Made by a program: the position numbers and the translations under genes
Part shown: positions 1-64,000 of the stretch, piece after piece
How the letters are laid out: each line of letters begins with the position of its first letter
Numbering within the stretch: position 1 is the stretch's first letter
Assembly (NCBI GenBank): GCA_016788705.1
Contig: JAEUSQ010000039.1
Span: 62,001 to 126,000, forward strand
Reading direction: 5' to 3'
DNA: 64,000 nucleotides
From: Bacteroidetes Order II. bacterium
GTDB lineage: Bacteria > Bacteroidota > Rhodothermia > Rhodothermales > UBA2364
Notes under the pieces: generated by a model
The model's input: only the letters and a program-made list of their open reading frames with translations
Database searches by the model: none
Told to the model about the DNA's origin: nothing

Positions 1-418
1 ACAACATCAGGGCCATCGAAGCCCCCGTAGCTGCAATTACATCAGAATCGTTTTCCCCGTCGGCAGAAAGTACCGTAAGCATAATCTGCACTTCATCCTG
101 GTATCCATCCGAAAACATGGGACGAATGCAACGGTCGGTTAACCGTGCAGAAAGGATTTCTTTTTCACTTGGACGTCCTTCACGTTTGATAAAGCCACCC
201 GGAATCTTCCCGCCCGCCGAAAAGCCTTCACGGTATTCAACGGTTAAGGGGAAGAAGTTAATGCCATCTCGTGGTGGACCTACCACAACGGTACAGAGGA
301 CCATCGTGTCTCCCAAACGGACAACAACCGAGCCATCGGCTTGTTTGGCCAAACGTCCGGTCTCAATAGATAATTCCCGGCCATCGCCGAGGTTCAGTAT
401 TTGGTTAATACCATTCAT
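1..418 (-). CDS. pnp: polyribonucleotide nucleotidyltransferase, 5' part only
   Basis: This is the N-terminal ~139 residues of PNPase, the phosphorolytic 3'-5' exoribonuclease of RNA turnover. The gene runs off the left edge. The minus-strand reading starts [20 protein letters not shown] and continues with the first RNase PH-like domain. Recognisable blocks include [33 protein letters not shown], and [18 protein letters not shown]. The start at 418 fits the family and has an AAGGA-type ribosome site just upstream. It lies downstream of rpsO in the conserved ribF-rpsO-pnp order, separated by a hairpin. Identity is very secure. Only the 3' part is unseen. Confidence 0.95.
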
Positions 419-588
419 GTTTTTTTCCTTCGCGCGTTCACAACATAGAGGGCACAAGCCTAAGCCTGGGAAACATCAACATTACAACGCAGCTTGTTTA
501 GTGGTTGGTTCAACAGACGGATTCCATACCCGCTTCAACTTGTATGACTTTTAACCAAAACAAGTATTTACAGACAGATGGATCCGTT

Positions 589-624
589 AAAAGAAAGACA
601 GCGACTCCCACCAAGAAGCCGCTG
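589..624 (-). terminator. hairpin plus U-rich tract between rpsO and pnp
   Basis: Read on the minus strand, a 10-bp stem (CAGCGGCTTC / GGAGTCGCTG, with two G-U pairs) closes a 6-nt loop and is followed by TCTTTCTTTT. It sits 17 nt after the rpsO stop. It looks like an intrinsic terminator or attenuator that would reduce transcription into pnp. In E. coli the rpsO-pnp junction also carries a terminator and processing sites, so the position is meaningful. The function here is inferred. Confidence 0.6.
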
Positions 625-640
625 CCATTTTTGGATTCGA

Positions 641-904
641 TTATTTCCGGATACCGAGGTCTTTCAGAATTTGGCGATATTGTTCCACATCTTTTTTGTG
701 GAGATAATCCAACATATTCCGGCGCTTCCCTACCAGTTGGATTAAGCCACGACGAGCGGCATGATCTTTCTTGTTTTTTTGCAGGTGCTCGGTAATTTCA
801 GCAATGCGTTTGGTATAAATGGCGATCTGAACATGGGTTTTGCCCGTATTTTTTTCGTCGCCACCATAGGTTTTCACCAATTCGACAATTTGTTCTTTGG
901 TCAT
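641..904 (-). CDS. rpsO: 30S ribosomal protein S15
   Basis: This 87-residue protein has the usual S15 length (E. coli has 89). It binds 16S rRNA and helps nucleate assembly of the 30S platform. The family signature is clear: HVQIAIYTKRIAEITEHL, then KDHAARRGLIQLVGKRRNML and DYLHKKDVEQYRQILKDLGI. The reading frame stays open upstream to 1003, but the start at 904 (MTKEQIVELV) matches the family, and the upstream extension is hydrophobic and unlike S15. The gene lies between ribF and pnp on the same strand. Confidence 0.97.
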   Translation of the reverse strand: MTKEQIVELVKTYGGDEKNTGKTHVQIAIYTKRIAEITEHLQKNKKDHAARRGLIQLVGKRRNMLDYLHKKDVEQYRQILKDLGIRK

Positions 905-972
905 CGTAGGTCTCCGTCTTCCGAATCGTCTATCCGGAAGAAGATTTTTGTGAATAAATTTATATAGACTAA

Positions 973-1908
973 TTAATATAAGGAGGAGAAGTATGCTTTG
1001 CAATCCATCTCATCTTTCTTCAACGCTTCTTGCAACAAGGCCAGCGTGCCAAACCGTTCATCTGGGCGAATAAAGGCATGAAAATACACCTTGACTGTTT
1101 GCTGATAGAGGTTATCAGAAAAGTTAAACAGGTTTACCTCCAGCCCCCGTTCGCCATTGGATTCAACTGAGGGCCGTCTTCCGACATAGGCCATGCCTTG
1201 AAGGTGGACGCCACTTTCTAAGGTGGCCGTCACGGCATAGCTACCATTTGCTGGCAAAATTTTTCGCGGGTGTTCTATGAACATATTCGCCGTAGGGAAA
1301 CCAATGGTTCGGCCCAGTTTACGGCCTACAACCACCACACCACGCACTTCATAGGGCCTTCCCAACAGCCGTGTAGCTTCTTCCACCTGCCCTTTTTTCA
1401 GATAACGCCGGATTACCGTAGAGGAAACCACCTCATCCGAGACCATTTGTGCAGGAATTTCGTAGGTCTCAAAACCAAAATCGGGGCCTTTTTGGCGGAG
1501 TAAAGAAAAGCCTCCTTCGCGCCCACGACCAAAACGATGATCATGTCCTATCACCAATGCCTTTAATCCGATTTTGTCCACCAGATAGCGACGAATGTAT
1601 TCTTCCGGAGGAGTCTCTGCAAATTCACGGGTGAAAGGAACAACCACCATGCGGTCTAAGCCCAGATGTTCAAGATACACAGCCCGCTCTCGAATGGTTG
1701 AAAGTAGTCCTTGGGGTTGTTGGGTAAGTACCTCTCTTGGATGTGGGTCGAAGGTGACCACAGTACTCACCCCCCCAATCACACCCGCCCTCTGTTTCAA
1801 AAATTGAATAATGGCTGCATGCCCGAGGTGAACCCCATCAAAAGTCCCCACGGTCAAAACACTTTCCGGATTGGGACGAATCTGCTCCCAGCCTTCCTCT
1901 ATTGTCAT
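973..1908 (-). CDS. ribF: bifunctional riboflavin kinase/FMN adenylyltransferase
   Basis: This cytoplasmic enzyme converts riboflavin to FMN and then FAD. The N-terminal FAD synthetase domain has the nucleotidyltransferase motif GTFDGVHLGH at about residue 21 and the later GHDHRFGRGREG block. The C-terminal riboflavin kinase domain shows GRTIGFPTANM and the VNLFNFSDNLYQQTVKVYFH region. The length of 311 aa is typical. I take the start at 1908 (MTIEEGWEQI) because the 13 residues encoded upstream of it, back to 1947, are not family-like. It lies 68 nt upstream of rpsO on the same strand, the usual ribF-rpsO-pnp arrangement. Confidence 0.95.
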   Translation of the reverse strand: MTIEEGWEQIRPNPESVLTVGTFDGVHLGHAAIIQFLKQRAGVIGGVSTVVTFDPHPREVLTQQPQGLLSTIRERAVYLEHLGLDRMVVVPFTREFAETPPEEYIRRYLVDKIGLKALVIGHDHRFGRGREGGFSLLRQKGPDFGFETYEIPAQMVSDEVVSSTVIRRYLKKGQVEEATRLLGRPYEVRGVVVVGRKLGRTIGFPTANMFIEHPRKILPANGSYAVTATLESGVHLQGMAYVGRRPSVESNGERGLEVNLFNFSDNLYQQTVKVYFHAFIRPDERFGTLALLQEALKKDEMDCKAYFSSLY

Positions 1909-1984
1909 AATTACAATAATCTTTGATACCGCATACCTTATAAGCATGTTAAAATTAACCCTGCCCTCCGTTCGTAAAGCGGCA

Positions 1985-2018
1985 TTAACGGATAATTCAG
2001 AAATATTATCGCCGTTAA
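1985..2018. promoter_or_regulatory. inverted repeat between divergent ribF and CNNM gene
   Basis: TTAACG-GATAAT pairs with ATTATC-GC-CGTTAA around an 8-nt loop, giving a 12-bp stem with a 2-nt bulge. It sits in the 210-bp gap between the divergently transcribed ribF and the gene starting at 2119. It could be an operator or a leader hairpin. No regulator is identified. Confidence 0.3.
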
Positions 2019-2118
2019 GGTATAGAAGACCCTTTAGGAAGCGCTATTTCTCCAAAAAAATCATCACGGGCGCTTGCATATCCACCCTGTTTTATTACTA
2101 ACTTTAAGAATCATTCGC

Positions 2119-3540
2119 ATGAATGACTTTGCAGATGGCCTTTTACGGGGCCTTATGTTTCACAAAACGAAGGATTTACCTTCTCCGGCTTTGGACGACC
2201 CTTACCCTTCTGCTTATTTAGACTGGGCCATCTTTTCTGTTGCAACCCCGTGGTATTTCTTTTTGGAGATCGCCACCTTTGTAACGCTACTCATTCTTTC
2301 CGCACTGCTTTCCGGTGCAGAGGTTGCTTTTTTATCCCTTTCCGATCGAGAAAAACGTCGGCTAACCGAAGATTCCTCGGCACTGCACCGCCGGATGCTA
2401 CACCTTGTTACCACGCCTGGCGAAACCCTCACGTCCATCCTCACGATGAACACCTTGGCCAATGTCGCCTTGGTGTTGTTAGGAACCGAGATCACCCGTC
2501 AGTTTACGCTACAACAAGACATTCTGCCAGAATGGGGTTTATTTGTAGAGGTCATTTTACTGGTACTCCTGCTTGTCGCTTTTGCAGAGATCATCCCCAA
2601 AATGTTGGCACACCATTTTGCACATGCCTATTGCCGCCTCATGTCTCTTCCGGTGTACTGGACCGTCCAACTAAGCGCTCCTTTTGGACGCCTACTTGCA
2701 CCCCTATCTTCCCGAATCAATGAGCGGATGAATTATTCCAATGGCGGGTTAACCGCTGAAGACCTCAAATATCTGGCAGACATTGGTGAAAAACACGGCA
2801 CAATTCTCGCAATGGAGCGCGACATGATCCATTCTATTGCAGAATTCAACGAAACTACCGTTCGGGATGTAATGACGAGCCGATTGGATGTGGTCGCGCT
2901 ATCCACCGACCTTAGCTTTTCGCAAGTGCTGGATCTGGTCCGAGAGCACGGCTATTCCAGATACCCACTTTATGAATCCAATTTAGACCAGATTGTGGGA
3001 TTGGTATATGCCAAAGATTTTTTACCTTTAATGAACAATGCTCCCTTTCCAGACAAAGTGGATTGGCAGCAACTCATGCGTCCCGAACCTCTTTACGTAC
3101 CGGAATCCAAAAAAATCAGCGACCTCTTGGAGGAATTTCGTCAAAAACGCCTGCATATGGCCATTGTAATTGATGAACATGGCGGAACCGAGGGCTTGGT
3201 TACAATGGAGGATATTTTGGAGGAAATTGTGGGGGATATCTGGGACGAACTGGACGATGAAGAGGAAATCCTCTTTCGAAAAACCGACAATGGGGCTTTT
3301 TTGGTGGGAGGACGTATGCACATAGACGACCTTCAGGCAGAAATTCCGTTCACCTTTGAGGAAGAAGAAGAGGATATACAGACAGTTGCAGGTTTATTCC
3401 TTCATCGTTTTGGTGATTTTCCACAAGAGGGTGATTCCATCGCCTTGGATCACTTAAAAATGACAGTTAAAAAAATTACCCAGCACCGCATAGACGAAGT
3501 TTTTATAGAACTACTAACCCAAACCACAGCGCCTGAATGA
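2119..3540 (+). CDS. CNNM/CBS/CorC_HlyC-domain membrane protein (hemolysin family, GldE-like)
   Basis: The protein has ~473 aa. The order is several membrane segments forming a CNNM (DUF21) domain (FVTLLILSALLSGAEVAFLS, then EVILLVLLLVAFAEIIPKM), a CBS pair (TVRDVMTSRLDVVALS, YSRYPLYESNLDQIVGLVYA, VIDEHGGTEGLVTMEDILEE) and a C-terminal CorC_HlyC domain (VAGLFLHRFGDFPQEGD). Such proteins sit in the inner membrane and are linked to Mg/Co ion handling. In Bacteroidota the homologue GldE is associated with gliding-motility lipoprotein genes, but that specific role cannot be claimed here. The start at 2119 is preferred to an in-frame start at 2074. The following gene begins 1 nt after its stop. 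Confidence 0.88.
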   Translation: MNDFADGLLRGLMFHKTKDLPSPALDDPYPSAYLDWAIFSVATPWYFFLEIATFVTLLILSALLSGAEVAFLSLSDREKRRLTEDSSALHRRMLHLVTTPGETLTSILTMNTLANVALVLLGTEITRQFTLQQDILPEWGLFVEVILLVLLLVAFAEIIPKMLAHHFAHAYCRLMSLPVYWTVQLSAPFGRLLAPLSSRINERMNYSNGGLTAEDLKYLADIGEKHGTILAMERDMIHSIAEFNETTVRDVMTSRLDVVALSTDLSFSQVLDLVREHGYSRYPLYESNLDQIVGLVYAKDFLPLMNNAPFPDKVDWQQLMRPEPLYVPESKKISDLLEEFRQKRLHMAIVIDEHGGTEGLVTMEDILEEIVGDIWDELDDEEEILFRKTDNGAFLVGGRMHIDDLQAEIPFTFEEEEEDIQTVAGLFLHRFGDFPQEGDSIALDHLKMTVKKITQHRIDEVFIELLTQTTAPE

Positions 3541-3541
3541 T

Positions 3542-4045
3542 ATGAGTGCGACAAAACACCCCAAAAAATCTTTTTCGGCCATTTATACCCTCTTGGAATG
3601 GGTCGTTGTTCTTTTCCTGCTCTTTCCTGCACGGGCCGAGGCCCAATCCGTTACGCTCAGAGACCAAGAGGTACCCGCCGCCTATGCAACCACCGATCGG
3701 TTATTGGCCGTGCAATTACAGGAAGTCTATCACCCAAATGCTAAGGCAACCAAACCACACGATCCTTGGCTGGGATTCGACAAAGTGCAACACCTTGTTT
3801 TCAGTTACCTGCTGGTGCTGGGCAATCAATATGTACTGGTTAATAAAATGACCTTCTCCGAAACAGAAGCCTTAAAGTTCTCGGTAGGCTCTACAGCCAT
3901 GATAGGATTGTTTAAGGAAATTTATGACCTAAAGCGGAGTAAATCCCGCTATTTTAGCAAACGGGATCTGGTGGCAGATGCCGCTGGCATACTACTTGCC
4001 GTCGGGGTGATCCGGATCAAAACCAACCATTCGTCTATCAATTAA
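3542..4045 (+). CDS. YfiM/DUF2279-like exported protein
   Basis: This 167-aa protein has an N-terminal hydrophobic signal (residues ~14-34, ending ARAEAQS). The central and C-terminal pattern is WLGFDKVQHLVFSYLLVLG, then GLFKEIYDL, then FSKRDLVADAAGILLAV. This matches the DKxxH...KExYD...F...DLxADxxG layout of the YfiM/DUF2279 family, whose members are envelope proteins of unknown function. The ATG is one base after the stop of the CNNM gene, and purF starts 10 nt after its stop, so all three are probably co-transcribed. The family assignment rests on the motif pattern only. Confidence 0.7.
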   Translation: MSATKHPKKSFSAIYTLLEWVVVLFLLFPARAEAQSVTLRDQEVPAAYATTDRLLAVQLQEVYHPNAKATKPHDPWLGFDKVQHLVFSYLLVLGNQYVLVNKMTFSETEALKFSVGSTAMIGLFKEIYDLKRSKSRYFSKRDLVADAAGILLAVGVIRIKTNHSSIN

Positions 4046-4055
4046 TCCTTTTCCT

Positions 4056-5561
4056 ATGTGCGGAATTTTCGGAATTATCAATGCAGCAGATGCGGCCCGA
4101 AAGACCTATTACGGACTTCATGCGCTCCAACACCGGGGCCAAGAGTCTGCCGGCATCGTAACTACGGCCTATGATGCCTCGCGAAAGCGCCTCACGATGC
4201 CGGCCATGCGGAATTTTGGATTGGTGACCGATGTGTTTCGGGACGATTCTGTTTTCCAAAACAAACTTGCCGGGGACATGGCCATCGGGCATAACCGATA
4301 TTCCACCAGCGGATCTTCGACCAATGCCGCCAACATTCAACCTTTTGTGGTGCATTACCGAAATGGAAATTTGGCCATTGCCCACAACGGAAATTTATCC
4401 AATGCGGCACAGTTAAGGCAATTGTTCGACTTAAACGGAACCCTCTTCCAAACCACTTCCGACACCGAGGTAATGCTCCATCTGATCGCGCAAAGCCGAC
4501 AGTTCCGGCAACGAGACCAGATATTGGATGCGCTTTCACAGGTTGAGGGCGCATTTTCTTTGATCCTGATGACCGATGACAAACTGATCGCTGTACGTGA
4601 TCCGCACGGATTTCGCCCCTTGATGTTGGGACGAATTGATGAGACCCATAACCAAGGAAAACCGGCATGGTGCGTCGCCAGCGAGTCTTGCGCGTTCGAT
4701 TTATTGGGGGCAACTTATGTACGGGAAATTCAACCAGGGGAAATGCTGGTGATGGAAAAGGAAGCCTGTCAAACAGGTAATTTTGAATCTTACCTTCTTA
4801 AACCCACGTCCCAAACAGCACAATGTATTTTTGAATACGTCTATTTTTCCAGACCCGATTCCCGCATTTTTGGCGAGATGGTGGACAAAGTCAGGCGAAA
4901 ATTTGGCAAAACCCTTGCACACGAAGCACCCGCCCCGTTCGATCCTAATGGTAAACGCACCATTGTGATCCCGGTGCCAGATTCCTCCAACACCTCGGCC
5001 ATGGGCTATGCCACCGAATTGAATAAAATTTACAACCAAGAAGGTGACCGAGATCATTTTCGGTTTGAGTTTGGTCTTATCCGAAATCATTATGTGGGCC
5101 GGACGTTCATCTCCCCCGGACAAGACGCACGCGAACTGAAGGTCCGCCTTAAATTCAATACCGTAGAAGGCATCCTAAAAGACCGGATCGTGGTGATGGT
5201 GGATGACTCCATTGTACGTGGTACTACCTGTCGGCAATTGGTCAAAATGGTACGAGAAGCCGGCGCACGAGAAGTCCATTTTCGTGTAACCTCCCCTCCT
5301 GTGATTAGCCCGTGCTATTATGGCATGGATTTTCCAACACCTAACGAACTCTTCGCAAACCAATTCGAAGACATAGACGGGATGGCGGCATGGCTTGGGG
5401 TTGATTCGCTGGCCTACCTCTCGGAAGAAGGGCTGTTGGAGGCCGTCCGAGAGACCAATTCTATCCCACCTAATTATTGTACAGCATGTTTCACCAATAA
5501 ATATCCTGTTCCGGTACAAATGCCCAAAGAGACGGAAAAAGAGGCATTTGAATTTGTATAA
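4056..5561 (+). CDS. purF: amidophosphoribosyltransferase
   Basis: PurF catalyses the first committed step of purine synthesis: PRPP plus glutamine gives phosphoribosylamine. The start MCGIFGIINAADA puts the nucleophilic Cys at position 2, with no propeptide. The glutaminase domain has LQHRGQESAG and GHNRYSTSG. The PRTase domain has the PRPP loop VMVDDSIVRGTT near residue 378. Cysteines in AQCIFEYVYFSRPDS, ISPCYYGMD and NYCTACF match the Fe4S4 ligands of the Bacillus-type enzyme, so this is probably the iron-sulfur form. The length is 501 aa. Its last codons and stop fall inside an exact 16-bp sequence that recurs 1.7 kb downstream. Confidence 0.97.
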   Translation: MCGIFGIINAADAARKTYYGLHALQHRGQESAGIVTTAYDASRKRLTMPAMRNFGLVTDVFRDDSVFQNKLAGDMAIGHNRYSTSGSSTNAANIQPFVVHYRNGNLAIAHNGNLSNAAQLRQLFDLNGTLFQTTSDTEVMLHLIAQSRQFRQRDQILDALSQVEGAFSLILMTDDKLIAVRDPHGFRPLMLGRIDETHNQGKPAWCVASESCAFDLLGATYVREIQPGEMLVMEKEACQTGNFESYLLKPTSQTAQCIFEYVYFSRPDSRIFGEMVDKVRRKFGKTLAHEAPAPFDPNGKRTIVIPVPDSSNTSAMGYATELNKIYNQEGDRDHFRFEFGLIRNHYVGRTFISPGQDARELKVRLKFNTVEGILKDRIVVMVDDSIVRGTTCRQLVKMVREAGAREVHFRVTSPPVISPCYYGMDFPTPNELFANQFEDIDGMAAWLGVDSLAYLSEEGLLEAVRETNSIPPNYCTACFTNKYPVPVQMPKETEKEAFEFV

Positions 5562-5566
5562 ACAAG
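5551..5566 (+). repeat. left copy of 16-bp direct repeat at purF 3' end
   Basis: AATTTGTATAAACAAG spans the last sense codons, the stop codon and 5 nt after purF. An identical copy lies at 7245-7260. The core TTGT-ATAA-ACAA is itself a small inverted repeat, as in many site-specific recombination crossover sites. The repeat is seen directly. An attachment-site role is inferred. Confidence 0.8.
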
Positions 5567-5631
5567 TGTAGTTAACTGGAGATTATAAACACAGAATCAT
5601 AAATTAAATAGACCATATATAAGATCATTTA

Positions 5632-6156
5632 TTAATTAGATGATGGTGTCGTAGATAAAAGTTTTCCGTCTTCGTATTGTTCGGTTCTTGACAGAATACC
5701 GTTCTCGCTATAGAATGTCCATGAGCCATGTTTTTTACCATTAAGCCAACTCGATTTAGATTTCAGCTGCCCGTTTGTGTAAAAAACCCTAAAAATCCCA
5801 ACAGGAATATCCATATTATAAAACTCTTCTTGTCTAAGAACACCATTTTGGTGGTAGTATTCCCAAAGGCCATGACCCTTACCATTCATCCAATAAGCAT
5901 TAAACTTTAGTTGACCGTTTTCATACCATTCTTGCCACAAGCCATTTGTGACTCCATCTTTTAACTCTTGCCAAGACTTTGGTTTCCCGTTTTGATATTT
6001 TTCTGTAACCACTCCTGTAACAGGTAGCCCCTCATAAAAGGTCAATTCGATACCATCTTTGGATTTCTTTTGGACCATTGAGTGATCCAAAATGGTTTGT
6101 CCAAATAAGTCTAAGGTACAAAAGAAAAGAATAAGGATAGAAAATAATTTTTTCAT
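5632..6156 (-). CDS. secreted MORN-repeat (YwqK-like) protein
   Basis: The protein has 174 aa with a signal peptide (MKKLFSILILFFCTLDLFGQ). At least four MORN_2-type repeats follow from about residue 45: NGLWQEWYENGQLKFNAYW, HGLWEYYHQNGVLRQEEFY, VGIFRVFYTNGQLKSKSSW and HGSWTFYSENGILSRTEQY. Such repeats are widespread in Bacteroidota exported proteins. Some databases call them YwqK-family antitoxin, but no toxin partner is visible, so I do not claim that role. It is 11 nt downstream of the PD40 lipoprotein gene and lies inside the AT-rich segment, with codon use skewed to A/T. Confidence 0.75.
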   Translation of the reverse strand: MKKLFSILILFFCTLDLFGQTILDHSMVQKKSKDGIELTFYEGLPVTGVVTEKYQNGKPKSWQELKDGVTNGLWQEWYENGQLKFNAYWMNGKGHGLWEYYHQNGVLRQEEFYNMDIPVGIFRVFYTNGQLKSKSSWLNGKKHGSWTFYSENGILSRTEQYEDGKLLSTTPSSN

Positions 6157-6167
6157 TGTTTTGATTT

Positions 6168-7157
6168 TTAATTGTTAAACAATTTATTTAGTCCTAAATA
6201 TTTTGTTTCTACAAAATAAATACTCCAAATGCCATCAAGATTAGGATTTTCTTTTTCTTCTCTAGAAAAAAAGAAATATTTACCATCCCTTGAGAACCTT
6301 GCAGATCCTTCTTCATTTTTCGTATTAACAAGTTTACCTATACTTTTGGCTTTAGACCAACCTTTGCCTGTTTTTTGGGCTACATATATGTCTTCTCCTC
6401 CTTCCCCTAACGGAGTTCCATAAGCATTGAAAACAAGGTATTTACCATCTGGAGAAAGAACAGGATTAGATTTCCAATATTTGTCCTCATCAAAAAGTCC
6501 TTCTATTCGGGTTAACTTCGTAAATTCTTGATCATTTTTTTTCGTTTCAAATAGTTCGATATTTTGGGTTCCTCTTAGCATAGTAGCCAAGTAAAAAACC
6601 TTACCATTATGTGAGAAAAATGAATTCTCATTTGAAGATGGCCATTCTTCTTTTTCTAATTGGACTTGGTTAATAGATTCAGGCAATGGTATAGGAGCGC
6701 TCCAAATTCCATCAACCAATTCAACTTTCCAAATATTCATATCAAAATTACCCATATTTATTCTGTTTGGAATGGCTCTTTCTGATCCAAAATAAAGGGT
6801 TTTTCCATCTGGTGTTATGAACGGGTTTTCATCACGATCAGTTGAAAATGATGCGATTTTTGGTTTCTCCCATCTCTTATTAACAAAACTTGTAACATAA
6901 ATTTTCTGCTTTTCATTTGCAACTCGTCTTGTAAAATAAGCCTTCTTTCCATCAGGAGAAAAACAAATATCAAATTCACTATTTTGTTTTGTAGAGATAA
7001 CACCTTCTGCAAATAATTCAGGTATTTTTATTGACTTTTCTGCATAAGGAATCGAAATATTATTAGTTAAAATCGTTGCACAAGAAGATTGCAATAAAAC
7101 TAATAAACATAATAATATAAATATAGGTATATTTTTACTACTATTACTATACAACAT
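6168..7157 (-). CDS. PD40/WD40-like beta-propeller lipoprotein
   Basis: The protein has ~329 aa. A signal peptide ends in LLQSSC, a lipobox with Cys at about residue 26. The body contains repeated PD40 units: FDICFSPDGKKAYFTRR, ENPFITPDGKTLYFGSER, FFSHNGKVFYLA, SNPVLSPDGKYLVFNAYG and GSARFSRDGKYFFFSR. This is a TolB-like beta-propeller, presumably anchored in the envelope and binding a partner. The ligand is unknown. In-frame starts exist at 7181 and 7157; the latter gives the more normal signal peptide. It is the first gene of a two-gene unit with the MORN gene. Confidence 0.8.
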   Translation of the reverse strand: MLYSNSSKNIPIFILLCLLVLLQSSCATILTNNISIPYAEKSIKIPELFAEGVISTKQNSEFDICFSPDGKKAYFTRRVANEKQKIYVTSFVNKRWEKPKIASFSTDRDENPFITPDGKTLYFGSERAIPNRINMGNFDMNIWKVELVDGIWSAPIPLPESINQVQLEKEEWPSSNENSFFSHNGKVFYLATMLRGTQNIELFETKKNDQEFTKLTRIEGLFDEDKYWKSNPVLSPDGKYLVFNAYGTPLGEGGEDIYVAQKTGKGWSKAKSIGKLVNTKNEEGSARFSRDGKYFFFSREEKENPNLDGIWSIYFVETKYLGLNKLFNN

Positions 7158-7244
7158 AATTATCGCATTTTTTTGAAACATAATATTTATTTAACTTTAT
7201 TTTGATTAGTATTTGAACATGCTTATGACAATGATATAAAATTA

Positions 7245-7260
7245 AATTTGTATAAACAAG
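7245..7260 (+). repeat. right copy of 16-bp direct repeat
   Basis: This is an exact second copy of the 16-bp sequence found at the purF 3' end (5551-5566). It marks the right boundary of the AT-rich MORN/PD40 segment. The sequence after it (ACCCAAGAC...) is unrelated to what follows purF. Confidence 0.8.
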
Positions 7261-7324
7261 ACCCAAGACTTTCTTAAAAGATGGATGGTAGGTTTTAAGG
7301 GCTGAGCGGTCTATCTGCCAGAAG

Positions 7325-7684
7325 TTATTGTAAACTTTTAGAGTAAAGGAGGGTAAACAGATGACATCTAACTGGTGTGGTTCTGATACCGGATGTATTT
7401 AAAAACTTCCTGTAATCAGCCTTACACATGCTATCTACATTGCACTTTAATAGGTGTAGGCTGTATGTGCTGTCGTACCTGTTTTTGAACTTGCTTCTGG
7501 CCGATTCTGTTGTAAATGACCAACTGATTTTGATGACTTCATCATTGCGTTGGTCTTTCCAAGCAAGTGCTTCTTTTTCAAGCATGTCTATCGTTTCAAG
7601 ACGACGATCCAAGCATTGACGAGATAACGTTGAGAACTCGATTTCTGCCATATTTAACTACGAACCATGTTTGGGCGTGTTATG
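7325..7684 (-). pseudogene. IS630-family transposase remnant (C-terminal part, amber codon)
   Basis: Read on the minus strand, the frame gives TPKHGS-stop-LNMAEIEFSTLSRQCL and then a C-terminal region ending SWSFTTESARSKFKNRY. This is the C-terminal block of IS630-type DDE transposases, normally TPKHGSWLNMAEIE. The Trp codon has become TAG at 7658-7660. The catalytic N-terminal two thirds are absent upstream. After KNRY the frame reads on into sequence that does not look like transposase. It is a dead fragment marking past IS activity beside purF. Confidence 0.75.
7402..7429 (+). repeat. 28-bp repeat, copy 1
   Basis: This segment (core AATCAGCCTTACACAT) matches 9457-9484 at 25 of 28 positions in direct orientation. 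It lies at the 3' end of the IS630 remnant, so it may be an IS end or a sequence duplicated by IS activity. Confidence 0.5.
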
Positions 7685-8263
7685 GATGCTCGATGTGGCG
7701 CAGTCCCCCGAAGGCGTTTATCGGGATTAAGCGGTAGTGTGTCCGTAGAACGGGAAGGCATTACAAGAAGAAAAGGGGCGTAGCCCTGACCCCTTCATAG
7801 ATCATGTCACACGAGACCCCATAAAGGGGCATAGCCCTGACATCAACCATACGGTCAAAACCAAGCAAGATTACAGGGCTAACGCCCTTACCCTCTGTCG
7901 TTGTGGTCGCGGTGCTACGATGATTACAGGGCTAACGCCCCTTATAGGCAATAAAACGCGTCTAGGTGCTGCCGAGTCCTAAACGGTGGGTAGCACTACC
8001 CTTCGGTATAGCGCAGTTCCCCGAAAGGGTTATTTTGGAATTGTGTGGAAAACACTAAAATATGCAGACTTATCATAAAATATTTTTACGGCATCTTGAC
8101 TTATCCTACGAACTATTGTAAATTCAACTTATCTCAACTTATCTCAACTTATCTCAACTTATCTCAACTTATCTCAACTTTAGATCTGTTTACGAACATG
8201 TGTTACTTTAACTGCAAAAATGGTATTATGGCATTGCTTTCAGTATTCTCCTTTCTTATGTGA
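7685..8263. repeat. non-coding stretch with palindromic interspersed repeats
   Basis: No convincing gene is present. Four related units with the core GGGGC-G/A-TAGCCCTG occur. Two read forward (7774-7790 and 7824-7840) and two are inverted as TTACAGGGCTAACGCCC (7871-7887 and 7924-7940), so they could form REP/MITE-like hairpins. A second pair of related units is GCGCAGTCCCCCGAAGG (from 7699) and GCGCAGTTCCCCGAAAGG (from 8011). The right part, 8041-8263, is AT-rich with a 10-bp tandem repeat. It sits between the IS630 remnant and a 5'-truncated gene. Confidence 0.55.
8126..8180 (+). repeat. 10-bp tandem repeat (AACTTATCTC)n
   Basis: Five perfect copies of AACTTATCTC are followed by a half copy. 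There are no spacers, so this is a simple tandem repeat and not a CRISPR. Slippage could make its copy number vary. It lies about 90 bp upstream of the truncated gene fragment. Confidence 0.85.
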
Positions 8264-9428
8264 GGGTGCGACTTCGCTTACGACGGCAATAAAGTTCCCA
8301 CAACGCCTTTAGACACTGAGGAATTGCAGTATCTGAGAGGAATGGACACTTTGGCAAAAAGTATTGCTATGTTTACGACAGATACAGGCGTTACAAAGGA
8401 AGTGTATAAAAGTGTAAGAAAATCTTTTGATGGAGAAAAGAATGTACTCATGGTGGACTTATTAAACCACGAATCTTTTAAGAGAGGGTATAGCAAACAA
8501 TTCCAAGACCTAAAGCTACAACAGTTTCAGCGTGCTTTTGAGACGAGGTTTCAGTTAGACCAAACGAAGCAATGGAAAACAGAAAGTGATACTTTGTACC
8601 AATGGCTCATTCAGCATAAAGTACAGATTTATTGGCCCTATGAGGAGTCGTGGGATGGGGTTTCTCGGCCTACGCTGGTAGTTGCGCCCCTAGAGGACAA
8701 TGCAGAGTCGGCTATGGGTTATTCTTTAGATGTGGGAGGTAATTTACAACGTGTATTGGTGGATGAAACTGAAAGCCCATCCCGTCTGGGTGCTTAGCTC
8801 AAATGAGAGGGTGGAAGATGATTTAAGTTTGCAACAGACTATCATGCCCCCTGCAAGAATGGGGAAAACCCAATCATGGACTTTGGTGACCATTGCAGAA
8901 TTGCAGGCAAGTAGCGGCTGGGAGTCTATATTTCAGGGAGGTCCGGAGTTTGTGTTTGTGCGGCCAGATGCAGGGACTTTTCAAAGTGGGGATACGAGCA
9001 TTGGAGCCATACCTATAAGAAAGACCATAGAGGTTAGCAGTTCTAAAGGAACAACGTGGGGTTGGTATAATGCATTATTTGATGATGACTGGTCCGCAGA
9101 TAAGACAAAGCTAACATTTTTGGTGTATGAAGCAGACAAAAGTCTGTTTGCATCTAATTATAAATTAGGTCTTGAGGTAAAAGTGGGGCCTGTAAGTTTT
9201 AAGTCGGAGATACCAGTTAATATAGGTAATCAAAGCGACCTTGCTTTCATAGAAGATTTTACCAGAGAAAACTTCATGGCCATTGCTCGCAATGGTTGGC
9301 CTGAGCCATTAGGTTGGGGCTGCCGCCCTGAATACCTTGCATGCTCAGATCCTAATAGTTGGGGCGTTTGGAAGGGTAGTAACTCAGGCCAAGAGGTTAG
9401 ATGGACTTTTGCAGTAACCGAATGGTAG
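8264..9428 (+). pseudogene. 5'-truncated, frameshifted secreted-protein gene
   Basis: An open frame without a start codon begins after a stop at 8261 (GCDFAYDGNKVPTTPLDTEE) and runs to VLVDET near 8775. The sense then continues in the next frame as KAHPVWVLSSNERVEDDL and runs to the stop at 9428. The two parts read as one protein of ~385 residues joined by a single indel around 8768-8780. The C-terminal half has a Gly/Trp-rich, beta-strand-like character and ends WKGSNSGQEVRWTFAVTEW. No family is recognised. The missing start and the frameshift argue that it is dead. Confidence 0.65.
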
Positions 9429-9456
9429 AAAAAGCATGCATGGTGGGAGGCATTGC

Positions 9457-9484
9457 AAAACTTTCTCCAATCAGCCTTACACAT
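9457..9484 (+). repeat. 28-bp repeat, copy 2
   Basis: Direct copy (25/28) of 7402-7429, just after the end of the frameshifted gene. On the minus strand both copies can be read as MCKAD-Y/W-RKF. Together they flank the degraded 2 kb block. Confidence 0.5.
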
Positions 9485-9558
9485 ACACCACGCTAAATAA
9501 CCTGTATAATATATGTGTAGCATATTTTAAAACGCATCCAGCGTTGTACGCCTAATCT

Positions 9559-9598
9559 GATGGTGCTACGGTAAAATGACATTACCATAGCACCCATC
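9559..9598 (+). promoter_or_regulatory. inverted repeat in the leader of the gene at 9618
   Basis: GATGGTGCTACGGTAA pairs with TTACCATAGCACCCATC across a 7-nt loop (about 15 pairs including a G-U pair, one bulge). It ends 20 nt before the ATG at 9618. It is not followed by a T-run, so it is more likely a leader hairpin or operator than a terminator. Confidence 0.35.
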
Positions 9599-9617
9599 AC
9601 AAAAACAATTACATACT

Positions 9618-10187
9618 ATGAAACAAAACGTTTTACCGCTCGCACTATTTACGTGCATGGCTCTTTTTCCCCAAGTGTACCCGCAAGCGTTAGAACAAAA
9701 ATTCCTTGGGGGGGCTGGTATCGTGCTACTGGGGACTGGCGACCATTTGGCTAAGGGAAGCTATGCCGGCTACCAACATCCTATCAACCCAATCTTCTAT
9801 GTACCAATTCATGTAGGGCATTTCGTACATACAGACTTTAAGTGGAACTTTGATCATATTACGCTTGTGTATGGAAATTTGGGCATAGGTATTGTACCCG
9901 TTAAGTACGCTAAATTTTCATTGGAGTTAGAGAGTGGGGTAACTGCCCGACGCCGGAGTTATCTTCAAACCACAGACATTGGAATACTTGGGGAGGGAAT
10001 CCCACCTAAATATGTAAAACATAATTACATAGACCAAATGGATGCGGGGTGGTTTCTTACCTTTGGGCTTAATCACTTGGCATCGGATAAAATAGATATT
10101 AAGATCTTAGCCTTGTTACAATCCTATCGCACAGGTACACCTGTTGCAGGATTTAAGATACAAGGTTCATTCAAAGTAAAAAAATAA
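9618..10187 (+). CDS. hypothetical exported protein
   Basis: This 189-aa protein has a signal peptide (residues ~1-23, ending QVYPQA). The mature part is short alternating hydrophobic strands with many Tyr, Gly and Phe residues, for example YVPIHVGHFVHTDFKWNF and LVYGNLGIGIVPVKYAKFSL. This suggests a small outer-membrane barrel or a periplasmic beta protein. No family is recognised. The next gene starts 4 nt after the stop and has the same character, so the two probably form an operon. They sit at the right end of the accessory region. Confidence 0.6.
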   Translation: MKQNVLPLALFTCMALFPQVYPQALEQKFLGGAGIVLLGTGDHLAKGSYAGYQHPINPIFYVPIHVGHFVHTDFKWNFDHITLVYGNLGIGIVPVKYAKFSLELESGVTARRRSYLQTTDIGILGEGIPPKYVKHNYIDQMDAGWFLTFGLNHLASDKIDIKILALLQSYRTGTPVAGFKIQGSFKVKK

Positions 10188-10191
10188 TAAT

Positions 10192-10824
10192 ATGAAAATG
10201 TTTAAATACGGTTATATTTTAGGATTATTATTTTCGGTATGCTATGGGCAGAAAAAACCATTATTACCGAAAGAAATCGGGCTTAGTGCTGGTGTTGTTA
10301 CGCTGCCTGTCTATGACACAAGGAGTAGCAATACCCAAAACCTTAATCATATGATTATGGAGCCTTCTCTGTATGTAGGCGTTGTGTATGAGCACCCCTT
10401 AAAATCTTCTTTGCTTTGGGTATCCAAAATTGGTTTCATAGATGTTAATTATCATTTTGAAGACCCTTTGCATTTAATAGATCAGCGCTTAATTAGCAGA
10501 AAACACAACACCCTGTATAGCGGGCTTTATTATCCATTTCAGATTACAAAGCATTTTAAAAATAAAATAGGCATTGGCTTTGATTATCATATCGTGAAAG
10601 TTAATGAATATGATTATTATACGAATGGTAGCATTACTACCCCTGTTTTTCATTTTGAATACAAAGACGATGAAGGAGGTTTAGTGCTTACGTTAGGGGC
10701 TAAAAAAGCAATCCTCCCAAGGTTAACCCTTAGTGCAGATGCTTCGGTGCACCTCTTTTTTGGTGTTGAAGATGGAAGCATATCCTCAACAACGCTTTTG
10801 GCGCAATTGGGATATACATTTTAG
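10192..10824 (+). CDS. hypothetical outer-membrane beta-barrel-like protein
   Basis: This 210-aa protein has a signal peptide (MKMFKYGYILGLLFSVCYGQ). It has alternating amphipathic strands and a C-terminal aromatic residue (TTLLAQLGYTF), the usual ending of an outer-membrane barrel. Strand-like segments include SLYVGVVYEHPL, SGLYYPFQITKHF and NKIGIGFDYHIV. The specific family is not recognised. It follows the previous exported protein by 4 nt and converges on the methyltransferase-like gene 20 nt downstream. Confidence 0.6.
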   Translation: MKMFKYGYILGLLFSVCYGQKKPLLPKEIGLSAGVVTLPVYDTRSSNTQNLNHMIMEPSLYVGVVYEHPLKSSLLWVSKIGFIDVNYHFEDPLHLIDQRLISRKHNTLYSGLYYPFQITKHFKNKIGIGFDYHIVKVNEYDYYTNGSITTPVFHFEYKDDEGGLVLTLGAKKAILPRLTLSADASVHLFFGVEDGSISSTTLLAQLGYTF

Positions 10825-10844
10825 GCAAATCAGTAATATGGGCT

Positions 10845-11387
10845 TTAGGCAATGGTATTGGTGCCAACTTTTCGGAAAATGGCACACCAAAACAGGCTTC
10901 CGTCTTCCTCGTATTCATAGGGCTGCTCTGCCACCGCCCATTCCCTGCCTGAAAAATAAAGTTGTAGCCCAACCGCTGTAAAGGCCAACGAATCCGCCCG
11001 TCCGTTTTGCATGGGTTGTTCCGGCGCTATTGCGGGCACACAGACGTACATCCACCCACCGTCCCGAAGCACACGGTGACACTCCTGCACCCAAGACAGG
11101 TACTGTGCCTCGGTACGTAGAAGATCAAAACTTCGGTGGGCAATTACCCACTCAAACGCTTCTTCACCTACGGGCAATACACCTTCAGGCGTTGGCGTGA
11201 CCCATTTGATTCCAGAAGCAAGAGACGCTTCTTCCGCCGCTGATTGAGGTTTATTTGCGATACAAGTTACCCGAAAGCCAAGTTGTGCGAGGGGCAACCA
11301 GAGTAGGCGATCTGTAAGAGAAAGGTCTAATACCGGAATACCAGGCGGGATGGCTGCCAGGGTGTGCAACAAATGAGGATTGGCCAT
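10845..11387 (-). CDS. class I methyltransferase-like protein, degenerate motif I
   Basis: The protein has ~180 aa. A Rossmann-like order is visible: IPVLDLSLTDRLLWLPLAQL (place of the SAM-binding loop), FRVTCIANKP (second strand), EEAFEWVIAHRSFDLLRTE (motif IV-like) and ECHRVLRDGGWMYVCVP (LkpGG-type motif). The expected GxGxG in the first loop is missing, so SAM binding is doubtful. The start at 11387 begins 4 nt after the stop of the ferrochelatase-like gene. A longer start at 11465 would overlap it. The two are probably co-transcribed. Confidence 0.55.
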   Translation of the reverse strand: MANPHLLHTLAAIPPGIPVLDLSLTDRLLWLPLAQLGFRVTCIANKPQSAAEEASLASGIKWVTPTPEGVLPVGEEAFEWVIAHRSFDLLRTEAQYLSWVQECHRVLRDGGWMYVCVPAIAPEQPMQNGRADSLAFTAVGLQLYFSGREWAVAEQPYEYEEDGSLFWCAIFRKVGTNTIA

Positions 11388-11391
11388 GTCA

Positions 11392-12657
11392 TTAACCTGT
11401 TTGACGAAGCGAGGGTGCGGATGTTTTGTGCTTTGCCCAAGACTGTATCCAAATTGTGGCCCCATTTTGCTGTCTCAGTACCCAATCATCCGGACGATAA
11501 GCTGCTTTTGCTTTTTCCGGTGCGGAAATCTTTCGACAAACCATATCACCCAATGCTTCTAAAAACAAAGGATTTCCTTGAGGTGAGTAACTAACTTCAT
11601 AGTACGAGACCTCTTTCTCTGTAGCATATGCCCGCAAAACAGTATCCAAAAAATAACTTACCTCAAACCGCTCGGTGATAAACGAAATGGGAACTACCAA
11701 CACCGCCTGTTTGGCATGACCAGCCAGTTCGGTTACGACTTGTTTAATGCCGGGTAGTCCCACTTTCTTAGTCCCAGAAAGGATTTCAGACATACACCCA
11801 ATGTGCCAGTCATTAGAGATTCCTTTGGCTTCCAACAATGCAGCAATGGTTTCTTTAATCAGGATAAGGGCTGGATCGTGAGGACTTCTATTGGCAGTTG
11901 TACAACCGAATGCTGCAAAAACCAATTGAACATCCTGACGGATATGCTTTGGAAAACGGGAAATGCCTTCACAAATGCGGTCTGCTAGAGCTTGTACATA
12001 TTGTGGGTGACGGGCATATTCATGAACGAGCGCGATTTTGAACACCGCTCCTGCCCGTTCTATGGCCTCCCGAAAATGGGCCAATACAACCCCAGTGGTA
12101 CTTTGGCTGAAGTGGGGGTACATGGGCAATAAAACGACGTGCTCGATACCATCCTGCTGAAGTTGTTCCACCACTTTATCATGCGTCGGATCCCCATATG
12201 AGTTGGAGATATAGACTTTATAAGTATGTTTCAGCGGATACCGTTCTTCGCGGTTCAAGTACTCATCCAGCATAAAACAAAGGTCTCGACGAATCCGGGC
12301 ATAGGCTGCGCCCCCGCCCATTGCTTCCAATCCTAAAAGCCAGCTTTGTTTTTCTTTTCGTAAGCGCAGCTTAAAAATAAACTTTCCGATGGCAGATAGC
12401 CTGCCCGCAAAGCGACTGTGAAATAAAAAACTTTCTATTTCTGAGATGGAACGTGGTTCTCCGAAACTTAAAAGCACCACAGCCACCCGACGCCCGGACG
12501 GCACCTCTAAAGAGCGGGTGGGAAAAATGGCCCCATGTTCTTCGTAGAGGCGGGTTTGGTCGTTCAGATTGCTCAATTCGGTTTGGGCTGCAAGGTTTTG
12601 CCCATAATAACGCGAACTATCGGGATTCGGATATAGGAACCGTTGAAAAAAAGGCAA
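11392..12657 (-). CDS. hemH: ferrochelatase-family protein lacking the usual catalytic His
   Basis: This 421-aa protein aligns with ferrochelatases by order of motifs: VAVVLLSFGEP, EAMGGGAAYARIRRD (for the GG-SPL block), GIEHVVLLPMYPHFSQSTTG, and VLVVPISFITERFEVSYFLD with the conserved Glu near residue 331. The family's SAHG motif, which holds the metal-inserting His, reads FAAFG here (about residue 249), so Phe replaces His. The segment YWxP is also changed, to SYGDP. There is a ~55-residue N-terminal extension and a C-terminal tail beyond the usual ~320-340 aa. It may be a divergent chelatase or a non-catalytic homologue. The symbol names the family only. Confidence 0.7.
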   Translation of the reverse strand: MPFFQRFLYPNPDSSRYYGQNLAAQTELSNLNDQTRLYEEHGAIFPTRSLEVPSGRRVAVVLLSFGEPRSISEIESFLFHSRFAGRLSAIGKFIFKLRLRKEKQSWLLGLEAMGGGAAYARIRRDLCFMLDEYLNREERYPLKHTYKVYISNSYGDPTHDKVVEQLQQDGIEHVVLLPMYPHFSQSTTGVVLAHFREAIERAGAVFKIALVHEYARHPQYVQALADRICEGISRFPKHIRQDVQLVFAAFGCTTANRSPHDPALILIKETIAALLEAKGISNDWHIGCMSEILSGTKKVGLPGIKQVVTELAGHAKQAVLVVPISFITERFEVSYFLDTVLRAYATEKEVSYYEVSYSPQGNPLFLEALGDMVCRKISAPEKAKAAYRPDDWVLRQQNGATIWIQSWAKHKTSAPSLRQTG

Positions 12658-12717
12658 ACGAACGTTGAAGATTTACCCCTGCAAAAAGCGCTTTCAAAAA
12701 TAATTCGTTTTTAACGA

Positions 12718-13551
12718 TTAATGCACGGTAGAAATTCGCACCACAGCACGAATCATTTGCTTCTGCATTTCTAAGTGACCGTGCTCTGCTTCGACGTTTA
12801 TATATGGAATGCCAAAGTTCCCACAAAAGACCGAAAAAGAACCATCGTCGGTAACCGTGGCATTATTTTGCAAGGCCACATTATAGCCTTCGGACTTTAA
12901 CAGTCGGAAATGTTTGGGATCGGTTACAAAGAAAAAGTCATCGGCATCACTTCCGGCAACAAAATTTACAGAAGCTGCATCTCGGGCATAGGTTCCTCTG
13001 GGCAAATAATCTTTCACGGTATAGTTGTCGGCAGAATTGTTGTGCAGGGCAACCACCAAGTCGCCTCGTCTCAGGCCAAAATCATTCACCAATGCCATAG
13101 AAAAGGCTTCTACCTCGGCAGCCGCATCAGAATCAAAACGGCTATTGGTCTCTAAGGTCTTTCGGATTCCGACTGGTGTAAATATCCGGTTAGGATCCAC
13201 CTGATATTTTTTTCCCTGCACGTTAAAGGTGATATTGCGTTCGCCCGTATGCTGTACCTCTACCAATTTCCCCCCTTTTTCCCGAAGCACCTGCCAACCC
13301 GCATCTGCCGAAGTATTTTCATTATCGTGCATATTGAAATAGATCAGCGCTGCACCCGCTTTTTGGGCATAGATCACTCGAATTTGGGCATCTCCCAAAT
13401 AATAATTATTCGTTACTTTGGGAATGATGTTATTTAATTCGAGCAATACTTGTACCGAGTCTTGTGCTGCTAAAGGGACCGAGGAAGAAAACAAAATCAG
13501 CCAATAGCACCGATAAAACGAACGCCCAAACATATAAGAAAAAGATTTCAT
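12718..13551 (-). CDS. secreted M14/AstE-like putative metallohydrolase
   Basis: This 277-aa protein has a signal peptide ending SSSVPLAAQ. Motifs in order are NMHDNENTS (~residue 74, an HxxE zinc pair), KYQVDPNRIFTP (~119, an NR substrate motif), VALHNNS (~169, the third zinc His) and NVEAEHGH (~253, a candidate catalytic Glu). This order matches M14 carboxypeptidases and the succinylglutamate desuccinylase/AstE group. The substrate is unknown; envelope peptidoglycan or peptide is possible. I prefer the start at 13551 (MKSFSYMFGRS) to 13590. The gene is 60 nt upstream of the ferrochelatase-like gene on the same strand. Confidence 0.55.
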   Translation of the reverse strand: MKSFSYMFGRSFYRCYWLILFSSSVPLAAQDSVQVLLELNNIIPKVTNNYYLGDAQIRVIYAQKAGAALIYFNMHDNENTSADAGWQVLREKGGKLVEVQHTGERNITFNVQGKKYQVDPNRIFTPVGIRKTLETNSRFDSDAAAEVEAFSMALVNDFGLRRGDLVVALHNNSADNYTVKDYLPRGTYARDAASVNFVAGSDADDFFFVTDPKHFRLLKSEGYNVALQNNATVTDDGSFSVFCGNFGIPYINVEAEHGHLEMQKQMIRAVVRISTVH

Positions 13552-13655
13552 GCCGAAGCGGGGTCTGGTGAAAAGGAGAATCAAGTCCAATTATACATTT
13601 TTTTGTATCTTCCCTTCAACCTTCCCCCATTAATTCATTCTGAACCCAACCGATT

Positions 13656-14843
13656 ATGAAAGAAGCCTTAATTTCCGACCCGATGCTCATCTTGGCCTAC
13701 CTCTTCACCGTCTTGGCCACGGTATTCGCATTGAGTACTGTAACGGCGTTTAAACGGTTCTTTGATTTTCTGCCCGCTGTGATTTGGGCCTATTTCATCC
13801 CCATGATTTCTACTTCGGTTGGGATTATTCCAGACACAAGCCCCCTCTATAGCTGGACTTCAAAATACATTTTGCCTTTTGCATTGTTTTTATTGATGTT
13901 AACCATAGACCTTAAAGCCGTTTTAAAACTCGGCAAGACAGGACTATTGGTGATGGTTTTGGCATCCATTTCCGTTTGGATTGCCGGAATAATGGCATAT
14001 GCCCTTTTTGGCGCGTATCTACCTCCGGAGGCATGGAAAGAATTTGGTGCACTTACGGGTAGTTGGATTGGCGGCAATGCCAATATGGTCGCTGTTGGAA
14101 ATAGCTTTGAACCTGTGGTGGACCTGAGCCGCATCATTGTAATGGACACCGTAGTGGGCTATGGCTGGTTGGGGATTCTCATCTGGCTTTCTACCTACCA
14201 AATGGCCCTTAATAAACATTTTAAGGCAGACACCCGTGTGATTGACGAACTCAATGCCCACCTTGCAGAAGCCGATACGGAAAAAAAACCAATCGAAACA
14301 CTCCAAATTATGTATATCGTCGGGATTGGCATGGCCGTAACCATTGTTGTGGTTGCTTTGGCACAATTCATGCCCAAAGTTGGCAATCCAACACTGATTA
14401 GTGCTTCCACATGGGCCATTTTATTACTCACCACCTTGGGGATTTTACTTTCCCTGACACCCATTCGTAAGATCGAAATTTCTGGTGCATCACGATTTGG
14501 ATACTTTGCCTTGTACTTTTTGCTTACGACCATTGGGGCACAAGGCGATATTACCAAGATTTTTAACACACCCCTTTATTTGGTAGCCGGTATTTTTTGG
14601 ATGGTCACTCATGCCGGACTTTTGTATTTGATTGGCAAGATTTTCAAGGCTCCTTCTTTTATTTTAGCCACAGCAAGCATGGCCAATATTGGCGCCGCCG
14701 CCAGTGCGCCTGTTGTTGCTGTGGCCTATCAACCCGCAATGGCTCCGGTTGGCGTTTTAATGTCTATGCTCGGCTATGCGTATGGCACCTATTTGGGGCT
14801 TTTAGGCGCTTGGGTGATGTCGCAACTACAAGGTTGGTTTTAG
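13656..14843 (+). CDS. DUF819 family membrane protein (YjcL-like)
   Basis: This 395-aa polytopic protein has about ten to twelve membrane segments. The DUF819 hallmark LTGSWIGGNANMVAVGNSF lies near residue 130-148. A related second-half segment ATASMANIGAAASAPVVAVAY suggests an inverted repeat fold like other ion/organic-anion transporters. A hydrophilic loop (residues ~190-212) separates the halves. The transported substrate is unknown. It converges on galK, and the two genes overlap by 4 nt at their stops. Confidence 0.85.
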   Translation: MKEALISDPMLILAYLFTVLATVFALSTVTAFKRFFDFLPAVIWAYFIPMISTSVGIIPDTSPLYSWTSKYILPFALFLLMLTIDLKAVLKLGKTGLLVMVLASISVWIAGIMAYALFGAYLPPEAWKEFGALTGSWIGGNANMVAVGNSFEPVVDLSRIIVMDTVVGYGWLGILIWLSTYQMALNKHFKADTRVIDELNAHLAEADTEKKPIETLQIMYIVGIGMAVTIVVVALAQFMPKVGNPTLISASTWAILLLTTLGILLSLTPIRKIEISGASRFGYFALYFLLTTIGAQGDITKIFNTPLYLVAGIFWMVTHAGLLYLIGKIFKAPSFILATASMANIGAAASAPVVAVAYQPAMAPVGVLMSMLGYAYGTYLGLLGAWVMSQLQGWF

Positions 14844-16051
14844 ACCAAAAGTTCTTCCGCGCCATTGGCCGTTACCACTTCATAAAGTTCGGGGGTTCGG
14901 TTAAAGCGGTTTGCATAAGAAGAAGCGATGTTTTGATAGAGAGCCTCCACATGATCTCGGTGAATGAGATTAATGGTACAGCCCCCAAATCCTCCACCCA
15001 TCATACGCGCACCGAAAACATGTGGTTGTCCCCAAACAGCCTCTACCAGAAAGTCTAATTCTGGACAACTGACCTCATAGAGATACCGAAGGCCCTGATG
15101 GGTGGCGGTCATCAGACGGCCAACAGCTTGTAGGTCGTTATCGGATAGGGCTTGACTGGCTGCTTGAATGCGGAGGTGCTCCTCGAGTACATATTGACAC
15201 CGTCGGTACACCACTGGGTCTAATCGGCTCCGGCTAGCCTGTAACCAAGTAAGCGGGACGGCAGTGAGATTTGTAAGAGTTGGATCAAAGTATTCCTGAA
15301 AAAAGGCCAATCCTGCTTCGCATTGTGCCCGACGTTCGTTATAAGCAGAATCCACCAAAGCGTGTTTCACCCCTGTATTGAACAAAACCAACCGAAAAGC
15401 CCCCAACGCTAAGGGTACATATTGAAAATCCAAAGTTCGACAATCCAATTTTAAGGTATAACCCGCTTTACCATTTAGGCTTGTGAACATATCCATAATA
15501 CCACATTTGATGCCAACATATTCATTCTCTGCTTGTTGTACCAACAAAGCCAACTCTTTCCTGCTCAAGCCCAAATAAAAAAGCTCATTCAGACCAAAAG
15601 CAAATGCCGCCCCTAATGCAGCAGACGAAGACATGCCCGCCCCAACAGGAATATCTCCAGAGACCACCAAGTTTACAGATGAGACCACCAAGCCTCTTTT
15701 TTGGAACTGCTCCATCACGCCCAATAAATAATTGGCCCATGTTTTTTCTACTTGCTTTTGCCAACGAAGATCATCGGTTGTTCTAATGATAACGGACTGG
15801 TTCATGTCTAACGAGATCCATTCTCCATAATCGGAAATTGTAGGCAAAACTGCCAAATAAATCCCTTTATCAATGGCTGCCGGAAGTACCCAACCGCCAT
15901 TATAATCCGTATGTTCACCGATGAGGTTTACCCGTCCCGACGCACGAAAAACACGAGGCATTTCCCCAAATTGGGCCACAAATGCTGCAATGACTTCTTC
16001 CTTGGCTACGTTCATCCTTATGATAGCAAAATGGTTGACGGATTCCGACAT
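14840..16051 (-). CDS. galK: galactokinase
   Basis: GHMP-family kinase that phosphorylates galactose to galactose-1-phosphate (Leloir pathway, cytoplasm). Signatures are SGRVNLIGEHTDYNGGWVLP at the N-terminus, the ATP loop DIPVGAGMSSSAALGAAFAF and the C-terminal GARMMGGGFGGCTINLI. The start at 16051 overlaps the end of the GH13 gene in a TGAGATG arrangement that suggests translational coupling (403 aa). An internal start at 16015 would give 391 aa and aligns better with E. coli GalK. Coupling to a GH13 gene suggests use of galactose-containing or mixed oligosaccharides. Confidence 0.95.
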   Translation of the reverse strand: MSESVNHFAIIRMNVAKEEVIAAFVAQFGEMPRVFRASGRVNLIGEHTDYNGGWVLPAAIDKGIYLAVLPTISDYGEWISLDMNQSVIIRTTDDLRWQKQVEKTWANYLLGVMEQFQKRGLVVSSVNLVVSGDIPVGAGMSSSAALGAAFAFGLNELFYLGLSRKELALLVQQAENEYVGIKCGIMDMFTSLNGKAGYTLKLDCRTLDFQYVPLALGAFRLVLFNTGVKHALVDSAYNERRAQCEAGLAFFQEYFDPTLTNLTAVPLTWLQASRSRLDPVVYRRCQYVLEEHLRIQAASQALSDNDLQAVGRLMTATHQGLRYLYEVSCPELDFLVEAVWGQPHVFGARMMGGGFGGCTINLIHRDHVEALYQNIASSYANRFNRTPELYEVVTANGAEELLV

Positions 16052-16052
16052 C

Positions 16053-17882
16053 TCACAAAGCCAGTACCAATGCCTCGTAGGGCCTTAGCACCGATTTGGC
16101 TTCTGGATCTGGATAATTTCCCAACAGAACGCGGGCGTTTTTGAGGTTAATCCCCAAGTTTACGGTTGCTTTTTGGGATTTAAAATTCAACAGAATTAAA
16201 AGTTTACGGCCATTCCACTCACGGGCATAGGCATAGATATCCGGATTTTCAGCGTCTAAGAGGGTATATTTTCCATAAACCAATGTTTGTTCTTTTTTCC
16301 GAAGTTGGTTCAATTTCCGAAAATAGTTTAACGGCGAATGGGGGTCTTTCTCCTGTGCCTCCACATTGATTTGGTTGTAATTGGGGTTGACGCCAATCCA
16401 CGGTGTACCAGACGTAAATCCTGCATGTGGGCTTGTATTCCATTGGTGTGGTGTACGTCCATTATCACGATTATAGCGGGCAAATTGGGCCAATATCTGA
16501 CTTTCCGGTACGCCCTTGTTTTTTAAGTATGTAAACTCGTTAAAAGTCGGTTTGTCTCGGTAGTCTTCGATGCGGCTAAAGCCGATATTCGTCATTCCCA
16601 GTTCATCCCCATAATAATAATAAGGCGTTCCACGCATGGTCAGGATAAAGGTACTCAGCATCATAGAAGACAGCGAGCGGAACTCTGGTGCATCATTTCC
16701 AAATCGAGAGACCATACGTGCCTGATCGTGATTAGACAGAAAAATAGAAATCCATCCTTTCTCTGCAAAATGGGCATCCCAACGGCTAAAGACTTCTTTA
16801 AACTGCGCCAAGGTCCAATTGGGCTTACTGCCTAAATCCACCCCTTCAAACGCATAAGCCATATTGAGTTCGTTTCGGTCTTCATCCACCAGATTATGGG
16901 CGTCTTCCATTGTATTACCCGCACCTTCTGCTACACTCATTACGTCGTATTTGCTCAAGACTTCGCGGTTCATTTCCTGTAAATATTCGTGCAACCGAGC
17001 CCCCATGGCATAATACTGTAAGAAGTTTTGTTCGTACCCCTCTGGAAAAGGAGGATAGGTGGTATCTTTAGAAACAAATTGAAAAGCATCCATTCGGAAC
17101 CCATTTATGCCTTTTTTTGCCCAAAAGTGCATAATATCATAGACTTCTTGCCGGACTTTTGGATTTTCCCATTTCAAATCGGGTTGCTTCCGCGAAAAAT
17201 AATGGAGGTAATACGCATTGGTGGGTTCGTCGTACATCCATGCATCCCGGTTTACATCAAATAAACTATACCGATACGGCGGTTTGCCATTTTCGGCAGG
17301 CCACCAATGGTAATAGTCTCGGTAGGGGTTATTACGCGAGGAACGGCTTTGCTTAAACCACTCGTGTTCATCGCTACTGTGGTTCACGACCAAATCCATC
17401 ACCAATTTAATGCCCCTTTGATGCAAACCTGCCAGCAATTCGTCAAAATCCGCCATGCTGCCAAATTCGGGTTGGATGCTCCGGTAGTCACTAATGTCGT
17501 AGCCGTTGTCATCATTCGGAGATTGGTAGATTGGATTCAACCAGACCACATCTACGCCTAAACTTTTGATATAATCCAACTTAGAGACAATCCCTTTTAG
17601 GTCTCCAACCCCATCCCCATTGCTGTCTTTGAAACTTCGGGGATAAATTTGATACACCACTGCTTCTTTCCACCATTTCCGGTTTTGCTGGATTTGATCC
17701 GTTTTTTGGGGCACAGCCACTTGTTCAACAGGTTTGCACGCGGGCAATAGCAGCACACCTACTAAAACGACCCAAAAAGTCCGACGCCACCCAATACGCT
17801 TGGTGAAGAAATCATGGCCGTCTTGGAGGCTACCGACAGCCGCTTTGGTCTCATCCAGAAGACCATATTTATACTTATACAT
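16053..17882 (-). CDS. GH13 alpha-glucosidase/alpha-amylase lipoprotein
   Basis: This 609-aa protein has a hydrophobic segment ending LLLPAC, a lipobox, preceded by an unusually long ~33-residue N-terminus. The GH13 barrel follows: WWKEAVVYQIYPRSFKDSNG, LVMDLVVNHSSDEH, GINGFRMDAF (nucleophile Asp ~263), MSVAEGAG (acid/base Glu ~319) and FLSNHDQAR (stabilising Asp ~385). The order matches the oligo-1,6-glucosidase/alpha-glucosidase subfamilies. It should act in the periplasm or at the membrane on short alpha-glucans. It is followed directly by galK and is divergent from the sugar symporter. Confidence 0.9.
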   Translation of the reverse strand: MYKYKYGLLDETKAAVGSLQDGHDFFTKRIGWRRTFWVVLVGVLLLPACKPVEQVAVPQKTDQIQQNRKWWKEAVVYQIYPRSFKDSNGDGVGDLKGIVSKLDYIKSLGVDVVWLNPIYQSPNDDNGYDISDYRSIQPEFGSMADFDELLAGLHQRGIKLVMDLVVNHSSDEHEWFKQSRSSRNNPYRDYYHWWPAENGKPPYRYSLFDVNRDAWMYDEPTNAYYLHYFSRKQPDLKWENPKVRQEVYDIMHFWAKKGINGFRMDAFQFVSKDTTYPPFPEGYEQNFLQYYAMGARLHEYLQEMNREVLSKYDVMSVAEGAGNTMEDAHNLVDEDRNELNMAYAFEGVDLGSKPNWTLAQFKEVFSRWDAHFAEKGWISIFLSNHDQARMVSRFGNDAPEFRSLSSMMLSTFILTMRGTPYYYYGDELGMTNIGFSRIEDYRDKPTFNEFTYLKNKGVPESQILAQFARYNRDNGRTPHQWNTSPHAGFTSGTPWIGVNPNYNQINVEAQEKDPHSPLNYFRKLNQLRKKEQTLVYGKYTLLDAENPDIYAYAREWNGRKLLILLNFKSQKATVNLGINLKNARVLLGNYPDPEAKSVLRPYEALVLAL

Positions 17883-18279
17883 AATTACTAATTTTTGAAT
17901 AAATTATTAATTCATCACTTATAATGATCCTGGCCGCGTTTTGCCCAACCAGCAACCAGAAGCCATTTCTTTGCATTTTGGATTTAGCACTTTTGTGTGA
18001 AGAAAGTACAAATCGAAAGGGCTTCCAATTCGTATGTAAATCCCAATATTTTTTTTTACGAAGCAATGTATGTGGTAATAAGCGCATTTTCAACTGGATG
18101 GGTGCAAGCCAGGCGGGTTCCAATTGTCTCAATAGGTCTTGACCTAATTGGAGGGTATTCTTTTTTAGGGCCACGTTTTCGGACATACTTGCTAAAGGCA
18201 AGACCCTGAAAGCCCTTCCGATCCATTTTGGTAAAAAAACCCTTTTCTTTGACCATTGCAAAGTGTCTTGAATTTTCAT
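17875..18279 (-). CDS. possible small hypothetical protein (doubtful)
   Basis: A 134-codon frame ends 8 nt inside the GH13 gene (ATGTATAA overlap of start and stop). The product is basic, rich in Lys, Arg, Leu and Trp, without a signal peptide or a recognised domain. It would fill the otherwise empty ~500-bp gap between the divergent GH13 and symporter genes. The start/stop overlap could mean coupling, but a chance frame is just as likely. Apart from this I see no gene between 17883 and 18385. The region should hold the divergent promoters. Confidence 0.25.
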   Translation of the reverse strand: MKIQDTLQWSKKRVFLPKWIGRAFRVLPLASMSENVALKKNTLQLGQDLLRQLEPAWLAPIQLKMRLLPHTLLRKKKYWDLHTNWKPFRFVLSSHKSAKSKMQRNGFWLLVGQNAARIIISDELIIYSKISNYV

Positions 18280-18385
18280 AAAATGCGCGCCGACTCAGCT
18301 ATGGCCCATTTTGGCCACCTTTTCCCACTGTTTTGAATTCAAGCGGAACCCCTGCTTTTATGACGGACGCAAACACACTCGGATT

Positions 18386-19990
18386 ATGAATCAAGGTATG
18401 CAGTTATGGGACTACATCGTCTTTATGCTTTATTTTGCGGTGGTAGCCGCCATTGGTTATTCGATCTACCGTAAACGGGCCAAAACCGCCAGTACAACCG
18501 ATTATTTTCTTGCGGAAGGCTCCCTCACTTGGTGGGCAATCGGCGCTTCCTTGATTGCCTCCAACATTTCGGCAGAGCAATTTATCGGGATGTCTGGATC
18601 TGGTTTTGCGATGGGCCTCGCCATTGCCAGTTACGAATGGATGGCAGCCTTAACGCTTTTGGTGGTCGCCGTTTTTTTCCTCCCGATTTATCTTAAAAAC
18701 AAAATTTACACCATGCCACAATTCCTGAGCGACCGCTTCGATGGTCGGGTCAGTACTGTAATGGCTGTTTTTTGGCTACTGGTTTATGTTTTTGTGAACC
18801 TCTCTTCTATTCTTTACCTCGGCGCACTGACCTTAGAAAGAATGGTGGGGCTAAACTTTATGGTATGCGTGATTGGACTGGCTGTTTTTGCGATTGTTAT
18901 CACCCTTGGCGGGATGCGTGTGATTGGATATACCGATGTTTTTCAGGTCTTGGTACTCATTATTGGCGGCCTCATTACCGCATACTTGGCCTTAGACTTG
19001 GTGGCGCAAAACTTTGGTACAAGTGGTTTTTTTGCCGGACTCAGCATTCTTCATAAAGAAGCACCCGGCCATTTCGATATGATCCTCTCGCCCGATAACA
19101 AGTTTTATAGTGAGCTACCAGGACTCACGGTCTTGGTAGGTGGGATGTGGATCGCAAACCTTAGCTATTGGGGAAGCAACCAATATATTACCCAACGGGC
19201 TTTAGGAGCAAAAGACTTGGATACCGCACAAAAAGGCTTGCTCTTTGCTGGATTTTTGAAACTCATGATGCCCCTAATCGTGGTCATTCCAGGGATTGCA
19301 GCGTATGTGTTACATAATGTGGACCCCGCTTTCAAAGCCAGCATGACCGTAGGGGGCATCGTAAAACCGGACAGTGCGTACTCGACCTTGCTAGACCTTT
19401 TGCCGACGGGCCTCAAAGGCATTGCCTTCGCCGCCTTGGTTGCTGCAATCGTGGCCTCTCTGGCTGGCAAAGCAAACAGTATTGCCACCATTTTCACCTT
19501 AGACATCTTTAAAAAATTCATGGACAAAGATGCGTCGGAAGATAAGTTGGTACAGATCGGGCAAGTCTCCATCTTGGCCTCTTTTATCATTGCCATTATG
19601 GTTGCACCAGCACTCACCAGTTTAGATCAAGGCTTCCAATACATTCAGGAATACACCGGATTTATCACTCCGGGAGTTTGTGCCATTTTCCTCTTAGGTC
19701 TTTTCTGGAAAAAAGCCACGCCTACGGCCGCCCTCACAGCAGCCTTGTTAACCATTCCACTCTCTGCAATAATGAAAAGCCTGACGCCTATGGTGCCTTT
19801 CTTGGATCGGATGGGGTATGTGTTTCTAATCTTGGTGGCATTGATGGTATTCATTAGTTACCTGAAGCCCGAATCGAGCAAAAAAGAAATTGTAGTGGAC
19901 CAGGGTTTGTTTGAAACCAGTTTTGGATTTCGGATTGGCGCATTATTGATTATGGGCGTATTGGCTGCTTTGTATATTGCGTATTGGTAA
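18386..19990 (+). CDS. sodium:solute symporter (SSS family, sugar-type)
   Basis: The protein has ~534 aa with about 14 membrane segments. SSS signatures are TTDYFLAEGSLTWWAIGASL, then SNISAEQFIGMSGSGFAMG, the Na-binding region SYWGSNQYITQRALGAKD and AFAALVAAIVASLAGKANS. It resembles SGLT-like sodium/glucose-galactose transporters more than proline or pantothenate transporters. The start at 18386 (MNQGMQLWDY) is preferred because the upstream frame needs a TTG start. The neighbouring GH13, galK and SusC/D genes support sugar uptake. A strong terminator follows. Confidence 0.9.
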   Translation: MNQGMQLWDYIVFMLYFAVVAAIGYSIYRKRAKTASTTDYFLAEGSLTWWAIGASLIASNISAEQFIGMSGSGFAMGLAIASYEWMAALTLLVVAVFFLPIYLKNKIYTMPQFLSDRFDGRVSTVMAVFWLLVYVFVNLSSILYLGALTLERMVGLNFMVCVIGLAVFAIVITLGGMRVIGYTDVFQVLVLIIGGLITAYLALDLVAQNFGTSGFFAGLSILHKEAPGHFDMILSPDNKFYSELPGLTVLVGGMWIANLSYWGSNQYITQRALGAKDLDTAQKGLLFAGFLKLMMPLIVVIPGIAAYVLHNVDPAFKASMTVGGIVKPDSAYSTLLDLLPTGLKGIAFAALVAAIVASLAGKANSIATIFTLDIFKKFMDKDASEDKLVQIGQVSILASFIIAIMVAPALTSLDQGFQYIQEYTGFITPGVCAIFLLGLFWKKATPTAALTAALLTIPLSAIMKSLTPMVPFLDRMGYVFLILVALMVFISYLKPESSKKEIVVDQGLFETSFGFRIGALLIMGVLAALYIAYW

Positions 19991-20022
19991 GTATTTATCA
20001 TTTTAATGATATGATCATCTTT

Positions 20023-20072
20023 GCAAACTGCCACCTTGTATTAGCATAGACCAAGGTGGCAGTTTGCCTTTT
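20023..20072 (+). terminator. intrinsic terminator after the symporter
   Basis: A perfect 16-bp stem (GCAAACTGCCACCTTG / CAAGGTGGCAGTTTGC) with a 13-nt loop is followed by CTTTT. It ends the symporter transcript before the SusC promoter region. Confidence 0.85.
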
Positions 20073-20120
20073 GAATACCCTTCATGATAATTTCTTAAAA
20101 TGTAAGCGATTCCGGATTTT

Positions 20121-20183
20121 CGAAACGCTTTCAAAGGTTCTACACAAGAAGTATTTTCCCAGCACACAGATAAAAACGTTTTC
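20121..20183. promoter_or_regulatory. candidate LacI-type operators upstream of susC
   Basis: Two CG-centred semi-palindromes lie in the 190 bp before the SusC gene: CGAAACGCTTTCA (20121-20133) and AAAACGTTTT (20173-20182, a perfect 10-bp palindrome). They resemble sites bound by LacI/GalR regulators. No such regulator gene is in the window, so this is a weak inference. Confidence 0.25.
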
Positions 20184-20267
20184 TTCTTGTAAAAAAGCAC
20201 GAAGAATGATTTTTCTTGCCCACCTGTGTCACCCCAACATTCCTAACAACCAAACACTTACCAAACT

Positions 20268-23200
20268 ATGTTGAAAAAACTTTACAGCTTGGTGGCCGTG
20301 TTGTTACTTTCGGGAACGTCTTTTGCTTTTGCTCAAAAGACGGTCTCTGGTAAAGTGACAGCAGCCGATTCGGGAGCTCCGCTTCCGGGTGCCACCGTTC
20401 AGGTGAAAGGTACCAACACCGGGGCTATAACCGACCTCGATGGTGCCTACTCCATTCGCGTTCCGAACAACAATGCAACCCTCGTTTTCTCTTTCGTGGG
20501 CTATGTAAGCAAAGAAGAAGTGGTAGGAGACCGCAATTCCATTAACGTAGCCCTCGGAGAAGACCCCAAAATGATGGAGGTTGTGGTTGTTGGATACGGC
20601 ATTCAGCGCAAGGCTGATGTGACGGCTGCTGTTTCGTCTGTAAACGTAAACGACGCCAATTTGGGGGTTGTTGCTTCCGTAGATCAATTGATGAATGGCC
20701 GTGCAGCTGGGGTTCAAGTAACCCAAAACTCAGGTGATCCAGGCGGTGGCATGACGGTACGTGTACGTGGTGGTGCATCATTGGGTGCCAGTAACGAACC
20801 CCTTTATGTAGTGGACGGTATTCCGATGGATACCTCTCCCACAGCAACCAGTAACAGTTTGGGTGCGTCTGGTGCGGGCAATGCTACGTTCCAAGCACGT
20901 AACCCGATGAACTTCTTGAATCCGAACGACATCGAATCCATTGACATCTTGAAAGACGCCTCTGCAACCGCTATTTATGGGGCACGTGGCGCCAATGGGG
21001 TAGTGCTGATTACCACCAAAAAAGGGAAGGCGGGACTACTTTCTACCAACTATGATGTGTACGTTGCTTCTTCTTCTGCTGCTCGCCGACTGAATCTTTT
21101 GGATGCAGCCGAATTCAAAACCCTTCGTACAGCAATGGGCTTAGCAGCCTTACCAGCAGAAGAAAAATATGACACCGATTGGCAGGACGAAATCTTCCGC
21201 AATGGCACCTCAATGAGCCATAACCTCAGCTTTGGTGGCGGAACCTCCAATACCCAGTATTTCGCTTCATTGAACTATATCAACCAACAAGGGATTGTTA
21301 TTTCCTCTGGGTTTGCACGTACAGGTGGCCGGATTAATGTCAACCATAAAGCTTGGGATGGCAAACTCCGCCTTGGCTTGAACATGAGTTCCTCCTATAC
21401 CTTAGACGATAACGTACCTTCTGGGACTGCTGACGGATTTAGCGGCGGTATGTTTACCAACGTCTTCCAGATGCACCCCACGCAGCCAGTGACGAATGCC
21501 GATGGCTCGTACTTTGAATTTGCACGTGCCACCCGTAACCCAGTAGCAATGGCCAATACGGTTGAAGACGGGATCAAAACCACCCGTTCATTGGGAAATA
21601 TCTTTGCAGAATTAGACCTGATCCCCGGCTTGGTAGGCCGTGTGAGCGCCGCTGCCAGCCGTTCACAAGCCAGCCGTCGTTTCTTCATTCCCAAGAATAC
21701 CCCATTGGGGGATGAGTCTGGTGGACAGGCCATTCAAGGGAACCGCGAGTTGACCAATCAGGTTTTCCAAGGCCAATTGACCTATAACCCGAAAATTGCG
21801 GCCAATCAAAACCTCAGTGTTACCGGGGTTTATGAGTACAACCAATACGAAACAGAAGAATTAAATGCCCTTTCGTATGGTTTTACCACCGACGTAAACA
21901 GCTTTAACCGGATGGAGTCCGGCAAGACCCAACAAACCAGCTCCTATCATGCGGTTAACAAACTCATTTCCTTTATCAGCCGCGCCAACTACGACCTAAA
22001 CGGAAAGTATTACCTGCAAGTAACGGGCCGCTATGATGGTTCCTCGCGTTTTGGCCCGAATAACCGCTGGGCATTCTTTCCCTCGGCATCGGTCCGCTGG
22101 CGTTTAAGCAACGAAGAATTTTTGAAAGGCAACAGCACCATTTCAGAACTTTCACTGCGTGCTTCTTATGGCCAATCGGGACAAGAACGCATCGGAGATG
22201 ACCTGTGGCGCGCCACATTGGCTGCCAATACCAACTTTATCGCAGGTTTGGGCGGTCAACAAATTACGGGATATGCTTCTACGCAGCTTGCAAACCCTGA
22301 CCTGAAGTGGGAAACCATTTCTTCTACGAACTTGGGGATTGATTTTGGGTTGTTTAACAGCAAGATTCAAGGTTCGCTCGAACTGTATCAAGCAAAAACC
22401 AAAGACCTCTTGCTCGCAGTACCACAACCATTTGGCGTCGTAAATACCCGCTTTGAAAACGTTGGTTCTACCGAAAACAAAGGGTTTGAATTTAACCTCA
22501 CGGGTTATATTTTAGACAAAGACGACACCTCCCTCTCGATTACCGCCAACATCGGTGCCAACCGGAACCAAGTAATTGAATTGGATGGCCGCGAACAATT
22601 ACCTTATGCGGTGCGCGTTACAGGAGCCGGATATTCCGAAGCGCCTTTACAAGTGGTTCGCGTGGGTTTCCCCGTAACTGGAACCTTTATTGGTAGAAAA
22701 TACACGGGGTTGGACGCCAGCGGTAAAGAAACCTATGCCGTCGCTCCCACCACGGGCGATACGGCCGTTGGAAATGGCCTTGAAGTACTTGGAACCGCAG
22801 AGCCAGATTTTGTATATGGCCTCGCTACGAAATTTACCAAAGGCAATATTGACGTAAACCTCTTCCTCCGTGGCCAAGTGGGTGGGATGGTCTTTAACAA
22901 CACCGCAGCCGTCTATGGCTATCCGGGTTCCTCACTCAAGCAAGGCCAAAATGGGATTATCCCTTATGACATCACCGAAATTAGCGCATTAGCCAAAATT
23001 GAAAGCCCTGGATTTGCCTCCAGCCGTTGGCTTGAAGATGCCAGTTTTCTCCGTGTAGATAACCTTACGATTGGCTATCGGCTGGCCAATATCAGCAAGC
23101 GTGTTCGGACTGCCCGCGTATATCTGACTGGTCAAAACCTCTTCCTCCTCACTGGATATTCGGGATACGATCCGGAAGTTGCAGGCTTTGGCAACGGTGG

Positions 23201-23273
23201 TGGGGTTGGTGTGGACTACTTGGTTTATCCGAAAGCCCGTACCATCACCATTGGTGTAAACTTAGGTCTCTAA
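20268..23273 (+). CDS. SusC/RagA-family TonB-linked outer-membrane receptor
   Basis: This 1001-aa protein has a signal peptide ending SFAFAQ. A CarboxypepD_reg-like domain follows (TVSGKVTAADSGAPLPGATV, residues ~24-100). The SusC plug starts with VVVGYGIQRKADVTAAVSSV and includes NDIESIDILKDASATAIYGA and RGANGVVLITTKKG. The rest is a large barrel ending TITIGVNLGL. It imports oligosaccharides or peptides by TonB-dependent transport, with the SusD lipoprotein as a lid. The SusD gene follows 75 nt downstream. The carbohydrate genes around it suggest a glucan-type substrate, but specificity cannot be read from sequence. Confidence 0.95.
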   Translation: MLKKLYSLVAVLLLSGTSFAFAQKTVSGKVTAADSGAPLPGATVQVKGTNTGAITDLDGAYSIRVPNNNATLVFSFVGYVSKEEVVGDRNSINVALGEDPKMMEVVVVGYGIQRKADVTAAVSSVNVNDANLGVVASVDQLMNGRAAGVQVTQNSGDPGGGMTVRVRGGASLGASNEPLYVVDGIPMDTSPTATSNSLGASGAGNATFQARNPMNFLNPNDIESIDILKDASATAIYGARGANGVVLITTKKGKAGLLSTNYDVYVASSSAARRLNLLDAAEFKTLRTAMGLAALPAEEKYDTDWQDEIFRNGTSMSHNLSFGGGTSNTQYFASLNYINQQGIVISSGFARTGGRINVNHKAWDGKLRLGLNMSSSYTLDDNVPSGTADGFSGGMFTNVFQMHPTQPVTNADGSYFEFARATRNPVAMANTVEDGIKTTRSLGNIFAELDLIPGLVGRVSAAASRSQASRRFFIPKNTPLGDESGGQAIQGNRELTNQVFQGQLTYNPKIAANQNLSVTGVYEYNQYETEELNALSYGFTTDVNSFNRMESGKTQQTSSYHAVNKLISFISRANYDLNGKYYLQVTGRYDGSSRFGPNNRWAFFPSASVRWRLSNEEFLKGNSTISELSLRASYGQSGQERIGDDLWRATLAANTNFIAGLGGQQITGYASTQLANPDLKWETISSTNLGIDFGLFNSKIQGSLELYQAKTKDLLLAVPQPFGVVNTRFENVGSTENKGFEFNLTGYILDKDDTSLSITANIGANRNQVIELDGREQLPYAVRVTGAGYSEAPLQVVRVGFPVTGTFIGRKYTGLDASGKETYAVAPTTGDTAVGNGLEVLGTAEPDFVYGLATKFTKGNIDVNLFLRGQVGGMVFNNTAAVYGYPGSSLKQGQNGIIPYDITEISALAKIESPGFASSRWLEDASFLRVDNLTIGYRLANISKRVRTARVYLTGQNLFLLTGYSGYDPEVAGFGNGGGVGVDYLVYPKARTITIGVNLGL

Positions 23274-23348
23274 AATGGATAACGGTGGAAGCGCCCCTTC
23301 TCTCAATGGGTTATTCCTCATGCATCTAACATAAAACCGAAAACTTAT

Positions 23349-24929
23349 ATGAATAAATTTTTCAAATCCCTTCGTGCAAAGACGCTGGCGGTTGGAATCG
23401 TACTGCCGTCGGTACTGGGGACGGTAAACTTTGCCTGTACGGACTTAGATACCACGCCGTATAGCCTTATTACACCGGATCAATTCTTCAAGAACGATGC
23501 CGAATTCTTGGGTGCAATGGCGCCAGTCTATGCCCAATTGCGTGCCCTGCAATGGTCTTACCACAACATTCAGCAGCACTCCACCGACGAAACCATGGTA
23601 CCGCAACGCGGTGGTGACTGGGGAGACGGCAACCGCTGGAAGCAATTGCATCGCCATACATGGGACAAATCCCATAGCGACATAAACGACGCATGGAACT
23701 CGTCTTATACAGGCATTGCGCGCGCCAACTCCTTATTAGAAGCCTTAGATGCCTCAACGCTGGCTTCAGCAGCGGCATATAAAGCAGAAGTGCGGGTATT
23801 GCGTGCGTTCTATTATTATACCCTGTTAGATATGTTTGGTGGCGTACCGATTTATAAGGGCGCTACGGCCGACAAAAACAACCTTCCAGCAAGAAGCACC
23901 TCCGCAGAAGTGTTTAGCTTCATCGAAACAGAGCTAAAAGAAGCCTCTGCTGTGTTGCCAAAAGCGAAGGTACATGGACGGGTAAACTATTACAGCGCCC
24001 AAGCCTTGTTGACCAGAATTTACCTTAACAGCCAATTCTTTACCGGAACCGTTACCACGGCAGGCCTGCAAAAAGGTACTGCAAAATGGAATGAACTCAT
24101 TGCCGCTGCGGACAATGTGATCAATTCTGGTGAATATGGATTAGAGTCGGATTATTTCGCTTCCTTCATACCAAACAACCAAGGATCGAAAGAAAACCTC
24201 TTTGTCTCGGTTAACTTAAATATTGGTGGAAATGGTCTATCCTTCAATCAACGCCAATTACACTACAACCATGCCCTGCCACAAAGTCCTTGGAATGGTT
24301 TTACTACACTTGCTGAAACCTACAACAAATTCTCCGAACAAGATTATCGGAAAAATATGTTCCTGATTGGTCAGCAGTGTTCGAACTTTACCAATGCCGA
24401 CAAGGACGGAAATTGTCCTGCTGGTACGACGAAACTCACCGACCGCCAAGGAAACCCTTTGATCTTCACCTCGACGGTGGCAAACTTTGACAATGCCAAC
24501 GAAAGCGAAGGCATCCGTGTATTGAAATGGGGTATTGATACTGGTGCTGTCGGTGGAGATTCCAAGAACGACTACGCTTGGATCCGTTATGCCGACATCC
24601 TGCTTGCCAAAGCAGAAGCCCTGAACGAAACAGGCAATACCGCAGGTGCTGCCGCATTGGTTAACCAAGTCCGTACCCGTGCAAAATTAGGCAATCTGAG
24701 CGCTGCACAAACAGCCTCACAATCCGCCATGCGGACAGCCATTTTTGAAGAACGCGGGTATGAGTTCATTATGGAAGCTGTTCGTCGCCTCGACATGATC
24801 CGTGCGGGAACCTATACCAGCGCAGATTGGCAGTTCAAGGAGAAAAAAGAAGCCTTCCGGGTACTGTATCCGATACCACAAGGTGCCATTGACGCCAACT
24901 CGAAGCTGACCCAAAACGCAGGGTATTAA
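23349..24929 (+). CDS. SusD/RagB-family outer-membrane lipoprotein
   Basis: This 526-aa protein has an N-terminal hydrophobic region ending TVNFAC, with the likely lipidated Cys followed by TDLDTTPYSLITPDQFF. SusD features are the TPR-like helices (GIARANSLLEALD, YKAEVRVLRAFYYYTLLDMFGGVPIY split over two segments) and the C-terminal RYADILLAKAEALNETG, FEERGYEFIMEAVRRLDMIR and YPIPQGAIDANSKLTQN. It binds the substrate at the surface and pairs with the SusC protein upstream. A hairpin terminator or attenuator separates it from the VCBS genes. Confidence 0.95.
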   Translation: MNKFFKSLRAKTLAVGIVLPSVLGTVNFACTDLDTTPYSLITPDQFFKNDAEFLGAMAPVYAQLRALQWSYHNIQQHSTDETMVPQRGGDWGDGNRWKQLHRHTWDKSHSDINDAWNSSYTGIARANSLLEALDASTLASAAAYKAEVRVLRAFYYYTLLDMFGGVPIYKGATADKNNLPARSTSAEVFSFIETELKEASAVLPKAKVHGRVNYYSAQALLTRIYLNSQFFTGTVTTAGLQKGTAKWNELIAAADNVINSGEYGLESDYFASFIPNNQGSKENLFVSVNLNIGGNGLSFNQRQLHYNHALPQSPWNGFTTLAETYNKFSEQDYRKNMFLIGQQCSNFTNADKDGNCPAGTTKLTDRQGNPLIFTSTVANFDNANESEGIRVLKWGIDTGAVGGDSKNDYAWIRYADILLAKAEALNETGNTAGAAALVNQVRTRAKLGNLSAAQTASQSAMRTAIFEERGYEFIMEAVRRLDMIRAGTYTSADWQFKEKKEAFRVLYPIPQGAIDANSKLTQNAGY

Positions 24930-24964
24930 TTCGGTTTAGCCACTGGCCTGTACATTTATCGTAG

Positions 24965-25020
24965 AGGGAATAATCCTTGCCTGCCGGTTAAACCGGAATT
25001 ATCAGGGGTTATTCCCTTTT
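24965..25020 (+). terminator. terminator or attenuator between susD and the VCBS genes
   Basis: AGGGAATAATCC pairs with GGTTATTCCCT (one bulge) and is followed by TTTTTG. A second perfect hairpin, CCGGTT-A-AACCGG, lies inside its loop (24984-24996). It could end the SusCD transcript, or partly attenuate read-through into the four genes downstream. Confidence 0.65.
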
Positions 25021-25043
25021 TGTTTCGTATTTTGAAGCCGTTT

Positions 25044-28000
25044 ATGTCCACGCTTTTTTCCCAAACAACCATGCTCAAGTACGCTATCGGGCTACTTTTT
25101 GGCGGCCTGTTGATTTTGACCTTGCCTGCCTGTACCCCCGATCCACACGACCCATACGAACCCCAACGCCCTTTGTTCACAAGATTAACGGCTTCTCGGA
25201 CGGGAATTGAATTCAAAAACGAACTTTCCCCAACCAAAGATTTCAACATCTTCACCTACCGAAACTTCCACAACGGAGGTGGGGTCGGGATTGGAGATTT
25301 TAATGCAGATGGAAAACCCGACCTCTTTCTAACCGCCAACCAGCGTTCCTCCCGATTATACCTAAACAAAGGCAAACTCCAATTTCAAGACGTTACCGAG
25401 GCCGCAGGGGTGGCCGTCAACAAAGGCTGGGCAACAGGGGTGGCCGTTGCGGATATAAATGCCGATGGAAAATTAGATATTTACATCTGTAATGCGGGAG
25501 ATAAAGATGGTCAGGCGCGTGCCAACCAACTCTTTATCAATCAAGGCAATGATGCACAAGGGCATCCCACTTTTACCGATGAAGCAGCGAAGTATGGCAT
25601 CGCAGATGAAGGGGCAACCACACATGCAGCCTTTTTTGACTATGATTTGGATGGCGATTTAGACCTTTATGTGTTAAACAATTCGTTTCGTCCGGTTTCT
25701 TCGTTTGGTATGCGGAACATCCGACACGAGCGGAACGATGTGGGCGGCCACAAACTATATCGGAACGAAGGCAATAACCAATTCAAAGACGTAAGTGCAC
25801 AAGCAGGTATCTATGGAAGTGAAATTGCGTTTGGGCTTGGTGTGACCGTTGGCGACATAAACCGCGACGGTTGGCCAGATATTTATGTCTCGAACGATTT
25901 TTTTGAACGAGACTATCTTTATATCAATCAAAAAAATGGCACTTTTTCGGAAGAGTTAGAAGCCCAAATGCCCTCACTCTCAATGTCTTCGATGGGTGCA
26001 GATATGGCCGATCTCAACAATGATGCCTATCCAGAAATATTTGTAACCGACATGTTGCCGGAAGACGATCTCCGGTTAAAAACCACTACCATTTTTGAAA
26101 ACTGGGATGTACGAAAACTCAAAATAGCCAATGGCTATTGGAATCAATTTACCCGAAATGCCCTGCAATTAAACAATAAAAACAATACTTTTTCGGAAAT
26201 AAGTGCGATGACCAAAACCGATGCTACGGATTGGTCTTGGGGCGCACTTATGGCAGATTTTGACTTGGATGGTCATAAAGATATTTTTGTCTGTAACGGG
26301 GTTTATAAAGATGTGACCAATCAAGATTTTTTGGAATTTTTCCAGAGTGAAGCCGTGGTACGGGAATTTGTGGTGGATCAAAATGCCGACTTCCGACCGC
26401 TTTTAGACAAAATCCCCAGCCGACCATTGCCCAATTACCTTTTTCGGAATGAGGGCAATCTTCAATTCCGGAACGTTGCCAAAGAATGGGGATTGGCCGA
26501 ACCCAGTTTTTCCAATGGCGCCGCCTATGCGGACTTTGATGGAGACGGAGATTTAGATATGGTCGTTAATAATGTGAATGAAACAGCCGCTTTTTACGAA
26601 AACAATGCCCGTGCCATACACCCCAACCACTTCTTGCAACTTCAGTTTAAGGGAGATGCTGGAAATATACGCGGGATTGGCGTTCAAGCAACCATCATGG
26701 CCAATGGCCAATCTTTCTATCTGGAAAACATTCCACAACGCGGCTTCCAGTCTTCCGTAGATGAAGTGATGACATTTGGGCTTGGCGACATTCAGACCAT
26801 AGATACGCTCCGTGTGGACTGGCCAAACGGCAAAAGCCAAGTACTTACCCAAGTCAAGGTAAACCAGAAACTGAGCCTCCAACTTGCCCATGCAACCTTA
26901 GCCACATCACAGTTCCGCAAAAACCCATCTCCACCGCTTTTGAAAGAGGTAACAACGCAAAGCGGACTTGACTTTACCCATACCGAAGGGGAATTCTCGG
27001 ACTTTGACCGAGAGTTTTTATTGCATCGTATGCAATCTACCGATGGCCCCCGTATGGCCGTGGGCGATGTAAATGGCGATGGGCACGAAGATATTTACAT
27101 CGGAGGCGCAAAAGACCAAGCGGGTTCATTGTTCTACGGAACTGGAAAAGGCTTCCGAAAGGGCAATCAAGCCCCTTTCGAGGATGCAAAAGCCGCAGAA
27201 GAAGTGGCTGCGGTCTTCTTTGATGCCGACAAAGACCAAGATTTAGACCTCTATGTGGTAACAGGGAGTTCGGAATTTGGACCAGATCAGGCCAATTTAC
27301 TGGAAGACTTGCTTTACTTGAATGACGGCAAAGGCCATTTCTCGCGGGCGGAAGGCAGAATTCCTGCCCGATACGATGCTGGCTCGGTGGTTGCTCCCAC
27401 CGATTACGACTTGGATGGGGATATGGACCTATTCGTTGGATCGCGGGTCATTCCAGGACAATATGGCGTAAAGCCTAAATCTGTACTATTGCGCAATGAT
27501 GGAAAAGGATATTTTACAGATATTACAGCAGATCTTGCCCCTTCCTTAGAACATGCAGGAATGGTGACCGACGCCCATTGGATGGATCTCAATGGTGATA
27601 AACGTCCAGACCTGATACTGGTGGGCGACTGGATGCCTGTCACCGCTTTTCTGAACCATAAGGATGGATTAAAAAAACATACCCCGCCGGGCCTCGAAAA
27701 CACCTATGGATGGTGGAGCCGCATGGTGGTAGAAGACACTGATGGAGACGGTGACGAAGACCTAATCCTAGGCAATTGGGGTTGGAACTCGGTTTTGGGC
27801 CAGCCCACCTCGGCCCACCCCACAGAGATGTATGTAGGAGATTTAGATCAAAATGGGCTGAATGAGCAGATTTTGGCGTATTACAAGCCATTAGACCAAA
27901 AAACCTTGCCCTTCGCACTGCGTGGTGATTTGGCGCGGCAGATGCCTACCGTCAAGTCCAAATTTCTGAAATATGCAGACTATGCAAACAAAACAGTTCT

Positions 28001-28412
28001 GGAGATATTTCCCACCGAGGCCCTTAAGAAAGCCCAATTCTTCCGTGCAAATACCTTTGCCACCACCCTCTTCGAAAACATAGGGAAAGGAAGCTTCCGT
28101 GAAGTGACGCTACCTGCGATGACACAAATTACCCCGGTTTTTGGTATAGCCGTCTGGGATATAGATCGCGATGGGAAGAAAGACCTGATATTAGGAGGAA
28201 ACCTCCGGCGTGTGAAACCCCAAATTGGTGAACTGACTGCTGGATATGGTATGGTATTAAAAGGCATAGGAAAAAATCAATTTAAGCCCCTACCCGCCTT
28301 CCAAACCGGACTTCGTATCCAAGGCGAGATACGCGACATACGCCCGGTTGGCCCTTTTTTGGTCGTCGCCCGCAGTAATGCAAAAGCCGTCGTTTTGGCG
28401 GTCAACCCTTAA
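25044..28412 (+). CDS. large FG-GAP/VCBS and ASPIC/UnbV-domain lipoprotein, copy 1
   Basis: The protein has ~1122 aa with a lipoprotein signal ending LILTLPAC. Calcium-binding FG-GAP/VCBS repeats are abundant: VGIGDFNADGKPDLFL, VAVADINADGKLDIYI and DYDLDGDLDLYVL near the N-terminus, and MAVGDVNGDGHEDIYI later. An ASPIC/UnbV-type block (GVQATIMANGQSFYLEN ... TFGLGDIQTIDTLRVDWPNG) lies at residues ~550-610. It is followed by a second propeller-like half. It is probably surface-anchored and works with SusC/SusD or in adhesion. A start at 25071 is also possible. The next gene is a paralogue 11 nt downstream. Confidence 0.85.
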   Translation: MSTLFSQTTMLKYAIGLLFGGLLILTLPACTPDPHDPYEPQRPLFTRLTASRTGIEFKNELSPTKDFNIFTYRNFHNGGGVGIGDFNADGKPDLFLTANQRSSRLYLNKGKLQFQDVTEAAGVAVNKGWATGVAVADINADGKLDIYICNAGDKDGQARANQLFINQGNDAQGHPTFTDEAAKYGIADEGATTHAAFFDYDLDGDLDLYVLNNSFRPVSSFGMRNIRHERNDVGGHKLYRNEGNNQFKDVSAQAGIYGSEIAFGLGVTVGDINRDGWPDIYVSNDFFERDYLYINQKNGTFSEELEAQMPSLSMSSMGADMADLNNDAYPEIFVTDMLPEDDLRLKTTTIFENWDVRKLKIANGYWNQFTRNALQLNNKNNTFSEISAMTKTDATDWSWGALMADFDLDGHKDIFVCNGVYKDVTNQDFLEFFQSEAVVREFVVDQNADFRPLLDKIPSRPLPNYLFRNEGNLQFRNVAKEWGLAEPSFSNGAAYADFDGDGDLDMVVNNVNETAAFYENNARAIHPNHFLQLQFKGDAGNIRGIGVQATIMANGQSFYLENIPQRGFQSSVDEVMTFGLGDIQTIDTLRVDWPNGKSQVLTQVKVNQKLSLQLAHATLATSQFRKNPSPPLLKEVTTQSGLDFTHTEGEFSDFDREFLLHRMQSTDGPRMAVGDVNGDGHEDIYIGGAKDQAGSLFYGTGKGFRKGNQAPFEDAKAAEEVAAVFFDADKDQDLDLYVVTGSSEFGPDQANLLEDLLYLNDGKGHFSRAEGRIPARYDAGSVVAPTDYDLDGDMDLFVGSRVIPGQYGVKPKSVLLRNDGKGYFTDITADLAPSLEHAGMVTDAHWMDLNGDKRPDLILVGDWMPVTAFLNHKDGLKKHTPPGLENTYGWWSRMVVEDTDGDGDEDLILGNWGWNSVLGQPTSAHPTEMYVGDLDQNGLNEQILAYYKPLDQKTLPFALRGDLARQMPTVKSKFLKYADYANKTVLEIFPTEALKKAQFFRANTFATTLFENIGKGSFREVTLPAMTQITPVFGIAVWDIDRDGKKDLILGGNLRRVKPQIGELTAGYGMVLKGIGKNQFKPLPAFQTGLRIQGEIRDIRPVGPFLVVARSNAKAVVLAVNP

Positions 28413-28423
28413 TAGAATCCCAT

Positions 28424-31400
28424 ATGACCACGAAACGTTCTTTTTTTGTTTTTTTATCCGGTGTTTTCTTTATTGCAATGCTTTTTTCTGTGGGCTGTAA
28501 CGATGCAGAAGGCCCTAAACGCTTTCAGAAAATTCCGGTCACGCAAAGTAATATTGCGTTCAAAAACGAATTACCCGAAGACAAGGATTTCAATATCATC
28601 AACTACCTCTATTACTATAATGGCGGCGGCGTAGCCATTGGCGACATCAACCGAGACGGCTTACAAGATATTTACTTCACTTCCAACCTTGGTTCCAATA
28701 AATTGTACCTAAACAAAGGTAATTTTGTGTTTCAAGACATTACGGCCAATGCAGGGGTTGGGCTTCGGAATGCCAATTGGAAAACAGGGGTAACGATGGT
28801 GGATATCAATGCCGATGGATGGTTGGATATCTACGTCTCTACCGTTTCTGGCATAGAAGGTCGCGCGGGGAAAAACGCCCTCTTCATCAATAATAAGGAC
28901 AATACGTTTACAGATCGTGCCGCCGATTTTGGCCTCGCACAAGAAGGCTATGGGCAACAAGCTACTTTTTTTGACTACGATAAAGATGGTGACTTAGATG
29001 TTTACTTATTGCGCACCTCTGTCCACTCCGAGAACAACTATCGGCCCGTAGCCATCCGTAACACACGCGACCCCAAGTCAGGGGACAAACTCCTCCGAAA
29101 CGACAATGGGAAATTTACCGACGTTTCTGAAAAAGCTGGAATTTGGGGCGGGAGCATTGGGTATGGACTCGGAATTGCCGTCGGAGACTTAGACCAAAAC
29201 GGCTATCCTGATCTCTATATTTCGAATGACTTCCATGAAGACGACTATCTCTATCTGAACAATGGCGACGGAACCTTTTCCGAGAAAATAAAAGACGCCA
29301 TGCCCCATACCTCGCAATACTCTATGGGAACCGATATTGCAGATGTTAACAACGACGGTTTGTTGGACGTGATGACCCTAGACATGATGCCAGACGAGGA
29401 ACCCATCCGGAAAGCCTCGGAAGGGGCTGATCGAGTAGATGTTTATCGGATGAAGCGCGAATATGGATATCACCACCAATTTGCCCGTAATGCCCTACAA
29501 CTCAACCGAGGTAATGGCCGATTTTCGGACATCGCGCCGTATGCCAACGTCTTTGCCACAGATTGGTCTTGGGGTGTTCTCTTCGCCGATTTGGACTTGG
29601 ATGGAAATAAAGACATTTTTGTATCTAATGGGATTTATCGCCGTCCTAATGACCTCGATTTCCTTTTTTATATCTCAGACAAAAGCATTCAGCGGGTGGT
29701 TACGCCTCAAAATTTGGAAATTTCCCGTAAAATGCCACAGGTAAAAATTCCCAATTATGCCTTCCGCAATACGGGCAAAACGCAATTTGAGCAAGTTTCA
29801 AAGCAATGGGGCTTAGACGACTTGGCCTATTCTAATGGGAGTGCTTATGCCGATCTGGACAATGATGGCGACCTAGACCTGATCACCAATTGCATCAATG
29901 AAACGGCGGGAATTTATCGTAACCAAACCCTTGAGCAAGACCAACAACGGTTTTTAACGGTGAAATTGGAAGGAACTGGGCTGAATACACAAGGGATTGG
30001 GGCGAAGGTGCAGGTTTTTTCCCGCCAACAAATGCAAGTACAAGAACAAAACCCAACACGTGGTTGGCTTTCATCCGTTACCCCTTTGTTGCACTTTGGT
30101 TTGGGTAAGAACGGACATGCAGACTCCATACGGGTTATCTGGCCTGATGGCAAATACCAAACCCTTTCCGCCCCAAAATCCAACCAAACCCTCACCCTCA
30201 AACAAGCCGAGGCCACGAGGACTTGGATAGAAACCAAGGCAACCACCGCCGGATTCGGTTTCGAGGACATCACAGCAAGTTCCGGTGTTCGGTATATCCA
30301 CAAAGAAAATGAATACACGGATTTTAACCGCGAATATTTGATTCCGAAAATGGTTTCGCAAGAAGGCCCTGCATTGGCAACGGGCGATGTAAACGGCGAT
30401 GGAATCCAAGATTTTTATGTCGGAGGCGCCTCCGGAATGCCTAAACAACTCTTCTTTGGCAAAAAAGAGGGGACCTTTGGCCTAAGTGTACAACCAGTCT
30501 TGGCTGCCGACTCGCTCTATGAGGATACGGATGCCATTCTGGTGGATGTAGATCAAGATAATGACCTCGACCTCGTCGTGGCAACAGGCGGCGGTATGTG
30601 GCCAAAAGGCGAATTGCTCGCGCAATCTCGGTTGTACCTAAACGATGGAAAAGGACAATTTACCAAAGCCACTGGATGGCCGTTGGTACGTGGTAACGCC
30701 GCTGCCCTCGCTGCTGCCGATATGGACGGAGACGGCGATACCGATCTGTTTGTCGGAATGAGGAGCGAGGTCTCTGCCTATGGCATGAAGCCCCGTTCTT
30801 ATCTTTTGGAGAATACGGGAAAAGGCATATTTAAAGATGTCACTGCTTCAAAAGCGCCAAAACTCGCCCATATTGGTATGGTGGCCGATGCCACATGGCG
30901 TGACGTAAAAGGTGATCGAAAACCGGAGCTGATTTTGGTCGGAGATTGGATGCCGGTCACCATTTTCGGCAAAAATGGCGCCGTTTGGGAGGTAATGGAT
31001 TCCCCCGGTTTAGCAAATACGAATGGCTGGTGGAATGCCCTCCACGTTGTGGATATAGACGCAGATGGAGACAACGACCTAATTGCAGGCAATTTAGGCG
31101 AAAACAGCATTTTTAATTCCAGCCTGCCCCTCCGTCTTCATATGAAAGACTTTGATGCCAATGGCAGCCCCGAAGCCATTATGACCTACCGCCGAAACGA
31201 TACAGAATATGCTACCGACCGCTTAGACGATCTTTTTCAGCAACTTCCCATACTTAAACAGCGCTTTGCAGCATCGTTCACAAAAGCAGGTGAGCAACCC
31301 TTTAGTGGCCTGTTTTCATCCGAACAACGATCTGGCGTGGCCGTTCAAGAAGCAACGCTGTTGCAGTCCTCGGTCTTTATCAACGATGGAAAGGGCGGAT

Positions 31401-31735
31401 TTACCCGAAAGGCATTGCCCATGGCGGCACAATTTTCGCCCATTTTTACCATTCAGAGCGCAGACCTCAATGGAGATGGGAAATTAGACCTGATCACCGC
31501 AGGGAATTTCTATGGGGTGAAGCCCTCCGTTGGGCGCTATGATGCAGGTTTTGGCACAGTTATGTCCGGTGACGGCAAAGGTGGATTTACGGAAGTTCCT
31601 AACCATACAACGGGGCTGTGGCTGACGGGTGAAACCAAAGCAATCCGTTTCATCCAAAACCCCAACGGTTCCTTAACGCTTTTGGTCGCACGAACGGGAG
31701 ATGCGTTGCACATCTGGCGATATGCAAAACATTAA
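28424..31735 (+). CDS. large FG-GAP/VCBS and ASPIC/UnbV-domain lipoprotein, copy 2
   Basis: This 1103-aa protein has a lipobox at MLFSVGC. Its architecture matches the preceding protein: N-terminal FG-GAP repeats (VAIGDINRDGLQDIYF, MVDINADGWLDIYVS, YDKDGDLDVYLL), an ASPIC/UnbV block (HFGLGKNGHADSIRVIWPDG), then a second repeat half beginning FEDITASSGVRYIHKENEYT and LATGDVNGDGIQDFYVGGA. It clearly arose by tandem duplication but has diverged substantially. Its role is unknown, probably surface binding in the same locus. It is followed 21 nt later by the glycosidase gene. Confidence 0.85.
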   Translation: MTTKRSFFVFLSGVFFIAMLFSVGCNDAEGPKRFQKIPVTQSNIAFKNELPEDKDFNIINYLYYYNGGGVAIGDINRDGLQDIYFTSNLGSNKLYLNKGNFVFQDITANAGVGLRNANWKTGVTMVDINADGWLDIYVSTVSGIEGRAGKNALFINNKDNTFTDRAADFGLAQEGYGQQATFFDYDKDGDLDVYLLRTSVHSENNYRPVAIRNTRDPKSGDKLLRNDNGKFTDVSEKAGIWGGSIGYGLGIAVGDLDQNGYPDLYISNDFHEDDYLYLNNGDGTFSEKIKDAMPHTSQYSMGTDIADVNNDGLLDVMTLDMMPDEEPIRKASEGADRVDVYRMKREYGYHHQFARNALQLNRGNGRFSDIAPYANVFATDWSWGVLFADLDLDGNKDIFVSNGIYRRPNDLDFLFYISDKSIQRVVTPQNLEISRKMPQVKIPNYAFRNTGKTQFEQVSKQWGLDDLAYSNGSAYADLDNDGDLDLITNCINETAGIYRNQTLEQDQQRFLTVKLEGTGLNTQGIGAKVQVFSRQQMQVQEQNPTRGWLSSVTPLLHFGLGKNGHADSIRVIWPDGKYQTLSAPKSNQTLTLKQAEATRTWIETKATTAGFGFEDITASSGVRYIHKENEYTDFNREYLIPKMVSQEGPALATGDVNGDGIQDFYVGGASGMPKQLFFGKKEGTFGLSVQPVLAADSLYEDTDAILVDVDQDNDLDLVVATGGGMWPKGELLAQSRLYLNDGKGQFTKATGWPLVRGNAAALAAADMDGDGDTDLFVGMRSEVSAYGMKPRSYLLENTGKGIFKDVTASKAPKLAHIGMVADATWRDVKGDRKPELILVGDWMPVTIFGKNGAVWEVMDSPGLANTNGWWNALHVVDIDADGDNDLIAGNLGENSIFNSSLPLRLHMKDFDANGSPEAIMTYRRNDTEYATDRLDDLFQQLPILKQRFAASFTKAGEQPFSGLFSSEQRSGVAVQEATLLQSSVFINDGKGGFTRKALPMAAQFSPIFTIQSADLNGDGKLDLITAGNFYGVKPSVGRYDAGFGTVMSGDGKGGFTEVPNHTTGLWLTGETKAIRFIQNPNGSLTLLVARTGDALHIWRYAKH

Positions 31736-31756
31736 CCAAGATAAATATTACCTTTT

Positions 31757-34402
31757 ATGAAACGATTCTTTTTATGGCTTTTTCTGACGTCATTTACTCC
31801 TGTTATTGCGTGGGCACAGTCCCATACGGGCTTTGTTCCACGATTTGACCTCCCACGAAGTGGTCCATCTTTGCAAAGAACCATTCAGAACAGCGCTTTT
31901 ATGGGGGTCATGGGTCGAAAATCCGCAGCATTTGGCTACGAAAACAAGCCACTTGAAATGTGGGTGTATCCACTCAAATTGGTACATGATTTTAAGTTAG
32001 ACTTCATCACCGAGTACGAAGAAACCCAAGTTCCGGTGAGTGGCTCCGAAGCCGTAACTTCTATTGAGGTGCGCCCAGAATCAACCATTCTGACTTATCG
32101 CCATGCCGCTTTTTTGGTACGTCAGATCATTTTTGCTCCTGTACACGAACCGGGCTTGGTCATGCTCTTGGATATTGACTCACCTCGCCCACTCACAATT
32201 CGCGGTTCTTTCCGTCCTGCGTTGTCGCTGATGTGGCCTGCCGGATTGCAAACGGGCAATATCTTCTGGCAACCCGACCAACAACGCTATGGCATAGTAG
32301 AAGAATTGGGCAAGTATGTGGGCATCGTTTCGGTTCCGGGCGCACAAGACCGCTCCATCATCCCCTACCAAGAAGAACCCAGAGACACTCCAAATACCTT
32401 TGAAATTCGGGTATTGCCCGAAACCCATCGTGGACATTTTATTCCCCTTTTTATTTCCGGTGGAACGGATGGTTGGCAAGTTGCGGAAGAAAACCTTAAA
32501 CGCCTCCAAGCGAATCCAAAAGCACTCTACGAACAAACAACCGCTTACTACAAAACCTTTTTGTCCCAGACCACGTCCATTCAAACACCCGACGAGCGCC
32601 TTAATGCCGCTTATACATGGGCAAAAATCGGAACGGAAAAAGGTGTCGTGGATAACCCTCAATTAGGAACCGGACTTGTGGCCGGATTCAGAACGTCGGG
32701 AAACTCCGAAAGACCCGGTTTTGCGTGGTTTTTTGGACGAGATTCCCAGTGGACGGAATTGGCCATGCTCTCGTATGGAGACTTTGAGACCGTTAAACGA
32801 GGGCTTAACTTCCTCAAAAAATTCCAGTTTGAGGATGGACGTATTCCGCACGAGATTTCACAGTCTGCCGGATTGATAGACTGGTTTGGAAAGTACCCTT
32901 TTGGAAAAGCAAGTGCAGATGCCACGCCATTGTATGTCATCTTGCACCATGCCTATTACCAAGCAACGGGCGATCTTGCTTTTATCCGCGAAAATTGGCA
33001 CTCCATCAAAAAGGCTTGGGAATGGACTTCAAAAACCGATACCGACCAAAATGGCTTGATAGAAAATACGAATTTTGGACACGGATGGGTGGAAGGCGGA
33101 AAACTCTATCCGCCACACGAAGAAATGTATATGCAAGGACTTTGGATAGAAGCGTGCAAAGGAATGGCTAAGTTTGCAAATATAATGTATGAACCTCAGT
33201 TGGCCGACCAAGCATCGGATTGGGTACGACGAACCCAAGAAGCCATGGAAAAAACCTATTGGCTGCCCGAAAAACAATACTATGGCTATGCCACATCTAA
33301 GCCCGCCGAGAAAGAAAAAACGTTTGTACCAGACGGCCTGATGCCCACCAACCGCGAAACCGATGCACGCGGCTTTATGCAAGAAAGCACCGTCTTACCA
33401 GCCGTCCCGATGTGGTTCCGAACCACTGAACCTGATAGGACACAAAAAGCCTTAGACGAAATCGGTTCAGGAAGATTGGCTACCGATTGGGGACACCGCA
33501 TCTTAAATAGCCAATCTCCGATATACGATCCGATGAGCTATCATTATGGCTCCGTCTGGCCGCTTTTCACGGGTTGGGCCAGCCTCGCCGGATACAACTA
33601 CGGACGGCCACATATCGGATACCAAGCCCTGATGGCGAATGCCTTGCTCACCTTTCAAGATGCCTATGGTTATGTCACCGAATTGCTCTCAGGAGACTAC
33701 AATTCTGCTTTCGGGAGAAGCTCACACCATCAAATTTGGTCTGAAGCAATGGTCATCTCACCACTGGTGCGAGGACTTTTTGGTATAGAGGCCCTCAATG
33801 GAGGCAAAACCTTGGCCTTTAGTCCCCAAGTCCCCGCCGATTGGGATCAATACAGCATCAAACAGTTGCGTATTGGAGAAGACTGGGTGAACATCAACGC
33901 AAACCGATCCCCCAACCGCGACCAATACAACTTCTCTGGTCAAACCAAAGGCACAGAAGTTCGGTTTGAACCTGTGTATCCAAACAACGCCAAAATCAAG
34001 TCGGTCTTGGTGAATGGAAAAGCCGCTACCTTCAAAACCGAGCCTTTTGGCGATGGACAAAAAGTGGTCATACCTATTTTCACGGTAGATAAAAGCGAAG
34101 TCCTCATCCAGCATGAAGCCGGAGCGGGGGTCTATGTGCGACAAACAGAAGCACCTCTTGGCGGAAAAAACACACAAGTCAAGGTCTTGCGTGCAAAAAC
34201 GGAAGGCAAAGTACTGACGCTACTGGTAGAAGGTCTTGCCGGAACCCAGCAATCGGTTTTTGTTCGCGGAACGCTAAGCCCGACAGCTACCAATGGCGTA
34301 ACGATTGATAAACTTTCTAATGGAGATCATGAGGTGCAAATAAACTTTACCGGAAAACAAGATTCGTTCATCCGTCAGACCATTCGTCTGCCTCTTCGTT
34401 AG
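31757..34402 (+). CDS. secreted six-hairpin glycosidase (glycogen-debranching/MGH1-like)
   Basis: This 881-aa protein has a signal peptide ending VIAWAQ. The N-terminal ~260 residues form a beta-rich domain. The central (alpha/alpha)6 region contains RPGFAWFFGRDSQWTELAML, RIPHEISQSAGLIDWFGKYP, ADATPLYVILHHAYYQATGD, WEWTSKTDTDQNGLIENTNF and DPMSYHYGSVWPLFTGWASL. This is the layout of amylo-alpha-1,6-glucosidase or mannosylglycerate-hydrolase-like enzymes. The C-terminus is a beta sandwich. It would act in the periplasm or outside. It is likely in one operon with the VCBS genes. The exact substrate is uncertain. Confidence 0.8.
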   Translation: MKRFFLWLFLTSFTPVIAWAQSHTGFVPRFDLPRSGPSLQRTIQNSAFMGVMGRKSAAFGYENKPLEMWVYPLKLVHDFKLDFITEYEETQVPVSGSEAVTSIEVRPESTILTYRHAAFLVRQIIFAPVHEPGLVMLLDIDSPRPLTIRGSFRPALSLMWPAGLQTGNIFWQPDQQRYGIVEELGKYVGIVSVPGAQDRSIIPYQEEPRDTPNTFEIRVLPETHRGHFIPLFISGGTDGWQVAEENLKRLQANPKALYEQTTAYYKTFLSQTTSIQTPDERLNAAYTWAKIGTEKGVVDNPQLGTGLVAGFRTSGNSERPGFAWFFGRDSQWTELAMLSYGDFETVKRGLNFLKKFQFEDGRIPHEISQSAGLIDWFGKYPFGKASADATPLYVILHHAYYQATGDLAFIRENWHSIKKAWEWTSKTDTDQNGLIENTNFGHGWVEGGKLYPPHEEMYMQGLWIEACKGMAKFANIMYEPQLADQASDWVRRTQEAMEKTYWLPEKQYYGYATSKPAEKEKTFVPDGLMPTNRETDARGFMQESTVLPAVPMWFRTTEPDRTQKALDEIGSGRLATDWGHRILNSQSPIYDPMSYHYGSVWPLFTGWASLAGYNYGRPHIGYQALMANALLTFQDAYGYVTELLSGDYNSAFGRSSHHQIWSEAMVISPLVRGLFGIEALNGGKTLAFSPQVPADWDQYSIKQLRIGEDWVNINANRSPNRDQYNFSGQTKGTEVRFEPVYPNNAKIKSVLVNGKAATFKTEPFGDGQKVVIPIFTVDKSEVLIQHEAGAGVYVRQTEAPLGGKNTQVKVLRAKTEGKVLTLLVEGLAGTQQSVFVRGTLSPTATNGVTIDKLSNGDHEVQINFTGKQDSFIRQTIRLPLR

Positions 34403-34450
34403 ACCAAGAGTAGAACGGTCTTTACCATAACTTTCTACCTACAAATTATT

Positions 34451-35767
34451 ATGAAAAAGCTATTTTTATTGGCACTCTGGATCTTTTTAGCGGGTTGTAC
34501 CGAAAAAAACTGGCAACCTGTTGTCCAAAGTACGGAACCAATTCTCGGGGCTTTACACACCCTGAACGAAGTAATTTTACACGACGTTTTTTCGCCACCA
34601 GTGGCAAGCCGAATTTTGGCCTACTCCTCAATTGCCGCTTATGAAGCCTCTATTGCAGGGAAAAACGACTTTTTGTCTTTGGCAGGTCAACTAAACAGCT
34701 TGAAAGAGATTCCCAAACCCAATCCAAACCAACCCATCAGTCCCGAAATTGCGGGGTTTACGGCTTACGTCGAGACCGCAAAAAAATTGGTCTTCTCCCC
34801 TGCGATGATGGATGCTTATGCCAATAAGGTTTATGAACGCTATCAACAGGCAGGCATCCCCAAAGACCTGTTGAGCCAGTCTCGAAAGTATGGAGAAAAC
34901 GTGGCTTTACATATTTTTGAATGGTCAAAGTCGGATCAATATAAACAAACCAGAAGTGCGCCTAAATACACCTTGGTCACGGGCGATCCAAGTCGGTGGA
35001 TTCCTACGCCCCCGATGTATAAAGAAGCTTTGGAACCCCATTGGGAAAAAATCCGAACTTTTGTCATAGATTCTGCTGCACAATTCACCATGAACCCCTT
35101 TCCCCCATACAGTAAAGACAAAAACAGTGCTTTCTACCAAGACCTTATGGAAATGTATGAAATAGGTAAACAACTCACGGATGAACAAAAGGCTATTGCA
35201 CTCTTCTGGGACGACAATGCCTTTGCCCTTCAGGTTCATGGACATGCCATGTTTGGGGTAAAAAAAGTGACTCCGGGTGGCCATTTTATGAACATCGCGG
35301 CCATTACAGCCCGGCACAAAAAACTCAGCGTTGTTCAAACCACCGAGACCTTTGCACGAGTAGCCATTGCCATTGCCGATGGATTCATTGCATGTTGGCA
35401 AGGAAAATACGCCACCAACCGCGTAAGGCCAGAAACCGTGATCAACCGCGAATATGATGAAAAGTGGGCGCCTTTCCTACAAACACCACCTTTTCCAGAG
35501 TATCCATCTGGTCATAGCACAATTTCTCGTGCTGCTGCTGAGGTACTTACCTTCCTACATGGAGATAATATGGCTTTCCAAGACACTTCTAACGTCCGAT
35601 ATGGAAACAAAGCCCGATCCTTTACCTCGTTCCGAGCGGCAGCCAACGAAGCTTCCATCAGCCGTGTGTATGGCGGAATTCACTACCGTACCGGAACCAC
35701 TGGAGGCGAAGACTTGGGACGCCAAGTAGGTGATTGGCATAATCGGAATCTCAAGACGCGGAAATAA
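34451..35767 (+). CDS. vanadium-dependent haloperoxidase/PAP2-like lipoprotein
   Basis: This 438-aa protein has a lipobox in ALWIFLAGC. All vanadate-binding motifs are present: K-x6-R-P in GKYATNRVRPE (K ~318), PSGHST (~352-357) and SR-x5-H in SRVYGGIHYRTGT (R ~403, H ~409). The Bacteroidota group with this domain shares its fold with acid phosphatases of the PAP2 superfamily, so the reaction may be halide oxidation or phosphate ester cleavage. It is the last gene of the SusCD-VCBS cluster, 48 nt after the glycosidase, and is closed by a bidirectional terminator. Confidence 0.85.
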   Translation: MKKLFLLALWIFLAGCTEKNWQPVVQSTEPILGALHTLNEVILHDVFSPPVASRILAYSSIAAYEASIAGKNDFLSLAGQLNSLKEIPKPNPNQPISPEIAGFTAYVETAKKLVFSPAMMDAYANKVYERYQQAGIPKDLLSQSRKYGENVALHIFEWSKSDQYKQTRSAPKYTLVTGDPSRWIPTPPMYKEALEPHWEKIRTFVIDSAAQFTMNPFPPYSKDKNSAFYQDLMEMYEIGKQLTDEQKAIALFWDDNAFALQVHGHAMFGVKKVTPGGHFMNIAAITARHKKLSVVQTTETFARVAIAIADGFIACWQGKYATNRVRPETVINREYDEKWAPFLQTPPFPEYPSGHSTISRAAAEVLTFLHGDNMAFQDTSNVRYGNKARSFTSFRAAANEASISRVYGGIHYRTGTTGGEDLGRQVGDWHNRNLKTRK

Positions 35768-35934
35768 TGGAGGCCTTCTTGGATGTACCGTTTGGTTTTT
35801 GACAGAATCCGTAGGTGTCTATTGTGGTTCTGAACATTACCAATCCACAACCAACCGGCTTTATCGCGCATATCTGATCTAAGCGTTTTCTTCTGAAATA
35901 CGTTATCGAGGGGTAGCATTGCTGTTATAGAAGC

Positions 35935-35970
35935 AAAAAAGGGACTTTCCAAATGAAGGAAGTCCCTTTT
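35935..35970. terminator. bidirectional terminator between the haloperoxidase gene and malQ
   Basis: GGGACTTTCC pairs with GGAAGTCCC (one bulge, 6-nt loop). It has A6 on the left and T4 on the right, so it can end transcription from both converging genes. Confidence 0.75.
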
Positions 35971-35988
35971 CACTTATTGTCCCACCGT

Positions 35989-37515
35989 TTAGGCCCGCTT
36001 ATTCAACCTTCCGGCGGTCTCGGTTAATTCCCGCAAAGACCTCGCCAGATCATCAGAAAACGCATCCGACTTGGCGCGCCATTGCCAGTTTCCAGAGGGG
36101 TGACCAGGGAAATTCATGCGTGCGCCTTCATCCAAGGCCAATAAATCCTGCATCGGCACGATGGCCGTATCTGAAGGACAGAAAAAACAAGTCTGGATCA
36201 GGTTCCACACCACCGACGATCCATCCGTATTCAGGTATTCACAAAACTTACGCTTTTCGGCCTCTGTTGCATCTTTTTCCCACCATCCTTTTGTGGTGTT
36301 GTTGTCGTGGGTGCCAGTATAAGTGACCGAATTGGGTTTGTATCGGTGGGGAAGGTGCGGGTACAAATCAGCCTCCGACGTGGCCCCAATATCCAAAGCA
36401 AAGGCAAATTGCAAAATATGCATCCCCGGAAAGGAGAAATGATCCCGTAGGTTATGCACACTTGGGGTCATTAAGCCTAAGTCTTCAGCCATAATAGGTA
36501 GTTTTCCAAGAGCATCCAACACGGCCTGAAACAAATCGGTTCCCGGCCCTTTTTCCCATTTCCCATTTACAGCAGTTTCATCCCCTCCAGGAACCGCCCA
36601 ATACTCGGCAAATCCCCGGAAGTGGTCAATCCGGATAATATCCACCAAATTTAACAACGCACGGAACCGCTCAATCCACCATTGGTAGCCATCTTCAGCC
36701 ATTTTATCCCAACGATACAACGGATTCCCCCAAAGCTGACCCGTTTCACTGAAGTAATCAGGCGGAACCCCAGCGACAATGGTTGGATTCGCTTGCGCAT
36801 CAAAATAAAATAATGAAGGCTTTGCCCACGCTTCGGCACTGTCTCGGGCCACAAAAATGGGCAAATCACCAATTATCTCGATGCCCTGGGCATTTGCACG
36901 TTGCTTAACCCGCGTCCATTGGGTAAAAAACACCCATTGTTGGTATTGGTACAATTGGATGCTTTCGGAAAGCCTTTCCTTAGCCCCCGTCAAAGCAGCC
37001 GGATCGCGTAACTTGAGCGGAAGTGGCCACTCCCACCACGCCTTTCCGCCGAGGTCGTTTTTGATGGCCATAAATAAGGAAAAGTCGTCTAACCAACTTG
37101 ATTGCTGGGCACAAAATGCTTCGAAATCTGTTTTTTGAGCAACAGTCCCTTCTGCCAAGAAATAGTCAAAAGATTCTCGGAGAATCAATTTTTTGGCCAA
37201 CACCACTTTTCCAAAATCTACGCGGTCCTCTTCGTCTCCTTTAAACCCTTCTAAAGGCTGCGCTTTAAGCAAGCCATCAGCAATGAGTCGTTCCGGACTC
37301 ACCAGTAAAGGATTTCCAGCAAACGCTGAAAAGCATTGATACGGAGAGTCGCCATATCCGGTAGGGCCTAGTGGAAGGATTTGCCAGTACCGTTGTCCGG
37401 CTTTGTGTAAAAAGTCCAGAAAGCGATCGCACGATTTGCCGAGATCACCAATTCCGGGTGAATCGGGCAAACTGGAAACATGAAGGAGAACGCCAGAGGC
37501 ACGAGGAAACGCCAT
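35989..37515 (-). CDS. malQ: 4-alpha-glucanotransferase (amylomaltase)
   Basis: GH77 enzyme of ~508 aa that transfers alpha-1,4-glucan chains and releases glucose from maltodextrins in the cytoplasm. Signatures are GVLLHVSSLPDSPGIGDLG, LPLGPTGYGDSPYQCFSAFA, IEIIGDLPIFVARDSAEAW, DIIRIDHFRGFAEYWAVP (nucleophile Asp), PIMAEDLGLMTP (acid/base Glu) and YTGTHDNNTTKGWW. The start at 37515 (MAFPRASG) is preferred over 37581, because the upstream residues are not conserved and cover a palindrome. It complements the extracytoplasmic glucan enzymes in the neighbouring cluster. Confidence 0.95.
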   Translation of the reverse strand: MAFPRASGVLLHVSSLPDSPGIGDLGKSCDRFLDFLHKAGQRYWQILPLGPTGYGDSPYQCFSAFAGNPLLVSPERLIADGLLKAQPLEGFKGDEEDRVDFGKVVLAKKLILRESFDYFLAEGTVAQKTDFEAFCAQQSSWLDDFSLFMAIKNDLGGKAWWEWPLPLKLRDPAALTGAKERLSESIQLYQYQQWVFFTQWTRVKQRANAQGIEIIGDLPIFVARDSAEAWAKPSLFYFDAQANPTIVAGVPPDYFSETGQLWGNPLYRWDKMAEDGYQWWIERFRALLNLVDIIRIDHFRGFAEYWAVPGGDETAVNGKWEKGPGTDLFQAVLDALGKLPIMAEDLGLMTPSVHNLRDHFSFPGMHILQFAFALDIGATSEADLYPHLPHRYKPNSVTYTGTHDNNTTKGWWEKDATEAEKRKFCEYLNTDGSSVVWNLIQTCFFCPSDTAIVPMQDLLALDEGARMNFPGHPSGNWQWRAKSDAFSDDLARSLRELTETAGRLNKRA

Positions 37516-37550
37516 TATGTTTTTAGTTCGGGTGAGTAGGTAACAAAGAG

Positions 37551-37579
37551 GTGCCTGACTTTTTGGATAAATCAGGCAC
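37551..37579. promoter_or_regulatory. palindrome 36 bp upstream of malQ
   Basis: GTGCCTGA and TCAGGCAC form a perfect 8-bp inverted repeat with a 13-nt spacer. It lies between the malQ start and the pepF stop and lacks a T-run. It could be an operator for malQ. No regulator is assigned. Confidence 0.4.
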
Positions 37580-37676
37580 AAATAATTACAAAATATTTAA
37601 TCTTGTGGAGCCTTACAAATTACAAAAAGCAATACCCACATTAGACGTATCTAAGATGAAAAAACAAGGGTTTGGT

Positions 37677-39452
37677 TCAATACGAGGCAGCCAATAACTC
37701 TGCTTGTTCCAGCATTTCCTCAATGGCCTGTAGTCCCTCTTGCCAGAAAGCAGGATTGGTCAGATCAACACCCAGTTTCCCAACCAAAACATGTGGCCAA
37801 TCACTCCCACCAGCCCTAAGCAAACTTAGATAATCTTCGGAAAAACCTTGCCCCTGCTGCTGATAGGCTTTGTATAGAGAAAGAACCAATAACTCCCCAA
37901 AAGCATAGGCGTACACATAACCGGGTGTATGCAGAAAGTGTGGGATATAACTCCACCAAATTTTGTAATGATCGCCCAAGGTAACACTATCTCCAAACAT
38001 GGCCTGTTGTGTCTCGCGCCACATACTAGAGAAAGCCTCGGTGGTCTGTTCCCCTTTCTCGCGCCGAGCGGTATGAATTTGCGCCTCAAACCGATTCATG
38101 GCAATTTGTCGAAAGACTGTTGCAAATGAGTCATCTAATTTGGACATCAACAATGCAAGGCGGTTTTTAGGATTTTCTTCATTTTGAATCAATTCCTGAA
38201 AGACCAACATTTCGCCAAAAACCGAGGCCGTTTCTGCTGTTGTGAGCGGGGTGTCTGCATGAAATACCCCTTGCTCCCGTGATAGATACTGATGCACCCC
38301 ATGCCCCAGTTCATGGGCCAAAGTCTGAACATCACGCACTCTTCCGGTAAAATTCATAAAAATATAAGGATGCACGCTTGGAACCGCTCCATGGGAATAT
38401 GCACCGCCACGCTTTCCTGGCGCAACGGGCGCATCAATCCATTGTTGATCAAAAAACAAACCTACGATACGCCCCAATTCCGGATGAAAACGAGAATAAG
38501 CCTCCCGCACAATGCGTTCTGCTTCTTGCCAAGTATATTGGGTCTCAGCTTCCCCAATCGGTGCATATCGGTCATAGTCCATCATTTCGTCTAATCCCAA
38601 TAAATGCTTCTTCAGTTTGTAAAAACGGGAAACCAAGTCATATCGTCCAGTAACGGCTTGTACCAAGGCTTCTACGGTATCATCCTCAATCTCATTGGCC
38701 GCATTCCGGCTACTGATCCACGATGCATATCCCCGCAGGCGATCGGAGGAAGCTTTATCTGCCAAAATGGTATTAAAAATGAAGGTTAAAATACGCGCAT
38801 GCTTTTCCAACCCTTCGGTAAGCGACAAAGCAGCCTCCCTCCGCAGGTCCCGATCTGAATCGCTTAATTTCGTAAGCACCTCTTGTTCTGTTACGTCCTG
38901 TCCACGCAACGAAAAAACGGCTGCCCCCAAGGTTTCGTCGAAGAAACGGTTCCACGCCCCTACGCCCGTATTGGACTTTTCGGAAAGAATTTTCTCTTCC
39001 GGCTCCGAAAGCAAATGCCTCTTTTGGATTTGTTGTAGTTCCAAATAATGCCGATAACGCATCAAATATGGCGACGCTAAGAGCTTATGGGCTGTTTGGG
39101 TGTCTATTGCAGACCACTCTACCTCTACAAAGATTAGGTATTGAGAAACCTTTGTGTATTCCTCCCGAACGGTTTGCAGCAATGCCCCCCGATTAGGGTC
39201 GGTGGTTTGGGTGGACCAATCGAGGTAAGCATATGTATAGGCTTTTCCGACCTCGTCGTGCAATTCGGCCAACGCTGCCATCATGTCCGCAAGCCCGCGA
39301 TCGTCCAATCCGGCGATACGGCCACGATAGGTTTCTGCAAATACTTTTGCTTTTTCAGTAACCACGGTTAACGCCAGAAGTAAGGCTTGCGTATCCGTAT
39401 AAAGATCTTTTAGGTTCCAACGAACCACCTCGGCTCCGGTTATTTGTGACAT
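37677..39452 (-). CDS. pepF: oligoendopeptidase F (M3 family)
   Basis: This 591-aa zinc peptidase cleaves oligopeptides in the cytoplasm. The zinc motif HELGHGVHQYL is near residue 380, preceded by VHPYIFMNFTGRVRDVQTLA. The C-terminal HTPGYVYAYAFGELLVLSLY block is typical of PepF. The N-terminal region (WNLKDLYTD, YTYAYLDWSTQTTDPNRG) also fits. The length is normal. It is on the same strand as malQ, 161 nt upstream of it, and divergent from ytxJ. Confidence 0.93.
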   Translation of the reverse strand: MSQITGAEVVRWNLKDLYTDTQALLLALTVVTEKAKVFAETYRGRIAGLDDRGLADMMAALAELHDEVGKAYTYAYLDWSTQTTDPNRGALLQTVREEYTKVSQYLIFVEVEWSAIDTQTAHKLLASPYLMRYRHYLELQQIQKRHLLSEPEEKILSEKSNTGVGAWNRFFDETLGAAVFSLRGQDVTEQEVLTKLSDSDRDLRREAALSLTEGLEKHARILTFIFNTILADKASSDRLRGYASWISSRNAANEIEDDTVEALVQAVTGRYDLVSRFYKLKKHLLGLDEMMDYDRYAPIGEAETQYTWQEAERIVREAYSRFHPELGRIVGLFFDQQWIDAPVAPGKRGGAYSHGAVPSVHPYIFMNFTGRVRDVQTLAHELGHGVHQYLSREQGVFHADTPLTTAETASVFGEMLVFQELIQNEENPKNRLALLMSKLDDSFATVFRQIAMNRFEAQIHTARREKGEQTTEAFSSMWRETQQAMFGDSVTLGDHYKIWWSYIPHFLHTPGYVYAYAFGELLVLSLYKAYQQQGQGFSEDYLSLLRAGGSDWPHVLVGKLGVDLTNPAFWQEGLQAIEEMLEQAELLAASY

Positions 39453-39587
39453 AGATTAAGTCCTGAAATGATTGGGTAAACAAGAATAATTTTGAGATTC
39501 AAACAAGAGACAACCTTGTGTCTCGAAGTGAATTTAGTGACAAGGCTTGAACCCCTGTTCTTTTTTTCGGTAAGATTCTTCAAAATA

Positions 39588-39965
39588 ATGTTCCAAAACA
39601 ATCAGCATCTGTCTATGCCACACGCCCAATTTGCTTCCTTATCCAAAACAGAAGAGCTTGATGCCGCCATTAAGGCATCGTTCTCAGAACCAATTGTACT
39701 GTTTAAGCACAGCGCAACGTGCTCTATTAGCCTGCGAGCAGAGCGAGAAATGCAATCTCTAAACCAAGCGTCGGACCCCAAGGTATATCAGTTAATTGTT
39801 CAACGCTCCCGGAATTTGTCTTTTCACATCGCACAATTTTTTGGTATTGTACACGAATCCCCCCAAATTATTATTTTACAAGACGGAAAAGCCGTTTTTA
39901 ATACCTCTCACGGCCAGGTGCGTGCACAAGTGGTGCGTGAGTTACTCCAGACAATGACCGCCTAA
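39588..39965 (+). CDS. ytxJ: bacillithiol-system redox protein YtxJ
   Basis: This ~125-aa monothiol thioredoxin-like protein has the YtxJ signature VLFKHSATCSISLRAEREM, with the single active Cys. It continues with YQLIVQRSRNLSFHIAQFF and a cis-Pro segment ESPQIIILQDGKAVFNTSHG. The family is linked to bacillithiol de-thiolation. The start at 39588 or 39615 is equally possible; the longer frame from 39492 is hydrophobic and not family-like. A TlpA-type thioredoxin gene follows 7 nt downstream, probably in one transcript. Confidence 0.88.
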   Translation: MFQNNQHLSMPHAQFASLSKTEELDAAIKASFSEPIVLFKHSATCSISLRAEREMQSLNQASDPKVYQLIVQRSRNLSFHIAQFFGIVHESPQIIILQDGKAVFNTSHGQVRAQVVRELLQTMTA

Positions 39966-39972
39966 ACCCCAC

Positions 39973-40512
39973 ATGAAACAGGTTTACATCCTCACGGGCG
40001 TCCTAATGGCCCTTTTGCTGGTATTTGTTCTTACCAAGCCAACCGAAGGGTCTTTTTTGGATCCGAACACCCAAAATGCTACCACCAAAATAAAAGCGTC
40101 TGACTTTAGCCTGACCGATATGAACGGCAAAACTGTTCGTTTATCAGACCATAAAGGCAAAGTGGTAATTCTGAATTTTTGGGCAACTTGGTGCGGGCCT
40201 TGTGTAAAAGAAATCCCAGACCTCATTGGTCTTCAACACCGATACCAGAACAAAATTCAGGTCATCGGGGTTTCGGTGGATATGAACGGCTTTGAGGATG
40301 TTGCCCCTTTTATACAGCAAAAACAGTTTTCGTTAAACTATCCGGTCATTGTGGCCAATCATCCCATGCTGGAAGCCTATAAAAATCCTTCTTTCCTTCC
40401 TACTACTTTTGTAATAGACCCAAAAGGATTCCTTCGTAAAGAAAGCGTTGGCGTGATAAATGTCCCGAAGATCAGTCAGGAAATTGATGATTTGATAGAC
40501 GAAGAGGGCTGA
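39973..40512 (+). CDS. TlpA-like membrane-anchored thioredoxin
   Basis: This 179-aa protein has an N-terminal membrane anchor or signal (residues 5-21). A redoxin domain follows: ASDFSLTDMNGKTVRLSDHK, then VVILNFWATWCGPCVKEIPD with the active CxxC at ~74-77, and the cis-Pro region NPSFLPTTFVIDPKG. It is a periplasmic disulfide reductase, as used in cytochrome c maturation or envelope thiol repair. It forms a pair with ytxJ. The stop lies 10 nt from that of the convergent mtgA. Confidence 0.9.
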   Translation: MKQVYILTGVLMALLLVFVLTKPTEGSFLDPNTQNATTKIKASDFSLTDMNGKTVRLSDHKGKVVILNFWATWCGPCVKEIPDLIGLQHRYQNKIQVIGVSVDMNGFEDVAPFIQQKQFSLNYPVIVANHPMLEAYKNPSFLPTTFVIDPKGFLRKESVGVINVPKISQEIDDLIDEEG

Positions 40513-40522
40513 TTTTTTTGCT

Positions 40523-41239
40523 TTAATACCCCATCGCCCGCATACGCTTTTGAATGATACGGCTGTATCGGTTCATCGCCTGTGGCTTTCGTGTAAGGGG
40601 CGCAGGCAGGCAGGCGGCCAACCGCGATGCCTGATTTCGGTTGAGTTTTGATGAAGAAATCTTGTAATGGTATCGGGCAGCCGCTTCGGCGCCATAAACG
40701 CCTTTACCCCACTCTACGACATTGATATACAATTCCAATATCCGGTCTTTCGGCAAGATCAGCTCCGCTAAGGGTGCAATCGTGAACTCCATACCCTTGC
40801 GTAAATAAGAACGATGTGTCGTAAAAAAGAGATTCTTCACAAGTTGCTGGGTAATGGTAGAACCTCCACGAAGGGAATTCCGCTTTTCCGACATAGCTTG
40901 TTCGAGTGCATCGAAGTCTATTCCATCATGTTCAAAGAAACGGGTATCCTCGGCTGCCACCACTGCATGGTGTAAATGCGGGGAAATGGCTTCCATCGGA
41001 CGATATAACATCCGAACTTCCAGCCATTCGCCCCCAAAGGCGGCCTCTACCCGATGTTGAAGTTGTACCGTGGAAAAAGCTGGTGGCAAAAACCGTAAAT
41101 ACACCAACACCAGCACGCAGTAAACATGAAAGCCCCCAAAAACAAACAAGCCCCAACGCAGCAAACGTAACCAAAAAGGACGTTTGCTGCGTTGAGGTGC
41201 TTTACTATTTGAGGGGGTGGGCGTGGCTGAATGCGCCAT
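40523..41239 (-). CDS. mtgA: monofunctional biosynthetic peptidoglycan transglycosylase
   Basis: This 238-aa GT51 glycosyltransferase polymerises lipid II glycan strands at the inner membrane. It has a single N-terminal membrane segment (LLRWGLFVFGGFHVYCVLVL). GT51 motifs follow: VVAAEDTRFFEHDGIDFDAL (catalytic Glu), LRGGSTITQQLVKNLFFTTH, KDRILELYINVVEWGKGVYG and AARYHYKISSSKLNRNQASR. There is no transpeptidase domain, which makes it MtgA and not a class A PBP. Confidence 0.95.
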   Translation of the reverse strand: MAHSATPTPSNSKAPQRSKRPFWLRLLRWGLFVFGGFHVYCVLVLVYLRFLPPAFSTVQLQHRVEAAFGGEWLEVRMLYRPMEAISPHLHHAVVAAEDTRFFEHDGIDFDALEQAMSEKRNSLRGGSTITQQLVKNLFFTTHRSYLRKGMEFTIAPLAELILPKDRILELYINVVEWGKGVYGAEAAARYHYKISSSKLNRNQASRLAACLPAPLTRKPQAMNRYSRIIQKRMRAMGY

Positions 41240-41274
41240 GCAAATAAAATTTGTGAAGAAAAGCTCCCGGTAGT

Positions 41275-41748
41275 CTATCGGCTGATTTCCAATATCTCAA
41301 ACTTTATGATACCAGCCGGTACTTTCACGTCCACAATATCCCCAACCGACCGGCCCAGAAGGGCTTTGCCAATCGGACTATTGACCGAAATCTTGTTTTG
41401 AGCGAAATTGGCTTCGCGGTCTGAAGTCAGGATATAGGTCACTTCTTGGTTCATTTTATGGTTTTTAACCCTAACCTTAGACAAGATGTAGGCCTTGCTC
41501 AGATCCATTTTGCTGTCATCCACCACCCTGGCATTTTGGATCATTTCATTTAACTGAGCAATCCGCGCCTCCAAAAGGCCTTGTGCATCTTTGGCAGCGT
41601 CATATTCCGCATTCTCCGACAAATCACCTTGCGCCCGCGCATCTGCAATGGCTTGGGCAATCCGGGCACGCTCTTTCGTTTTGAGAAACTGCAACTCTTC
41701 GTTCAATTTATTTAACCCATCTTGGGACAAATACAGCGTCTCGCTCAT
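41275..41748 (-). CDS. greA: transcription elongation factor GreA
   Basis: This 157-aa protein has the normal GreA length. The N-terminal coiled coil contains LNKLNEELQFLKTKERARIA and ARAQGDLSENAEYDAAKDAQ, whose acidic tip rescues backtracked RNA polymerase. The C-terminal FKBP-like domain shows ISVNSPIGKALLGRSVGDIV and VPAGIIKFEILEI. It lies 35 nt downstream of the mtgA start on the same strand, but upstream in transcription order, so greA-mtgA may be one unit. Confidence 0.96.
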   Translation of the reverse strand: MSETLYLSQDGLNKLNEELQFLKTKERARIAQAIADARAQGDLSENAEYDAAKDAQGLLEARIAQLNEMIQNARVVDDSKMDLSKAYILSKVRVKNHKMNQEVTYILTSDREANFAQNKISVNSPIGKALLGRSVGDIVDVKVPAGIIKFEILEISR

Positions 41749-41977
41749 GGCTCAACTCTCCTTTAGCGTTGTGTACGATAAAAAAAGATCGCCCCACCCG
41801 TTTAATACCGTCGGATGCGGCGATCATAAGATATAAAATAAGAACTTTTTCCGCCTAAAAAAAGGGGGGGATATAAAAATGATAGAGACTTCGCGCATTA
41901 TCAGCCTATTCCGGAACCTCATTTCACATTTTGTCGTTCTCGAAGTCATCAAACAAGCCAAAAAAGGAACCGTTAAC

Positions 41978-42313
41978 ATGTCAGAACTTAGCATAACCCC
42001 TAAAGCCATTGACAAAATAAAGACGCTGGCCACCACCGAAGGGATAGACTGGAACCAACAATTCCTCCGGGTAGCGGTGGTGAGTGGTGGTTGCTCAGGT
42101 CTCACCTATGATCTGGGATGGGACTCCGTAGAGCAGGCAGAAGACCTATTGCTCGAAACCCACGGTGTACGGGTGGCGATGGACCTAAATGCACAACTAT
42201 ATATTGAAGGCTCTACGTTGGATTTCACCGATGGGTTAGAAGGCAAAGGATTTCACTTTAACAACCCACAAGCCGTTCGAAATTGCGCGTGTGGCGAGTC
42301 TTTCTCGGTGTGA
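41978..42313 (+). CDS. iron-sulfur cluster carrier, IscA/ErpA/HesB family
   Basis: This 111-aa A-type carrier receives and passes on Fe-S clusters. The three ligand cysteines are present: VVSGGCSGLTYDL and the C-terminal NCACGESFSV (CxC). The start at 41978 is set by AAGGA 9 nt upstream, a better ribosome site than most in the window. An in-frame start at 41879 adds a non-conserved stretch. The gene is divergent from greA. Whether it is IscA, SufA or ErpA in role cannot be decided. Confidence 0.92.
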   Translation: MSELSITPKAIDKIKTLATTEGIDWNQQFLRVAVVSGGCSGLTYDLGWDSVEQAEDLLLETHGVRVAMDLNAQLYIEGSTLDFTDGLEGKGFHFNNPQAVRNCACGESFSV

Positions 42314-42386
42314 TTTCAACTAAGCTATACAATTAACATCTTGCCATAGACCACACCTTGATGTATCTTAGGTTCTCTTAAAAAAT

Positions 42387-42460
42387 GCGCTTATAGCTCA
42401 GCTGGATAGAGCGTTGGATTCCGGTTCCAAAGGCCGGGGGTTCAAATCCTCCTAAGCGCA
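42387..42460 (+). tRNA. tRNA-Arg, anticodon CCG
   Basis: A complete cloverleaf is seen. The acceptor stem GCGCTTA pairs with TAAGCGC and the discriminator is A. The D stem is GCTC/GAGC. The anticodon stem TTGGA/TCCAA encloses the loop TTCCGGT, giving anticodon CCG (reads CGG). The T arm is GGGGG-TTCAAAT-CCTCC. The 74-nt gene does not encode the 3' CCA. A strong terminator follows immediately. Confidence 0.95.
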
Positions 42461-42463
42461 CGC

Positions 42464-42497
42464 AAAGAGCCTCTCTTATCGAGAGGCTCTTTTTTTT
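42464..42497 (+). terminator. intrinsic terminator of tRNA-Arg
   Basis: A perfect 10-bp stem AGAGCCTCTC/GAGAGGCTCT with the 5-nt loop TTATC is followed by seven T residues, starting 6 nt after the tRNA. Confidence 0.92.
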
Positions 42498-42557
42498 GTA
42501 CTCCTAAAATCACCAAGCATCGGCACAAAAGCAGGCTTCGTGGATTGGGCAACCGTT

Positions 42558-43289
42558 TTATTTACGGAATTTGCTGAGCAGACGCAAAAGTTCGATGTAT
42601 AACCAAACCAAGGTAACGGTCAAACCAAAAGCGGCATACCACTCCATGTATTTTGGCAGACCATAGGCAGGTCCCTTCTCTACAAAATCAAAGTCCAGAA
42701 TCAGGTTAAAGGCTGCCAGCCCCGTTGCAAACACACTAAACCCAATCCCCAAAATGCCCTTGTCATGAATAAGCGGCATCGGGAAGTCGAAGGCGAATTG
42801 CGCCACAAGTGCAATCAAATAAAACGTAAACAATGCCAGTGTTGCGGCAATCAGCACACTCCGGAACATCTCGGTTGCACGGATCCAGCCCAACCGATAA
42901 GCGATCAACATCACAAAAAACGTAACAAACGTCAAGCCAACAGCCTGAATCACCAGTCCTGGATATCGAGATTCATAATGGGCCGATAAAACCCCAATGA
43001 GCAATCCTTCCAGAATGGCATACACCGGAGCAAGAAAAGCGGACCATGTTTTCTTAAAAACAATTACAAAAGACAAAATTAGCCCTCCCAAGAAACCCAA
43101 TCCGCCCAGTGCCAAAGCTGCATTTGGATTGGTACTCATTTGGAACCACGTCCAGACCGCTCCAGCAAAAACCAACCCAAGCATAAGGAAAGATTTGTTG
43201 AGGGTCCCTTGTTGGGTCATTCGTTCCCCTTGAAGATCGGTAATTTGTTCAAGCGCACGTTCCGAGAAGACAGGATTTGAAGTATTCAT
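42558..43289 (-). CDS. Bax inhibitor-1/YccA family membrane protein
   Basis: This 243-aa protein has about seven membrane segments after a ~30-residue cytoplasmic N-terminus. Typical BI-1 features are VYAILEGLLIGVLSAHYESR, AVGLTFVTFFVMLIAYRLGW and the final PKYMEWYAAFGLTVTLVWLYIELLRLL helix. The related YbhL and BsYetJ proteins are inner-membrane proteins, with a pH-dependent calcium leak known for BsYetJ. The role here is not known. It is divergent from the TonB receptor. Confidence 0.88.
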   Translation of the reverse strand: MNTSNPVFSERALEQITDLQGERMTQQGTLNKSFLMLGLVFAGAVWTWFQMSTNPNAALALGGLGFLGGLILSFVIVFKKTWSAFLAPVYAILEGLLIGVLSAHYESRYPGLVIQAVGLTFVTFFVMLIAYRLGWIRATEMFRSVLIAATLALFTFYLIALVAQFAFDFPMPLIHDKGILGIGFSVFATGLAAFNLILDFDFVEKGPAYGLPKYMEWYAAFGLTVTLVWLYIELLRLLSKFRK

Positions 43290-43486
43290 CTAAGGCATTT
43301 TTTAGGGTTTATTGAATAGATGATGTGGTAAAAGCACCAGAAACAAAGGCTATACGATGATTAGGATAAAAAGTTCATACCTCTACCTCAGATTGAAATT
43401 TTTGACTTTTCCTACACTTTTTCTAAACATTTTGCAGTTCTGGTACGCAGACGATGCCAGATACGTTGTATATTTCTGTAACTACT

Positions 43487-43557
43487 CAGTCCTAACTAAC
43501 CCGATAAGAAACGCCCTCCCTGCGTACAAACAACTTACGTATCGGTTGTTAGGACTG
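43487..43557 (+). promoter_or_regulatory. long hairpin leader before the TonB receptor
   Basis: CAGTCCTAAC at 43487-43496 pairs with GTTAGGACTG at 43548-43557 (10 bp perfect). Inside it CCGATA (43501-43506) pairs with TATCGG (43540-43545), leaving a 33-nt apical part. The structure ends 32 nt before the ATG of the receptor. It has no T-run, so it is more likely an mRNA leader element or an operator than a terminator. It lies in the 300-bp gap between two divergent genes, in which I see no other feature. Confidence 0.55.
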
Positions 43558-43589
43558 CACGCACCTTTCATTTTAACCCAATACTTTTT

Positions 43590-46163
43590 ATGAAAAAACT
43601 TCTTTACTTGTTGGTCTTGCTTATGGGGACGCTTCCCGCCTTCGCACAAGTAATACGTGTTACTGGACGTGTGACCGACGACTCGGGTACAGCCCTCATT
43701 GGTGTCACCGTTCAGGAAAAAGGCACCATGCGGGGGACAGTGACCGATGTTACCGGACAGTTCGGACTTTCTGTCCGTGAAAATGCCACCTTAGTGGTGA
43801 GCTATGTGGGATACATAACCAAAGAAGTCATTCTTCAAGGGGATCGCACCCTCACCATTACACTCAGTCAGAATGCCGACTTAATTGGCGGTGTCGAGGT
43901 CGTCGGTAGCCGGAGCATGAACCGATCTGCCACCGAGACTTCGGTACCGGTGGACATCATTTCGGTCTCGGAAGTAACGGGCAGTAGTGGTCAGCTGGAA
44001 ATGAGCCAACTCTTACAGTATGTAGCTCCTTCCTTTAATGCAAACCGCCAGTCAGGCTCCGATGGTTCCGACCACGTTGATCCAGCTTCTTTACGTGGCC
44101 TTGGCCCTGATCAAACCTTGGTGCTCATTAATGGAAAGCGCCGCCACCAGTCCAGCCTGATTAATTTTTATGGCTCACGTGGACGTGGGAATACCGGAAC
44201 CGACCTCAATGCCATCCCTGCCTCGGCCATTGAGCGCATTGAAATCCTCCGGGACGGCGCCGCTGCGCAATACGGATCGGACGCCATTGCGGGTGTAATC
44301 AACATTGTGCTTAAAGAAAATACCGACGCTTTTGAGGTGAACGTAAATACGGGAATGTATAGCGCCGGAGATGGCCAGCAGGCTCAAGTAGCCTTAAATT
44401 GGGGTAAAAGCTTGCTTAAAGGTGGTTTTGTTCATATTACCGCCGAGGGGATGACCCGCGATTACACCAACCGACCGAATGATGAGGCTCTGTTCCCAGG
44501 CAGCAGCGCCCGTGACTTTGTGGGCGATGCCAAGGCTTTGAGTGGGGCCTTCTTGGTGAATATGGCAGTTCCGGTAAACAACATGAAGTTCTATCTGAAT
44601 GGCGGTTATAGCCACCGGTTTTCCAACAACCACCAATGGACCCGTGGTGCAGACAATCTTCAGCGGAACATCAAAGAAATCTATCAGAATGGCTTTACCC
44701 CGCAATTAGAGGGAACAGTAAGTGACCCCTCGGTCTCTTTTGGACTTAAAGGCAAACTAAGTAATTGGAACTGGGATTTAAGCAATTCTTATGGCGAAAA
44801 CAAATTCGATTATCATTCTACAAACACCCTTAATGCCTCGTTCCAACCCCGTCCTTCTTCCCCAACCGAATTCTATGATGGCGGGTTTAAGTTGACACAA
44901 AACACCACCAATCTTGACATCACCCGATACTTCCAGAAGGGCGAAGGCAAGGGCTTTAATGTGGCCTTTGGGGCAGAATTCCGAAATGAGCGCTATCAGA
45001 TTTTTGCCGGAGAGGAAGCATCTTACAAAAATTATGGGGCTATGGTTATGACCGCCGAGGGGCTTGCGTTGGCGGCAAGTGGCGCACAAGGCTTCCCTGG
45101 GTTCCAGCCATCGGACGAAATTGACGAGCGCCGCAGTAACTTTGGGGCCTATGCGGATGTGGAAGTGGACTTGAACAAACAATTATCACTTACGGCAGCG
45201 GGTCGCTTTGAAAACTATTCCGATTTTGGGAATACGATTAATGGCAAAGCCTCCTTCCGTTTTGCTTTCAGTCCTGCGATTGCCCTTCGGGGGTCGTTAA
45301 GTACGGGCTTCCGCGCCCCCTCTTTGGCACAGATATACTTTAACTCTACGATTACCAACTTTATTGCCGGAAAACCAGTGGACAACCTCATCGCACGAAA
45401 CAGCGGAAATGTGGCAAAAGCACTGGGAATTCCGGCATTGAAGCAAGAAACCTCTCAGAACATCTCTTTGGGCGTTACACTTACACCCGCAAATGGTTTC
45501 TCTCTTACCGTAGATGCCTATCAGGTGAACCTCAAAGATCGCATCATTCTTACGGGCGTATTTAGTGACGAGGACGATGCCATTGGTAGCATTCTAAAGG
45601 GCCTTAATGTGGGAGGAGCACAATTTTTCACCAATGCCTTAGACGCGAATACGAAAGGCCTAGACGTGGTTCTGAATCATAGCACCTTTTTGGGCCAAGG
45701 CCGATTACGGACAAGTCTGGCTGCCAATTTCAATCAATTAGAAATTGGTGACGTTAAAACCACTACCCAGTTGAAAGGAAAAGAAGACACGTATTTTGAT
45801 TTGCGTGAACGCTATTTCTTATTGGCTTCTGCACCTCCAAGCAAATTCAACGTGGGCTTTGATTACAAACAGAATAAATTATCTGCAAACCTACGGTTTA
45901 CCCGTTTTGACAAAGTGACCTTGGCTAACTGGGAGTATGACGAAAACAAGTTGCACGTATATGATGCCCGCATTACAACCGATTTTTCATTCGGGTATGA
46001 CTTGGCCAAGAATATTCAATTAAACCTTGGAGGTGCCAATATCTTTAATGTGCAACCCACCAAACAAGACCCCGGTCTCACGGAAAGTGGGGGTATGTGG
46101 GATGCTGTACAAATGGGCATCAATGGTGCTTTCTTCTTTGCAAAATTGGGATTTCGATTCTAA
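43590..46163 (+). CDS. TonB-dependent outer-membrane receptor
   Basis: This 857-aa protein has a signal peptide ending LPAFAQ. A CarboxypepD_reg-like domain follows (RVTGRVTDDSGTALIGVTVQ, residues ~22-100). The plug contains RSMNRSATETSVPVDIISVS, DPASLRGLGPDQTLVLINGK, ERIEILRDGAAAQYGSDAIA and GVINIVLK. The barrel includes STGFRAPSLAQIYFNSTI and ends FAKLGFRF with a terminal Phe. It differs from SusC in plug sequence and has no SusD partner, so siderophore, cobalamin or other small-ligand uptake is possible. It stands alone, with a hairpin leader and its own terminator. Confidence 0.93.
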   Translation: MKKLLYLLVLLMGTLPAFAQVIRVTGRVTDDSGTALIGVTVQEKGTMRGTVTDVTGQFGLSVRENATLVVSYVGYITKEVILQGDRTLTITLSQNADLIGGVEVVGSRSMNRSATETSVPVDIISVSEVTGSSGQLEMSQLLQYVAPSFNANRQSGSDGSDHVDPASLRGLGPDQTLVLINGKRRHQSSLINFYGSRGRGNTGTDLNAIPASAIERIEILRDGAAAQYGSDAIAGVINIVLKENTDAFEVNVNTGMYSAGDGQQAQVALNWGKSLLKGGFVHITAEGMTRDYTNRPNDEALFPGSSARDFVGDAKALSGAFLVNMAVPVNNMKFYLNGGYSHRFSNNHQWTRGADNLQRNIKEIYQNGFTPQLEGTVSDPSVSFGLKGKLSNWNWDLSNSYGENKFDYHSTNTLNASFQPRPSSPTEFYDGGFKLTQNTTNLDITRYFQKGEGKGFNVAFGAEFRNERYQIFAGEEASYKNYGAMVMTAEGLALAASGAQGFPGFQPSDEIDERRSNFGAYADVEVDLNKQLSLTAAGRFENYSDFGNTINGKASFRFAFSPAIALRGSLSTGFRAPSLAQIYFNSTITNFIAGKPVDNLIARNSGNVAKALGIPALKQETSQNISLGVTLTPANGFSLTVDAYQVNLKDRIILTGVFSDEDDAIGSILKGLNVGGAQFFTNALDANTKGLDVVLNHSTFLGQGRLRTSLAANFNQLEIGDVKTTTQLKGKEDTYFDLRERYFLLASAPPSKFNVGFDYKQNKLSANLRFTRFDKVTLANWEYDENKLHVYDARITTDFSFGYDLAKNIQLNLGGANIFNVQPTKQDPGLTESGGMWDAVQMGINGAFFFAKLGFRF

Positions 46164-46182
46164 TTGACATGGTTGATCCACG

Positions 46183-46213
46183 GCCCTGTTGTTTTTACAT
46201 CAGGGCTTTTTTT
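46183..46213 (+). terminator. intrinsic terminator after the TonB receptor
   Basis: GCCCTG and CAGGGC form the stem around a 12-nt loop, followed by seven T residues. It is 20 nt after the receptor stop. Confidence 0.8.
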
Positions 46214-46338
46214 GTGCTCTTCAGTAGGTACAAACGCATAAACCACGAAAAATTCGGCGGCAAGAGGTTTTATTCTGATACCTCAAGCACTATTTTAAAG
46301 AATTGTATTCAACCATTCCGTTCCACCCTTATAGTTAC

Positions 46339-47832
46339 ATGACACGTTTCGGCGCTTTTGAAGCAGTAATCGGCTTAGAGGTTCATGCACAGCTTAAAAC
46401 GCAGTCTAAAGCCTTCTCGCCAGACTCCGCTGCGTTTGGCGGAGCCCCCAACTCCCATGTGGACCCTATCAGTCTGGCACACCCGGGAACATTGCCCATC
46501 CTCAACAAATGCCATATTGAACATGCCATTTTGATGGGAATGGCCACCAACTGCGAAATTGAACGCCGTTCTGTCATTGCTCGGAAGCACTATTTCTATC
46601 CCGATTTGCCCAAAGGATACCAGATTTCGCAATACGAAGCCCCTATTTGCGTTAATGGCTGGTTAGACGTTTCATTCGACGGCGAAACTGGCCCACAAAC
46701 AACCCGAGTGGGCATTACCCGGATACATATTGAAGAAGATGCAGGCAAATCCATCCACGACCACGACCCATATGCTACCCTCATTGATGTGAACCGCTGT
46801 GGTGTACCTCTTCTAGAAATTGTTTCGGAGCCGGATATTCGTTCTGCGAAAGAAGCAGCAGCATATCTCCAAAATATTTGGCAAATGGTTCGCTGGCTGG
46901 GCATCTGTGATGGGAATATGGAGGAAGGTTCTTTGCGTTGCGACGCCAACGTCTCTATTCGGCCTGTGGGGGATCCACACTTGGGGACCAAGGCCGAAAT
47001 CAAAAACATGAATTCGTTCCGGAATGTGGAACGGGCCATTGAAGCAGAAATTGCCCGCCAAATAGACGTTGTTTCATCTGGAGGGCATGTTATTCAGGAA
47101 ACCCGTTTGTGGGATACAGTCAAATTAGAAACCCGCTCCATGCGTTCTAAAGAGCGTGCACATGACTACCGTTATTTTCCGGATCCCGACTTGCCTCCGG
47201 TGGTTGTCTCAGACGAGATGCTACGACAGATTTCCCAATCCCTGCCTGAACTCCCACACATGCGTAGGTCGCGCTTGATCACCGATTGGGGCCTACCCGC
47301 TTACGACGCCCACCTGCTAACGGGTGATCGGGCCATTGCCGACTATTTGGAACAAACCGTTTCTGCGGTGGATGAGCCAGATGGCGTTACCCTGCAAGAC
47401 CGGGCCAAAGCCGTATCGAATATCATGATGTCGTATGTTTTGCGCCTCCTCAACGAGGAGAATACCAGTATTTCCAGCTTTAGGATTACTCCAGAACGCT
47501 TGGCTGGACTGGTTTCATTGCGCATGGCCAATAAAATAAGTTCCACAGGAGCACAAGAACTTTTCCATCTGCTGCTAACCTCAACAGGAACTGCCATGGA
47601 ACTCGCAATGAGGCATAACCTGTTACAGGTATCCGATTCGGGAGCATTGCTGCCAGTAGTTCAGGCGGTTTTGTCCGACTTTCCAAAAGAAGTTGCCAAG
47701 TTCAAGAATGGAAATCCACAATTAATTGGTTTTTTTATCGGACAAGTTATGAAGCGATTCAAAGGGTCTCCCGACCCCAAGCGATTACGTCAAATGATTG
47801 CCGAACAGATAAGCACTTCTTCACCTAATTAA
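46339..47832 (+). CDS. gatB: aspartyl/glutamyl-tRNA(Asn/Gln) amidotransferase subunit B
   Basis: GatB is the kinase/tRNA-binding subunit of GatCAB, which converts misacylated Asp-tRNA(Asn) or Glu-tRNA(Gln) to the amidated form. Motifs are FEAVIGLEVHAQLKTQSKAF, KHYFYPDLPKGYQISQYEAP, HIEEDAGKSIHD and NRCGVPLLEIVSEPDIRSAK, followed by SLRCDANVSIRP. The C-terminal YqeY-like domain contains the GNPQLIGFFIGQVMKRFKGS segment. The start at 46339 (MTRFGAFEAV) is preferred to 46303. gatA and gatC are not in the window. The length is 497 aa. Confidence 0.96.
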   Translation: MTRFGAFEAVIGLEVHAQLKTQSKAFSPDSAAFGGAPNSHVDPISLAHPGTLPILNKCHIEHAILMGMATNCEIERRSVIARKHYFYPDLPKGYQISQYEAPICVNGWLDVSFDGETGPQTTRVGITRIHIEEDAGKSIHDHDPYATLIDVNRCGVPLLEIVSEPDIRSAKEAAAYLQNIWQMVRWLGICDGNMEEGSLRCDANVSIRPVGDPHLGTKAEIKNMNSFRNVERAIEAEIARQIDVVSSGGHVIQETRLWDTVKLETRSMRSKERAHDYRYFPDPDLPPVVVSDEMLRQISQSLPELPHMRRSRLITDWGLPAYDAHLLTGDRAIADYLEQTVSAVDEPDGVTLQDRAKAVSNIMMSYVLRLLNEENTSISSFRITPERLAGLVSLRMANKISSTGAQELFHLLLTSTGTAMELAMRHNLLQVSDSGALLPVVQAVLSDFPKEVAKFKNGNPQLIGFFIGQVMKRFKGSPDPKRLRQMIAEQISTSSPN

Positions 47833-47845
47833 ACCACACGCGAAA

Positions 47846-48580
47846 ATGGTTTTCGCCGATACCACTAAACGCAGACTATTATGGGTGCTCTTGGCCACGT
47901 TGGTGATGGCAGGTGTGGCCATTGGTGGTACTTGGTGGTGGAGAACCAAACAAGCCCAAGAACGCAAAGCCCGACTCGCCCAAGAAGCCAAAAAGAAACA
48001 AAAAAAAACCGAGAAAATCATTCCGATTCGCCCCATCAAAGGCGACTCTATCGAAGCCATGATTCGCTCCAACCGAAAGATTTCCGATTTTTTCCGTGAG
48101 GACTTCCGGTTACAGAATTTCCGCATAGACACAACCGTAACATATGCTTATAACTTTGTTGATCTTAATGGGGATGAAAAGGATGAAGCCATTGTTTTTC
48201 TCGAAGGGAATGGTATGTGCTACACACAAGGATGTGTGGTTGTCATTTTGGTCCGTAAAGAAGGTAAATACGAACTCAAATCTGCCATTATTCCCGCCGA
48301 GCCACCCATCTTTGTTAGTAACCGAAAAACCAACGGATGGCGAGACTTGGTCGTAAACCTGCTTTCTAAAGACTATAGCCCCGCCAGCCAGCGGGTCATC
48401 CGATATCTTTCGGATGAAGACGGGTATGGCTATCCGGTGGATCCCAACCGACTACCAAAGCCCTGGCCAGAAGTTATGGATGAAGGCCTTACCATTTTGG
48501 CAGAGCAAGGTGAAGAGCTTTATAAATTTCGATTTGTACCTGATACCAAGCAAAAGAAAAAAACCAAACGTTCCAGCTAA
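47846..48580 (+). CDS. membrane-anchored protein with a single FG-GAP-like unit
   Basis: This 244-aa protein has one N-terminal membrane segment (LLWVLLATLVMAGVAIGGTW) and then a basic, Lys/Gln-rich helix (residues ~33-58). The extracytoplasmic part has YNFVDLNGDEKDEAIVFLEG, a calcium-loop-like DxNxDxxDE motif also seen in VCBS repeats, and ends in a Lys-rich tail. No family is recognised. It starts 13 nt after gatB and precedes a redoxin-like gene, so read-through from gatB is possible. Confidence 0.65.
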   Translation: MVFADTTKRRLLWVLLATLVMAGVAIGGTWWWRTKQAQERKARLAQEAKKKQKKTEKIIPIRPIKGDSIEAMIRSNRKISDFFREDFRLQNFRIDTTVTYAYNFVDLNGDEKDEAIVFLEGNGMCYTQGCVVVILVRKEGKYELKSAIIPAEPPIFVSNRKTNGWRDLVVNLLSKDYSPASQRVIRYLSDEDGYGYPVDPNRLPKPWPEVMDEGLTILAEQGEELYKFRFVPDTKQKKKTKRSS

Positions 48581-48621
48581 CCCAACCATCCACAACCGAC
48601 ACGCAAGTGTCCGCTTATTTT

Positions 48622-49959
48622 ATGATACGTGCATTCAACTTCTTACTACTGGTGTTTTTTTTCTGCCTGCCAGTAACACAAGCCCAATCCGTCAACGGAA
48701 AACTAACCGGAAAAATCGCAGTTACCAAAGAGTTAGACCCGGCACAAGATTTTTCTGGCTTCCAGATTTTGGTTGGATTTAAAGAATCGGAAGCTGCTGC
48801 GGTGGATACAATCGGGTTTGCCATTACAAAAAAAGACGGTTCTTTTTCCATGAACCTAAAAGCCCGTGAGCGGGGTATCTACCCCCTTATGGTCTCACGC
48901 CGAGGTGCTATGGCGGCTTCTGGTGAAATCATTGTTGCTGAAGGCGATGAGGCCACGCTCCAAGCCACTTTACCTGCACGCACTTTACGGGTGATTTCTC
49001 CGGAAAATGCCGCTTGGATGGCCCTAAAAAATGCACGGGCCCAGCATAAACAATCGTTGATTGATGCCCTGTCTAACAATGAAAACAATACCTCCACCCT
49101 CAAAAATGTGGTATTGCTCACCTCAAATCTAATGTGGGATTTAGACAAATCTTTTGGCGCACAATCGGTGGGTGCACAATTAGGAAAAATGGAAGCCATT
49201 ACCATGCTAGTAGGATGGGACGATTCACTGGCCGTGGCACGCGCCCAGACCATCCCCCCTGATTTTCCGGGTTATGTCGAGATGGTACGCACCCTACGAC
49301 GCGCCCTTGTACGTGAATTGGGGCAGGAAAAAGGGCTTGCCGCCTTCCGAACATACGTAGATAAACTCCCAGACCTTCAGAAAAAGGCGCCACTTTTTGC
49401 CGAACTCATAGTGGCACGAATAGACAGCCTACAAACCAAAGAAGCACTTGCCGCCATCGCCGAAATGGAGCGCACCTATCCAGATGGAAGGTGGAATACG
49501 TTTCTACAAAACGCAACCTACGAGGTAAAAAATTTATTACCCGGTCTTCGCGCCCCTGCTTTTTCCCTAAAAGCAAACAATGGCCAAACCTATACCTTAG
49601 ACGGACTAAAGGGGAAATATGTGGTTTTGGAGTTCTGGAGTCCACGCGATTCGGTTTATCCCAAACAACTACCAGAGGTCATGGCATTGCATCAATCTTT
49701 TTCAACAAAAAATTTAGTCTGGCTTTCGGTGGCTTTAGACCCTGAAAAAAGCGTTGTGGACACGTTTGCACAAAACCGTGCCTTACCAGACCTGCAAGTA
49801 TTGGAATTAGAAGGTACCAAAGCACCTATTGCCAAAGCGTATAATGTCAATTACGTCCCCCTCCGTTTTCTAATTGGCCCCGATGGCAACCTCATTGGTA
49901 AGTATGTATCCAATGCCCTTGGTTTATTGACCGATGCCTTGCAAAAACAGGTGAAGTAA
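48622..49959 (+). CDS. TlpA/redoxin-like exported protein without active cysteines
   Basis: The protein has ~445 aa and a signal peptide ending PVTQAQS. The N-terminal part (residues ~20-120) resembles the DUF4369-type beta domain found before Bacteroidota thioredoxins. A helical linker follows. The C-terminal redoxin domain starts LLPGLRAPAFSLKANNGQTY and continues KGKYVVLEFWSPRDSVYPKQ, where the WCxxC motif would normally be; no Cys is present. The cis-Pro segment NVNYVPLRFLIGPDG is kept. It is probably a binding or scaffold protein instead of an oxidoreductase. The GTG at 48607 is an alternative start. Confidence 0.75.
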   Translation: MIRAFNFLLLVFFFCLPVTQAQSVNGKLTGKIAVTKELDPAQDFSGFQILVGFKESEAAAVDTIGFAITKKDGSFSMNLKARERGIYPLMVSRRGAMAASGEIIVAEGDEATLQATLPARTLRVISPENAAWMALKNARAQHKQSLIDALSNNENNTSTLKNVVLLTSNLMWDLDKSFGAQSVGAQLGKMEAITMLVGWDDSLAVARAQTIPPDFPGYVEMVRTLRRALVRELGQEKGLAAFRTYVDKLPDLQKKAPLFAELIVARIDSLQTKEALAAIAEMERTYPDGRWNTFLQNATYEVKNLLPGLRAPAFSLKANNGQTYTLDGLKGKYVVLEFWSPRDSVYPKQLPEVMALHQSFSTKNLVWLSVALDPEKSVVDTFAQNRALPDLQVLELEGTKAPIAKAYNVNYVPLRFLIGPDGNLIGKYVSNALGLLTDALQKQVK

Positions 49960-49981
49960 TTTTTATAATCCTTTATCAATC

Positions 49982-50758
49982 ATGAAAAGCAGAACCTTTC
50001 TAATAGCCGGAAACTGGAAGATGAATACCCTCCAGTCCGAAGCCATTGCATTGGCAACACAAATTGCTGCTACCAGCGCGAAAATACTTTCCTCTGTAGA
50101 AGTCCTGATCTGCCCACCGGCCCTTCACCTTGCGCCTGTACAGGCCACTGTGGGGGCAACCGGGATTAAAGTAGGTGCTCAAAACATGCACCAAGCCCTT
50201 AGTGGTGCCTATACCGGAGAAATTTCCGCACCTATGATCGCTTCTTCAGGTTGTTCCCATGTGATACTGGGACACTCCGAACGGCGGCAATATTTTGGAG
50301 AAACGGATGCATTGGTCAATCTGAAAATCAAACAAGCATTGGCCCATCACCTCACCCCCATTGTGTGTATTGGAGAGACCCTCACAGAACGTGAAGCCGG
50401 CGTGGAGTTGGCTGTTGTGACCGCACAAGTAAAAGGGGCATTGGCCAGCCTCACCGCAGAGGAAGCACAACAATTGGTTTGGGCCTACGAACCCGTATGG
50501 GCCATCGGGACAGGCAAAACCGCCTCTCCAGAACAGGCACAATCTATGCACGCCGCGCTCCGAACTTTGCTCGGAGAATTGGTCAGCGACGAAGTAGCAA
50601 CTAAGACGCGACTGCTCTATGGGGGTAGTTTAAATGCGGCAAACGCCGCTGAATTACTTGCCCAGCCAGACATTGATGGCGGCTTGATTGGGGGTGCAAG
50701 TTTGAAGGCCACAGATTTTGGCACCATCATCCAAACAGCTTTTAGGCTTGCTGCCTAA
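49982..50758 (+). CDS. tpiA: triosephosphate isomerase
   Basis: This 258-aa glycolytic enzyme interconverts DHAP and glyceraldehyde-3-phosphate. Motifs are LIAGNWKMNTLQSEA (catalytic Lys), VILGHSERRQYFGETDALVN (catalytic His), VWAYEPVWAIGTGKTASPEQ (catalytic Glu plus loop 6) and LLYGGSLNAANAAELLAQPD with IDGGLIGGASLKA. All catalytic residues are present. It begins 23 nt after the redoxin-like gene. The GWxTD lipoprotein gene follows. Confidence 0.97.
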   Translation: MKSRTFLIAGNWKMNTLQSEAIALATQIAATSAKILSSVEVLICPPALHLAPVQATVGATGIKVGAQNMHQALSGAYTGEISAPMIASSGCSHVILGHSERRQYFGETDALVNLKIKQALAHHLTPIVCIGETLTEREAGVELAVVTAQVKGALASLTAEEAQQLVWAYEPVWAIGTGKTASPEQAQSMHAALRTLLGELVSDEVATKTRLLYGGSLNAANAAELLAQPDIDGGLIGGASLKATDFGTIIQTAFRLAA

Positions 50759-50843
50759 TAACGTGTTCCGGGAGGTGAATGGAACCAAAACAGTTTTGAA
50801 ACAATTACAAACACTACTCCATTCACCTTTGGATTTCCGGAAA

Positions 50844-52262
50844 ATGATGAAAAAATTCTTTGCAATTACCTTCTTCCTGATCGTTCTGGTAGCTACAGGG
50901 TGCTCGGGTACCAAAAAGCCAGTAGATTCCCCCAATGCCGGACGTACCTTGGCGTATGAAGAAGGGGTACCCAATTTCGACATGGAGGCGATCCCTACGT
51001 GGCGCGAAGACTCCGCCGGGATAGATCTTTATATAGGATTGCCCTATCGTTCCCTCATTTTCCTTCGAACCGACAATACGTTTCATGGCAAATATGAAGC
51101 CGTGGTCCGAGTTCTGGACGACAAAGGAAAGGCGACCATAAAAGAAGAATCGTTCAGTGATACCATTTCCATCACCGATTACGAAAAAACCCAGTCTATT
51201 GAGGCGATCTCCCTTCAAAAACGATTTAAAGTTGCTCCAGGAACGTACATCATTGAAGTATCAATAACGGATATTAATTCCAAAAAAGAAGCCCTTCGCC
51301 GTCAACGACTTACCTTGAACGATCTTGCCTCCGGAAGTATTAGCCTGAGCCGCATCTTGGTAGAAGGCCGAAACGATGCAACAGGCTTCCGCCCCATCGT
51401 GGCCTATCATACCGGATCGGATGTTGACTCGTTGCGGGCCGTTGTGGAACTTTACAATGCCGACGCTGCACCCGAAGTCCAAGCTATGATGATGCTCAGG
51501 GCACTCCCTACCGACCGTAACCCAGCCCAACCGCCCTACTGGTTTACGCCCTCGCTTGGCTCGCTTTCCCAACAAGGTGTTTTTTATAACCGAGGAGATA
51601 CCCTTCAAGTTACTCGTCGTATCATCCGCAATGTATCTCCCGAAGCGGTTATTGAGTTTAATCTTCCAAAATTAAAACCAGGAACATACCGGATTAATAT
51701 TGCCGTCACTGCACCCCAAAAAGGCAATAGTACCCAGCCCACCCTCTTGTTAAAGGAACAAAGGGATCTTTCCATAAAATCGCCCGGCTTCCCCCGTATC
51801 GAAACCCTTCAACACATGGTGGAACCACTGGCTTATATCGCCTACAAACGGGAAATGCAGGAAATCTTAAAAGCCACTTCCGTAGAAGAACTTAAAACAC
51901 GGTTCGATGCATTCTGGGGAGAAAAGATGCCCAGTCGCCAATCTGGACTTAACACCATCAAGGAGTTTTACAGCCGGGTAGAACAGGCAAATTTATATTT
52001 TTCTACCTATAAAGAAGGATGGAAAACAGATCCGGGGATGGTGTACATTGTCATGGGGGCGCCACAATCCGTAGATGAGCAGTTCGATGCTGAAATTTGG
52101 CGCTACTCCTATTCTAACCGTGACCCGCTTTCTACTTTTGTCTTTCAAAAAGTACGGCCTTCGGAAGGTGATTTTATCAACTATATCCTTATTCGAAACC
52201 CTTATTTCGAGCAGGAGTGGCTCCGACAGATAGAGCGTTGGCGAACGGGTCAGGTATTCTGA
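50844..52262 (+). CDS. GWxTD-domain lipoprotein
   Basis: The protein has ~472 aa with a lipobox in IVLVATGC. The long middle section is beta-rich (residues ~60-330). The C-terminal domain carries the hallmark KEGWKTDPGMVYIVMGAPQS near residue 392, followed by AEIWRYSYSNRDPLSTFVFQ. GWxTD proteins occur mainly in Bacteroidota-related and Acidobacteriota genomes and their function is unknown. The start at 50844 (MMKKFFAITF) gives a normal lipoprotein signal. The frame is open back to 50718, within tpiA. It ends at a convergent terminator. Confidence 0.85.
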   Translation: MMKKFFAITFFLIVLVATGCSGTKKPVDSPNAGRTLAYEEGVPNFDMEAIPTWREDSAGIDLYIGLPYRSLIFLRTDNTFHGKYEAVVRVLDDKGKATIKEESFSDTISITDYEKTQSIEAISLQKRFKVAPGTYIIEVSITDINSKKEALRRQRLTLNDLASGSISLSRILVEGRNDATGFRPIVAYHTGSDVDSLRAVVELYNADAAPEVQAMMMLRALPTDRNPAQPPYWFTPSLGSLSQQGVFYNRGDTLQVTRRIIRNVSPEAVIEFNLPKLKPGTYRINIAVTAPQKGNSTQPTLLLKEQRDLSIKSPGFPRIETLQHMVEPLAYIAYKREMQEILKATSVEELKTRFDAFWGEKMPSRQSGLNTIKEFYSRVEQANLYFSTYKEGWKTDPGMVYIVMGAPQSVDEQFDAEIWRYSYSNRDPLSTFVFQKVRPSEGDFINYILIRNPYFEQEWLRQIERWRTGQVF

Positions 52263-52324
52263 GTTAATGCGCCAACTACTATTTTTAAGAAAAAGGAATT
52301 GGGATGAAGTATAAGGCAAACAAC

Positions 52325-52358
52325 TAACGGAAGACGTTTCTATGAATGTCTTCCGTTA
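52325..52358. terminator. hairpin between convergent GWxTD and ROK genes
   Basis: TAACGGAAGAC pairs perfectly with GTCTTCCGTTA (11 bp, 12-nt loop). It lies 10 nt from the ROK stop. T-runs are weak on both sides, so termination is likely but not certain. Confidence 0.6.
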
Positions 52359-52368
52359 ATCAAGAAAG

Positions 52369-53349
52369 CTATTTTCGGGACGGTATTGTTGCCTGAAATG
52401 CCAGATGGGCAGCACCGAGCAAGCCTGCTTCATTGCCTAATGTTTCTAAGATAATTTCAACCCCATCACGCAAGCCAGGCATTACAAAGCGTAACATTGT
52501 CTCCCGTGCAGGCCCCAAAATATAATCGCCCGCAGCAGATACGCCACCTCCTACAATAACCTTGCGGATATCGAGTAGGTTAATCGCTGAACCCAGCATG
52601 ACTCCTAATTTATGGCCCGCCCAAGCCAAAACTTCTTGTGCGCCAGCATCTCCTGCAAGGGCAGCCTCGTGTAGCATTTTAGGCGTTATGTTCATCAGAT
52701 CTTCGTCTGCCATCTCGTGAATTACCGAATCTTTCCGATTAAGGAGTTGGTAACGGGCATGTCGGGAAAGAAAGCGCTGCCCCAGATATGCCTCCGCAGC
52801 CCCCGCCACACCTGCACGGTCCAAAGGGCCTTCATAGTCCACCGAAATATGGCCAAGTTCACCCGCACCGCCAGTGGCACCACGAAATATCTCGTTTTGA
52901 TAAATAATGGCTCCGCCCACACCTGTACCCAATGTCACCATGATGAAGGAATCAAATGGACGGCCTGCGCCATAAAATGCAGAACCCAATCCGGCCGCAT
53001 TGGCGTCATTTTCCACCACTACGGGCAAGTCCATCTCCACTCCCCCACGAATGGCCTCGGCAAGGTTCAGGTTATCCCAACCAGGAAAATTTGGCGGGGC
53101 ACTTACGGTGGTTCGGTCCCAACTGACGGCGCCAGGTGCACCAATACCAACGGCTTCGATTTGTGACTCTTCCGGAACGGCGTCTAACAGCAACTGAATG
53201 CCTTTGCATATCTGTGCCACCACATATTGTGGACCTTCTTCGGCCCCTGTAGGAAGCGACGTTTGATAGATGATGCCTTCTCCAGCGGCCACCAAGCCAA
53301 ATTTGATGTTGGTTCCTCCCAGATCAACACCGACAACATAATGTTTCAT
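52369..53349 (-). CDS. ROK-family glucokinase lacking the Cys zinc motif
   Basis: This 326-aa sugar kinase probably phosphorylates glucose. The ATP motif is YVVGVDLGGTNIKFGLVAAG. The catalytic Asp is in VVENDANAAGLGSAFYGAG. The phosphate loop is VTLGTGVGGAIIYQNEIF, and the zinc-ligand His is in GELGHISVDYEG. The CxCGxxGCxE motif of most ROK proteins is replaced by GPLDRAGVAGAAEAYLG, so no Cys ligands remain. Fold and catalysis should still be possible. It would feed glucose from the glucan genes into glycolysis. tpiA and eno are close by. Confidence 0.88.
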   Translation of the reverse strand: MKHYVVGVDLGGTNIKFGLVAAGEGIIYQTSLPTGAEEGPQYVVAQICKGIQLLLDAVPEESQIEAVGIGAPGAVSWDRTTVSAPPNFPGWDNLNLAEAIRGGVEMDLPVVVENDANAAGLGSAFYGAGRPFDSFIMVTLGTGVGGAIIYQNEIFRGATGGAGELGHISVDYEGPLDRAGVAGAAEAYLGQRFLSRHARYQLLNRKDSVIHEMADEDLMNITPKMLHEAALAGDAGAQEVLAWAGHKLGVMLGSAINLLDIRKVIVGGGVSAAGDYILGPARETMLRFVMPGLRDGVEIILETLGNEAGLLGAAHLAFQATIPSRK

Positions 53350-53372
53350 GAAGGTAGCAATTTAGAATTGAC

Positions 53373-53684
53373 TTAGGGCTTATGTGTGGTATCACGGCGT
53401 ATTTGGTAAACAATCTCGCCCGGACGCCGCATCCCGAACCGTTTTCGGGCAGATTGTTCGATCACTTCGGATGAATCCACATGCAGAATCTGGCTCTCAA
53501 GGGCCTGAAGTTCCTGCTTTAGGGCTTTATTTTCCAAAAGTAAGGTTTCTTTTTCTGCTTCCCAATTCATCCGATTCGTAAAACTGTAGCTATCAAAAAA
53601 CACCACCCAGATCAAACCAAAAAGAAGGATCATACCGGCCAAAAGATACCGAGGTCTGAGCAGATTGGAGAAAAAGTGGTTCAT
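53373..53684 (-). CDS. FtsB/DivIC-family septum formation protein
   Basis: This 103-aa protein has one N-terminal membrane segment (YLLAGMILLFGLIWVVFFDS), then a coiled coil (WEAEKETLLLENKALKQELQ) and a conserved RKRFGMRRPGEIVYQIRRD end. This is the layout of FtsB/DivIC, which links FtsL and FtsQ in the divisome. It lies 23 nt upstream of the ROK gene and downstream of eno, the same eno-ftsB order seen in many bacteria. Confidence 0.88.
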   Translation of the reverse strand: MNHFFSNLLRPRYLLAGMILLFGLIWVVFFDSYSFTNRMNWEAEKETLLLENKALKQELQALESQILHVDSSEVIEQSARKRFGMRRPGEIVYQIRRDTTHKP

Positions 53685-53766
53685 TTGACGGAAGCAAAAG
53701 ATTGATGATGGTTAGGCATAAGATAACATCACAACGCCACACATCGCAACCCTGTCAAAAGATGGC

Positions 53767-53803
53767 GGGACGGAGTAAAAGGTTTAGGCGATTACTCCGC
53801 CCC
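53767..53803 (-). terminator. hairpin after eno
   Basis: On the minus strand GGGGCGGAGTA pairs with TACTCCGTCCC (one G-U pair, 15-nt loop), starting 12 nt after the eno stop. The T-run is short and displaced, so it may be a terminator or a processing hairpin. Confidence 0.5.
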
Positions 53804-53814
53804 AACCAATGGTT

Positions 53815-56603
<2,789 letters not shown>

Positions 56604-56639
56604 TTAGACACTTCCTCTAACGCAATCGTTAATAAAGAC

Positions 56640-57872
56640 TTAGCCATTAGAAGGCAAATAGGTGACAAACAATTGTGGCTTTAGGGCCGCCTGGGTTTCG
56701 GTAAACCAAAAAACGGGATTTATAGAACTGGCCCCCACTTCTGGAATAACGATCAAACGTTTTGCGGTGGACTTTCCGATGACCATCCGTTGCAATTCAT
56801 TGGTCAATCGTGGATCCGAGAACGAAAAATAACCGTCTTTAAACTTAGCACTCGCCAATTGGGCCAAGGTCTCGGTTTCGCTTACCCGATAAATGCCCAG
56901 TTGCCGGATGATTGGGCGGACGAACGCCCCACTTGCGTACAAACTGAGGGTATCTGCCGGAACCCGGATCAGGGCCGCGTTTAACGGAAGTTTTTGAAAC
57001 CTATTCAGGTCTAACGACAGTTTGATGGCATCGCCAGTATTGTCTTGCAATACGTTACGCCCAGCAACCTCTAAAGGCTTCCCAGTGCGTTTAAGAAAGG
57101 TATGCGACTTAGAACTGGTGGACGAAAAGCGGAGGGTATCCCCCCCAGCAACCACCCGTAAGTATGAATCGGCGGGCGTAAAGCCAAAAATGGCATTTCC
57201 TGAGGCCAACTGAAACTGAAAACCATTAAAGGCTTTGTCAAATGTATTATCCGAAACCGCCCCGCGAAGCAATTGGTCGTATGTTTGTCGCCAGGCAGCG
57301 GGAAGGGCAATCTCCCATGTCTTATCACTTGCTTTCAGGTCGCCACTTGTGGTTACCGCAGCACCAGCCACCAATAGCGAATCATATTTTGCATTTGTAG
57401 GACTCCATTCGGCATTCATGGCATTCACCGTAAAGCGTACTGGCGTCTCCACGTCGCCATAGATATAAGCATTTTTTAGGACAATGGTCACATCCGAGAC
57501 CGTCCCTTCTTTAAATTTTGTTGACCGATCGGTATTTTCCAAAAAATCTAAATACCCATAAGCCTCCATTTGCATACCAGAAAGGGGGCCAATTTCGTTT
57601 ACTTTTCCGGCAAGTGTGGGTAACGCCGCTCCGGTCACATCCCGATACAAGCGCGCTTCGGCAGTCATTTGTAGGCCAGCTTCCACCCGATTGGGTGCAT
57701 TGGCAATGTCATCAATGGTGGTTAGCCCAACATCACCTGGTGAGTCGCATCCACCAAGCCAGAAGAACAGCAACATTAAAAAAAACAGCACCCTACAAGG
57801 GGAGAAGAAGCGGTCGCACCGCCCATCTTGCAAAGAACATTTCAGCATATTCAGAGGATTTATCTTAAGCAT
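56640..57872 (-). CDS. DUF4270-like lipoprotein
   Basis: This 410-aa protein has a hydrophobic segment VLFFLMLLFFWLGGC with a lipobox, followed by DSPGDVGLTTIDDIANAPNR. The body is beta-rich and ends SINPVFWFTETQAALKPQLF and VTYLPSNG. The general layout and the position beside a short glycogen synthase fit the DUF4270 family of Bacteroidota lipoproteins, whose function is unknown. A start at 57848 is also possible. It is followed by the outer-membrane barrel gene, probably in one transcript. Confidence 0.6.
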   Translation of the reverse strand: MLKINPLNMLKCSLQDGRCDRFFSPCRVLFFLMLLFFWLGGCDSPGDVGLTTIDDIANAPNRVEAGLQMTAEARLYRDVTGAALPTLAGKVNEIGPLSGMQMEAYGYLDFLENTDRSTKFKEGTVSDVTIVLKNAYIYGDVETPVRFTVNAMNAEWSPTNAKYDSLLVAGAAVTTSGDLKASDKTWEIALPAAWRQTYDQLLRGAVSDNTFDKAFNGFQFQLASGNAIFGFTPADSYLRVVAGGDTLRFSSTSSKSHTFLKRTGKPLEVAGRNVLQDNTGDAIKLSLDLNRFQKLPLNAALIRVPADTLSLYASGAFVRPIIRQLGIYRVSETETLAQLASAKFKDGYFSFSDPRLTNELQRMVIGKSTAKRLIVIPEVGASSINPVFWFTETQAALKPQLFVTYLPSNG

Positions 57873-57985
57873 AAAAGACTGATTTCAAAGAGAAAGAAAA
57901 TGCAAGTACCAAGTAAATACCCAAAAAGTAGGCCATCAACCCAGTTCTATGCTCCCAAAAAACACCATTGCCAAGTCCTGCAACA

Positions 57986-58014
57986 GAAAACCCCATCCGA
58001 CCGAGTCGTTGGGG
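57986..58014 (-). terminator. terminator after glycogen synthase
   Basis: On the minus strand CCCCA-A-CGAC-TCG-GTCG-GA-TGGGG folds into a two-part hairpin followed by TTTTC, 28 nt after the stop at 58043. It would separate this gene from the DUF4270-like gene. Confidence 0.6.
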
Positions 58015-58042
58015 CTTCAGATGAAAACTACCTGAAATTTCG

Positions 58043-58810
58043 TCAGACAAGAGCACCCGTCCCGACTAATTGTTGATAAAGTGCTACCGCAACTTCCAAC
58101 AACTCATCTTTGGATGCCGCCAACTGCAAAGCCCCTTCCGGACGTTCTGCTTCGCTTTGTGTATAGAAAGCTAGGGCATCACTATATAAAGAAGCGACTT
58201 TATTCAGGTTCAAATCTGCCAGACGTTCATCACCCAATTGGTATTGCTTCACCTTAGCAGCCGAGAACTTCACATCCACCCCCATTTCATCCGGCGTATG
58301 TACAATTCGGGATTGTTCAAAGAGCGAGGAATCCGCGAGCTTGGTCCGCACCAAATAAGGAACCATAGCGCTCATCCAACCATTGGTATGGATAATGTCT
58401 GGCTTCCAGCCCAAGTTTTTGGTTGTTGCCAGTGCCGCATGTGCAAAATAGAGCGCTCGTTCTTCGTTATCCGTGAAAATTTTCCCCTCTTTATCCGCAA
58501 ATATCCCCTTGCGCTTGAAGTAGAAATTATTGTCCATAAAATACACCTGAAGCCGAATTCCAGGAATGGACGCAACCTTCACTGCAAAACTTTCGGAACG
58601 GTTTCCAATCTGTATGCTTGTACCCGAAAGACGGATCACCTCGTGTAAACGATTCTTTCGCTCACTTATTGTGCCATAGCGGGGCATCATGATTCGGATT
58701 TCATAGTTACCCAGATCGTTGAGGTATTCGGGCAACTGCCGGAGAAGTTCTGCATTAACGGTATGCTGAACAAAAGGCTTTACCTCGCCGGAGACAAAGA
58801 GTATCTTCAT
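58043..58810 (-). CDS. short glycogen/starch synthase (GT5 catalytic domain only)
   Basis: This 255-aa protein corresponds to the N-terminal Glyco_transf_5 domain: MKILFVSGEVKPFVQHTVNA, ELLRQLPEYLNDLGNYEIRI, DNNFYFKRKGIFADKEGKIF and LGWKPDIIHTNGWMSAMVPY. Full-length GlgA is ~480 aa and has a second Rossmann domain that binds ADP-glucose; it is absent here. Short forms of this kind are common in Bacteroidota, so this is probably not a truncation. The ADP-glucose loop KxGGL is replaced by KPFVQH. Enzymatic activity is therefore uncertain. Confidence 0.85.
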   Translation of the reverse strand: MKILFVSGEVKPFVQHTVNAELLRQLPEYLNDLGNYEIRIMMPRYGTISERKNRLHEVIRLSGTSIQIGNRSESFAVKVASIPGIRLQVYFMDNNFYFKRKGIFADKEGKIFTDNEERALYFAHAALATTKNLGWKPDIIHTNGWMSAMVPYLVRTKLADSSLFEQSRIVHTPDEMGVDVKFSAAKVKQYQLGDERLADLNLNKVASLYSDALAFYTQSEAERPEGALQLAASKDELLEVAVALYQQLVGTGALV

Positions 58811-59146
58811 GTAGGTCTAAATCCTTTTTGGATTGAACAAATATGACGCGCTGGGTGAAAAACACGTCCGAAAGTGGTCAACAAACGGCAAGCCGGGGTT
58901 GTGAGGTTTTTGGGCAGTACGTAATGGCGGAGTACTTGCGTGGCCAACATGCTGAATGGTAGGTTTTTTTATAAGATAAGAATATAAGAAAAATATGTAC
59001 TTTGTTCAAGTGAAGTACTTCCCCGTCATTTGTTTTGCACCTAAGAACGCAAATCAAAAAAAAGTTTTACACAATCCTCACGACCTTTTTGGTTTTCGGG
59101 CCGTAAGTCCATATACTTCTTAGAACTTTTCTGATCCCTGTTGCTT
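58811..59146. other. 336-bp intergenic region between divergent genes
   Basis: No gene or RNA is recognised here. It should contain the divergent promoters of the glycogen synthase (minus) and the DCC protein (plus). The stretch 58960-59000 is AT-rich. Confidence 0.6.
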
Positions 59147-59569
59147 ATGAAACGTCCTGCTATGTCATTACCAGATGCTCCGCTTATTCTTTTTGACGGC
59201 GTTTGTAATTTGTGCAACGCTTCCATTCAATTTATTATTGACCGAGACCGGAAAGGCTTGTTCCGGTTTGCCTCTTTGCAATCCGATCTTGGTTTCTCGC
59301 TCCGTAAATCTTTTGATCTTGCCTCCGAGGAAGTTGATTCGGTCATCCTGATTATGGAGGGGCGGGCCTTTACCCATTCCGACGCTGCGCTAACCATTGC
59401 CAAGTATTTGGATGGTGCTTGGCCAATGCTTTTTGGTCTTATCGTATTGCCACGTTTTATCCGGGATGGGATATATCGTTTTATCGCCCGGAATCGCTAT
59501 AAATGGTTTGGCAAGCGCGAACATTGCCGTATCCCTACTCCTGAACTACGGGCACGTTTTTTAGGATAA
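59147..59569 (+). CDS. thiol-disulfide oxidoreductase DCC family protein
   Basis: This 140-aa protein starts MKRPAMSLPDAPLILFDGVC and shows the DCC signature, DGVCNLCNASIQFIIDRDRK. It continues FRFASLQSDLG and HSDAALTIAKYLDGAW, ending with the RYKWFGKREHCRIPTPELRA segment. The paired cysteines (CxxC) suggest redox activity. The biological substrate is unknown for this family. I use the ATG at 59147 because the frame above it needs TTG. It converges on the permease gene. Confidence 0.9.
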   Translation: MKRPAMSLPDAPLILFDGVCNLCNASIQFIIDRDRKGLFRFASLQSDLGFSLRKSFDLASEEVDSVILIMEGRAFTHSDAALTIAKYLDGAWPMLFGLIVLPRFIRDGIYRFIARNRYKWFGKREHCRIPTPELRARFLG

Positions 59570-59596
59570 GTCCTTGATAATTATGCAGACAGTTTA

Positions 59597-60871
59597 TTAT
59601 CCATTAAACCGGATGGTTTGAATGGGATCTATTTTGGAGGCAAAACGTGCTGGAAAGTACGAAGCCACCACACATAAGAGCAATGCGAAAAGGGGGACTA
59701 TAACAAAATCTACACCACTCAGTTCAATGGGTGCAGTATCCATAAAATAGGACTCCACCGGAAGCGGGATGAGGTGAAAACGTAGTTGCAACATGGCCAG
59801 CCCCCAAGCCAATGCCATGCCTAGGCCCGAACCCACCATGCCAATCATCACACCCAGCGTTAAAAATAAGCGGCGAATATGCTTTCCCGAAGCTCCAAGG
59901 CTTTGCAACATCCCGATTTCATTGGTCTTTTCGAGAATCAACATCAACAGCATCGAAATCAGGTTGAACGCTGCCACCAAAACAATGACCCCAATCAGCA
60001 ATGGAATGATTTGCTCCTGAAGCCGAGTCCAAGCAAATAAGCCTTCTTGCGCTTCAAATACCGTTTGCACCTGAATGGGTAACTGGAAGCGGCTCGCCAA
60101 ACCCAATTCACGGTCAACTTTTTGGGCGATTGCATGGGCCATTTCCAAACTTTCTACCCTCACATCCACCCGTGATGCCTCAAATGGACGATATCCCAGC
60201 ATTTCACGGGCCTGGTGGATGTCCATAAAAGCAAATGCTTGCTCAAATTCCCGCATCCCCGAATCAAAAATGCCGGAAATTCTGAACGTTTTAATCGGAA
60301 TATTGAGGGCATCTTCGGTGGATAAGGAATCTGACTCTTCGGGTTTAGAGAAAACCGTTACCCGATCATGCAATTTCAATTTCATCATCTGTGCCAATCC
60401 GCGACCAATAACCAATCCCGGTAGCCCTTCTTCGTTTGGCTCAAATGCAAAACGGCCTTCCCGAATGGTTCCGGATAAGTCTGGCGGCGGTCTTTCTACG
60501 CCACGCACCAACAGACCTTCAATATTCGCATCACCAGGGGCTTTAAGCAAGATATAATCCGAGATAATCGGCTCCACAAATTTCACTTCCGGCATATTAT
60601 CCAAGCCAATTCGCAATATATCTAACCGAGAAATCGGTGTATTCCGCCAAGAAGTAATTTGTACATGTGACTCGAATGCCACAATTTTCCGCTCGATTTC
60701 TTTGCTGAAACCACGGACAATAGACAGGGTCAGTAATAAAGCAGCCACCCCAACGGCAACCCCACCCACCGATAAGTACGTAATAAATCTTAAGAAACGC
60801 CGACCTTTCGCTGGGTCTTCTGCGCTTCGTAGGTAGCGCATCGCCACAAATGGGATAAATCCTTTAAACAT
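59597..60871 (-). CDS. FtsX-like ABC transporter permease (LolC/LolE type)
   Basis: This 424-aa protein has four membrane segments with the LolC/E layout: one near the N-terminus (ITYLSVGGVAVGVAALLLTL), a ~200-residue periplasmic MacB_PCD-like domain (residues ~50-270), and three C-terminal helices (IIPLLIGVIVLVAAFNLISM, LGVMIGMVGSGLGMALAWGL, VDFVIVPLFALLLCVVASYF). The ending PARFASKIDPIQTIRFNG is typical. It would release lipoproteins from the inner membrane with a LolD ATPase, which is not in the window. Confidence 0.9.
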   Translation of the reverse strand: MFKGFIPFVAMRYLRSAEDPAKGRRFLRFITYLSVGGVAVGVAALLLTLSIVRGFSKEIERKIVAFESHVQITSWRNTPISRLDILRIGLDNMPEVKFVEPIISDYILLKAPGDANIEGLLVRGVERPPPDLSGTIREGRFAFEPNEEGLPGLVIGRGLAQMMKLKLHDRVTVFSKPEESDSLSTEDALNIPIKTFRISGIFDSGMREFEQAFAFMDIHQAREMLGYRPFEASRVDVRVESLEMAHAIAQKVDRELGLASRFQLPIQVQTVFEAQEGLFAWTRLQEQIIPLLIGVIVLVAAFNLISMLLMLILEKTNEIGMLQSLGASGKHIRRLFLTLGVMIGMVGSGLGMALAWGLAMLQLRFHLIPLPVESYFMDTAPIELSGVDFVIVPLFALLLCVVASYFPARFASKIDPIQTIRFNG

Positions 60872-60979
60872 GCAGAGGGGTGAAGTTTAAATAAAGTCGG
60901 GAAGAGTACCCATGTTATTCGTTTAAAAACTTAAATTAAGCTCGGAATGCCTAAACCCTTTACCTTTACATCAATTTTT

Positions 60980-62605
60980 ATGAACAACTCGCTTACCCAG
61001 ATTCCGCATCCCTCCAATGAGCCCGTTCGTGCTTATGCGCCAGGCTCTCCGGAACGTACCGCGCTCCTGAAAAAAGTACAGGAAATGAAGGCCACGGCAC
61101 ATGAAATTGGGCCAATTGTGGACGGAAAAATGATCTTAACAGGTCTCACTGAAACGATTCATCCGCCCCATGAACACGCCCATGCCTTGGGTATTTTACA
61201 CAACAGCACGCCCGAAGTGGTGGCACGAGCCATTTCCAATGCTATAGAAGCCCGTCATGACTGGATGCGCATGAACTGGCTGGATCGGGCAGCCATTTTC
61301 CTAAAAGCAGCCGACCTACTCGCCGGGCCGTGGCGCGACACCCTCAATGCAGCCACTATGCTCGGACAGAGCAAGAACGTATATCAAGCCGAAATTGACG
61401 CTGCCTGCGAACTCATTGATTTTTTAAGGTTTAATGCTTCGTATATGGAATTCATATACGCGCAACAACCCATTTCTTCGCCGGGTGTGTGGAACCGTCT
61501 GCAATATCGTGCCTTAGAAGGATTTGTTTTTGCCGTTGCCCCCTTTAATTTCACCGCTATTAGTGGCAACCTCACGGCCTCTCCTGCCATGATGGGCAAT
61601 ACCGTCCTTTGGAAGCCTTCAACTACAGCCGTGCTTTCTTCTTATTACATCTACAAATTGTTTGAGGAAGCAGGCGTTCCACCAGGTGTGATGAACTTTT
61701 TACCCGGTCATGGTCCCACCGTAGGCGATCCGGTTTTTGCTTCACCCCACTTATCCGGTTTACACTTCACAGGATCTACCGGGACGTTTCAATACATGTG
61801 GCGTACCATTGGCCAAAACATTGCCCACTATCGCAGTTACCCAAGGATTGTCGGAGAGACGGGGGGCAAGGATTTTGTAATGGCACACCCTTCAGCAGAT
61901 ACAAGAGCAGTTGCAACGGCCCTAACTCGTGGTGCATTCGAGTATCAGGGACAAAAATGCTCGGCGGCATCTCGTGCATACATTCCACAAAGCCTCTGGC
62001 CAGCAGTCAAGGAAGAATTACTCGCCCAACTCGAAGAAATCCAAATAGGCTCCATCGAGGATCCAAGCAACTTTGTGAATGCGGTCATTGACCATAAATC
62101 GTTCCAGAAAATTACTGCATATATCGAAGAGGCACGTAATACCCCCGGCGTTTCGATCATTGCAGGAGGGACTTATTCCGACCAAATAGGCTATTTTATT
62201 GCCCCAACGGTATTGCTCACCGATAATCCCAAGTACAAAACCATGTGTGAAGAAATCTTCGGACCAGTTCTCACCATATTTGTATATGAAGATGCTAAGT
62301 TTGAAGAAACCTTAACACTTCTGGATCAGACATCACCTTATGCCCTAACAGGCGCTATTTTTGCACAAGATCGCGCTGCGCTGACACATATGACCGATGT
62401 TCTGACCGATGCCGCTGGCAACTTCTACCTCAATGATAAACCAACAGGAGCAGTGGTGGGCCAGCAACCCTTTGGCGGTGCACGTGCTTCGGGCACCAAC
62501 GACAAAGCAGGATCGTACCTTAACCTCATCCGTTGGACGTCTCCAAGAACCATCAAAGAGACCTTTGCCCCGCCCCATAACTACCGATACCCATTTTTGG
62601 GCTAA
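60980..62605 (+). CDS. pruA: L-glutamate gamma-semialdehyde (P5C) dehydrogenase
   Basis: This 541-aa aldehyde dehydrogenase oxidises pyrroline-5-carboxylate to glutamate in proline catabolism. Motifs are GFVFAVAPFNFTAISGNLTA, LHFTGSTGTFQYMW, VGETGGKDFVMAHPSADT (general-base Glu ~292) and GAFEYQGQKCSAASRAYIP (catalytic Cys ~326), followed by EEIFGPVLTIFVYED and QQPFGGARASGTNDKAG. It is the monofunctional form, without the PutA proline dehydrogenase domain. The start at 60980 (MNNSLTQIPH) is preferred to 60947. Confidence 0.95.
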   Translation: MNNSLTQIPHPSNEPVRAYAPGSPERTALLKKVQEMKATAHEIGPIVDGKMILTGLTETIHPPHEHAHALGILHNSTPEVVARAISNAIEARHDWMRMNWLDRAAIFLKAADLLAGPWRDTLNAATMLGQSKNVYQAEIDAACELIDFLRFNASYMEFIYAQQPISSPGVWNRLQYRALEGFVFAVAPFNFTAISGNLTASPAMMGNTVLWKPSTTAVLSSYYIYKLFEEAGVPPGVMNFLPGHGPTVGDPVFASPHLSGLHFTGSTGTFQYMWRTIGQNIAHYRSYPRIVGETGGKDFVMAHPSADTRAVATALTRGAFEYQGQKCSAASRAYIPQSLWPAVKEELLAQLEEIQIGSIEDPSNFVNAVIDHKSFQKITAYIEEARNTPGVSIIAGGTYSDQIGYFIAPTVLLTDNPKYKTMCEEIFGPVLTIFVYEDAKFEETLTLLDQTSPYALTGAIFAQDRAALTHMTDVLTDAAGNFYLNDKPTGAVVGQQPFGGARASGTNDKAGSYLNLIRWTSPRTIKETFAPPHNYRYPFLG

Positions 62606-62611
62606 AATTTC

Positions 62612-62641
62612 GCCCCTGTGCTAAGTACAGGGGCTCTTTTT
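62612..62641 (+). terminator. intrinsic terminator after pruA
   Basis: A perfect 8-bp GC-rich stem GCCCCTGT/ACAGGGGC with a 7-nt loop is followed by TCTTTTTG. Confidence 0.85.
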
Positions 62642-62714
62642 GCAACAGCCTCTTTAAATTCACAACGGAAGCCCCTATCTTTCGCCATCTTACATCCCGC
62701 ATATCCGCAAAACC

Positions 62715-63632
62715 ATGATAGACCTTACCAAACAGGAAAACATTTTCATCTACCATGGCGGCCAGCAATACGGCCCCATGACGTATGCACAAGCCCGCCA
62801 GTTTATGTCTAAGCGCCCGCCAACACCATCAGATCTCTTCTGGGCGGATGGTATGAAAAACTGGGAACCCTTGCCAGACTCCTTGCTTTCGCAGTCGGCA
62901 CTCGAAAATTTAGGGGGCCGAAGTGGATTGCTTTTGGAAACCGTTGGCGCCACTGACATGGACCAAGCCTCTAACCCAAACCAGACCCGCGCCCTTGCAC
63001 AACCTCCCTTACAAACAACTGCCGAAACCCGCAAGCCAGAATCCCAAACGGAACAACCCACCCGCTTGCCCCATCAAAAAAAAGAAGAACCCACCTTAAA
63101 ACCAGTTCGGACAGGACTGGGTGGCTTTTTTATCCCTGTAGCCTTGGTCTCATTGGTTTTTCTGGGTATTGCGGTTTATGCATTCACAACTTTTCTTGGC
63201 GCATTTTTGGCAACCCTGTCTTCTACTGCCTTAAGTGAAGCCCCAGACACCCAAAATGTCCGCCTACTGGCACTATTTGCCTCGTTTGGTAGTTTTGCAG
63301 CGGTTTTCTGGACGATTATGCTTAACGTGTATCTTTTCCGAAAAAAACAAGTCTTTCCCTCTATGTTCAGGGCCACCATCGGTGTATTGGCGCTGTTTGG
63401 TAGCCTTGTTTTTGGTTTTATGGTTGCCGAGAAATTAGGTCTCTCCAATGTATTAAAAGGACAAGTACCAACGGTTAATCAATGGATGCCTTCTACCCTT
63501 ACCCTTTGGGGCCAAGTTTACGATTCCTCGTTGTTCATCTTAACGGCTTCCTTGGCTCTTTTGCTTATTTTAATGTATTTGGTTATTTATATAAGTCGTT
63601 CTAAACGGGTTAGACATACTTTTATTCGATGA
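62715..63632 (+). CDS. GYF_2-domain membrane protein
   Basis: This 305-aa protein has an N-terminal GYF_2 domain (residues ~8-60): IYHGGQQYGPMTYAQARQFM and DLFWADGMKNWEPLPDS. A polar Pro/Gln/Thr-rich linker follows (residues ~85-130). Four membrane segments follow (FFIPVALVSLVFLGIAVYAF, LLALFASFGSFAAVFWTIML, TIGVLALFGSLVFGFMVAEK, SLFILTASLALLLILMYLVI). The GYF_2 domain usually faces the cytoplasm and may bind proline-rich peptides. The function is unknown. Confidence 0.8.
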   Translation: MIDLTKQENIFIYHGGQQYGPMTYAQARQFMSKRPPTPSDLFWADGMKNWEPLPDSLLSQSALENLGGRSGLLLETVGATDMDQASNPNQTRALAQPPLQTTAETRKPESQTEQPTRLPHQKKEEPTLKPVRTGLGGFFIPVALVSLVFLGIAVYAFTTFLGAFLATLSSTALSEAPDTQNVRLLALFASFGSFAAVFWTIMLNVYLFRKKQVFPSMFRATIGVLALFGSLVFGFMVAEKLGLSNVLKGQVPTVNQWMPSTLTLWGQVYDSSLFILTASLALLLILMYLVIYISRSKRVRHTFIR

Positions 63633-63728
63633 AATAAAAGGCATCTTTTTAAGAACTTGAACATTATTTATGATTCAAAAAAGAATAATAATATAAGCTA
63701 TTAACACAAAATATTAAATCCAATTTTT

Positions 63729-64000
63729 ATGAATGATAAATTCATTTTCATAGCCTTGACCATCACTCTATTAATGACAGGATATAACCACTATATCATT
63801 AATATAAATAGCAAGACCAATAAAGACCCAAGGGATGACTATTCAGCCAAGATTGATAGTTTAATAGAAACAAAAAATCCAAGAAATTTTAATGGTATTG
63901 TTTTGATAACCCAAAAAGGTAAGATAAAATATGTAAAAGCCATCGGCTATTCAGACTTTGATAAAAAAACACCTCTGACATTAAAAGATAACTTTAGGAT
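63729..64000 (+). CDS. serine beta-lactamase-family protein, 5' part only
   Basis: The first ~90 codons run off the right edge. The N-terminus (MNDKFIFIALTITLLMTGYN) is a signal or anchor, and the region FNGIVLITQKGKIKYVKAIG plus YSDFDKKTPLTLKDNFRI matches the start of the class C beta-lactamase/serine hydrolase fold. The SxxK motif would lie just beyond the window. The gene and the 96 bp before it are AT-rich, much like the 5.6-7.2 kb segment, which suggests recent acquisition. Confidence 0.7.
   Translation, partial: MNDKFIFIALTITLLMTGYNHYIININSKTNKDPRDDYSAKIDSLIETKNPRNFNGIVLITQKGKIKYVKAIGYSDFDKKTPLTLKDNFR

Follow-up and report, generated by a model that had tools for sequence, protein, structure and literature searches.

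The closest described counterparts of the purF locus analysed here are genomic islands that tyrosine recombinases have placed at the 3' ends of genes, integron gene cassettes, and insertions bounded by transposon target-site duplications. The locus resembles the islands in having a direct repeat at a gene 3' end, an intact gene and foreign composition inside; unlike them, its segment lacks an integrase, measures only 1.7 kb and shows no credible crossover arms, and its core recurs nowhere else, either occupied or empty. Its likeness to integron cassettes lies in gene content, the PD40-MORN pair being an attC-type cassette in the congener G001, whereas at purF both attC and core site are lacking and integrons do not generate a 16-bp repeat. 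A direct repeat around an insert also recalls transposon target-site duplication, but neither terminal inverted repeats nor a transposase are seen inside the segment, and 16 bp is long for the target-site duplication of known DDE transposases. No literature describing purF as an attachment site for tyrosine recombinases or genomic islands was found.

Within the stretch of 64,000 nucleotides that was analysed, referred to below as the window, the segment is probably an ordinary acquired PD40/MORN operon in a convergent gap that tolerates insertions, and its repeat would be a one-off junction scar or a coincidence. Behind this reading stand the foreign composition, the relatives of the operon, an insert-free congener and other debris in the same gap. 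As it stands, the segment represents routine horizontal gene acquisition.

The repeat and the genes it encloses

The purF gene (4056..5561, plus strand) encodes an amidophosphoribosyltransferase with GATase domains that is 96% identical to its counterpart in G001 and 89% identical to that in the second congener, G002. The left copy of the 16-mer AATTTGTATAAACAAG (5551-5566, plus strand) is the native end of this gene: two leading bases are followed by the last two PurF codons and the stop (TTT GTA TAA) and then by ACAAG, and the first 11 bases, comprising coding sequence and stop, are the same in G001 (GAATTTGTATAAAAAG). The right copy (7245-7260, plus strand) matches it exactly at a spacing of 1694 bp, both copies contain GTTTATAC, and the match stretches to 19 bp if one mismatch is allowed. 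The first-pass annotation had placed an exact 16-mer at the purF stop and 1,694 bp downstream and had held PurF to be undamaged; both copies are located, and the reading frame ends E-F-V-stop, leaving the gene intact. The inverted-repeat core, which had been likened to a crossover site, does have its two arms, but at just 4 bp they are weak evidence for such a site.

A search of the 4.28-Mb genome (G000) finds two exact copies of AATTTGTATAAACAAG, both at the purF segment, so the 16-mer is not common there; G001 and G002 have none. The single one-mismatch copy in the genome falls within a coding sequence that resembles phosphatidylserine decarboxylase (psd-like), a name taken from reading the sequence itself. 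A two-mismatch copy (L177 18546-18561), examined as a further near-match and set aside, lies within a DNA methylase gene.

Between the copies, as had been claimed, sit two genes and no recombinase, in a base composition unlike that of purF. The first gene of the operon (6168..7181, minus strand) encodes a putative lipoprotein of 337 aa with PD40 (TolB-like beta-propeller) repeats (1.2e-25), and the second (5632..6156, minus strand) encodes a MORN_2-repeat protein of 174 aa (Pfam, 1.4e-21). GC content is 0.316 across 5562-7244, compared with 0.493 in purF and 0.463 in the window as a whole. The G001 copies are 58% (MORN) and 53% (PD40) identical, and the PD40-then-MORN order is kept in G001, in Pedobacter psychrophilus and in a Bacteroidetes MAG. 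PD40 relatives are found in Bacteroidota, and G002 has no PD40 match. On the strength of the composition, the occurrence of the pair in Pedobacter psychrophilus and other Bacteroidota, its presence elsewhere in G001 and the absence of PD40 from G002, the genes resemble a unit gained by horizontal transfer. Plasmid relatives are confined to distant PD40 proteins (best 34%), the viral contigs searched yield no relatives, and PADLOC returns no defence hits. The flanks of other PD40 loci share repeats of 9-12 bp at the longest.

Insertions in the gap between purF and the methyltransferase

The gene facing purF is a convergent methyltransferase (10845..11465, minus strand), and the two stops lie 5283 bp (5.28 kb) apart here versus 125 bp in G002, which marks 5562-10844 as a variable gap. 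Insertions within this gap, which lies between two facing gene ends, break no gene. Beyond the right repeat copy, a MITE-like element with degenerate ends (7390..7469, plus strand) has copies on contigs C65 and C25, 95% identical to it, in which terminal inverted repeats of the GGTGCATTTCAAAA type are present. It adjoins a multi-copy fragment (7469..7689, minus strand) with 88% copies at the ends of contigs C6 and C62, which matches no Pfam or NCBIfam family and, from its reading, probably represents the end (3') of a transposase gene of IS630 type. Dispersed, GC-richer repeats follow (7694..8071), also found near or at the ends of contigs C17, C21, C22 and C60, and then a 10-bp tandem repeat of TCAACTTATC (8124..8180). 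As further observations, the 7694-8071 repeats, in many cases located where contigs end, hold GGGGC(G/A)TAGCCCTGAC and GGGCTAACGCCC units, and a second, degenerate MITE-like copy at 9450-9484 has AATCAGCCTTACACAT in common with position 7414. With such unrelated mobile debris present, the location by itself does not point to site-specific insertion.

The family-level comparison covers three genomes, namely this one and its two congeners. In G002, the purF-methyltransferase interval has neither insert nor repeat, and its purF end has diverged (GAGTTTGTCTAACTTG). In G001, an IS-like end (TACTACTGGACATTTT), which also terminates two other contigs of that genome, lies about 25 bp past purF, and the contig breaks inside it, about 50 bp past purF; the G001 bases between purF and the IS-like end give no significant alignment to either flank of the insert. 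With the gap bare in G002, occupied by several insertions here and by a different, IS-like sequence in G001, insertions at this place vary among the congeners, as expected between facing genes. Around the purF 3' ends of 20 order-level relatives, where the downstream DNA is GC-rich, the longest repeats measure 7-12 bp and no AT-rich cargo occurs within 5 kb.

The most probable course of events begins with the horizontal acquisition of a PD40-lipoprotein/MORN operon of Bacteroidota origin, which would then have settled between purF and the facing gene. That gap, tolerant of insertions, has gathered several unrelated ones here, while G001, the nearest congener, has another. The left repeat is the native purF end, and the right copy may have arrived with the insert or may match by coincidence; a one-off short-homology junction and coincidence have about equal odds as explanations of the repeat. 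If it is a junction, we infer that the likeliest step, and its direction, would be a single crossover of short homology on the incoming DNA with the purF end; such an event would yield two copies of the common 16 bp while keeping PurF intact.

Coincidence or a reusable integration site

Pure coincidence, in which case the operon entered by some unrelated process and its ends can no longer be seen, is a serious possibility, at somewhat under even chances. Locally the match is improbable: none of 5000 dinucleotide-preserving shuffles of the two flanks reaches 16 bp, nor does any of 2000 shuffles comparing the purF end with the whole gap. The copies also bracket the operon, one at the purF stop and the other near the change in composition, which likewise speaks against chance. 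On the other side, the pair was chosen after looking, and block shuffles predict 0.085 pairs of this kind per window at distances of up to 3 kb, where the window has two. Moreover, 1.26 Mb of the same genome contains about 11 isolated exact repeats of at least 16 bp at 300-6000 bp spacing, a number counted by hand from the list with CRISPR and repeat genes left out (the script tally of 25 takes in CRISPR repeats). This corresponds to about one per 115 kb, or about 0.5 per 64 kb, across that 1.26 Mb. One of these background repeats is 21 bp long, and its copies fall within or next to core genes whose sequences suggest alanine racemase and succinyl-CoA synthetase. At such a rate, the 16-mer may be a coincidence and the true ends of the segment could lie elsewhere; the sole oddity of the pair is then its location. 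Regarded as attL and attR, the two copies are exact over 16 bp and locally improbable, yet they remain within the genome's background of isolated repeats.

It is unlikely that a site-specific tyrosine recombinase, supplied in trans, inserted the segment as a small integrative element by way of the 16-bp core where purF ends. A direct repeat at a gene 3' end that spares the gene would suit such an element, and the genome has three tyrosine-recombinase (PF00589) loci, located on contigs C65 and C18, the window being on C39. Against it, no recombinase lies between the copies or anywhere in the gap, the arms measure 4 bp, and the core has no second use, neither at another place nor with other cargo, in this genome, G001 or G002. 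Other AT-rich islands and the purF ends of the 20 relatives are equally without repeats: across 33 AT-rich islands in 1.26 Mb, no flanking repeat exceeds 12 bp (shuffle mean 9), in a scan whose automatic bounds for the purF island left out the left 16-mer copy. As for a transposon with target-site duplication, a repeat search finds no inverted-repeat pair at 5567 and 7244, where its termini would lie.

The first-pass annotation proposed a cassette-type integration site with mobilisation in trans. A broader form of this reading, in which a tyrosine recombinase encoded elsewhere in the genome would insert cassettes lacking their own recombinase specifically at the end of purF, is very unlikely. 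The comparison of purF 3' regions that the annotation called for did yield an insert-free site in G002, but not an exact 16-mer in either congener, nor other cargo between two copies. With no third 16-mer, no repeats at the sampled AT-rich islands or at 20 purF 3' ends, and no recombinase in the gap, the idea of a cassette-type site is not supported, and results on a few close genomes speak against the 16-mer as a reusable cassette site. If several strains proved to carry different cargo between two 16-mers, the locus would count as a new site of integration at a gene of purine biosynthesis.

Integron-like cassettes in the genus

That the operon is an integron cassette put at a secondary site by the genus's integron-like recombinase is most improbable and is rejected for want of an attC: in G001 the pair does form a cassette of attC type, and this genome encodes an integron-like recombinase followed by attC-like hairpins, but the purF copy has no hairpin 3' of MORN (shuffles fold better than the minus strand of 5545-5640, z +1.23), lacks the GTTGTGCGTCATTTTA start known from G001 and Pedobacter, and is bounded by a 16-bp duplication that integron insertion does not produce. 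A cassette would carry a G^TT core site at both ends, complementary to the attC arm; GTTTATAC does lie within both 16-mer copies, but reading of the sequence reveals no complementary attC half-site at the purF segment. In G001, a 140-nt hairpin follows the MORN gene of the pair (z -3.5) and is repeated in that genome and found once in G002. The cassette start there, GTTGTGCGT, is complementary to the attC arm ACGTACAAC with one base excepted, a signature expected of an integron cassette.

Related repeats occur at several places. The attC-like repeats of about 140 nt (L078 5385-5530; contigs C74, C18, C16 and C75 of G001; C9 of G002) are 77-89% identical and adjoin gene 3' ends where read (C63, C18). 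On contig C18 of G001, the 3' end of a truncated recombinase lies just upstream of a WD40 gene.

The more useful lead is a cassette array of integron-like type that this genome also carries, with an integrase scoring below the integron-integrase cut-off. A tyrosine recombinase of 582 aa (G000:C65:102771-104519; L113 1414-3162, minus strand) accompanies this array; its best NCBIfam match is TIGR02249 at 210 bits, under the 265-bit cut-off; some 300 residues precede the integrase domains, and model positions 177-240 are unmatched. An AT-rich island (L177) follows the recombinase in the same direction and has attC-like hairpins after its genes, with the arms CGCTAAC..CCGTTGGGG, GTCGCATAAC..ACGTTAGCGG and GCCAAC..AACGTTATGCG. 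One cassette start in this genome, TTATGCGACATTGG, shows complementarity to the attC arm of the same cassette. Separately, contig C18 of this genome carries a very large CRISPR-like array (G000:C18:57379-74048; L201-L202), with 255 counted copies of TTTCAATACCCGAAGGTGCGATTAAAAG at a spacing of about 65 bp.

Follow-up and report, generated by a model that had tools for sequence, protein, structure and literature searches.

The six consecutive plus-strand genes at positions 20268–35767 of the window (the whole stretch of 64 000 nucleotides that was analysed) code for SusC, SusD, two VCBS/ASPIC lipoproteins (A and B), a six-hairpin glycosidase and a vanadium haloperoxidase-like lipoprotein (VHPO), and the association of the last gene with the SusCD-VCBS set extends well beyond this organism. 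Among 296 genomes of the phylum, a relative of VCBS-B is present in 53 of the 54 that carry VHPO as against 32 of the 242 that do not. We give about even chances to the proposal that the six genes form one sugar-regulated operon, in which an alpha-glucoside importer would be combined with surface-exposed VCBS-A and VCBS-B and with VHPO as a surface peroxide/halide enzyme.

Gene content and boundaries

All six open reading frames of the original prediction were found and their families confirmed. The intergenic gaps, from susC to the VHPO gene, are 75, 90, 11, 21 and 48 bp, a hairpin is present on either side, and the six-gene order is identical in two congeners (loci L023 and L024). On the upstream side, a 16-bp inverted repeat (around 20023–20067; RNA fold −29 kcal/mol, z = −6.6) is likely to be a terminator between susC and the gene of an SSS-family sodium/solute symporter (vSGLT-like; 18311–19990, plus strand; SSS, 7.1e-63), which is probably transcribed separately from the susC operon. 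Downstream, a terminator-like hairpin is predicted from sequence at 35937–35970 (plus strand), and the six genes may share one transcript. The SSS gene was considered as an iodide importer and rejected, since its top NCBIfam model is the sugar-type PRK10484 (334 bits, though under the cut-off of 401); SSS genes lie inside the same-strand run of 8 of the 42 VHPO loci with VCBS genes. The divergent neighbour (16053–17882, minus strand), a GH13 alpha-glucosidase-type enzyme according to family profiles, shares 48–50% identity with the GH13 genes of four VHPO loci (L096, L075, L047 and L054).

SusC (20268–23273, plus strand; 1001 amino acids; SusC/RagA TIGR04056, 775 bits) and the SusD lipoprotein (23349–24929, plus strand; 526 amino acids; SusD_RagB, PF07980, 5.8e-34) have their nearest solved chains in 8aa4/9sje (1.4e-103) and 9sje_B, respectively, chains which we take to be those of a dextran system. 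Adjacent susC and susD genes with a linked carbohydrate-active enzyme, here the six-hairpin glycosidase, characterize a SusCD-based uptake operon (PUL-like). The SusC-SusD core is shared with the Bacteroides dextran/levan-type utilisomes (8aa4 and others), which provide the best matches among solved structures; in contrast to these and to the FjDexUL locus of Flavobacterium johnsoniae, the six genes of the window include no SusE/F, GH31 or GH66. FjDexUL, which is devoted to branched dextran, is similar in its SusCD core and its alpha-glucan-type glycosidases with a GH65 kojibiose hydrolase, and in being a sugar-induced operon, as is proposed here, whereas its gene list includes neither tandem VCBS/ASPIC lipoproteins nor a haloperoxidase (PMC10316084).

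The haloperoxidase-like enzyme

VHPO (34451–35767, plus strand; 438 amino acids; PAP2) matches PF01569 (2.1e-9) and is homologous over its full length (residues 2–429, E = 4.6e-127) to Zobellia galactanivorans VIPO1 (4cit, 4usz). The vanadate-binding Lys, Arg, Ser-Gly-His, Arg and His of the VIPO1 type are all present, in agreement with the complete motifs originally described, and the Lys, Arg, Ser, His, Arg and His of this site are kept in all 101 rows in which the site is occupied (the alignment has 102 rows, 1 of them truncated at the site). Two other VIPO1 residues, Tyr263 and Asp322 in what we take to be its numbering, are replaced by Phe258 and Gln317; Phe occupies the first of these positions in 42 of the 102 rows and Gln the second in 2.

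The VCBS/ASPIC lipoproteins

VCBS-A (25020–28412, plus strand; 1130 amino acids from a TTG start; CRTAC1-like, with FG-GAP repeats) and VCBS-B (28424–31735, plus strand; 1103 amino acids) both contain FG-GAP_3 and UnbV_ASPIC matches, in the order that defines the CRTAC1/ASPIC family, i.e. an FG-GAP propeller followed by the UnbV_ASPIC domain. They had been described as calcium-repeat lipoproteins of more than 1100 residues, and both the length and the repeats hold, with ten D-x-[DN]-x-D-G loops in each; the listed TTG of VCBS-A does not, since its true start is probably a later ATG, at 25044 or 25071, which would still leave more than 1100 amino acids. The predicted model of VCBS-B (pLDDT 85.4, pTM 0.87) has a CRTAC1-like propeller and ASPIC domain, residues 31–596 of which match CRTAC1 (9etn) with a Z-score of 39.3 (2.4 Å over 459 residues). 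Unlike CRTAC1, VCBS-B is a bacterial lipoprotein encoded in a SusCD operon and has a second propeller (608–1103). The modelled C-terminal propeller matches LGI1 (Z = 30.8), aldos-2-ulose dehydratase (28.8) and generic propellers (25); since the likeness to the dehydratase is below that to LGI1 and little above the generic level, no enzyme role of this kind is claimed for VCBS-B. In the VCBS tree, the A and B positions correspond to two branches (10 changes, as against 44.5 in shuffled data), and, as read from this tree, the two proteins are ancient paralogues with fixed positions in the operon.

The glycosidase and its sugar context

The six-hairpin glycosidase (31757–34402, plus strand; 881 amino acids; DUF608/MGH1-like) is probably periplasmic; instead of the lipobox first attributed to it, an ordinary SPI-like signal peptide was read by eye. 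GH65, GH37, GH133-type and GH116 were compared as candidate families, and only weak matches to family profiles were found (DUF608, MGH1-like, rhamnosidase-6H and GDE_C). Its top solved relative is 7vma, an archaeal-type amylo-alpha-1,6-glucosidase (5.6e-25), and none of these matches assigns the enzyme to a family. A single-sequence structure model was unusable (pLDDT 38.5). The solved matches that come after 7vma are mostly GH116-type beta-glucosidases/glucosylceramidases (4e-13) and run against an alpha reading.

Across VHPO loci the glycosidase slot is variable: it is filled by the six-hairpin enzyme, by GH65 or by none, and trehalase, GH13, GH97 or glycerol genes are found nearby. A glycosidase of the set searched for is present in the run of 17 of the 42 loci with VCBS genes as against 4 of the 38 evaluable loci without (P = 0.002), and is missing in the other 25 of the former, many loci being truncated; for GH65 alone the difference was not significant (P = 0.17). 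These enzymes include a GH37 trehalase (1.5e-149 to 2jf4), a GH65 relative of the kojibiose hydrolase FjGH65A (1.3e-243 to 7fe3) and GH13, GH97 and GH100-like proteins; the trehalase of the window's own genome sits elsewhere, away from the operon. In addition, the runs of the 42 loci contain glycerol kinase (8), glycerol-3-phosphate dehydrogenase (7) and MIP channel (5) genes. Judged by gene families, the recurring theme near VHPO loci is alpha-glucoside and glycerol catabolism. The original prediction had proposed the handling of phosphorylated or halogenated glycoconjugates, or dephosphorylation of an imported ligand. This found no positive support: no phosphodiesterase, phosphorylated-sugar enzyme or dehalogenase was detected among the neighbour representatives compared with Pfam/NCBIfam, although these represent about 20 families of several hundred clusters and the negative is therefore not exhaustive.

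Linkage of VHPO to SusCD-VCBS genes

VCBS genes are in the same-strand run at 42 of the 80 evaluable VHPO neighbourhoods (98 in all), and susC-susD is directly upstream in 15 out of 17 loci extended in that direction. The VHPO gene adjoins that of VCBS-B on the same strand and at a fixed position, often with a gap of less than 250 bp; the two are within 5 kb in at least 35 of the 54 VHPO genomes, and this adjacency is kept over deep branches, Gemmatimonadota included. It had been allowed that the VCBS and haloperoxidase genes might not be found together elsewhere; they do recur as a pair, with differing glycosidases, in Bacteroidota as well as Gemmatimonadota, so this objection falls. Since similar gene sets recur in many related bacteria, VHPO is regarded as a true operon partner, and conservation in both congeners together with this wide recurrence indicates that the set is not due to chance.

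The remaining 38 evaluable loci have no VCBS gene in the run, so that VHPO can function in other settings. Conversely, VHPO is absent from some carriers of the core: it is lacking in the 32 VCBS-positive genomes mentioned above, in five of the loci retrieved SusCD-VCBS and a glycosidase of the window type are present with no VHPO, and the genomes that host seven close relatives of the window glycosidase have no VHPO match. In the VHPO tree the window genus groups with Cytophagia-type enzymes, and in the VCBS and SusC trees the window sequences are placed with relatives from their own order and Gemmatimonadota. These positions differ, but AU tests (59 of the 98 VHPO rows plus the window, thinned by hand) rejected neither VHPO placement (P = 0.28 and 0.31); therefore, separate recruitment of VHPO is not claimed.

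Possible role of VHPO

In the proposed operon, SusC would act as channel and SusD as lid for the passage of alpha-glucosidic compounds across the outer membrane, the double-propeller paralogues (A beside SusD, then B) would capture ligand or dock partner enzymes at the surface, the exported glycosidase would then cut the ligand, and glucose might be taken up via carriers, for example the SSS symporter encoded next door. VHPO, a lipoprotein presumed to be at the same surface, would probably use peroxide and a halide (iodide or bromide), either to consume H2O2 given off by the algae or cyanobacteria on which the cell feeds, or to modify the ligand. Some VHPO carriers, Gemmatimonadota included, presumably live outside the sea (habitats taken from record titles or assumed), and these fit a halide-based role poorly. 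A stronger version, tentative and rather doubtful, is that SusCD, VCBS-A, VCBS-B and VHPO constitute one surface machine, perhaps a physical complex, throughout Bacteroidota and Gemmatimonadota, with VHPO acting on or protecting the captured sugar at the channel mouth; a SusCD importer would then include an oxidative step of its own, and the glycosidase would be a module that can be swapped.

Two other explanations have to be weighed. VHPO could be a passenger with a separate task in defence or detoxification, either making hypohalite or removing H2O2, retained beside SusCD-VCBS solely through induction in the same habitat and touching neither ligand nor importer. The 38 loci devoid of VCBS genes and the seven glycosidase relatives in VHPO-free genomes are consistent with this, as is the increase of Zobellia vIPO3 on Ascophyllum (PMC9296495); however, near-obligate co-occurrence with VCBS-B relatives and the tight same-strand position behind VCBS-B, maintained as far as Gemmatimonadota, make it somewhat unlikely. 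Alternatively, VHPO could be a surface phosphatase that removes phosphate from a ligand of the alpha-glucosyl-glycerol-phosphate type (a phosphoglycolipid or teichoic-acid fragment) before or during import, its product being used by the neighbouring glycerol genes. Such a diet was considered because glycerol genes recur, and is retained solely as a rival; kojibiosyl-glycerol units are present in some lipoteichoic acids, and PAP2 phosphatases have the same fold and vanadate/phosphate site. However, the acid-phosphatase signature (K-x6-RP..PSGH..SR-x5-H-x3-D) is incomplete in VHPO, where K319, R326-P327, P352-H355, S404-R405 and H411 are present and the final Asp is replaced by Gly415; the alignment shows that this Asp is also missing from Zobellia VIPO1, the nearest solved relative, which is an iodoperoxidase and not a phosphatase. 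With no phosphodiesterase among the annotated neighbour clusters and no glycerol genes adjoining the window operon among the genes annotated, we consider phosphatase activity distinctly improbable.

In the portions of the literature covered (PMC5064120, PMC8626586, PMC11871015, PMC9296495 and PMC10316084), VIPO1-type haloperoxidases are treated as iodine and algal-defence chemistry of marine bacteria, and no reason is given there for their presence in so many other Bacteroidota. A full-text literature search returned no paper that combines haloperoxidase, SusD and VCBS, and a match for vanadium haloperoxidase with polysaccharide utilization for Zobellia only. The company that VHPO keeps with relatives of a SusCD-operon propeller lipoprotein would supply a concrete context, alpha-glucoside uptake, and CRTAC1-like VCBS lipoproteins would no longer be mere filler in annotations but SusCD partners that can be tested.

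LacI-type sites upstream of susC

The promoter-proximal block (20100–20190, plus strand) contains three LacI-type palindromic cores, AAGCGATT, AAACGCTT and AAACGTTT, and is kept in a congener (G002). Of 23 VHPO operons, 11 have such cores ahead of susC, compared with a mean of 3.75 and a maximum of 9 after shuffling; the cores were also found in this place in 4 out of 4 glycosidase-only operons versus 0 out of 8 other susC genes. When the genome of the window itself was searched, 11 forward and 14 reverse rows (25 in total) were obtained versus 9 in a backwards control, and no LacI regulon could be defined; one of the sites adjoins a GH57 gene.

Organization of the predicted six-gene operon

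The predicted operon in window 20268-35767 (+) is best read as a core of SusCD and two tandem CRTAC1-like VCBS/ASPIC lipoproteins (VCBS-A and VCBS-B); the six-hairpin glycosidase and the VIPO1-type vanadium haloperoxidase-like lipoprotein (VHPO) are partners present at some loci and absent from others, and VHPO is a more constant partner of this core than the glycosidase. The six reading frames and the families assigned to them in the original prediction were confirmed by an ORF check and by family profiles. Neighbouring genes of the six, all on one strand, are separated by 75, 90, 11, 21 and 48 bp. The set is flanked upstream by a 16-bp inverted repeat, located between the sodium/solute symporter (SSS) gene and susC, and downstream by a terminator-like hairpin. 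The order of the six genes is identical in both congeners (L023 and L024), and the SSS gene and the divergent GH13 gene (16053..17882, minus strand) are also retained as neighbours in L181, a locus from the one congener fetched for that stretch. It was also observed that a galactokinase-like gene, together with the GH13 gene, diverges from the SSS symporter (window 14840-18279), and that the congener genome G002 retains the order GH13-SSS-susC.

Association of VHPO with VCBS genes

We analysed 98 VHPO loci, comprising the 80 top-ranked stretches out of 591 that were confirmed and 18 neighbourhoods from the order and genus of the window, a sample which leans toward close relatives because the best 80 of the 591 stretches were taken. 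A locus was considered evaluable if it extended at least 3 kb upstream or if a VCBS gene was seen; 80 of the 98 qualified. VHPO and VCBS genes, expected to travel together elsewhere, do so: in this sample a VCBS gene is present in the same-strand run around VHPO in 42 of the 80 evaluable loci, and 31 of the 80 have at least two (again among 98 loci that include the best 80 of 591). Because their original flanks were short, 17 loci were extended upstream. In 15 of these, susC and susD directly precede the VCBS genes; of the other two, one ends with susD at the contig edge (L158) and one has other genes upstream instead (L150). Many of the 17 contain three VCBS genes, the first and second of which flank a gene for a conserved lipoprotein of ~195 amino acids.

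Co-occurrence was also scored in a less biased sample of 296 genomes spread across the phylum (thresholds: 1e-60 for VHPO, 1e-100 for a relative of VCBS-B). VHPO was found in 54 genomes, a VCBS-B relative in 85 and both in 53 (Fisher P = 7.5e-35, a value that overstates independence because the sampled genomes are related). The two genes are on the same strand and no more than 5 kb apart in at least 35 of the 54 VHPO genomes, which is a lower bound since, among the places listed, scoring covered the two top VCBS candidates of each genome.

Several other genes were seen around these loci. The conserved lipoprotein of ~195 amino acids is encoded between the first two VCBS genes in L063 (1164-1751) and 12 other loci; no NCBIfam match was obtained for the L063 copy and no Pfam match for the L041 copy (1488-2051). 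A short protein (about 140-195 amino acids) with a partial SusC match recurs beside SusCD-VCBS operons (L028:4031-4528, L167-L171), and the L028 copy, the sole member scanned, is a TonB plug domain alone. An Aquirufa-type group (L085, L103, L107, L111 and L113) has VHPO without VCBS, preceded by a flavin amine-oxidase-like gene; in four Aquirufa-type loci VHPO is followed by a gene for a protein of ~128 amino acids that resembles, by eye, a truncated haemoglobin.

Two position-fixed VCBS paralogues

VCBS A and B are two position-fixed paralogues. A tree built from 110 VCBS proteins places the gene nearest to VHPO and the VCBS gene preceding it in two main branches, with 10 changes of position label versus 44.5 in shuffles. 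The two proteins of the window are 43% identical. The structure model of VCBS-B (pLDDT 85.4, pTM 0.87) contains two propellers, one of which is CRTAC1-like and carries an ASPIC domain (Z 39.3).

Variation of the glycosidase

A survey for changes of the glycosidase had been proposed with the original prediction, and the gene between VCBS-B and VHPO does vary: it is the window-type glycosidase in the genus of the window versus GH65, by itself or accompanied by one more gene, in L051, L054, L057, L072, L083 and L096. The GH65 proteins of these VHPO loci are close to FjGH65A, reported to be an alpha-1,2-glucosidase (PMC8626586). Within the order, seven further genomes with relatives of the window glycosidase (48-51% identity) gave no VHPO match, and the SusCD-VCBS core is present in all five fetched loci of such relatives (L167-L171). 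More distant glycosidase relatives (28-33% identity) have no VCBS neighbour in the eight loci fetched (L172-L179).

Features of VHPO

Homology to Zobellia VIPO1 spans the entire length of VHPO. In an alignment of 102 rows taken from the fetched loci, Lys319, Arg326, Ser353, His355, Arg405 and His411 are invariant in all 101 rows with a residue at the position. The closest characterised relative favours a predicted peroxidase rather than phosphatase activity. A crude lipobox pattern matches 75 of 99 VHPO ORFs, and an acidic residue is found shortly behind the lipobox Cys in 51 of these 75, a pattern that fits VHPOs being putative surface lipoproteins. The window's own genome encodes two further VHPO paralogues (C53:15182-16471 and C46:483-1631; 42% and 36% identical, respectively), and VCBS neighbours are absent from the stretches fetched around them.

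Possible substrate and control

Gene content of the runs was compared between the 42 loci with VCBS and the 38 evaluable loci without (from the 98 loci that include the best 80 of 591). Among glycoside hydrolases, GH37 was found in 9/42 versus 2/38, GH65 in 6/42 versus 2/38 and GH13 in 7/42 versus 1/38; the GH37 trehalase is frequently downstream of VHPO. The counts are 8/42 versus 1/38 for glycerol kinase, 7/42 versus 0/38 for glycerol-3-phosphate dehydrogenase, 5/42 versus 0/38 for MIP, 7/42 versus 0/38 for a sucrose-symporter-like MFS and 8/42 versus 1/38 for SSS. This recurrence of GH37, GH65, GH13, glycerol and transporter genes in VCBS-containing runs points indirectly to alpha-glucosides, for example trehalose, kojibiose or glucosylglycerol, as the candidate substrate. 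LacI-type cores are found upstream of susC and lend support to a putative control of the operon by sugar.
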